From the NCBI GenBank assembly GCA_022822085.1, contig JAJECK010000112.1:1-32184 (forward strand): a DNA stretch of 32,184 nt, in the 5' to 3' direction. A program made the position numbers and the translations under genes. The notes under the pieces were generated by a model. It saw nothing but the letters and a program-made list of their open reading frames with translations, was not told the DNA's origin and searched no databases. Numbering within the stretch: position 1 is the stretch's first letter; every line of letters begins with the position of its first letter. This document shows positions 1-32,184 of this stretch, piece by piece. This stretch comes from Candidatus Poribacteria bacterium (GTDB taxonomy: Bacteria; Poribacteria; WGA-4E; WGA-3G).

Positions 1-99
1 GTGACGGTGCTTTGGCGAGGGTGGCAAAGGTTGAATGATATTTCTGATGCCTTTGCCATCCTCAATACCTCACAAGAAGGGGGAGTAACCAACAAATGA
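1..99 (+). CDS. 3' end of a probable IS4-type transposase (partial)
   Basis: Frame 1 is open from the left edge to a TGA at 97-99 and gives 32 residues containing LWRGWQRLNDI near the start. A tryptophan-rich LWRG-QRL stretch close to the C terminus is familiar from IS4-like DDE transposases, which is the only reason for the name. Codon use looks coding, but nothing upstream can be seen, so the catalytic DDE residues cannot be checked. No terminal inverted repeat is obvious in the 40 bases after the stop. It could instead be the tail of an unrelated protein. The existence of a coding tail is fairly likely; the transposase identity is tentative. Confidence 0.4.
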   Translation: MTVLWRGWQRLNDISDAFAILNTSQEGGVTNK

Positions 100-466
100 A
101 TCTTATAGAATTATTCGAAAAAACTTATGGGTAATAGTAAGTTGATAAGGGGGGTTAGGGGGGTTAAATGGTGCGATATTTCAGTGTTTTTAGTCTTTTT
201 AACCCCCTAAATCCCCCTTATCAAGGGGACTTTAAGAGAAAATGCGTAAGTCCTGCCAAAGATAAAATTATGCAACAATTTTGATTTACAATTAATGCTG
301 ATATTTCACTGAATATAAAATTCTTGAAAAATATCGTTATTTGTTGTATACTTATTAAGCATTTTTTGTCTTGATATTCCAAGTTAAAATTTGTAAAGGA
401 AGATTTGGAGGAAAATATTTTATAATCCTTAACTACCTCGTTTAGTTGTCCGGATTGTAATGTGGT
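100..466. other. Intergenic gap with one palindromic repeat
   Basis: This stretch lies between the partial gene and the PAP2 phosphatase. It holds the palindromic repeat at 142-224 and otherwise AT-rich sequence. A short open frame on the minus strand here looks like chance: its protein lacks any recognisable motif and it runs through the repeat. No clear ribosome binding site precedes the PAP2 start. Confidence 0.5.
142..224. repeat. Interspersed palindromic repeat, copy 1
   Basis: Left arm 142-168 begins TTGATAAGGGGGGTTAGGGG. It is the near-perfect reverse complement of the right arm 197-224, which ends CCCCCTTATCAA. The arms enclose about 28 bases. A second copy with the same arms, a similar loop and a similar right flank (a GGACTTT...TGCG...TCCTG string) lies at 26449-26520. 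Two dispersed, imperfectly palindromic copies fit a small MITE- or REP-like family. No coding capacity. Confidence 0.75.
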
Positions 467-1042
467 ATGCTGATTAAACCCGCATACAAGAATCAATACC
501 CTATGTTAAAAGCAATTACGAATAATGTTACCCGATGGGATACTGTGATATTCCACCGTATCTTTGGTTGGAGTGATACACGATTACTTAATCGCTCGTT
601 ACGAGTTATCTCTTGGAGTGCAAACGGATACCTATACCCGATTATTGTTTTATATATATATTTTGCTTTTGAAAGCACAGTGAGCAAACCTTTTCTACTG
701 TCTGCACTTGTTGCATTTCCTATAGAGAGGTGTCTATACCATCTTCTGAAACAGGCATTAAAACGAGACCGACCGTATAATAAAATTGATGATGTTCACT
801 TCCGTGTTAGACCACCAGATGAGTTTAGTTTTCCTTCAGGTCACACTACATCCGCATTTCTTATAATGACATTACTTTCAAATTTCTTTCATGTGCCTGC
901 AATCCAAGTTGGGACGTTTGCCTGGGCATCAATGGTAGGCGTTGCACGAGTATATCTTGGTGTACATTATCCAACTGATGTCCTTGCCGGGGCACTACTC
1001 GGTATCCTTACTGCTGAGATTGGGATGTGGTATGTAATTTAG
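467..1042 (+). CDS. PAP2-family membrane phosphatase
   Basis: This is an integral-membrane acid phosphatase of the PAP2 superfamily, whose members dephosphorylate lipid phosphates such as phosphatidic acid or undecaprenyl pyrophosphate. The three family motifs are complete: K95-x6-R102-P103 (KQALKRDRP), P123-S-G-H126 (PSGH) and R161-x5-H167-x3-D171, with the histidines and arginines expected for the phosphohistidine mechanism. About five hydrophobic segments surround them (roughly 54-68, 75-93, 128-141, 147-164 and 172-191). At 191 residues it is a normal short single-domain member. A second ATG at 503 (residue 13) is an equally good start, since neither has a clear Shine-Dalgarno sequence. 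The substrate cannot be told from sequence. The gene stands alone between repeats. Confidence 0.88.
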   Translation: MLIKPAYKNQYPMLKAITNNVTRWDTVIFHRIFGWSDTRLLNRSLRVISWSANGYLYPIIVLYIYFAFESTVSKPFLLSALVAFPIERCLYHLLKQALKRDRPYNKIDDVHFRVRPPDEFSFPSGHTTSAFLIMTLLSNFFHVPAIQVGTFAWASMVGVARVYLGVHYPTDVLAGALLGILTAEIGMWYVI

Positions 1043-1516
1043 TTCTGCCCAGCCTATAGTTGATTTAAGTGCAGTTTGTCAAACTCATTTCCATTTAACA
1101 AATTATCCAATTTCATATTCAAGTAGACAATAGTAAAGCATCTTATTATATGGCCACGTTGTCCCGTCCACTTTTAGTTTGCGGCTGAACCGGGACATAC
1201 TACAGTATATCTCATAAAATTATAATTTGACACCTTCATTGTAGGGGTGAGGTTACCTCGTTCCTATATAGAAAGGGTTCTTCTAAACGGGTGGGGAGAC
1301 CCCGCCCCTACAAGTGAATTATGAGATACGCTCTAATATTCTGTGCTACAACAGACACAGAAGTTTAGTCTTCTACCTTATTGATGTAACGTGTGTTTTA
1401 AGTCAATAATCTACCATACCCACCAACCTGTTTGCTTACGTATTTTACGACCAATATTCCGATTGACTGTGTAGTATTCCTTTTTACGAACAAGAATTAC
1501 TGCATCGCAAGAAATG
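1043..1516. other. Intergenic gap upstream of the WD40 relic
   Basis: No convincing gene. The gap contains a MITE-like inverted repeat at 1204-1332. A 46-codon minus-strand open frame at 1411-1551 has a plausible-looking composition but overlaps the WD40 relic and has no usual start or ribosome binding site, so it is not called. Confidence 0.5.
1204..1332. repeat. MITE-like element with nested inverted repeats
   Basis: Outer arms 1204-1219 (containing TATCTCATAA) and 1318-1332 (containing TTATGAGATA) are reverse complements with a few mismatches. Inside them, TTGTAGGGGTGAGG near 1239 pairs with CCCCGCCCCTACAAG near 1300-1314. Nested arms around a GC-richer core in AT-rich surroundings suggest a non-autonomous mobile or structured repeat. 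There is no coding frame. Confidence 0.6.
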
Positions 1517-1614
1517 ATATAGTGCCAACTTGAGCTTTCACCAAATGCCAACTTTTAGTCAGTGCTTGTCATGATGGCACTATCCTGATTTGGGATATGA
1601 CTCCTTATCTGTGA
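1517..1614 (+). pseudogene. Relic of the C-terminal blade of a seventh WD40 gene
   Basis: From 1573 to 1614 the frame reads DGTILIWDMTPYL and stop, matching the last 13 residues of the neighbouring array genes (DGTILLWDLTPYL at the end of the gene finishing at 8659). Going upstream, similarity continues at the DNA level to about 1517, through an AFSP-N-like turn and an LLVSAC-like strand. It is interrupted by what looks like a one-base loss near 1536-1540 and an in-frame TGA at 1531. No further upstream part of the gene is recognisable. The sequence after the stop also resembles the spacer after the gene ending at 14173, so this is the remnant of an array member that once preceded the gene at 1708. 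Confidence 0.8.
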
Positions 1615-1707
1615 TAATCAAAGAATCATTAAATACAAATTTACTTTTTTAAACTTTTTTCCCAAAAACCCTCCTCTATATATTAAAACTTGCTCAGGAA
1701 TTTGTTT
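1612..1707 (+). repeat. Upstream spacer duplicated with 14171-14262
   Basis: This 96-base spacer and the spacer at 14171-14262 share long matched blocks: CTTTTTTAAAC, TTTCCCAAAAAC, ATATATTAAAACT and AGGAATTTGT just before the start codon. Each copy follows a WD40 C terminus ending in YL-stop and precedes a type I sigma-WD40 gene. The pair marks a duplication whose left copy retains only the tail of the preceding gene. The conserved blocks may include the promoter, but I could not assign -35 and -10 boxes. The AGGA is the likely Shine-Dalgarno sequence. Confidence 0.65.
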
Positions 1708-4413
1708 ATGCACAACGATCTTCTTGCTTGCAGTAACCTAACAGATAAAGAATTGATTCACCTCGTCCAAAACCGGAATCAGGAGGCTTTTGCGGTGCTT
1801 ATTTCCCGTTGGACACCTCGGATTTGGGATGTTATTGTCGCCAACTCAAGACAAAGGCGAGATACTGAAGAAATTCAAAATGACATCTGGGTAGTTGTAT
1901 GGCAAAATATCAGAGAGCTCAGAAATGTTGATAGTTTTGGGGCTTGGTTACATCGTATTGCATATAACGAATGTAAGCGTTATTATACTTCGGCTCGTAA
2001 ATCACGTAATGAAATACCGCATCAACAGTCAGTGATAGTTGAACAGATAGATCAACATGCTGCAGCGCGGTATCGAGAGGTACAATTGATTGCTGACATA
2101 AAGGAAGCAGTCCATAACTTACCACAAAAGGTGCGTTCTGTAGCAGAATTGTTTTACATAGAATCGTGGCATATTAAAGAAATCGCGGCGGAGCTTAATC
2201 TCGCTATTGGTACAGTTAAAACAAAATTAAGAGAGGTCCGAAAACGCCTGCGTGAAGAATTTGATGTGGAACCGATAAGAGGAGAAGTTATGTCTTCAAA
2301 AAATGGTGTATCACACAGTCCAATGCAAATTGAGACAAAAAAAGCAAAACCAAGCCAAGTCCCCGCACTGCTGAATGTTGTTGCAAACGATCCTACAGGA
2401 AATACTTGGGCACTACCAGAGGGTGCAATTGTTAGACTTGGAAAAGGACACGCGGAAGATGTCAAACTTTCCCCCGATGGAACACATTTTGCTGTAGCCA
2501 CTACAATAGGGTTATGGTGGTATGATGTTTCCTCAATGTCGCCTATTTCTTTATGGGAACCGGGTAAGGGATACATCAATTCCATCCATTTTTCCCCTGA
2601 TGGTAAATGGGTCATCATATCTACTATATATGTTGGGAACAGTACCATCAAGGTAATGGATATTCAAAGCGGAGAGTGCATCATGCAGATTGACGATCAT
2701 GATGCCTATAGCGATCTTGCCTGTTCGTCAAATGGAAAATGGGTTGCGACAGCATCTAAGAAAGGCGTTGTAAAGGTGTTGGATATCCAAACTGGTGAGT
2801 GCCTTGCACAGATGGATCGTGGAGAACACAAATGGCAATCAAATGATATTTCCAAACTCCAATTTTCCCCGGATGGCAAATTACTTGCCGCTGCCGCAGG
2901 GAATCCAAACCTTTATTCAAACGACGAACTTTTAAACCCTGATACAGAAGGGCCTCAAGTTTATGTTTGGTGCCCTGAAACGGGTGAAGTGATACTCAAG
3001 TTTTCAGAACAAAATTTCACCTTTTCCTCGGACAGTCGCTTGTTAGCGGTTACATGTCCTGACGAAACCTTGAACGGTGACGAAAGCGTTGACCGTTGGG
3101 TTACAGTATGGGATTTAACATCGAGGGAACTCCTCACACAATTTACAGGACATGACGATTGGGTAGATGCTATCGCTTTTTCACCGTGTGGACAATTCGT
3201 TGCATCAAGTGACGGGGTCCTACGGGTATGGGATGTTGCAACAGGTTCAGAAAAGAAGGTTTTTCCTGACTTTCCTGACTTTAACAATTATTTCTACTCA
3301 TCGGAAGGACAACTGTTTGTAGTCATAATTACAAGTTCACCTAATTTGTCTATTGAGGTATGGAATGTAGAACATCGTGAAAAGATATTTGAGATATCTG
3401 ATATTGATGATGGTTTGGCATATTCTTTTGCCCGCGCCTATACACAACGATTGGTTAAAACAGCATCCTACAAACAGACAGATGCAAAAATTCCGGTATT
3501 CTCAACAGTGCGAGAACCTCAGTTTCCCCTATGGCTCGTGCTGCAGATAAATTGGTTGGATGACCAGACACTTGTGAGTAATGATGTCACAGGAATAGTA
3601 TTGTGGGATGTTGACAAGAAATGTTATCGAGATACAGTGTCCATAGATGGACGGACAGATGCTATTACCGTTTTACCTTCCGGTAAAATGCTGGTTTCTT
3701 ATTTTCCTGATGATAGGAAAGTGTGTGTTGCCAACATACCTGATCAGCAAATTGCTGAGTTCACTTTTCCTGATGAACTATTGGAATTGAATCGTTATCG
3801 TGCATTTGCACCGACTGGTGAGTATATTGCGACAGGAAGTAGTGAAGGTACAGTCTATGTGTGGGATCTCAAGCAATCTGATCACCCGATACGCCTCAAG
3901 GGACATACAGATTACATTTACAGGTGTACGTTTTCGTGGGATGGGAAACGACTCGTGAGTGGAGCAAGTGACAAGACTGCCCGTGTGTGGGATGTGGAAT
4001 TAGGGAAAGAAATTGCCAGATTACATATTAACGAGTCTGACACAGCGTGGGGATTTGTGTTCTCACCCTGTGGGAACCTTATCGCGGGTTCTTTGGATAA
4101 TGAGATACGTTTCTGGTGTGCTAAGCAGTTCGTAAAGGTCCGTTCAATACCGCAACCGGAAAAGAACAGGCAGACACATCCACTTGCATTTTCACCTTGT
4201 GGAAAGTATCTTGCAGCAGCGACTTGGTGGCAGGAGGATTCGGAAAATCTGGCAATTCGGATATGGGATGTTAATACAGGTGAACAAATTCATGCTTTCC
4301 AGGGACATAATTCACTCGTGCAATCGCTTGCGTTTTCCCCAAATGGCACAATGTTAGCGATTGGTTGTTGCAATGGCACAATCCTGGTGTGGGACTTAAA
4401 ACCGTATCTATAA
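1708..4413 (+). CDS. ECF sigma factor fused to a double WD40 propeller (type I)
   Basis: The 901-residue product has sigma region 2 at about 11-93 (core-binding and -10 recognition helices, ...DSFGAWLHRIAYNECKRYY) and region 4 at about 133-186 with a helix-turn-helix (IKEIAAELNLAIGTVKTKLR). A hydrophilic linker follows, then the propeller entry strand NTWALPEGAIVRLGKG near 232. I count 14 WD40-like blades, enough for two seven-bladed propellers, ending at the very C terminus in WDLKPYL. ECF-WD40 fusions are known from planctomycetes; the ligand is unknown. ATG 1708 is preferred over TTG 1690 because of the AGGAA spaced before it and alignment with the paralog at 14263. An internal Shine-Dalgarno and ATG sit at 2279-2292. 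Two propeller-only genes follow with gaps of 19 and 18 bases, so the three probably form an operon. No anti-sigma gene is adjacent. Confidence 0.9.
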   Translation: MHNDLLACSNLTDKELIHLVQNRNQEAFAVLISRWTPRIWDVIVANSRQRRDTEEIQNDIWVVVWQNIRELRNVDSFGAWLHRIAYNECKRYYTSARKSRNEIPHQQSVIVEQIDQHAAARYREVQLIADIKEAVHNLPQKVRSVAELFYIESWHIKEIAAELNLAIGTVKTKLREVRKRLREEFDVEPIRGEVMSSKNGVSHSPMQIETKKAKPSQVPALLNVVANDPTGNTWALPEGAIVRLGKGHAEDVKLSPDGTHFAVATTIGLWWYDVSSMSPISLWEPGKGYINSIHFSPDGKWVIISTIYVGNSTIKVMDIQSGECIMQIDDHDAYSDLACSSNGKWVATASKKGVVKVLDIQTGECLAQMDRGEHKWQSNDISKLQFSPDGKLLAAAAGNPNLYSNDELLNPDTEGPQVYVWCPETGEVILKFSEQNFTFSSDSRLLAVTCPDETLNGDESVDRWVTVWDLTSRELLTQFTGHDDWVDAIAFSPCGQFVASSDGVLRVWDVATGSEKKVFPDFPDFNNYFYSSEGQLFVVIITSSPNLSIEVWNVEHREKIFEISDIDDGLAYSFARAYTQRLVKTASYKQTDAKIPVFSTVREPQFPLWLVLQINWLDDQTLVSNDVTGIVLWDVDKKCYRDTVSIDGRTDAITVLPSGKMLVSYFPDDRKVCVANIPDQQIAEFTFPDELLELNRYRAFAPTGEYIATGSSEGTVYVWDLKQSDHPIRLKGHTDYIYRCTFSWDGKRLVSGASDKTARVWDVELGKEIARLHINESDTAWGFVFSPCGNLIAGSLDNEIRFWCAKQFVKVRSIPQPEKNRQTHPLAFSPCGKYLAAATWWQEDSENLAIRIWDVNTGEQIHAFQGHNSLVQSLAFSPNGTMLAIGCCNGTILVWDLKPYL
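2279..2292 (+). promoter_or_regulatory. Internal ribosome binding site and ATG at the sigma/propeller junction
   Basis: GAGGAG (2279-2284) stands five bases before an in-frame ATG (2290-2292, residue 195), just after sigma region 4. Initiation here would give a free type I propeller protein like the one encoded at 4433. The same arrangement occurs in all four fusions. Confidence 0.55.
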
Positions 4414-4432
4414 AAAACAAGGAGTAGACACA

Positions 4433-6490
4433 ATGCAAAACCGAAAACCCGCGGAGCTTAATGTTGTCCCAAACGATATAATTGGGAACACCTGGGCATT
4501 ACCACATGATGCAATTGCGCGATTTGGAATAGGGAACGAGAAGTCCGTTAGGCTTTCTCCCGATGGCAGGTATCTCGCCGTTGGCACTGGGATAGGTCTA
4601 TTGTGGTATGATACCACGTCTATGTTGCCGATTTCATTATGGGAAACCGAACGAGGACTAATTTCTTTTGTCGAATTCTCTCATGATGGCACACAGATTG
4701 TGATTGGCAATTGGGATGGTATCATAAAGGTCATGGATGTTCAAACCGCAGAATGTATTTATGAAATGGAAGTGCCATGTTTATATTTCACCTTATCATC
4801 AAACAACAAATGGATTGCAACTTCGGATGGGCAAGGAATGGTTAGAGTGTATGATATACACAACGATGAGCTTTTAGCACAGATGGATCTCGGAGAACAT
4901 AAATGGAAGACAAACGATATTTCTCAGCTTGAATTTTCACCAGATGGCAACCTCCTTGCTGCCGCAGCAAGATTCTGGGCTCCTGACGATGACCGTGTGC
5001 TTATCCCCGACAGAGAAGGCGAGCGAACATACCTTTGGAATCCAGAAACAGGGGAGGAAATTCTCAAGTTTGCAGGAAGAAATTTTGTCTTTTCGGCAGA
5101 TAGCTGTTTGTTGGCAGCCGCATCTCCTGATGATTCCCATTCCTCCAGTGATGTTAAGCGTATTGACCGCTGTGTGTCAGTGTGGGATATTAAAAACAAG
5201 GAACGTATTACCCACTTCACAGGACATACTGATTGGGTAGACTGGATCGCTTTTTCACCGTGTGGTAAGTTCATCGCATCATGCGATAAAACGCTGCGAG
5301 TATGGGAACTGGCAACCGGCACGCAAAAGATGGCGTATGAGAAGTGCTATGATTCCTTCTACTCCCCGGACGGTGTGTTATTTGGGTTTATATTTGTTTC
5401 CGATGATACTATAGAGGTTTGGAACATGGATTCTCAGCAAAAAGTGCTGGAACTACCTCAAAATATTAATTTTAAATTAGCAAAAGAGAGGGTTTTCACC
5501 TACATGCGAGAACATCAATTCCAAACCGCTGAAATAATTTCTAATGAACAAGCAAATAGCAAAAAGTGGACACTTCCAATAGAACATAGGATTCATTTTG
5601 CCACACCGGACCCGTTGGTTGTTTGGGTGGATGATGAGACACTTGCGAGTGGTAGTATTAGGCAAGGTATTGTGTTATGGGATATCGTGGAAAAACGGGT
5701 TCGAGAAAGATTCTTGAATGATGAATATATTCATGTTTTCACAGTTCTACCTGACGGTAAAATGTTAGCTGCCTTGGTTTGCTCTCAATACGAATCGACT
5801 AAGGTATGGGATGTTACAAATTCTGATAAACCTATCGCTGAGTTTAATTCAAATGTATGGTGGGAACGTCATCAAGCCTTCTCTCCCGCAGGTGATCGCA
5901 TGGCTGCAGGGAGTTGGGAAGAAGGTAAAGTGTATGTGTGGAATCTTGAGCAACCTGAGCATCCGATGCAACTTACGGGACATACAGATTCTATTGAGGT
6001 AGTGGCATTTTCCCCAAATGGAAAGATGCTTGCGAGCGGGGCATGGGACAACACTACACGTTTGTGGGATGTTACGTTGGGCAAAGAAATTGCCACATTG
6101 CCTACAGACGTGCCTCTGACAACAAGGGCAATAAAATTCTCGCCTTGTGGTAACACAATAGCTGGAGGATTGGGCAGCGAAATCCGTTTGTGGTGTACGG
6201 AGCAGCTTACAACATTACGCACAATACCACAACCAGACAACAACCAACGGACTTATGCACTCGCTTTTTCTCCGTGTGGCAATTATCTGGCATCGGGAAC
6301 TTGGTGGGAGAAAGGCATGCAAAAAATGGCTATCCGTATATGGGAGGTTGCTACAGGAGAGAATATCCGGACCTTTTGGGGGCATAACTCAGATGTACAA
6401 TCGCTTGCGTTTTCGCCAAACGGCACAATGCTGGCGAGTGGTGGTTTTGATGGCACTATCTTGGTGTGGGATTTGAAACCGTATCTATAG
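4433..6490 (+). CDS. Stand-alone double WD40 propeller protein (type I)
   Basis: This 685-residue protein lacks the sigma domain but otherwise parallels the C-terminal part of the gene at 1708. Entry strand NTWALPHDAIARFGIG lies at about 22-37. About 14 blades follow, with turns such as LSPDG, FSPDG and FSPCG and blade ends such as LWYD and VWD, and the C terminus is WDLKPYL. There is no signal peptide or membrane segment, so it should be cytoplasmic. AAGGAG (4419-4424) stands eight bases before the ATG and 6 bases after the stop of the preceding fusion, giving an operon-like gap of 19 bases. It may bind the same partner as the fused propeller, or titrate it; this is inference. WD40 proteins are scaffolds, and nothing suggests an enzyme. 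Confidence 0.88.
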   Translation: MQNRKPAELNVVPNDIIGNTWALPHDAIARFGIGNEKSVRLSPDGRYLAVGTGIGLLWYDTTSMLPISLWETERGLISFVEFSHDGTQIVIGNWDGIIKVMDVQTAECIYEMEVPCLYFTLSSNNKWIATSDGQGMVRVYDIHNDELLAQMDLGEHKWKTNDISQLEFSPDGNLLAAAARFWAPDDDRVLIPDREGERTYLWNPETGEEILKFAGRNFVFSADSCLLAAASPDDSHSSSDVKRIDRCVSVWDIKNKERITHFTGHTDWVDWIAFSPCGKFIASCDKTLRVWELATGTQKMAYEKCYDSFYSPDGVLFGFIFVSDDTIEVWNMDSQQKVLELPQNINFKLAKERVFTYMREHQFQTAEIISNEQANSKKWTLPIEHRIHFATPDPLVVWVDDETLASGSIRQGIVLWDIVEKRVRERFLNDEYIHVFTVLPDGKMLAALVCSQYESTKVWDVTNSDKPIAEFNSNVWWERHQAFSPAGDRMAAGSWEEGKVYVWNLEQPEHPMQLTGHTDSIEVVAFSPNGKMLASGAWDNTTRLWDVTLGKEIATLPTDVPLTTRAIKFSPCGNTIAGGLGSEIRLWCTEQLTTLRTIPQPDNNQRTYALAFSPCGNYLASGTWWEKGMQKMAIRIWEVATGENIRTFWGHNSDVQSLAFSPNGTMLASGGFDGTILVWDLKPYL

Positions 6491-6508
6491 AACACAAGGA
6501 GGTATTTA

Positions 6509-8659
6509 ATGAAAGATAAAAAAGCAATCACTCCCGTATCTGAAAGCATGGTTGGAGATGATGTAACAACCTGGGCACTCCCTGAAGGTACGATTGCCCG
6601 TTTAGGACGCGGTCGTAAACCTGATATCGCGTTCTCACCCGATGGTCAATATTTTGGCATCGGTACCTCATTAGGACTCTGGATGTATAACTTGGCAACA
6701 CTATCCCCTATTGCGCTATGGGAAACAGAAAGAGGCATGGTGGGTCGCATTGCATTTTCACCTAATGGAAGATGGATTGCCGCCAGCAATTCCGACAATA
6801 TTTTAAAAGTGTTGAATATCCAAAATGGTGCTTGCTTAATTCAAGTAGAGACAGAAGATTATATTACTGGGTTAACCTTTTCACATGATAATCACTACCT
6901 CGCTGCTGCTTATGCAAGTTCGTCAACTGTTGAAGTTTGGCGTTCAGAAACTGGCGAACCTGATGGACAATATTATACTGATACTGAAATAGCAGGCTTC
7001 CACAGACCAATTAGTATCTCTCCTGATTCGCAACTAATAGTATCTACAGGTAGTAGTGAAACGTACCATAATGCTGATGAAGTAGTTGTATGGGAAGTCG
7101 GAAAGGAGCAACAAATTGTTTCACTAAACGAACATCTTTCTCGGGTCTCAACGCTCTGTTTTTCACCGTGTGGGAAGTTCCTCGCCTCTGGTGGCGAAGA
7201 TGGCACAGTCTACATGTGGGATGTTAACACTTGGCAACAAGTCCGAAAATATACCGATTATGGTCACGTGTATCGTATTATTCCTTCTTGGACACCAGAC
7301 GGAATTCTACGCGCAGCGATTGTCCATTATGAAGATACCACTCCCGCCACTATATCTGTCTGTGACCTTGAAAGTAATGAGCAGCTTTACACCGATCAAG
7401 TATGGGGTAATACCGGGCAATTTTCCGATCCAGATGATTGGGGCAACACTGTCGTCCTTTCAGACGGTTCGCGCCTCGTATACGAAAGCCGACACGAATT
7501 TATCAACGTATGGACTTCTGACGATCCTGTCAAACGTCAATTCACGCATTCGCCTATCTCGTTTCCTGATTCTGCACATTTGCCTGTTGCGTTTCCTACT
7601 ACAGTTTTTTCAGATGACGGTAAAACATTAGCAGTAAAACATCATCATGAAGGTGTTATATTATGGGATATTGAAAGTAAACGTTCGCGTCCGGCAATTA
7701 AAGTGGAATCAGCAGGTAAAAATCAATTTGTCCATAAAACCGATAGCGGAAAACTTTATGTCACAAGTATCAAAGATGATAATGTTAAGCTTTGGGAAGC
7801 TGATGGGAATGGTATCCCTCTAATTGAAGGAACAGGACGCAAATATTGGAGTGCATTTCCTACCTTGGCACCGACAGGCACGCTTTTTGCTTACGCCGAT
7901 GAAGACGGCAACATAAAGGTGTGGGATGTGATAGAGGGTAAGCAACTATATAAATTGCCCCATCCTCTTATTGAAGATCATGAATTTTATGAAGAAGACG
8001 ATTTTTTTGATGAGGATGATGATTATATGGATGATGAAGAGGATGGTGACACTATCAAAACGGTGAAATTCAGTTATGATGGAAAGTTTCTCGCAAGTGA
8101 ATCAACCTATGGAGATGTGATAGTGTGGGACTTGAAACGCAGGAAGGTGATAGGTGCGTTTCCAAGTGGTATAGAACCATCAATCATAGGTTTTTCTCCG
8201 TGTGGACAGTACCTCGCTTGCAACGGAGATGAAATCTTGCTTTGGAACATTGCACAATGTAAACTACATAAGACCGGACTAAATCAAGGACCTTTCGAGT
8301 TTATTAATTTTTCTCCTGATGGACAGTATTTAGCTTGCAGCGGGGATGAAACGTTCTTATATAATCTGAAACAAGGTGAAATTCATGTGGTGTTGTCCGG
8401 ACTACAAGAGTGCAATCGTATGTATGCTGCCGCGTTTTCCTCTTGCAGTAGATATTTAGCTGCCGGTGCATGGTGGGAAGATGGTTTAGAGAAGATGCCG
8501 ATCTGTTTGTGGGAAGTAGAGACAGGTAAACATTTAACAACCTTTTGGGGACATCCAACAGATGTGCAAGCTCTTGCATTTTCCCCAGACAACACACTTT
8601 TAGCCAGTGCAAGTTATGATGGCACTATCCTGCTTTGGGATTTAACACCTTATCTTTGA
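6509..8659 (+). CDS. Stand-alone double WD40 propeller protein (type II)
   Basis: The 716-residue protein opens with TTWALPEGTIARLGRG (about 21-36) and is closest to the propellers of the type II fusions at 8846 and 11564, sharing FTHSPISF and the IEGTGRKYWSA region. I count 15 blade-like repeats, one more than its relatives: two neighbouring units (GQYLACNGDEILLWN and GQYLACSGDETFLYN, about 567-610) look like a recent blade duplication. A very acidic loop at about 489-511, rich in D and E, separates two blades. The C terminus is WDLTPYL. AAGGAGGT (6496-6503) stands five bases before the ATG and the gap to the previous gene is 18 bases, so it is probably the third gene of the 1708 operon despite belonging to the other subfamily. 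Cytoplasmic, ligand unknown. Confidence 0.88.
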   Translation: MKDKKAITPVSESMVGDDVTTWALPEGTIARLGRGRKPDIAFSPDGQYFGIGTSLGLWMYNLATLSPIALWETERGMVGRIAFSPNGRWIAASNSDNILKVLNIQNGACLIQVETEDYITGLTFSHDNHYLAAAYASSSTVEVWRSETGEPDGQYYTDTEIAGFHRPISISPDSQLIVSTGSSETYHNADEVVVWEVGKEQQIVSLNEHLSRVSTLCFSPCGKFLASGGEDGTVYMWDVNTWQQVRKYTDYGHVYRIIPSWTPDGILRAAIVHYEDTTPATISVCDLESNEQLYTDQVWGNTGQFSDPDDWGNTVVLSDGSRLVYESRHEFINVWTSDDPVKRQFTHSPISFPDSAHLPVAFPTTVFSDDGKTLAVKHHHEGVILWDIESKRSRPAIKVESAGKNQFVHKTDSGKLYVTSIKDDNVKLWEADGNGIPLIEGTGRKYWSAFPTLAPTGTLFAYADEDGNIKVWDVIEGKQLYKLPHPLIEDHEFYEEDDFFDEDDDYMDDEEDGDTIKTVKFSYDGKFLASESTYGDVIVWDLKRRKVIGAFPSGIEPSIIGFSPCGQYLACNGDEILLWNIAQCKLHKTGLNQGPFEFINFSPDGQYLACSGDETFLYNLKQGEIHVVLSGLQECNRMYAAAFSSCSRYLAAGAWWEDGLEKMPICLWEVETGKHLTTFWGHPTDVQALAFSPDNTLLASASYDGTILLWDLTPYL

Positions 8660-8777
8660 TTGTTTTATTGAATTGTCAATCCTCCTGTGTAAGCTCATAA
8701 AACAATTGTGTAAATGCGCTCTTCTAAATAACAGGATTATGGGCTAAACTATAAAATTCAATTGAATTATGCCAACC

Positions 8778-8839
8778 ATGCAACCTTTCCACCTCAAAAT
8801 CGCGTCATTAAATAATTGTAAGCACATGTTTTATGAGGT
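8778..8839 (+). promoter_or_regulatory. Duplicated promoter block with ECF-type motif, copy 1
   Basis: This 62-base block is identical to 11496-11558 except for one extra T in the latter. It contains GCAACC (8780-8785), a 17-base spacer and CGTC (8803-8806), resembling an ECF promoter with an AAC-containing -35 and a CGT -10, though the spacing is one or two bases longer than usual. The putative transcript start would lie about 30 bases before the ATG at 8846. GAGGTGAT is the ribosome binding site. Autoregulation by the encoded sigma is a reasonable inference. Confidence 0.5.
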
Positions 8840-8845
8840 GATCTA

Positions 8846-11455
8846 ATGGAAATAGACGACGTTCGATTGATTCAGGATATATTATCTGGTGATGAGACTG
8901 CCTTTAGCGTTTTAGTCAATAAATATCAAAAAAGCGTTCACGCCCTTGCATGGCGGAAAATCGGAGATTATCATATCGCTGAGGAAATCACGCAAGATAC
9001 CTTCCTGCAGGCATACGAAAAATTGCACACCCTAAAGGATCCGAATCAATTTGCTGGATGGCTCTATGTAATCGCTGATAGACGCTGCATTGCATGGCTG
9101 CGCAAGAAAAGACTGATGATGCAATCGCTGGAAATTACCAGTGAAGAAATACTGGAAAAAACCGCTTATGCCTACTATGTCGTGGAACAGCGTGAAGAAG
9201 CATCCGCAGAACGTCGTCGCGAAATCGTTGATAGTCTTTTGGAAAAGTTACCAGAGGCCGAACGCACAACGATGATCCTCCACTATCTCGGAGAATTGCC
9301 GTGTAAAGCAATAAGTAAGTATTTAGGTGTGTCTCTGAACACGGTAAAAAGTAGACTCAACCGAGCGCGAAATCGTTTAAAAATGGAAAAACCTATATTT
9401 CAAGATATCCTTGTTCAAGGACAAGGAGATAATTTTATGGAAAACCAAAAACCCCCAATTCCTATGCCAATAGGTTCATTTGAAGGTGATGCGACAACAT
9501 GGGCACTCCCTGAAGGCGCGATTGCGCGATTGGGGCGCGGAAGTGAACCTGCAATGGCGTTCTCACCTGATGGACAGTCCCTTGCAGTTGGCACCTGCCC
9601 AGGACTCTGGTTATATGACCTTGCAACACTTTCCCCTGTCGCACTTTGGGAGGCAGAACAAGGGTATGTCGAATCTGTTGCCTTTTCACCTAACGGAAAA
9701 TGGATAGCCGCCAGTTGTTCAGGTCGAATACTTAAGATTTTAGATGCCCAGAATGGCACTTGCTTGACTCAGGTCAAATTAGGGACTTTCGTAGAAGGCG
9801 TGACCTTTTCTCACGACAATAGGTATATCGCAGTTGCTTATTTTGCCTATGATGAGTCCCCTGACGTTGAAGTTTGGCATGCGGAAACCGGTAAGCCGTT
9901 TGCAAAATTCACTGCAGACGATGAAAGAGCGGGACATCATAGACCTATTTGTTTTTCGCCTGATACCCAATTGATTGTGTCTACGTGTATGTCTGCTACC
10001 TCTGATGATGCGGGGTCAATATTAGTGTGGGATATGAAAAGCGGCGAACAAATTGCGTGTCTCTCAGCACATACACGTTGGATAACATCTCTCTGCTTTT
10101 CACCTTGTGGACAGTTTCTCGTCTCTGGTGGTGAAGATAGAACAGTGTCCGTCTGGGATGTGGAAACGTGGCAACAAGTGAAGTGTTATACCGATTTTGG
10201 TAATGTATATCGAATTGTTCCATCTTGGACACCAGATGGAATTCTACGCGCAGCGATTGTCCATTATGACGAGACCGGGCCCGCTACTATCTCTATCCGT
10301 GACCTTGAAAGTAATGAGCAACTTTATAATGATCAAGTTTGGGGCAATACAATAGATTTTTCCTCCGCCAATAGTTGGGGAAACAATGTCCTGTTTTCAA
10401 ACGGTTCGCAACTTGCTTATGAATGCCGACATGAATTTATCAATGTATGGACTTCTGACAATCCAATCAAACGTCAATTTACACATTCACCTATCTCGTT
10501 TCCGGGAACGATTGTATTCTCCGAGGATGGTAAAACATTGGCTGCTGAATACTATCTTGAAGGTGTTCTGTTATGGGATATTGAAAGTAAACGTTCGCGT
10601 CCTGCGGTTCAAGTGGAATCTGCCGGAATAGATCAGTTTGTCTATAAAACCGATAGTGGTAAACTCCATGTCGCAAGTATCAAAAATGACACTGTTACCC
10701 TATGGGAAGCCGATGGGAATGGAGTCCCACTTATTGAAGGAACTGGTCGTGAATACTGGAGTGCATCTCCCGCATTAGCACCGACAGGGACGCTATTCGC
10801 TTATGCTGGTGAGGATGGCACCGTACAAGTGTGGGATGTGCAGAATGGAGAGAAACTTCATGAATTCAATCATCCTCTTGAACCATCTGATGACGACGAT
10901 GATGAAGATGAAGGTAATTTTGTTGATGAGTTGGAATTCAGTCCTGATGGAAAATTACTCGTAAGTGAATTAAAATCTCATCATGTCAAACTGTGGAACG
11001 TGGTACTTGGTGAAGAGATAAAACCGTTACCAGGTGATGAAATCACGGGAGTCCGATTTTGCAGGTGTGGACGGTACTATGCTTACTTGGGAAAAGAAGG
11101 AAAGCGTTACTGGGATATAACCCAGCGGGAATACTGTGAGGATGTAACCTGTTCGTGTGATCCGACATGGGGTGAAATAGAAAAAAGGCTGTCAATACCA
11201 CCCGAATTCGAACATTTTGAGGGTCCAGGAGCATATTCTTTGTGTGGACAATACAAGGCAATTAGAACATCGCACAAGGATTTAAAGAGTGAACCTATTG
11301 ATGTATGGGAAGTCGCGAGTGGTAAACATCTTGTCACTTTTAGCGGCCATGTCTCACGTGTGTTGGAACTCGCCTTTTCTCCAGACAACAAACTCTTAGC
11401 CAGTGCGAGTCATGGTGGTGCAATCCTGCTTTGGGATCTAACACCTTATCTATAG
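8846..11455 (+). CDS. ECF sigma factor fused to a double WD40 propeller (type II)
   Basis: The 869-residue product has an ECF region 2 at about 5-88 (ends ...FAGWLYVIADRRCIAWLRKK) and region 4 at about 131-180, with the helix-turn-helix CKAISKYLGVSLNTVKSRLN. The sigma part is clearly a different ECF family from that of the 1708 and 14263 genes. An in-frame Met at 198 with its own ribosome binding site marks the start of the propeller module. Entry strand TTWALPEGAIARLGRG is near 217. About 14 blades follow, with an acidic DDDDDEDE loop near 675-690, and the protein ends in WDLTPYL. The start is set by GAGGTGAT ahead of ATG 8846. It has its own promoter block and a 186-base gap upstream, so it is probably transcribed separately from the 6509 gene. 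The signal sensed is unknown. Confidence 0.9.
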   Translation: MEIDDVRLIQDILSGDETAFSVLVNKYQKSVHALAWRKIGDYHIAEEITQDTFLQAYEKLHTLKDPNQFAGWLYVIADRRCIAWLRKKRLMMQSLEITSEEILEKTAYAYYVVEQREEASAERRREIVDSLLEKLPEAERTTMILHYLGELPCKAISKYLGVSLNTVKSRLNRARNRLKMEKPIFQDILVQGQGDNFMENQKPPIPMPIGSFEGDATTWALPEGAIARLGRGSEPAMAFSPDGQSLAVGTCPGLWLYDLATLSPVALWEAEQGYVESVAFSPNGKWIAASCSGRILKILDAQNGTCLTQVKLGTFVEGVTFSHDNRYIAVAYFAYDESPDVEVWHAETGKPFAKFTADDERAGHHRPICFSPDTQLIVSTCMSATSDDAGSILVWDMKSGEQIACLSAHTRWITSLCFSPCGQFLVSGGEDRTVSVWDVETWQQVKCYTDFGNVYRIVPSWTPDGILRAAIVHYDETGPATISIRDLESNEQLYNDQVWGNTIDFSSANSWGNNVLFSNGSQLAYECRHEFINVWTSDNPIKRQFTHSPISFPGTIVFSEDGKTLAAEYYLEGVLLWDIESKRSRPAVQVESAGIDQFVYKTDSGKLHVASIKNDTVTLWEADGNGVPLIEGTGREYWSASPALAPTGTLFAYAGEDGTVQVWDVQNGEKLHEFNHPLEPSDDDDDEDEGNFVDELEFSPDGKLLVSELKSHHVKLWNVVLGEEIKPLPGDEITGVRFCRCGRYYAYLGKEGKRYWDITQREYCEDVTCSCDPTWGEIEKRLSIPPEFEHFEGPGAYSLCGQYKAIRTSHKDLKSEPIDVWEVASGKHLVTFSGHVSRVLELAFSPDNKLLASASHGGAILLWDLTPYL
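9423..9439 (+). promoter_or_regulatory. Internal ribosome binding site and ATG at the sigma/propeller junction
   Basis: AAGGAG (9423-9428) stands eight bases before an in-frame ATG (9437-9439, residue 198). The downstream protein MENQKPPIPMP... would be a free type II propeller of the same kind as the 6509 gene, whose own start has the same AAGGAG-ATG layout. Confidence 0.55.
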
Positions 11456-11495
11456 ATGTATTAGAATCCACATTAATTGCCAATATATATCAACG

Positions 11496-11558
11496 ATGCA
11501 ACCTTTCCACCTCAAAATCGCGTCATTAAATAATTGTAAGCACATGTTTTTATGAGGT
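11496..11558 (+). promoter_or_regulatory. Duplicated promoter block with ECF-type motif, copy 2
   Basis: Same block as at 8778-8839 apart from one additional T. GCAACC lies at 11498-11503 and CGTC at 11521-11524, again 17 bases apart. Flanks outside the block do not match well, so the identity is limited to this segment and the sigma coding region that follows, suggesting recent duplication, conversion or selection. TGAGGT serves as ribosome binding site. Confidence 0.5.
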
Positions 11559-11563
11559 TACTA

Positions 11564-14173
11564 ATGGAAAAAGACGACGTTCATCTGATTCAGCGTATAT
11601 TGACAGGTGACGAATCTGCCTTTAGCGTTTTAGTCAATAAATATCAGAAAAGCGTTCACGCCCTTGCATGGCGGAAAATCGGAGATTTCCATATTGCTGA
11701 GGAAATCGCGCAAGATACCTTCCTGCAGGCATACAAAAAATTGCACACCCTAAAGGATCCGAATCAATTTGCTGGATGGCTCTATGTAATCGCTGATCGA
11801 CGATGCATTGCATGGCTGCGCAAGAAAAGACTGATGATGCAATCGCTGGAAATTACCAGTGAAGAAATACTTGAAAAAACTGCTTATGCATCCTATTTGG
11901 CAGAACAACGTGAAAAAGCATCTGCTGAACGTCGTCGTGAAATCGTTGATAGCCTTCTGGAAAAGCTGCCAAATGCCGAACGCACAACGATGATCCTCCA
12001 CTATCTTGGAGAAATGCCGTGTAAAGCAATTAGTAAGTATTTAGGTGTATCTCTGAACACGGTAAAAAGTAGACTCAACCGAGCGCGAAACCGTTTAAAA
12101 AAGGAAGAACTCATATATATAGAGACCACTGATCAAAGACAAGGAGAGGACTTTATGGAAAACCAAAAACTGTCAATTCCTGTGCCAGTAGGTTCACTTG
12201 AAGGTGATGTACCAACTTGGGCACTCCCTGAAGGCGCAGTTGCTCGATTAGGGCGCGGAAGTGAACCTAAAATGGCGTTCTCACCTGATGGGCAGCACTT
12301 TCTCATTGGTACCTGTATAGGGCTCTGGTTATATGACCTCGCAACACTTTCCCCCATCGCACTTTGGGAGGCAGAACGTGGGGTTGTCGAATCTGTCGCC
12401 TTTTCACCTAACGGAAAGTGGATAGCCGCCAGTTTCTCAGGTCGAATACTTAAGATTTTGGATGTCCAGAACGGTACTTGCTTGACACAAGTCAAATTAG
12501 AAACTTACGTAGATAAAGTGACCTTTTCCCACGATAACCGGTATATTGCAGTTGCTTATTCTGGCTATAGCAGATCCCCTGTCGTTGAAGTTTGGCATGC
12601 GGAAACCGGTAAGCCGTATGCAAAATTCACTACTGACACTGAAAGAGGGGGGTTGTACCGCCCTCTTTGTTTCTCACCTGATACCCGACTAATAGCGTCT
12701 ATATGTAGAACCAATGCCGATGGGGAGGCAGAATCAATAATAGTGTGGAATATGAAAAGCGTTGAACAAATAGCATGCCTCTCAGCACATACCTATTGGG
12801 TAACGACCCTCTGCTTTTCACCGTGTGGGAAGTTCCTCGCCTCTGGTGGTGAAGATGGCACCGTGTACGTCTGGGATGTTAGGACTTGGCAACAAGTGAA
12901 GTGTTATACCGATTTTGGTCGTGTGTATCGCATTATGCCTTCTTGGACACCAGCTGGAATTCTCCGTGCAGCGATTGTCCGTTATGATGATACCGGTCCC
13001 GCTACTATCTCTGTCCGTGACCTTGAAAGTGACGAGCAACTTTATAATGATCAAGTTTGGGGCAATACAACAGATTTCTCCTACGTCGGTGATTGGGGCA
13101 ACACTGTCCTATTTACAAACGGTTCGCAACTTGCTTATGAACGCCGACACGAATTTATCAACGTGTGGACTTCTGATAACCCTGTTAAACGTCAATTTAC
13201 GCATTCACCTATCTCGTTTTCAAAATCAATGTTCTTCTCACAGGATGGAAAAACATTGGCGGTGGAGCATCACCATGAAAGTGTTGTGTTATGGGATATT
13301 GCAAGTAAACGTTCGCGTCCTGCGGTTAAAGTGGAATCTGCCGGGAAAAACCAGTTTGTCTATAAAACCAAGAACGGTATACTCCATGTCGCAAGTATCA
13401 AAGATGACACTGTTACCCTTTGGGAAGCTGATAGTGACGAGATGCCACTTATTGAAGCGACAGGACGAAAATACTGGAGTGCTTTTCCTGCATTAGCTCC
13501 AACAGGCACGCTTTTTGCTGCTGCTGACGAAGATGGCAACATTCAAGTGTGGGATGTGCAGAATGGAGAGCAACTTTATGAATTGGCACATCCCCTTGAG
13601 CCAAGTGATGACAACAATGATGAAGATGAAGGTGATTATGTTAGTGAGTTGGAATTCAGCCAGGATGGAAAATTACTTGTAAGTGAATCAAAGGCAAGAA
13701 ATGTTAGACTGTGGGACATGGAACTTGGTGAAAATATAGAATCGTTTCCAAGTGATGAAATCACGGGATTCCGATTTTGTGAGTGTGGACAGCACCTTGT
13801 TTGCTTTGGAGAAGAAGAAATCCCAAATTGGGATATCACCCACCGAGAATTCTGCGAGGATGATACATGCCTATATGAATCGAAAAAGTATAAAATTGAA
13901 AAGAGGCTGTCACTACCCCAAGAATGCGAATATATTGAAAAACCTATATTTACTACATGCGGACAGTACATTGCATGTATAACATCGTGGAACAAGATGA
14001 CTATGAATTTTCCTATCTGTCTGTTTGAAGTGGAGAATGGCAAACATCTTGTTACCTTTAGGGGACACACCACAGATGTGATGGCACTCGCCTTCTCTCC
14101 AGACAACACACTTTTAGCCAGTGCGAGTCATGATGGCACTATCCTCCTTTGGGATCTAACATCTTATCTGTGA
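11564..14173 (+). CDS. ECF sigma factor fused to a double WD40 propeller (type II)
   Basis: This is a close paralog of the 8846 gene and, from ATG 11564, exactly the same length (869 residues). The upstream ATG at 11552 overlaps the GAGGT ribosome binding site and is rejected. Region 2 is at about 5-88 and region 4 at about 131-180. In the first 180 residues only about 14 positions differ from the paralog, with both DNA-contacting segments almost unchanged. Entry strand PTWALPEGAVARLGRG follows an internal start at Met 198. The acidic loop reads DDNNDEDEGD. Blades 11-13 (about 700-825) differ strongly from the paralog, whereas the last blade (FSPDNTLLASASHDGTILLWD) is again conserved; the end is SYL instead of PYL. 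The pattern suggests one regulon read-out with a changed sensing surface. Confidence 0.9.
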   Translation: MEKDDVHLIQRILTGDESAFSVLVNKYQKSVHALAWRKIGDFHIAEEIAQDTFLQAYKKLHTLKDPNQFAGWLYVIADRRCIAWLRKKRLMMQSLEITSEEILEKTAYASYLAEQREKASAERRREIVDSLLEKLPNAERTTMILHYLGEMPCKAISKYLGVSLNTVKSRLNRARNRLKKEELIYIETTDQRQGEDFMENQKLSIPVPVGSLEGDVPTWALPEGAVARLGRGSEPKMAFSPDGQHFLIGTCIGLWLYDLATLSPIALWEAERGVVESVAFSPNGKWIAASFSGRILKILDVQNGTCLTQVKLETYVDKVTFSHDNRYIAVAYSGYSRSPVVEVWHAETGKPYAKFTTDTERGGLYRPLCFSPDTRLIASICRTNADGEAESIIVWNMKSVEQIACLSAHTYWVTTLCFSPCGKFLASGGEDGTVYVWDVRTWQQVKCYTDFGRVYRIMPSWTPAGILRAAIVRYDDTGPATISVRDLESDEQLYNDQVWGNTTDFSYVGDWGNTVLFTNGSQLAYERRHEFINVWTSDNPVKRQFTHSPISFSKSMFFSQDGKTLAVEHHHESVVLWDIASKRSRPAVKVESAGKNQFVYKTKNGILHVASIKDDTVTLWEADSDEMPLIEATGRKYWSAFPALAPTGTLFAAADEDGNIQVWDVQNGEQLYELAHPLEPSDDNNDEDEGDYVSELEFSQDGKLLVSESKARNVRLWDMELGENIESFPSDEITGFRFCECGQHLVCFGEEEIPNWDITHREFCEDDTCLYESKKYKIEKRLSLPQECEYIEKPIFTTCGQYIACITSWNKMTMNFPICLFEVENGKHLVTFRGHTTDVMALAFSPDNTLLASASHDGTILLWDLTSYL
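12141..12157 (+). promoter_or_regulatory. Internal ribosome binding site and ATG at the sigma/propeller junction
   Basis: AAGGAGAGG (12141-12149) precedes an in-frame ATG (12155-12157, residue 198), with eight bases between AAGGAG and ATG. The bases between sigma region 4 and this site differ from the 8846 paralog, yet the AAGGAG and ATG are retained. Confidence 0.55.
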
Positions 14174-14262
14174 TAGCCAATAATTCACAAAGATTTGACT
14201 TTTTTAAACCTATTTCCCAAAAACTCTCCTCCATATATTAAAACTGACATAGGAATTTGTCA
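14171..14262 (+). repeat. Upstream spacer duplicated with 1612-1707
   Basis: Second copy of the spacer described at 1612-1707, here between the intact WD40 gene ending at 14173 and the type I fusion at 14263. Shared blocks include TTTCCCAAAAAC and ATATATTAAAACT. AGGAATTTGT supplies the probable Shine-Dalgarno sequence. Confidence 0.65.
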
Positions 14263-16959
14263 ATGTCCAACAATTTTCCTGTTTTGAGTAAGTTAACAGA
14301 TGCTGAACTTATTCAGCTTGTACAAAACAGAAATGAAGCAGCGTTTGCGGAACTCATGGCGCGATATTCACCGCGAATTTGGGGAATAATTTCTGCCAAT
14401 TCCAGACAACGTCAAGACGCTGAAGAGATCCACACTGACATCTGGATTTCTGTATGGCAAAACATATCTGGATTGAAAAAAGTTGATAGTTTTGGTGCCT
14501 GGCTGCATCGCATTGCATACAACGCTTGTAAACGTTATTACACCTTGGCAAGACAATCACGAAGTGAAATCCCACATCTACATTCTGATATAATTGAACA
14601 TATAGACCAGGAAGCTGCACCTCGGTTTAGAAAGGCGCAATTAATTGCTGATGCAAAAGAAGCTGTTCATCACCTTCCACAAAAGGTGCGTTCTGTGGCA
14701 GAATTGTATTACTTAGAATCGTGGAATGTCAAGGACATTGCAGCTGAGTTCACTTTGACCGAAGGAACAGTGAAAACAAAATTAAGGGAAACCCGCGAAC
14801 TCTTGCGCAAGGAATTTGGTGTAGATCCATCAAGAGGAGGAAAAATGGCTAAAAATACAGAGCGAACACATCAATCAATTAAGTCAAATCATGGAGTGAC
14901 ACATAATACAAGACCTAAAGTGCTAAACATAATAGCAGACGATCCCACAGGAAATACTTGGGCTCTACCAGAGGACGGAATTGTCCGATTTGGAAAAGGT
15001 GATATACAGGATATCAAACTTTCACCCGATGGTTCGCATATTGCTGTAGGCACGGGGATGGGATTGTGGTGGTATGATGTTGCATCAATGTTACCAATCT
15101 CGTATTGGGATCCAGGTCCTGGAAACATCGGTTCAGTTTCGTTTTCACATGATGGTAAGTTAATCGTTATAGATACTGTAGACAATGTCCTCAAGTTTCT
15201 GGATGTCCAGAGTGGAGAGTGTATTCTCGAAATAGCAGATCAAGATGCCTACGGTAAACTTGCATGCTCTTCAAATGGCAAATGGGTTGCTGCTGCTGAA
15301 GGGGATGGTATTGTTACAGTTTTAGATATTCAGAATGGGACCCGTATCGCACAGATGGATCGTGGAAAATATGAATGGAGATCGAATGATATATGGCAAC
15401 TTGAGTTTTCACCAGATGGCAACTTACTCGCAGCGACTGCTGCAAATTCAAAACTGTATAATGACGATGATGTATGCCTGAATCCTGATACAGAAGGCAC
15501 GCAGACTTATGTTTGGGATCCCAAAACGAGTAAGCAAATTATCAAATTTGCTGGTAGGGAATTTGTTTTTTCTTCAGATAGTCGTTTGATAGCTGGAGCA
15601 GCTGCCGACGAAACCTTGAAAAATGACAAACGTATTGACAGTTGTGTGTCTGTATGGGATATAACATCTGGAGAACAGATAGCACATTTTTCAGGACATG
15701 AGGATTGGGTTGATGCGGTCACTATTTCACCGTGTGGACAATTCGTTGCATCAAGTGCAAGGGATGGTACATTACGAGTCTGGAATCTCGAAAAGGATTC
15801 ACAGATAATGGAATATCCTAACTATGACGATCCATTTTACACAGAAGATGGCAGATTGTTGGCATTAGTCTATCTTAGTTCCTCCAACACGATTGAAGTA
15901 TGGAATGTTGAAGATAGAGATAAGTTACTTGAGATATCTGTGGGTATAGGAAGATATGATCTTGCAAAATCTATAGCCATTGCTTCTGCAAAACAATTGC
16001 CAAATTCCTCACGCATCAAACATACCGATGATGGAATTCCATCTTTCTCTATAGTCCGTGAGCCAGAGTTCCCATGGCCTTCCCCAAAGGTGATGTGGGT
16101 GGATGAGCGAACGCTTGCAAGCACAATTATCAATAACGGAATTATGTTATGGGATATTAAAGACAAATGCAGGAAGGATCCAGTATTGGAAAATGAATGG
16201 GTACATCATTTCACTGTTTTACCTTCTGGAAAGATACTTGCAATGGACTATGATGATGTAACAAAGATATGGGATGTCAATAATCCTGGAAAAACTATGG
16301 TAGAGATCAATGCATCTTCTGTGCCAACGGAGTGGTACCATCCTTGTGTATTTGCACCAACTGGAGATCAACTCGCAGTTGGAGGAAAAAATGGCACAGT
16401 GTATGTGTGGAAATTTGAAACCCCTGAGAGACCGATATTGCTTTCTGGACACAATGATGAAATTATGACATTAGCATTTTCACCGGATGGCAAGACAATT
16501 GTGAGTGGGTCAAAGGATAACACGGCAAGGGTATGGGATGTTGATATGGGTGAGGACATTGCAGAATTACTTATGGAAACACCAAGAGAGCCTTTAGACA
16601 TAGTATTTTCTCCGTGTGGCAATCTGATTGCAGGTGAATTAGATAAAGAAATCCGTTTGTGGCGTGCAAACGATTTTACAACTGTTCGCGTCCTGCCTCA
16701 AAATGAAGTCTACCGTAGGACATATCCATTGACATTTTCACCGTGCAGTAAGTTTCTTGCAGGTGCAACTTGGTGGAATGATGGATGGGATAATTTGGCT
16801 ATACGAATATGGGATGTCCCCTCAGGTGAACAAATTCATGCATTTAGAGGACACAATACAAGCGTGCAATCAATGGCTTTCTCACCAGAGGGCACAATGC
16901 TTGCTACAGGTTGCAGGAATGGTACAATTCTTGTATGGGATTGTAAACCTTATCTATAA
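14263..16959 (+). CDS. ECF sigma factor fused to a double WD40 propeller (type I)
   Basis: The 898-residue paralog of the 1708 gene has region 2 at about 8-92 (...DSFGAWLHRIAYNACKRYY), region 4 at about 133-186 (VKDIAAEFTLTEGTVKTKLR), an internal start at Met 195, entry strand NTWALPEDGIVRFGKG near 232 and 14 blades ending in WDCKPYL. Start ATG 14263 is preferred over the TTG at 14257, which lies inside the AGGAATTTGT leader. Parts of the propeller share long identical DNA with the 1708 gene: for example a run near 15727-15760 matches 3179-3212, encoding SPCGQFVASS. It is the last gene of the array; a weak hairpin-like sequence (CTATA-CCC / GGGTATAG) overlaps its stop codon but lacks a proper T tract. 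Cytoplasmic; signal unknown. Confidence 0.9.
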   Translation: MSNNFPVLSKLTDAELIQLVQNRNEAAFAELMARYSPRIWGIISANSRQRQDAEEIHTDIWISVWQNISGLKKVDSFGAWLHRIAYNACKRYYTLARQSRSEIPHLHSDIIEHIDQEAAPRFRKAQLIADAKEAVHHLPQKVRSVAELYYLESWNVKDIAAEFTLTEGTVKTKLRETRELLRKEFGVDPSRGGKMAKNTERTHQSIKSNHGVTHNTRPKVLNIIADDPTGNTWALPEDGIVRFGKGDIQDIKLSPDGSHIAVGTGMGLWWYDVASMLPISYWDPGPGNIGSVSFSHDGKLIVIDTVDNVLKFLDVQSGECILEIADQDAYGKLACSSNGKWVAAAEGDGIVTVLDIQNGTRIAQMDRGKYEWRSNDIWQLEFSPDGNLLAATAANSKLYNDDDVCLNPDTEGTQTYVWDPKTSKQIIKFAGREFVFSSDSRLIAGAAADETLKNDKRIDSCVSVWDITSGEQIAHFSGHEDWVDAVTISPCGQFVASSARDGTLRVWNLEKDSQIMEYPNYDDPFYTEDGRLLALVYLSSSNTIEVWNVEDRDKLLEISVGIGRYDLAKSIAIASAKQLPNSSRIKHTDDGIPSFSIVREPEFPWPSPKVMWVDERTLASTIINNGIMLWDIKDKCRKDPVLENEWVHHFTVLPSGKILAMDYDDVTKIWDVNNPGKTMVEINASSVPTEWYHPCVFAPTGDQLAVGGKNGTVYVWKFETPERPILLSGHNDEIMTLAFSPDGKTIVSGSKDNTARVWDVDMGEDIAELLMETPREPLDIVFSPCGNLIAGELDKEIRLWRANDFTTVRVLPQNEVYRRTYPLTFSPCSKFLAGATWWNDGWDNLAIRIWDVPSGEQIHAFRGHNTSVQSMAFSPEGTMLATGCRNGTILVWDCKPYL
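14835..14847 (+). promoter_or_regulatory. Internal ribosome binding site and ATG at the sigma/propeller junction
   Basis: AGGAGG (14835-14840), a full-strength Shine-Dalgarno, precedes an in-frame ATG (14845-14847, residue 195) by four bases. It is the best match of the four internal sites, though the spacing is short. Confidence 0.55.
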
Positions 16960-17195
16960 CCCTATCAAGAATGGGTATAGCCACAAAAATTTTTGCAATC
17001 AAGATTTTGGTAACGTATAATATTAGCATTATCATATTTGGTTGCACTTATCACCTTCATCTGATATACTATACAAAAACTACGTTTATCATTAGTCATT
17101 TGATTTTGGAATACTTCAAATATAGATATAATATTTAAATATTCTAACGAATACCAACCTATATAACGATTATTAAATTTACGAGGAAACAACGA

Positions 17196-17813
17196 TTGGC
17201 AGATCAGAAGGCAACAAATATTACGTGGCATGAAACCACTGTCACAGTAGAAGATAGAGAACAACTACTTAACCAAAGAGGTTGTGTAGTGTGGTTTACA
17301 GGACTTTCCGGTTCAGGAAAATCAACATTAGCGAATGCAGTTGCACACCTATTACATGAACGAAAACATCACACCTATGTCCTAGATGGTGACAATGTTA
17401 GACACGGATTAAACAAGAATTTAGGATTCTCACCCGCAGACCGAGAAGAAAATATCCGTCGAGTCGGTGAAGTGGCAAGACTTTTTGTTGATGCTGGCAC
17501 AATCGTCATGACAGCATTCATTTCACCATATCGTGCTGATCGTGATCAAGCAAGAGAACTCATCAACGAAAATAGATTCGTTGAAGTATATGTTGAATGT
17601 CCACTGGATGTATGTGAAGAACGAGACCCGAAAGGTTTGTATAAGAAAGCACGTTCTGGAGAGATAAAGGAATTTACCGGCATTAGTGCTCCTTATGAAG
17701 CCCCAGACAAACCTGAAGTACTTGTAAATACAGCAGAACTCAATATTTATGAATCCGCACAGAAAGTAATTTCATGTCTTGAGAAAACCAACTTAGTCCC
17801 TTCAGATAGATAA
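17196..17813 (+). CDS. cysC: Adenylylsulfate (APS) kinase
   Basis: The 205-residue protein phosphorylates adenylylsulfate with ATP to form PAPS, the activated sulfate donor for assimilation and sulfation. It shows the P-loop GLSGSGKS (36-43), the LDGDNVRHGLN substrate-binding motif, the DREENIRRVGEVA helix, the FISPYRADRD loop and the lid-like GLYKKARSGEIKEFTGI segment, all typical for CysC, at normal length. The start is TTG at 17196, with GAGGA eight bases upstream; no in-frame ATG lies nearby. A 236-base gap separates it from the WD40 array, with AT-rich sequence that includes a TATAAT at about 17127. No ATP sulfurylase gene (cysN/cysD or sat) lies in the window, so the partner must be elsewhere. 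Confidence 0.95.
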   Translation: MADQKATNITWHETTVTVEDREQLLNQRGCVVWFTGLSGSGKSTLANAVAHLLHERKHHTYVLDGDNVRHGLNKNLGFSPADREENIRRVGEVARLFVDAGTIVMTAFISPYRADRDQARELINENRFVEVYVECPLDVCEERDPKGLYKKARSGEIKEFTGISAPYEAPDKPEVLVNTAELNIYESAQKVISCLEKTNLVPSDR

Positions 17814-17904
17814 TTACACAAGGAAATTCAATCGCTTCCAGTTGAAATTTAACTATATTATCTGTTGTTTTTATTAGTACAATTGAGATTATGTTCGGTG
17901 TAAT

Positions 17905-18858
17905 ATGAAACTTATCCAATACCACTTACCCAACTTAGGTAAACGCGTCGGGATTGTCACCCGTGAAAACAGTGTAATAGATGTGACCAGTGAAGAATCA
18001 CCGAGTGTATTAGATGTGCTTAAACTCGCTGATAAAGAACGTGTAAGTTTGGGTGTACTTCTTGCGGATATTCAAGAAAAGGTATCGGCTCCTCCGCCAA
18101 TGCGATTTACAGCATTTCAAGAAGCAGATAGTGTTTCACACGATGAAACTGGATTGTCTTTAGAGAAATTAAATGTAACGCCATCTGAGAAAATACCACA
18201 TTTGTTGTTACCTATTGATCCGCCAGAAGTTTGGGGATGTGGTGTAACCTATAAACGTAGTGCGGATATGCGTGATGACGATACACAACAAGATATATAT
18301 AGTCGAGTATATCATGCAGATAGACCTGAAATCTTTTTTAAAGGCACCCCATCTCGCTGTGTCGGCCCCAACGGCTATATCAGCATTCGAAGTGACTCTG
18401 TCCTTACGGCGACTGAACCAGAACTCGCATACATTCTCGGTACTGAAGGCGAAATAATTGGTTATACACTTTGCAACGATGTGTCTGCATGGGATATTGA
18501 ACGCGATAACCCGCTATATTTGCCACAATCAAAAGTTTTTTATGGATGCTGTGCTCTCGGTCCAATGTTTGTAACACCATCCGAAGTAGATGATCCCTAC
18601 AACTTAGTTATAAAATGCACTATTCTACGAGACGAAAAAGAGATCTATGCAGGCGAAGTTAATACATCCCAAATTAATTGGAAGTTTGAAAAGCTAACGG
18701 AATTTTTGATGCGAGATAACCCGGTCCCCTTTGGTACGGTTGTTTCTACAGGCACTGGTATCATTGTTCCTAATGATTTACCACTTGTCCCTGATGATAT
18801 TGTCAAGATAGAAATACAAGGATTTGGTACACTTTCAAATCCGGTTAAGCAGCTTTAA
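17905..18858 (+). CDS. Fumarylacetoacetate hydrolase family protein
   Basis: The 317-residue protein belongs to the FAH superfamily, metal-dependent enzymes that cleave or dehydrate 2-keto acid type substrates. The C-terminal catalytic domain spans roughly 100-315 and shows PPEVWGCGVTYKRS, the metal-binding EPELA stretch near residue 172, the GYTLCNDVSAWDIE motif and the STGTGI-VP loop near the end. The Y-RS-D start of the domain and the overall length resemble family members proposed as 2-keto-3-deoxy-D-arabinonate (or related sugar acid) dehydratases, so a role in sugar-acid breakdown is possible but unproven. It is followed after 12 bases by the PLP enzyme gene, suggesting co-transcription. 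No strong Shine-Dalgarno sequence is visible before the ATG. Confidence 0.88.
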   Translation: MKLIQYHLPNLGKRVGIVTRENSVIDVTSEESPSVLDVLKLADKERVSLGVLLADIQEKVSAPPPMRFTAFQEADSVSHDETGLSLEKLNVTPSEKIPHLLLPIDPPEVWGCGVTYKRSADMRDDDTQQDIYSRVYHADRPEIFFKGTPSRCVGPNGYISIRSDSVLTATEPELAYILGTEGEIIGYTLCNDVSAWDIERDNPLYLPQSKVFYGCCALGPMFVTPSEVDDPYNLVIKCTILRDEKEIYAGEVNTSQINWKFEKLTEFLMRDNPVPFGTVVSTGTGIIVPNDLPLVPDDIVKIEIQGFGTLSNPVKQL

Positions 18859-18870
18859 GAGGTACTGTGT

Positions 18871-19980
18871 ATGTATAATGCAGAGTCTTATGTCGGTAAA
18901 CATAAAACTGAATTAGACACACCTGCATTGTTAATTGATCTGGATATTATGGAATCAAATATCCAGAAAATGGCAAATTATTTTAGGACAGTAAACGCAG
19001 AATTAAGACCTCACGTCAAAACACATAAAACACCAATTATTTCACACAAACAGATTGCTGCAGGAGCAATTGGTGTAACATGTGCAAAATTGGGAGAAGC
19101 GGAAGCAATAGTTCATTCAGGTATCAGAGATGTCTTGATTGCTAATCAGATTGTCAGTGAACACAAGATTGCACGGCTCGTTAACTTGGCAAAACATTCC
19201 GACATAATGGTGGCAGTAGATAATAAAGAGAATGTTCATGCAATTTCAGAAGCTGCTGCTGCTAAGGGAGTAACAATCAGAATTTTGGTTGAAGTTAACA
19301 TCGGTATGGACAGGTGTGGAGTTAACCCTGGTAAGGAAACACTTGAATTAGCACAAGATATATGCATAAGTCCAAATCTGAAGTTTGAAGGTTTGATGGG
19401 ATATGAAGGACATACCGTTGCAAATCCTAACCGATTAGAACGAGAAACAACAACTTTATCAGATATGCAAAAGTTGATTGAAACCAAGCATCTCCTTGAA
19501 AAAAATGGGATAAATGTTTCCATAATGAGTGGTGGAGGAACCGGAACTTTTGATATAACGGGTAGTATTCCTGAAATGACAGAGGTGCAGGCAGGCTCGT
19601 ATGTGTTCATGGATTCGACTTATGGCAAAGTTGAAGGTGTCGGTGAGAATTTCGGTTGTGCATTGTCAGTTTTAGCAACTGTTGTCAGTCGCCCTGAAAA
19701 ACATCGTATCATAGTAGATACAGGCTTGAAGGTACTAACGAAGGAGTTTGGTATCCCGCAACCGATAGGCATTCAAGGTCTTGAAATGGTAAGTCTATCT
19801 GAAGAACATGGAAAACTACAATTAACAAATGGGGATATATCACTCAAACCATCAGATAGACTTGAAATTTTACCTACACACTGTTGTACTAATGTAAATC
19901 TTCATGACAGATATTTTGGAATTCGTAATGAGATAGTAGAATCTGTTTGGGAAATAACAGCAAGAGGGAGATCACAATAA
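18871..19980 (+). CDS. D-threonine aldolase / D-serine dehydratase-like PLP enzyme
   Basis: The 369-residue protein has the fold-type III (alanine racemase N-terminal-like) barrel followed by the D-serine-dehydratase-like C-terminal domain. The motif RPHVKTHK (46-53) carries the expected PLP lysine (Lys50 by comparison with the family). A C-terminal THCC-N-N-H segment near 334-344 carries the His and Cys typical of the metal site in this family. Members either cleave D-3-hydroxy-amino acids to glycine and an aldehyde or dehydrate D-serine; sequence alone does not decide. AGAGGT precedes the ATG. The stop codon abuts the next start at 19981, so this gene, its FAH neighbour and the YbjQ gene look like one operon, perhaps for D-amino acid or sugar-acid use. 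Confidence 0.88.
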
Positions 19981-20300
19981 TGATTTCAACAACGACAAAT
20001 TCAGTAGAAGGTAGACAAATTGGGCAATATCTTGGATTAGTAACAGGTGAGGCGATCATGGGGGCAAATATATTTCGTGATTTTCTCGCAGGTATTACCG
20101 ATATGATAGGTGGTCGATCAGATGCTTATGAAGGTAAACTTGCTGAGGCACGTGAAACTGATATCCGAGAAATGCAAGAAATCGCACAAGCCAAGGGGGC
20201 AGATGCTGTCCTCGGCATTGACATTGACTATCAAGTGCTCGGTTCCAGCAATGGCATGTTAATGGTAACTGCTACTGGCACAACAGTGAAATTGAGTTAA
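19981..20300 (+). CDS. YbjQ / UPF0145 family protein
   Basis: From ATG 19981 the product is 106 residues, the usual length for YbjQ-type proteins (sometimes called heavy-metal-binding domain proteins). Recognisable are [21 protein letters not shown], the middle [13 protein letters not shown] segment and the [14 protein letters not shown] strand. The family forms oligomeric rings in known structures, and its function is not established. An upstream in-frame TTG at 19947 is rejected because it lies inside the previous gene and the conserved family start begins at MISTTT. AGGGAGA within the preceding gene is the ribosome binding site, and the start codon directly follows the preceding stop, implying coupled translation. 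Confidence 0.88.
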
Positions 20301-20334
20301 TTTCATCATCACAGATTTCCTAAGGAGAGTGTCT

Positions 20335-21516
20335 ATGTACAAATTTTTCACAAAAAATCGGCAGTATACAAATAAAAATACAAAATGGTTGATAGGAATA
20401 CTTCTTACAACCCTGTTAATGTTTACACACCTATATACTGATGCCTATATTGCAGCACGATATACCGTCCAGCAAATTGTTAGTGAAAGTTCAAACGTTG
20501 TCTTTGGCGAAATTGAAGAGGTTAACACCAAACGCAAGACCGCTAATATTAAGGTGGAACATAATATAAAGGGGCGTAGTGAGTTTGATGTAATTAGAAT
20601 TCGATTTGATATATATAAAGGCGAAGCAGATCATAGGGGTGAACTTGCACGTTTCTTGAAGCAGGGAGAACAGATTATAGTCTGTTACCTACAAGAGGAT
20701 GGGAGAATAGACGCGCTTGCACACACAAGAGGAAAATGGTTTCAACTCCAATTGACTAAAGATAAAGAAAGGGGGTGGGGTAGATGGGGGTTTACTCATT
20801 TTGAGAAATACCTCAATCAAGATAAAGTTTCCAGACGGGACTCAACAAAAGATTTCCAAAAAGAATTACGTTCAATGTTGGGTGAAAATGCTATCAGACT
20901 TCTACTCTTAAATACATCCTCATATAAAGAAGAAATTCCAGTTATTTCTGGTATCAACAAGGTGACTAATCGTTGGATTGCATACAATCAAACCGATGAT
21001 CGTAATCTACCCGGTCTGAGCAAGACAGATATTTTATGGATTGGGTGCCGTTCAATTGGTAGAGACGGTCGATATAAGCTTAATGGAAGTCAAGAGAAAC
21101 GGATAAGAGATTTTGTCAAAAACGGTGGCGTTGTTATTGCTTCTGGTCAAGATAGCGATCCTGATAGACCTTGTGGTACTGGTTGGCTACCCGAACCATT
21201 AAAAGGTTTGGAAAGTTCACATCGAAATGATTTTCAGCTAACGTCTAATGCAGGTGAACTCTTTAAAGCACCCAACCGTATACGTTCAGGACAACTTTCA
21301 CTTGATGATTCTTGGAGCGGGTGGAACGATAAATTTGAAGTGCTTGCAACTACCAACAGCGGAAAGCAAATTGTTGTAGCAAAATTGAGATACGGTAAGG
21401 GTATGTATCTCATTACGAGCCTCCATAATAACAGAAAAGAACAAGTCCGTCAAAATAGACCGATGCTTGAGAATCTTATGCATTATGCAGTAGGTTTTCT
21501 GAATAAATCCAAGTAG
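20335..21516 (+). CDS. Secreted or membrane-anchored protein of unknown function
   Basis: The 393-residue product starts with a short basic stretch and a hydrophobic segment (about 20-41, WLIGILLTTLLMFTHLY), so it is exported or anchored by an uncleaved signal. Residues about 50-150 form an all-beta-looking region (VVFGEIEEVNTKRKTANIKV). Residues about 200-390 resemble a flavodoxin-like or class I glutamine-amidotransferase-like fold (TDILWIGCR..., VKNGGVVIASGQD, YGKGMYLITSLHNN), as in ThuA/DUF4159-type proteins, without a visible catalytic triad. That similarity is a guess from motifs. ATG 20335 is preferred over GTG 20329 because AAGGAG (20322-20327) is seven bases from the ATG and only one from the GTG. 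The next gene follows after 16 bases. Confidence 0.7.
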   Translation: MYKFFTKNRQYTNKNTKWLIGILLTTLLMFTHLYTDAYIAARYTVQQIVSESSNVVFGEIEEVNTKRKTANIKVEHNIKGRSEFDVIRIRFDIYKGEADHRGELARFLKQGEQIIVCYLQEDGRIDALAHTRGKWFQLQLTKDKERGWGRWGFTHFEKYLNQDKVSRRDSTKDFQKELRSMLGENAIRLLLLNTSSYKEEIPVISGINKVTNRWIAYNQTDDRNLPGLSKTDILWIGCRSIGRDGRYKLNGSQEKRIRDFVKNGGVVIASGQDSDPDRPCGTGWLPEPLKGLESSHRNDFQLTSNAGELFKAPNRIRSGQLSLDDSWSGWNDKFEVLATTNSGKQIVVAKLRYGKGMYLITSLHNNRKEQVRQNRPMLENLMHYAVGFLNKSK

Positions 21517-21532
21517 GATGGAGTAGGAACAC

Positions 21533-23053
21533 ATGCGAAAAACAACATGGATACTATCATTGAGTCTTTTATCTGTGGTTGTCTGTTTCACGACTTCTGC
21601 TAATGCAGTCATTCCACAGTTGATCGGACCCCTAACTACGTTGTTGGCAATAATTCCACAGATTCTTGCATTTATTGGTGTTGCATTACTCACTTCTCTC
21701 GTTTTTGCACGTGATACTACCAAAAGTATATTTTACAAAATACGAGACTCTCTTACTATAAAACGGGTAATTGGATCTGTGATAAGTCTGGTTGTCCTCG
21801 TATGCTTAGCAGTGTTAACTTTTTATTTAGTTGATAAAGGAATAGATAAAAACCCTGCACCAATTGATATAAGTAGTGAGAAATCAACAGAGAAAATAGC
21901 CAAATTGGGTAATTCTTGGACGACATTTCGTGGTAATGCGGATCGCACTGGTCATGTTGACGACCTACCAGGACCAATTGATGGCAACCCATTATGGATT
22001 TTCAAGGCAAAAGGAACGAAAACCGTTAAGTTTCTTTCTTCACCTGCAGTCGTAGGCAATCGACTATATATAGGTGCTGCTGTAGGCGCAGTCTTTTCTG
22101 TTCGGGGGGCTACATACTGTATTGACACAGACAAAAATGAAGTTGTGTGGGAAAATAACTCTGAAATACCTATCTTTTCTTCTCCTGCTGTAGTCGCAGG
22201 CAGAGTTTATATCGGTGAAGGTTTCCATGAGGATAGTAGGTGTCGTCTAAGATGCTTGGATGCAAACACAGGTGATCCTATATGGAGTTTTCCAACCGCA
22301 AGTCATGTTGAATCTACACCATTCATAACCAAAGGCAGATTATATTTCACCGCAGGGGCAGATGGTATCTACTGCATAGATGCACTTGCAGGAGAACAGA
22401 TTTGGCATTTCCCCGCCGTCCATGCGGACATGTCCCCTTTAGTTAAAAATGGAAAGGTCTACTTCGGAACAGGATACGATCATTTTACGATTTATGCAGT
22501 AGATGCAGAAACGGGGAATGAAATCTGGTCAACACAGATGCCTTATCCCGTATGGGGAACACCGAGTGGATATGAAAACTTGGTTTTTTTCGGTATGGGT
22601 AGAGGCAATTTCTCAGAAAGTGCACCTATTCCAGCAGGAAAGTTTGTTGCATTAGATGGGGAAACAGGCGACATCGTTTGGGAATATGAAGCAGGAGATG
22701 CAGTTTTTACTGCTCCGGCAGTACATAATGGTTACGTTACATTCGGATCGCGTAATAAATATATTTACACTTTCACGGCTATGACTGGAGAAATCCATTG
22801 GAAAAAATTTCTTGGCTCTCCTATTTTATCCTCACCAGCAGTAACGCAAGATTCAGTATATGTTGCCACCCAAGCTGGAAGTATCTATTCGTTAAATGTT
22901 GAGGATGGCAATATTAATTGGGAATATGAATCTGATGACCAATTTTTATCCTCTCCCGCTATTGCAAATGAGAAACTATACATCGGTTCAAGTGACAGAT
23001 ATATCTATTGCATAGGTAAGAAAGATACTGTTGAAATAATTGGTGATCGTTAA
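21533..23053 (+). CDS. Membrane-anchored PQQ-like beta-propeller protein
   Basis: The 506-residue protein has an N-terminal signal-like segment (about 5-25), then two further hydrophobic stretches (about 30-60 and 82-102), and an extracytoplasmic domain from about 130. That domain opens with WTTFRGNADRTG and carries repeated units of the form SSPAV...VYIG...CIDA.TGE.IW. About seven such repeats make a full eight- or seven-bladed propeller of the PQQ_2/BamB type. The calcium and PQQ ligands of true alcohol dehydrogenases are not evident, so a structural or binding role is likelier than catalysis. GTAGGA precedes the ATG, and the 16-base gap to the previous gene suggests co-transcription. Confidence 0.85.
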   Translation: MRKTTWILSLSLLSVVVCFTTSANAVIPQLIGPLTTLLAIIPQILAFIGVALLTSLVFARDTTKSIFYKIRDSLTIKRVIGSVISLVVLVCLAVLTFYLVDKGIDKNPAPIDISSEKSTEKIAKLGNSWTTFRGNADRTGHVDDLPGPIDGNPLWIFKAKGTKTVKFLSSPAVVGNRLYIGAAVGAVFSVRGATYCIDTDKNEVVWENNSEIPIFSSPAVVAGRVYIGEGFHEDSRCRLRCLDANTGDPIWSFPTASHVESTPFITKGRLYFTAGADGIYCIDALAGEQIWHFPAVHADMSPLVKNGKVYFGTGYDHFTIYAVDAETGNEIWSTQMPYPVWGTPSGYENLVFFGMGRGNFSESAPIPAGKFVALDGETGDIVWEYEAGDAVFTAPAVHNGYVTFGSRNKYIYTFTAMTGEIHWKKFLGSPILSSPAVTQDSVYVATQAGSIYSLNVEDGNINWEYESDDQFLSSPAIANEKLYIGSSDRYIYCIGKKDTVEIIGDR

Positions 23054-23095
23054 TATTAAATTTAATTTACAAATACTAAGTTAAGGAGTATAACA

Positions 23096-23944
23096 ATGAA
23101 GTATGTATTTATAGCAATGACACTATTGCTACTTATCTCAGGATTAACAGCAGATGCTCAGTGGCGAAGCAAAACCCATGACGAATATCATGCACTTCAA
23201 CGTCCTGCAGACATTACAATCGACGGTGAACTTGATGACGATGAAGGTTGGGAAGGTGTTTTTGAGTCTGTATCTGGAACTAATGGTGATCCTTTCTGTG
23301 AAGTAGAATTTGCTGGTGACGATGGCAAAATATATGTCTTCCGCGAGTGGGGAGGAGGAAAATGGAATGGGCGAGATGACCACCGAACATGTTTTGGACT
23401 TGTATGGGATGAAGATAATATCTATCTTGCTCTGAGTGTTACTGATGACGAACATCAGAACTCCGGTGGTGCGTGGAATGGTGATAGCGCACAACTTGGA
23501 TTCGTACCATCCGGCATGCGTGAGGCAGGTGAACAACTCTATTTGTATAATTCTGCTTTAAACAATGATGCAAACGGTCTTATTTTACATGACGAGGCAG
23601 TATTCGGGGGGCAGAAATTAACTGAGGGTGACAATGTTGCAATTAGGCGAAACGAAGACGAAAAGGAAACCTACTACGAATTTAGATTTTCAGCTAAGGA
23701 TTGGAATGTTGCTGGTGGTAAATTCAAAGCAGGTTATGAATTTGGATTAGCTATCTGCGTCAACGATGGTGACAAAGACACACCCGGTCAAAAAGGTTGG
23801 AGCGGATGGTATACTGATTGTATCGTCAACGGTCCTAAACAACCAGAAAACACAGGCTTAGTCATACTTTCTGATGAACAACTCGCTGTTGAAGCAAAGA
23901 ATAAGTTAACAACAACTTGGGGAAGATTAAAATCAACCCATTAA
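23096..23944 (+). CDS. Secreted CBM9-like domain protein, paralog 1
   Basis: The 282-residue protein has a cleavable-looking signal peptide (1-21, ending in ADA before QWRS). It continues with a family 9 carbohydrate-binding-module-like domain: ITIDGELDDDEGW near 40, a TCFGLVWDEDNIYLALSVTDD strand pair and GDSAQLGFVPSG around 130-145, then YEFRFSAKDW and a terminal GLVILS. CBM9 domains bind sugar ends or occur as sensory and adhesion modules; no catalytic domain is attached. The last residues, LTTTWGRLKS, match the end of the paralog at 24111 across a variable linker. AAGGAG before the ATG sets the start. The 42-base gap after the PQQ propeller gene is compatible with an operon. Confidence 0.85.
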   Translation: MKYVFIAMTLLLLISGLTADAQWRSKTHDEYHALQRPADITIDGELDDDEGWEGVFESVSGTNGDPFCEVEFAGDDGKIYVFREWGGGKWNGRDDHRTCFGLVWDEDNIYLALSVTDDEHQNSGGAWNGDSAQLGFVPSGMREAGEQLYLYNSALNNDANGLILHDEAVFGGQKLTEGDNVAIRRNEDEKETYYEFRFSAKDWNVAGGKFKAGYEFGLAICVNDGDKDTPGQKGWSGWYTDCIVNGPKQPENTGLVILSDEQLAVEAKNKLTTTWGRLKSTH

Positions 23945-23970
23945 GATTATTTTACGAAAAACAGATAGGA

Positions 23971-23995
23971 TGTAGCGGATCTTACATCCGCTACA
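23971..23995. terminator. Hairpin after the first CBM9-like gene
   Basis: TGTAGCGGAT (23971-23980) pairs perfectly with ATCCGCTACA (23986-23995) around a five-base loop and is followed by ATTTT. It stands 27 bases after the stop, so an intrinsic terminator or transcript-stabilising stem is likely. The stem sequence also has the look of a dispersed repeat. Confidence 0.55.
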
Positions 23996-24035
23996 ATTTT
24001 CCAATAAGTAGTATCAATACTACCATTCAAAAGAC

Positions 24036-24060
24036 ATTACAACTCCATTGTTGTAATTTT
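24036..24060. terminator. Second hairpin with T run between CBM9-like genes
   Basis: ATTACAA (24036-24042) pairs with TTGTAAT (24051-24057), followed by TTT. The weak stem and short T tract make terminator activity uncertain. Further small palindromes lie on either side at 24008-24023 and 24067-24082. Confidence 0.35.
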
Positions 24061-24110
24061 AAGTTTCCACATATAAGTGTGGATGATTAAAACTAAATGA
24101 GGTAATTTAG

Positions 24111-24959
24111 ATGAAAAAATTTGTGTTTGAATTTACTGCTATATTCGTAGCAATTATGTTAATTGGAATCGGTGTTGCTGACGCACAATGGCGAAGTCCA
24201 ACACACGATGTCTACAACGCACCTACTGGTGTTGATATAGAAATAGATGGCAATCTTGACGATTGGGATGGTGTCTTGGATTCTGTCACTGGAACCGATG
24301 GAAAACCATTCTGTGGTGTTGGATTTGAAGGACGAGACGGTGGGGTTGATGTTTGGGAAGAATATCAAACTGGAACTTGGGACGGTCCCGACGACCAAAC
24401 AACATGTTTCATGATTGTTTGGAATGAAGATGCTGTTTATCTGGCAATAAGCGTCACCGATGACGATCATCAAAATGGCGGTGCAGCCTGGAACGGCGAT
24501 AGCGCACAGATCAACGTTGTTCCAAGTGGCATTCGGGAATCTGGCCAACCTTTCTTTCTCTATAATGTGGCATTAAGTGAGGGCGGCGATCTTCTCCTTC
24601 ATAATGAAAGGTTGAATGGACAAGAAGGACTCGTCAGTGGTGAAGATGTTGCTATTACCCGAGATGAGGATACAAAAACAACCAGCTATGAATACAGATT
24701 CACACCTGCCAAATTTGGACTTGATATTTCATTGAGCGCAGGTATTGAAATTGGTCTTGGTATCTGTGTGAACGACGGCGACTTTGGTGAAGGGCAAACT
24801 GGACAAAAAGGTTGGAGTGGCTGGAATCCACATACTGTTGTGCACGGAAAAAATCCTGAAAAGACAGGGCTTGTCGTTTTAAGTGCTGATAATGTAACCC
24901 CTGTTGAACCTGAAGGCAAATTGGCATCTACTTGGGGTAGGATAAAGTCTGTAAAATAA
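24111..24959 (+). CDS. Secreted CBM9-like domain protein, paralog 2
   Basis: This 282-residue paralog of the preceding gene has the same length and layout: signal peptide ending in VADA before QWRS, IEIDGNLDDWDGV near 43, TCFMIVWNEDAVYLAISVTDDDHQNGG, GDSAQINVVPSGIRESG, a WSGWNPHTVVHG segment and the closing GLVVLS. The linker before the conserved terminal STWGRIKS differs in sequence and length from paralog 1. GAGGT stands before the ATG. A 166-base gap full of small hairpins separates the two genes, so they may be expressed at different levels. The strong terminator at 24992-25021 ends the unit. The protein is probably surface-exposed or periplasmic; the ligand is unknown. Confidence 0.85.
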   Translation: MKKFVFEFTAIFVAIMLIGIGVADAQWRSPTHDVYNAPTGVDIEIDGNLDDWDGVLDSVTGTDGKPFCGVGFEGRDGGVDVWEEYQTGTWDGPDDQTTCFMIVWNEDAVYLAISVTDDDHQNGGAAWNGDSAQINVVPSGIRESGQPFFLYNVALSEGGDLLLHNERLNGQEGLVSGEDVAITRDEDTKTTSYEYRFTPAKFGLDISLSAGIEIGLGICVNDGDFGEGQTGQKGWSGWNPHTVVHGKNPEKTGLVVLSADNVTPVEPEGKLASTWGRIKSVK

Positions 24960-24991
24960 TTTTTTAGTTTTAAACCAAATAGTTATGAATG

Positions 24992-25021
24992 AAGAAAGCC
25001 GCCAAAGTTGGCGGCTTTCTT
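24992..25021. terminator. Strong bidirectional intrinsic terminator
   Basis: AAGAAAGCCGCCA (24992-25004) pairs perfectly with TGGCGGCTTTCTT (25009-25021) around an AAGT loop. The A-rich and T-rich stem bases give it terminator character in both directions. It lies between the converging CBM9-like gene (stop at 24959) and the DUF3500 gene (stop at 25036). Confidence 0.85.
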
Positions 25022-25035
25022 ATGTCCATTCTTAC

Positions 25036-26061
25036 CTACTCATGATCGTGATGGTCACTCTTGTTATAATGCAACCGTAGCAGATCAACACCAAAATCAT
25101 CCTCAATATGTCTCCACACAGAATGTATATGATTTGCGTTGTTCTGTGTGTTATCATACTCCACAAAGAAAAATGGTCCGTGGATACGGTAATAGTGCGG
25201 CATCCTGCGTTCTTCACCACCTGCCCATGCAAAATGGATGTCATTTACGCTGCTTTCGCGTAGTTTTCGTCTTTCTATCTCTGCTATTTCATCTGGAAGT
25301 CTATTGATATATTCATGAACAACCTGAATCAAGAGATCGCGTTGATGTGTTTGCATTGTTTCAACCGGCAATCCTTCAACCGCTTCAAATTCTACTTTAG
25401 GTGCATTCCGTGTAAGTATATCTGATGGTGCATCTGTATCAATGACAGCAATTGTTTTCTGATAAGGTGTTAAACTGGTTAAGAGTTGACGTGCAAGGTC
25501 TTCCTCTGCAAAAAGAACACGCAAACCTTTCTTATCACCTCGTGGTACCTCAGCAGGATTAGAACCAAAAAAGAATGGATTCGGTGAAATTAATTCTTTG
25601 TTGACAACCGTAAAGTTCAGAGAGACATGATGTCCTTCCGCACGCCATCCCCAAGCACCATTACTTGTCGGATCTCCAAAGACGGTGAAATAGTAGTATT
25701 CGGGATTTCGTTCAAGTCTTGCTTCCCCATCAGTTTTTTCTATTTCTCCAAGTATCGATTCCAAATTAATTATCGCACGTGCTTTTTGATAACCATCAGG
25801 ACTTAAACCGCTCTGCATAAGTGAAAAGGCTGCTTCCTGTTGTTTGGCATTAAGTTCTTTCAAAGATACACCTTGTCGTTCCCACATTTCTATAGGTATG
25901 TAATGCCATCGAAATCGTTCATTTCCGTCAAATGGTTGACTGGCTTTTTCGCGTAATGTTGGGGACAATATATCCAAGAAATTGACTGCTGCTTGTGTCA
26001 TGTGTTCAGCAGTTTCTGATGCAGGAATTACTATTGGTTTCGTATGTTCGTTTGCCACCAT
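25036..26061 (-). CDS. DUF3500 family protein
   Basis: The 341-residue protein matches the uncharacterised DUF3500 family. Recognisable are the early QAAVNFLDILSPTLREKA segment, FDGNERFRWHYIP, the EYYYFTVFGDPTSNGAWGWRAEGHH centre, VSLNFTVVN, and the late INDIHFAWAGG and HYYRIHGPFFFVEYDNTQN-type strands, ending in a histidine- and aspartate-rich tail (SDHHDHE). The clustered histidines in the conserved core and tail suggest metal binding, but no function is established. Start: on the minus strand GGAGGT lies just before the ATG at 26061, whereas the upstream ATG at 26073 overlaps that ribosome binding site and is rejected. It is the only well-supported complete minus-strand gene in the window and ends at the shared terminator. 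Confidence 0.85.
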   Translation of the reverse strand: MVANEHTKPIVIPASETAEHMTQAAVNFLDILSPTLREKASQPFDGNERFRWHYIPIEMWERQGVSLKELNAKQQEAAFSLMQSGLSPDGYQKARAIINLESILGEIEKTDGEARLERNPEYYYFTVFGDPTSNGAWGWRAEGHHVSLNFTVVNKELISPNPFFFGSNPAEVPRGDKKGLRVLFAEEDLARQLLTSLTPYQKTIAVIDTDAPSDILTRNAPKVEFEAVEGLPVETMQTHQRDLLIQVVHEYINRLPDEIAEIERRKLRESSVNDIHFAWAGGEERRMPHYYRIHGPFFFVEYDNTQNNANHIHSVWRHIEDDFGVDLLRLHYNKSDHHDHE

Positions 26062-26141
26062 AAATACCTCCATAATATATTACTTTCATTATTTTACCTA
26101 ATTTACTTATCATATTCCACTAAATTTGTTATAATTAGACC

Positions 26142-26178
26142 AAAATGCGATCTATACATAAAAATGATGTAACAATGT
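26142..26178 (+). repeat. 37-base direct repeat, copy 1
   Basis: Differs from 26558-26594 at a single base (position 7, C versus T). It lies 80 bases upstream of the DUF3500 start. Core: GATCTATACATAAAAATGAT. Confidence 0.85.
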
Positions 26179-26221
26179 TGGTAGGGGTGTGCAAAGTTTT
26201 TGGCACAGAGGCACAAACTTT

Positions 26222-26380
26222 CTTGTTCTCTTTAGTCCCGTATGAAGATTAAGAATTTAATCGGGTAATGTGGCGAGGTTAGGAAACCTCGCCAGCAGCA
26301 GTAGTAGTACAACAGTCCTCCCCAGAAGAAAAATCACCCAATTAATAAGTTAATCTTCATTAGGGACTAAAGAACACGAA
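26222..26380. repeat. MITE-like element with long terminal inverted repeats
   Basis: The left arm at about 26222-26268 (contains TTTAGTCCCGTATGAAGATT) and the right arm at about 26333-26380 (contains AATCTTCATTAGGGACTAAA) are reverse complements with a few mismatches over about 45 bases. The centre holds a perfect GGCGAGGTT...AACCTCGCC hairpin at 26272-26293. No protein is encoded, so it would depend on a transposase in trans if mobile. Confidence 0.7.
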
Positions 26381-26448
26381 TGATAAACTGCAAACCCCAA
26401 GTTAACACGGATGGGGTAATGATAATTACCGAATTAATAAATTAATCT

Positions 26449-26520
26449 TTATATAAGGGGGTTAGAGGGTTAAAAAGTCGTTGTTTCAGTTATTTAACTC
26501 CCTAAATCCCTCTTATCAAA
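26449..26520. repeat. Interspersed palindromic repeat, copy 2
   Basis: Arms near 26449-26474 (ATAAGGGGGTTAGAGGGTTA) and 26494-26520 (TAACTCCCTAAATCCCTCTT) are inverted and closely resemble the repeat at 142-224, including the loop (GTTTCAGT) and the right flank. Mismatches to copy 1 indicate some age. Confidence 0.75.
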
Positions 26521-26557
26521 AGGACTTTTGAATACATTGCGTCTATCCTGTTAAACT

Positions 26558-26594
26558 AAAATGTGATCTATACATAAAAATGATGTAACAATGT
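26558..26594 (+). repeat. 37-base direct repeat, copy 2
   Basis: Second copy of the repeat at 26142-26178, in the same orientation, 123 bases upstream of the ECF sigma start. The two copies bracket both palindromic elements. Confidence 0.85.
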
Positions 26595-26646
26595 GTATTT
26601 TTGGCATGATAATATACATTTTTTGATACAAATATTCAAACCCTGT

Positions 26647-26671
26647 AAACTTAATAAAACCTATCTGCGTT
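26647..26671 (+). promoter_or_regulatory. Possible ECF-type promoter
   Basis: AAAC (26647-26650), a 17-base spacer and CGTT (26668-26671) resemble an AAC / CGT type ECF promoter about 46 bases upstream of the sigma gene start. Autoregulation would be usual for such genes. The match is short and AT-rich surroundings make chance hits common. Confidence 0.3.
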
Positions 26672-26717
26672 AATTAGGTTAAGTTGCTCAAAAAATGCAT
26701 GAAAGTCTGGAAATATT

Positions 26718-27299
26718 ATGGACAAAATGATTGACGACGAAATGCTGGTAGCTCAATTCAAATCTGGAAGCCAAAGGGCTTTTGATGAATTAATGAAACG
26801 TTACCAACGAAAAATATTTGGATATCTTCTTCGTTCAGTCCGAAATTATGAAGATGCCGAAGAGTTAACACTTGAAGTATTTTTCAAAGCCTATCGGGCA
26901 CTCGGTTCTTGGGAACCGAAAGCGAAGTTTTCCACCTGGTTGTACACAATAGCTTCAAACCTATCCATAGATTATCATCGAGCAAAAGCTCGACAACCAG
27001 TCTACATATTAGAAGATGAAGAAGCAATTGAAACGAAACTTGTTGCAACTGACATCTCAAGTAACCCTGAGAAACAACTTGAAGACAAAGAACGAGGACG
27101 GCTCATCAGAGAAGCGGTAGATGAGCTCTCCGCAAAGCAAAAAACAGTGTTTATGTTAGCTCGATATGAAGGTATGCAGATAAAAGAGGTAGCTGAAACA
27201 TTGGGAATGGCTGAAGGCACTGTAAAGATTCATTTACATCGTGCGATCAAAAAATTACAGACTTTACTAAGACCTTTATGGGAAAATAATGAAATATAG
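26718..27299 (+). CDS. ECF-type RNA polymerase sigma factor (stand-alone)
   Basis: The 193-residue sigma-70 family protein has region 2 at about 10-90 (AFDELMKRYQRKIFGYLLR, EDAEELTLEVFFKAYRAL, FSTWLYTIASNLSIDYHR) and region 4 at about 130-183 with the helix-turn-helix IKEVAETLGMAEGTVKIHLH. Length is normal for an ECF sigma, without any C-terminal extension, unlike the four WD40-fused sigmas at the other end of the window. The downstream gene begins 11 bases later, its AGGAGGT overlapping this stop codon, and encodes a zinc-finger anti-sigma. The pair is therefore a conventional membrane-stress-type module. It directs RNA polymerase to a regulon that probably includes its own operon. Confidence 0.93.
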   Translation: MDKMIDDEMLVAQFKSGSQRAFDELMKRYQRKIFGYLLRSVRNYEDAEELTLEVFFKAYRALGSWEPKAKFSTWLYTIASNLSIDYHRAKARQPVYILEDEEAIETKLVATDISSNPEKQLEDKERGRLIREAVDELSAKQKTVFMLARYEGMQIKEVAETLGMAEGTVKIHLHRAIKKLQTLLRPLWENNEI

Positions 27300-27310
27300 G
27301 AGGTAATTTG

Positions 27311-27928
27311 ATGCCTAAGTGTAATATTTCTGAAGCACATGTTATAGATTATGTATATGGTGAGTTAGAACAAACTCAAACATCCGATTTTGAGAACCAT
27401 CTTACCACATGCAACAAATGTACCAGAATGGTTGCTGGGTATAACCGTGTGCTTCGCACTGTCGATGAAGCTGAGAACGAATTTATGCCGCATGTGATTG
27501 TCCCACGCAATCTTGAAACCAAACTCTACAAACGGCTTGCCGACGCACAACCAGAAAAAACATCACTGCTCACACGTTTATCAAACTATTTTGCAAAACT
27601 GCATTTAGTTATGCATGAACAGAAAATTGCAAGTGTTTGCATTTTTTCTCTTGCAGTGATCGTAGTGGCGTTTTTTGTTGGTAATCCCTTCAGACCTACT
27701 GCAGATTTAACGCTAAACCGGACCAACTCTGCCAATGCACGTATTGAGCAATATAGACATCAAGATATCCAACGGAATTTTGAAGATGTATTACGAAAAA
27801 AACATCTTCGGAACACTGATTCGTGGGATACTGTCAGCCATCTTAATAGGGTAAAAGACCAAGCACAAGGGACTGACTGGGCAAATATTGCGAATAATCA
27901 ATTAAAGCGTGTTCATTCAGAATTCTAA
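27311..27928 (+). CDS. Zinc-finger anti-sigma factor, single-pass membrane
   Basis: The 205-residue protein has an N-terminal zinc-binding anti-sigma domain with His30, Cys34 and Cys37 (HLTTCNKC), a predicted transmembrane helix at about 107-124 (ASVCIFSLAVIVVAFFVG) and an extracytoplasmic C-terminal part of about 80 residues without a known domain. This layout is standard for factors that hold an ECF sigma at the membrane until a signal releases it. ATG 27311 is chosen because AGGAGGT (27298-27304) is six bases away; the TTG at 27308 is a poorer choice. The gene follows the sigma gene almost directly and probably controls it. Confidence 0.88.
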   Translation: MPKCNISEAHVIDYVYGELEQTQTSDFENHLTTCNKCTRMVAGYNRVLRTVDEAENEFMPHVIVPRNLETKLYKRLADAQPEKTSLLTRLSNYFAKLHLVMHEQKIASVCIFSLAVIVVAFFVGNPFRPTADLTLNRTNSANARIEQYRHQDIQRNFEDVLRKKHLRNTDSWDTVSHLNRVKDQAQGTDWANIANNQLKRVHSEF

Positions 27929-27964
27929 ATACTTACATACATTATCATATATATTTGGATTATC

Positions 27965-29941
27965 ATGGGAAAATTGAAAAAATCCTTATTAATCTTAGGC
28001 ATGCTTATAGGTATTCTGTATTCAATGCTGATGATGTCTACATCGTCTCAGGCACAGCAGGATGATATAACCTCCTTAGTAAAAGAGAGAAAATATCCTG
28101 AAGCAGTTGCACAGTTGAAAATACAATTGAAAACTTCCACTGATGTTGAAACACGTACTCAGTTTTACTATCAACTTGGGGAAATCTACTATAATTATAC
28201 ACAGCAATATCCAGAGGCTCTTAAGGCTTATGAGAGAATTTTAGGTCTTAAAGACAAAGGGATACCGATAGCTGAAGTATATCTAACATACATTAAGATT
28301 GGGGATGTGTATAGCCGAATGGGCAATTATGATAGAGCGATCCAATACTTTCAGGCACTTGTGGATATGGCACCAGAAACACATTTTGTACATAATATCG
28401 GTTTACGAAAAATACGAGATATTGATAATGCATTGAAGAACAAAAAGGATCAGGAAGAGATTATAAGGAAATATAAAGGCACGCAATTAGCTGCAGTTGC
28501 ACAGTTTCAGATAGCCGAATTGTACCGAACCCATTCACAATTAAATCAACCTGAACTCGCGATTACTGCTTATCAAACACTGCTCAAGAACCATCCTTAT
28601 GATAAGTTGGCAGCAGAAGCCCAATGGAGAATAGCACATATACGCCACACGGTCCTTCATCAATGGACATTTGCAATAGATGCATATAAGAAAGTAGCTG
28701 ATAATTATCCGACTACGAACTTTGCAGCAGAAGCACTGTTTCATATTGGTAATCTTCATCGTGAAGATTCAAAATACTATCTTGCCTTGGAAGTATATGA
28801 TTCTCTATTGGCAAAATATCCTAACTTCTGGAACATGCACTCAGTATATTATTGGTCTGGTATGTGCCATGAAAAGACACAAAACTATTCCAAAGCACAC
28901 GAAGCATACAACACTTTCTTAAATGTATATTTGCCAAACCTTGATCCTATATATTATGGACAAATCGAGATGTATGATAAGAGTTTGTCTGAAGTAACTG
29001 AAGTGATGGAGCAAAAGATAAAGAGTCTTCTCGATAAAATACCACATCACGAAATCACAAAACTTGAAACGTTTACTAATGAAGGTAAATATAAGGAAGC
29101 TCTATCAATTGCAAAAAAAGTGATTGCAACTTATCCGAATACCGAATTTGCAAAAAAGGCAATAGCTCTGTTACCTTCATTAAAACATCTTGCAGCAATA
29201 CAAAACCTTGAAGCATACATTTTAAATGATCAGTTAAATGTAGCTGAAACAGCCAGGACACAACTACAGATTGGAACAATTTATGAACGCGAACTTCTAA
29301 ATTATTCTAAAGCTGTTGATGCATATAATAAAGTAGTGCAAGATCACGGCCAATCCGCACATGCCGCTGAAGCACTTTATCGCATCGGTATTATTTATGC
29401 GGATATACTTGAAAAACCAAATTCAGCGATAAATACATTCAATATTATTACCACTAAATATCAGAACACACTACAAGCTATGATGGCTACATTTCAGGTT
29501 GGAGAAATTTATAGAAAACTCCAACGATTTAATGAAGCACTGAAAGCATATAAGACAACTATTGGGTATCCTGAAAGAGAGATATACCTATCTGGTGGAT
29601 ATAAAGACAGTTATGCAGATAGAGCACTTTTTCGGATAGGCAGGGTACATTTTGAAGACAAACGATTTACTGATGCACGTTTTGCCTTTGTGGAATTTAT
29701 CAATACGCGCACCGATTCTCCCCGATTAGCTGCCGCTCTGATATACTTGGCAATAATGGCTCAAGAGAACGGAGATAATCAACAGGCTTTAGATTATTTC
29801 CAACAGTCTGAAAAAATAATAACGAACAGTCCAATTCAAAAACAGATGGTTGTTGACGAAGTTGGGAACCTTGGAATTCAAGACTCGGATTCGGTTACAA
29901 CATTTCTACAAGAACGTCAGAAACGAATTAAGTCTGAATAG
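27965..29941 (+). CDS. Exported TPR-repeat protein
   Basis: The 658-residue protein has an N-terminal hydrophobic signal (about 8-30, LLILGMLIGILYSMLMM, then SSQA before QQDD) and many tetratricopeptide repeats along the rest. Examples are LGEIYYNYTQQYPEALKAY, IGDVYSRMGNYDRAIQYF, IGNLHREDSKYYLALEVY and IGRVHFEDKRFTDARFAF. TPR solenoids mediate protein-protein contacts; the periplasmic TPR style here recalls YbgF/BamD-type envelope proteins, but no specific family is recognised. It begins 36 bases after the anti-sigma gene, so it probably belongs to that operon and may be its envelope partner or target. The ATG lacks a clear Shine-Dalgarno sequence. Confidence 0.85.
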   Translation: MGKLKKSLLILGMLIGILYSMLMMSTSSQAQQDDITSLVKERKYPEAVAQLKIQLKTSTDVETRTQFYYQLGEIYYNYTQQYPEALKAYERILGLKDKGIPIAEVYLTYIKIGDVYSRMGNYDRAIQYFQALVDMAPETHFVHNIGLRKIRDIDNALKNKKDQEEIIRKYKGTQLAAVAQFQIAELYRTHSQLNQPELAITAYQTLLKNHPYDKLAAEAQWRIAHIRHTVLHQWTFAIDAYKKVADNYPTTNFAAEALFHIGNLHREDSKYYLALEVYDSLLAKYPNFWNMHSVYYWSGMCHEKTQNYSKAHEAYNTFLNVYLPNLDPIYYGQIEMYDKSLSEVTEVMEQKIKSLLDKIPHHEITKLETFTNEGKYKEALSIAKKVIATYPNTEFAKKAIALLPSLKHLAAIQNLEAYILNDQLNVAETARTQLQIGTIYERELLNYSKAVDAYNKVVQDHGQSAHAAEALYRIGIIYADILEKPNSAINTFNIITTKYQNTLQAMMATFQVGEIYRKLQRFNEALKAYKTTIGYPEREIYLSGGYKDSYADRALFRIGRVHFEDKRFTDARFAFVEFINTRTDSPRLAAALIYLAIMAQENGDNQQALDYFQQSEKIITNSPIQKQMVVDEVGNLGIQDSDSVTTFLQERQKRIKSE

Positions 29942-30125
29942 TGTGTTAACCATTGATGAACTTTACTTATATGAGCATAAGGATATATTTTCATATAGAC
30001 AAAACAGTAATTATCTGTTACAATAAAATATAGAATTTCTAAGATGGTGTGTTAACTCCAGATTTTTGTAACACTCATCTATATTACTTTAGCGGACAAA
30101 ACCATAACCTGGAGGAATTGGCACA

Positions 30126-30965
30126 TTGTCAGCCGAAATCCTAAATGGCACCCGTCTTGCGCAGCGTATCCGTAGCCAAATACGACGGGATTTGAAAAAA
30201 CTTACTTTTACACCCGGCCTTGCAGTCGTTCAGGTAGGTAATGATCCCGCATCTACCATATATATTAAACATAAACAACGCGACTGTGAGAAAGTACATT
30301 TCCATTCTGAAGTTCATCGTCTACCCACCGATACAACCCAAAGAGCACTCATAAATAAAGTTATTGAATTAAATCAGCAGAAGGAGATTCACGGAATATT
30401 GGTGCAAATGCCACTCCCTGATATAATTGATGGACAAGCAATTATTGATGTAATCTCACCACACAAGGATGCTGATGGTTTAACACCTATCAATTTAGGA
30501 AACCTTTTCATTAACAGAGAAAGTGTTTCACCATGCACACCAACTGGTATTATCCGACTTATTGAACTTACGGGTAAACAGATTGAAGGAAAGCATGCAG
30601 TCTGCGTTGGAAGAAGTCATCTCGTAGGTAAACCTGCTGGTATAATGCTTCTCAATCGGAATGCAACAGTCACATATTGTCATTCTCGGACAAAGAATCT
30701 TGCAAATATAACAAAGCAAGCCGATATTCTTGTTGCAGCAATAGGTAAACCTGAATTTATAACTGCAGATATGGTAAAACACGGTGCCACCGTGATTGAT
30801 GTTGGAATTAACTCGGTAGGTAACCGTCTTGTAGGGGACGTTAAATTTGATGAAGTAAAAGAAATCGCTGGATATATAACCCCTGTACCAGGGGGAGTCG
30901 GTCCATTGACACGCGCTATGTTATTACAGAATACGTTGAAATTAGCCAGACAGATTGAAACATAA
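30126..30965 (+). CDS. folD: Bifunctional methylenetetrahydrofolate dehydrogenase / cyclohydrolase
   Basis: The 279-residue FolD interconverts 5,10-methylene-, methenyl- and 10-formyl-tetrahydrofolate using NADP, feeding purine and formyl-methionine synthesis. Family signatures are complete: the Y-x3-K catalytic motif (YIKHK), GILVQMPLPDII, KDADGLTPINLG, PCTPTGIIRLI, the nucleotide-binding GRSHLVGKPAGIMLL, VIDVGIN and the C-terminal PVPGGVGPLTRAMLL. The start is a TTG at 30126, with GGAGGA nine bases upstream; it gives the MSAEIL-NGT beginning typical of the family, and no ATG fits. The SDR gene follows after 73 bases and may be co-transcribed. Confidence 0.96.
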   Translation: MSAEILNGTRLAQRIRSQIRRDLKKLTFTPGLAVVQVGNDPASTIYIKHKQRDCEKVHFHSEVHRLPTDTTQRALINKVIELNQQKEIHGILVQMPLPDIIDGQAIIDVISPHKDADGLTPINLGNLFINRESVSPCTPTGIIRLIELTGKQIEGKHAVCVGRSHLVGKPAGIMLLNRNATVTYCHSRTKNLANITKQADILVAAIGKPEFITADMVKHGATVIDVGINSVGNRLVGDVKFDEVKEIAGYITPVPGGVGPLTRAMLLQNTLKLARQIET

Positions 30966-31038
30966 GAGATCGTTGTCTGGTCCTATACAAATAAAGATAT
31001 ATGAAAATATATACACAATAGAAAGTTGGAGGTATTTT

Positions 31039-31803
31039 ATGGCATTTCCCGGATTTGAATTGAATGATAAAGTTATGCTAATTACCGGTTCAGGTAAAGG
31101 TATTGGTAGAGGAATTGCACTTGCTGCTGCACAGATGGGAGCAAAGGTCATCCTAAACAGTCGAACCAAATCGGACCTCGACGAAGTAGCAGAGGAAATA
31201 CGTGCAAACGGCGGAGAAGCAGAACCAGTTGTGTTTGATGTAAGTGATATGAACGACGTTGCGAAAGGGGCGCAAGCCGCAATTGATGTGTGGGGCAGAG
31301 TTGATGTCCTCGTCAATAATGCTGGTACCAATCGTCCCAAACCTGCTTTGGACCTGACTGAAGAAGATTGGGATGCAATTTACGATCTCAACCTGAAGGG
31401 GTTATTCTTTCTAACGCAAACGCTTGTTAAACCGATGATTGAACGTGAAAGTGGAAAAATAATAAATATCTCCTCAACAATGGGTTTAGTTGGGGGACCA
31501 TTACGCACAGCGTATTCTGGAAGTAAAGGAGGTGTTGTTCTATTAACCAAAGGTCTTGCAGTGGAGTGGGCACCACATAATGTCACCGTCAATGCAGTAG
31601 CACCTGCATTTACACGTACACCGTTGGCTGATGTTCTTCTTCAACGAAAAGAATTCTATGAAGATGTCGTACGTCGAATTCCAATGGGACGCGTTGGTGA
31701 AGTCGATGAAGTTGTTGGTGCTGTATTATTCTTAGCCTCTGAAGCCGCAAACTGGATTACTGGACAGACAATTGCAGTTGACGGCGGATGGGTCGCCTGG
31801 TAG
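31039..31803 (+). CDS. Short-chain dehydrogenase/reductase (SDR), classical type
   Basis: From ATG 31039 the enzyme is 254 residues, standard for classical SDRs. It has the cofactor motif TGSGKGIG (about 16-23), NNAG (about 93-96) and the catalytic Ser146, Tyr159 and Lys163 (YSGSK), and ends in the usual ITGQ-I-VDGG-W signature. Substrate could be gluconate, a 3-oxoacyl thioester or another sugar or keto compound; it most resembles 3-oxoacyl-ACP reductase and gluconate 5-dehydrogenase-like members, but this cannot be settled. The TTG at 30955 would add 28 residues overlapping folD and is rejected because GGAGGT precedes ATG 31039 by five bases. Confidence 0.92.
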   Translation: MAFPGFELNDKVMLITGSGKGIGRGIALAAAQMGAKVILNSRTKSDLDEVAEEIRANGGEAEPVVFDVSDMNDVAKGAQAAIDVWGRVDVLVNNAGTNRPKPALDLTEEDWDAIYDLNLKGLFFLTQTLVKPMIERESGKIINISSTMGLVGGPLRTAYSGSKGGVVLLTKGLAVEWAPHNVTVNAVAPAFTRTPLADVLLQRKEFYEDVVRRIPMGRVGEVDEVVGAVLFLASEAANWITGQTIAVDGGWVAW

Positions 31804-31830
31804 TAAATACGAAAATATGTACCACTGTTT

Positions 31831-31856
31831 CTTTGCAAAATCAATGTTTTGCAAAG
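31831..31856. terminator. Hairpin after the SDR gene
   Basis: CTTTGCAAAA (31831-31840) pairs perfectly with TTTTGCAAAG (31847-31856) around a TCAATG loop, 28 bases after the stop. The stem is AT-rich and the following T tract is weak (TATAATTTTG), so termination is likely but may be inefficient. Confidence 0.5.
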
Positions 31857-32060
31857 TATAATTTTGATGTTTGATATTTTTGTTTTGTCTATATTCTGAT
31901 ATTCATGTAGTCCAACAGTCTGTCACCATAAACAACTGTTATTTCATATAACATAGGTTAATTGTATGGTGCGATCCAAAATTCAAATGCATGTTTTAAC
32001 AGAAAAGATATATTAGACATAATTAATAAATATCATTTTATTTATCAATACCTTCGCCAA

Positions 32061-32184
32061 TTATCCTGGTTTTAATTCAGGTTGCGTGTAGTGAATAGCA
32101 CCGATTGATCCCAGATGTTCATTGATTTGCTGAATAACAATAGGTTCAGGTTTTTGCGGAAGTATTTTTAATGTTTCGATCATA
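32061..32184 (-). CDS. Partial or short hypothetical ORF at the right edge
   Basis: On the minus strand an open frame runs from the right edge to a TAA at 32061-32063. It can start at an ATG at 32181-32183, giving 40 residues (MIETLKILPQKPEPIVIQ...), or continue beyond the window. The sequence looks coding-like (balanced composition, PEPIVIQQINEHL helix-like stretch) but matches no family I recognise. Confidence 0.35.
   Translation of the reverse strand, partial: MIETLKILPQKPEPIVIQQINEHLGSIGAIHYTQPELKPG

Follow-up and report, generated by a model that had tools for sequence, protein, structure and literature searches.

In Streptomyces, the anti-sigma factor RsrA is translated from its own ribosome binding site (RBS), which is located inside sigR; about half of this translation is independent of that of the sigma factor, RsrA is in excess, and a similar RBS is present in 15 of 16 other sigma/anti-sigma operons (PMC5472188). 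ECF sigma factors with C-terminal extensions are also known, and one group, ECF57, carries WD40-like repeats together with conserved cysteines that link sigma2 and sigma4 (PMC8999054). Pairs of N-terminal proteoforms arising from internal starts have been described for bacterial proteins such as CheA-S, IF2, ClpB, and MrcB (PMC11005335).

The window analyzed here is a stretch of 32,184 nucleotides from a Candidatus Poribacteria bacterium. It contains a cluster of six consecutive WD40 genes, four of which have an N-terminal ECF sigma domain and two of which have none (Table 1). The sigma domains belong to two families that share approximately 25% identity: family B in the fusions starting at 1708 and 14263, and family A, which is SigW-like (NCBIfam), in those starting at 8846 and 11564. 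The two family-A fusions are paralogs, with sigma parts that are 87% identical. In all four proteins Sigma70_r2 and Sigma70_r4_2 score above the Pfam cut-off, as does the NCBIfam sigma70-ECF superfamily model above its own, and regions 1 and 3 are absent, as is typical of ECF sigma factors. In place of the ORF starts listed at 1690, 11552, and 14257, the true ones are probably 1708, 11564, and 14263, which have better start contexts; the start at 1708 has a weak Shine-Dalgarno sequence (SD), AGGAATTTG (-4.3). Here and below, SD strength is given as the energy of the duplex with the anti-SD in kcal/mol, and SDs in the window ORFs were regarded as strong at dG <= -8.

Table 1. Sigma and WD40 genes of the window and the start signals at their domain junctions (SD energies in kcal/mol).
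Feature	Position	Strand	SD or start	dG	Remarks
Sigma family B-WD40 fusion	1708..4410, stop codon to 4413	+			Pfam Sigma70_r2/r4_2, WD40 propeller
Internal SD and ATG	2278..2292	+	AGAGGAG, ATG 2290	-9.1	
Stand-alone WD40 gene, B-type propeller without sigma	4414..6490	+	CAAGGAG, ATG 4433	-8.0	
Stand-alone WD40 gene, A-type propeller without sigma	6494..8659	+	AAGGAGG, ATG 6509	-12.7	
Sigma family A (SigW-like)-WD40 fusion	8846..11452, stop codon to 11455	+	own start	-6.9	Pfam/NCBIfam
Internal SD and ATG	9421..9439	+	CAAGGAG, ATG 9437	-8.5	
Sigma family A-WD40 fusion	11564..14170, stop codon to 14173	+	probable start ATG 11564	-6.3	
Internal SD and ATG	12139..12157	+	CAAGGAGAGG, ATG 12155	-8.5	
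Sigma family B-WD40 fusion	14263..16956, stop codon to 16959	+	own start	-4.2	AlphaFold2 model
Internal SD and ATG	14832..14847	+	AAGAGGAGG, ATG 14845	-11.4	Disordered sigma/propeller linker
Ordinary ECF sigma gene	26718..27299	+			Next gene at most 12 bases on, ATG 27311, SD -11.5

The first-pass annotation had pointed to an in-frame ATG with an SD at the sigma/propeller junction of each fusion, and to a start signal of like kind at the two stand-alone propeller genes; all of these are present, the junction ATGs being preceded by AGAGGAG, AAGGAG, AAGGAG, and AGAGGAGG. The four fusion ORFs contain 8, 9, 14, and 15 in-frame ATGs; the junction ATG ranks first for its SD in every case and is the only one with a value of -8 or below. 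Away from the junctions, none of 3101 windows of 20 codons contained an ATG with an SD of this strength. The four sites fall into two pairs of paralogs and hence do not represent four independent events. The placement of the ATG between region 4 and the entry strand of the propeller is borne out for 14845 by an AlphaFold2 model of the 14263 protein, in which the last sigma helix ends at residue 185, the first propeller strand begins at 239, and the ATG corresponds to residue 195 within the intervening disordered linker (~186-238). Thus, the short product starting at 14845 would be a complete propeller protein.

In this respect the fusions resemble operons of the SigR-RsrA type: the RBS and start of the putative regulator lie at the 3' end of an ECF-type sigma gene, the sigma start is the weaker one, and the regulator may be in excess. 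The difference is that no stop codon intervenes, so that the regulator would also be made covalently fused to sigma. ECF57 has in common with the fusions an ECF sigma with a C-terminal WD40 part and a proposed control by protein interaction, a likeness that concerns domain architecture only; the available excerpts of its description do not mention an internal start at the junction (PMC8999054). As in CheA-S, IF2, ClpB, and MrcB, one ORF has two in-frame starts and the shorter product would be without the N-terminal part. Those are individual genes, however, whereas the fusions comprise two sigma families and many partners across a phylum, and are split cleanly at a domain border. A search of open papers found nothing on sigma-WD40 fusions of Poribacteria, nor a WD40 or other ECF extension combined with an internal start phylum-wide across unrelated partners.

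The survey of related proteins covered 202 non-identical fusions from the genome of the window, 39 relatives, and named genome contigs. The window's own genome alone encodes approximately 45 family-A and 8 family-B fusions. Every one of the 88 family-B fusions carries an in-frame start at the junction, which is ATG except for GTG in two orthologs, irrespective of whether the partner is a WD40 propeller, an FtsZ-like GTPase, or an FtsZ-like GTPase plus a full DnaE. Their junction SDs have a median of -8.3, with 91% at -6.5 or below, compared with a median of -1.9 and 4.8% for the other in-frame ATGs of the same ORFs. The ten direct WD40 fusions of family A are less uniform (SD strong in seven, weakened in two, and lost in one), and direct fusions of this family with a DnaN-like clamp, a crystallin-like domain, or unnamed domains carry a start signal at the junction too. 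In the membrane-anchored class of family A, with a transmembrane (TM) linker, a strong SD where region 4 ends (AAGGAGGAA, then ATG) is present in 14 of 18 members with the Met and 4 of 26 without (Fisher p = 5e-5). Order-level relatives (L112, L118) retain the signal. The first-pass annotation had proposed to ask whether homologs routinely lack it, and they do so rarely: a two-codon deletion has removed the SD (-0.9) and left the ATG in a family-A WD40 fusion of G012 (L068/L295, G012:C164), and the SD is weakened to -5.5 in L061 and L065. Taken as genes with internal starts, the fusions thus have an in-frame start codon and an SD that are conserved in homologs.

Two further observations concern these fusions. 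Next to the G012 fusion with the lost SD lie two stand-alone propellers. In membrane-type fusions (e.g., L006 and L057), another type of candidate internal start is present where region 4 ends, namely AAGGAGGAA-N3-ATG; initiation there would free a membrane anti-sigma-like protein.

Conservation at the junction extends beyond coding need. Among 34 diverged family-B representatives (<75% identical), a variety of peptides spells out the SD, among them IRGEV, SRGGK, YGGN, KEGVN, QQGDI, IEGAT, KGERT, and IRRNT. Nevertheless, Arg just upstream of the junction start is encoded by AGA or AGG in 25 of 25 instances (29% elsewhere) and Gly by GGA or GGG in 36 of 38 (48% elsewhere). As a control, those columns of these sigma domains in which Arg or Gly is conserved show 27% AGR and 31% GGR, with the caveat that single conserved Arg columns of sigma are mostly AGR (one 0.91, one 0.65). 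The binomial p-values for the Arg and Gly bias, 4e-14 and 9e-10, ignore relatedness and are too small because the sequences are related; they are strong but not to be taken literally. When amino acids were held fixed and codons resampled, p fell below 0.05 at only 19% of single junctions, with a median of 0.2, since the peptide by itself accounts for much of the SD; for this reason the codon-by-codon test with the conserved-column control was used. The suggestion that the signal is conserved beyond synonymous expectation therefore holds collectively, across junctions, and rarely for single ones, and the fixed-amino-acid test is the weakest part of the case.

The start codon itself also varies. 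The junction Met is replaced by a GTG-encoded Val in L284/L285 (AGGAGGAAAACAGTG), GTG stands where relatives have ATG in L148/L153/L155/L157, and GTG is also found in L005/L244 and L267. An exchange of ATG for GTG is expected of a start codon, not of a Met residue as such. RNA structure around the junction is also weaker (-6.6 vs -10.2 kcal/mol, p = 1e-7).

Four WD40 orthologs of the A type have no working sigma, and yet each retains an intact propeller ORF that runs on from the junction ATG, to the extent that it could be followed. Their upstream regions differ: a sigma pseudogene that has lost a large internal segment and carries a TGA in frame (L297, G009), sigma fragments out of frame with the propeller (L299, G015), approximately 44 bases of homology upstream of the junction ATG (L298, G001), and approximately 18 such bases (L318, at another locus of the window's own genome). 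Clear decay of sigma is seen in the first two only; the other two might, in principle, never have had one. The full propellers of G009 and G015 have 672 codons each, like the window's, and a mutual dN/dS of 0.16, and in the propeller tree the sigma-less forms are scattered among the fused ones. Of all the evidence at hand, these orthologs argue most strongly for a functional start at the junction.

FtsZ-like GTPases without sigma occur as well (L268 in G010, L269 in G002). They begin at the residue equivalent to the junction, behind weak SDs (-3.9 and -4.5), and a short stretch upstream, GAGGTCGAACC, resembles the C-terminus of sigma family B.

Both halves of the fusions are under purifying selection, with dN/dS values of 0.12-0.21 for the sigma domains and 0.22-0.38 for the propellers, while the linker is looser. 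Between the 1708 and 14263 fusions, whose linkers are saturated, dS is 1.0-1.3 and linker dN 0.71. All differences in linker length within family B are in frame. Low dN/dS on either side of a linker whose indels stay in frame argues that selection has maintained the fusion and the internal start alike, and both the full fusion and the free propeller appear to matter.

The first-pass annotation had left two possibilities: fusions of recent date, with nothing but a stop codon lost, or two products from one ORF. The codon bias, the ATG/GTG exchanges, the reduced RNA structure, and the sigma-less orthologs that use the same ATG favor the latter, and it is very likely that each fusion gene makes the full fusion and, in addition, the second protein alone. 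Initiation at the junction is well supported by these comparisons. The explanation that we find best, and consider probable as a whole, is that each ORF has retained an internal start and yields two products, the free regulator buffering the tethered sigma.

We suggest that a sigma-WD40 ORF is a nested, in-frame gene pair. The upstream, weaker start would produce a full-length ECF sigma tethered to its own propeller, and independent ribosome entry at the SD and ATG (or GTG) of the linker would produce the complete propeller alone. Such a pair may have originated from a sigma/regulator operon in which the 3' end of the sigma gene harbored the start signal of the regulator; the stop would have been lost and the start kept by selection. 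Loss of the stop is a plausible origin because the ordinary ECF sigma gene at 26718-27299 and the gene starting at 27311 have just this geometry, with the stop codon present. As the internal SD of family B is, on average, stronger than that of the sigma start (-8.7 vs -3.9), the free regulator would be favored. We infer that it is probably in excess of the tethered sigma and that it may buffer sigma, either through binding in trans or through competition for the ligand or partner that activates sigma, comparable to the excess of RsrA over SigR.

The same features might be read with a different emphasis. The two products could be real, with the free propeller as the main worker that has a job of its own, and the sigma fusion an autoregulatory minority, without any inhibition. 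The persistence of sigma-less propeller orthologs under purifying selection, the stand-alone propellers at 4433 and 6509 in the same cluster, and the greater strength of the internal start all fit this reading, but it leaves the strong conservation of the fused sigma to be accounted for, and the design is shared by FtsZ-like, DnaE, DnaN-like, and TM partners, which suits a rule of sigma control better. We regard it as a tentative alternative that deserves consideration.

A passive remnant, i.e. recent fusion by loss of a stop codon with the old start signal of the regulator still decaying, is improbable. The pair at 26718-27311, with its stop in place, makes an origin by stop loss plausible, and decay does occur, as in the G012 fusion. 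However, the junction start has been kept across genomes, genera, and families, up to order-level relatives, between linkers that have diverged to saturation; codons that preserve the SD are preferred, and ATG has been swapped for GTG only. The idea of recent fusions that merely lost a stop is thus not supported. Ribosomes are proposed to be slowed by SD-like stretches within coding sequence, and the amino acid sequence accounts for some of the SD, but a programmed pause that aids co-translational folding at the border between the domains, or an effect of a conserved linker peptide, with the ATG incidental, is very improbable, given that start codon and spacing are kept together with the SD, that different peptides write the same SD, that strong SDs in the TM-linker class go mostly with Met, and that the reduced RNA structure fits initiation.

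On a wider scale, the partners of the ECF sigma module range from WD40, FtsZ-like, and FtsZ-like plus DnaE to DnaN-like, membrane, and crystallin-like proteins. We lean somewhat towards the view that the ECF sigma is an optional N-terminal module across the phylum, fused in frame to unrelated partners of which nearly all keep their own start, in a general two-product design for setting how much free regulator there is relative to tethered sigma. Such a design would be a natural answer to the problem of keeping a fused sigma off, by means of excess regulator, and in sponge-symbiont Poribacteria the free second protein could set how easily sigma switches on. Gene finders annotate the fusion ORFs as single proteins. 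Should free regulator make up much of what is produced, errors would follow in one-component models of sigma control, in counts of proteins, and in any heterologous expression. The dozens of diverged natural variants, sigma-less ones included, offer material for testing selection on the sigma:regulator ratio.

Some of the partners are of interest in themselves. An ORF of approximately 1450 codons encodes an ECF sigma, an FtsZ-like GTPase with FtsZ_C, and a full DnaE (PHP, alpha NTPase, finger, HHH), for example at 854-5203 on the minus strand of L274 and also in L273, L275-L279, L289, and L290; it is found once in many of these genomes, alongside normal dnaE and ftsZ. In L142, L147, L156, and L161 an ECF sigma is joined to a DnaN-like sliding clamp (approximately 365 residues) whose own Met coincides with an SD and ATG, and normal dnaN is encoded elsewhere, often in 2-3 copies per genome. 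The possibility that FtsZ, DnaE, or DnaN exists solely as a sigma fusion, which would force internal initiation, was rejected, as nearly all genomes have separate stand-alone copies. L168 and L169, which are sigma-B-like with a stop at the junction, were considered as unfused ancestors and discarded, there being no partner downstream. Elsewhere in the window, two adjacent ORFs of equal length (23096-23941 and 24111-24959, 282 amino acids each), the first with a CBM9-like domain, are probably a tandem duplicate.
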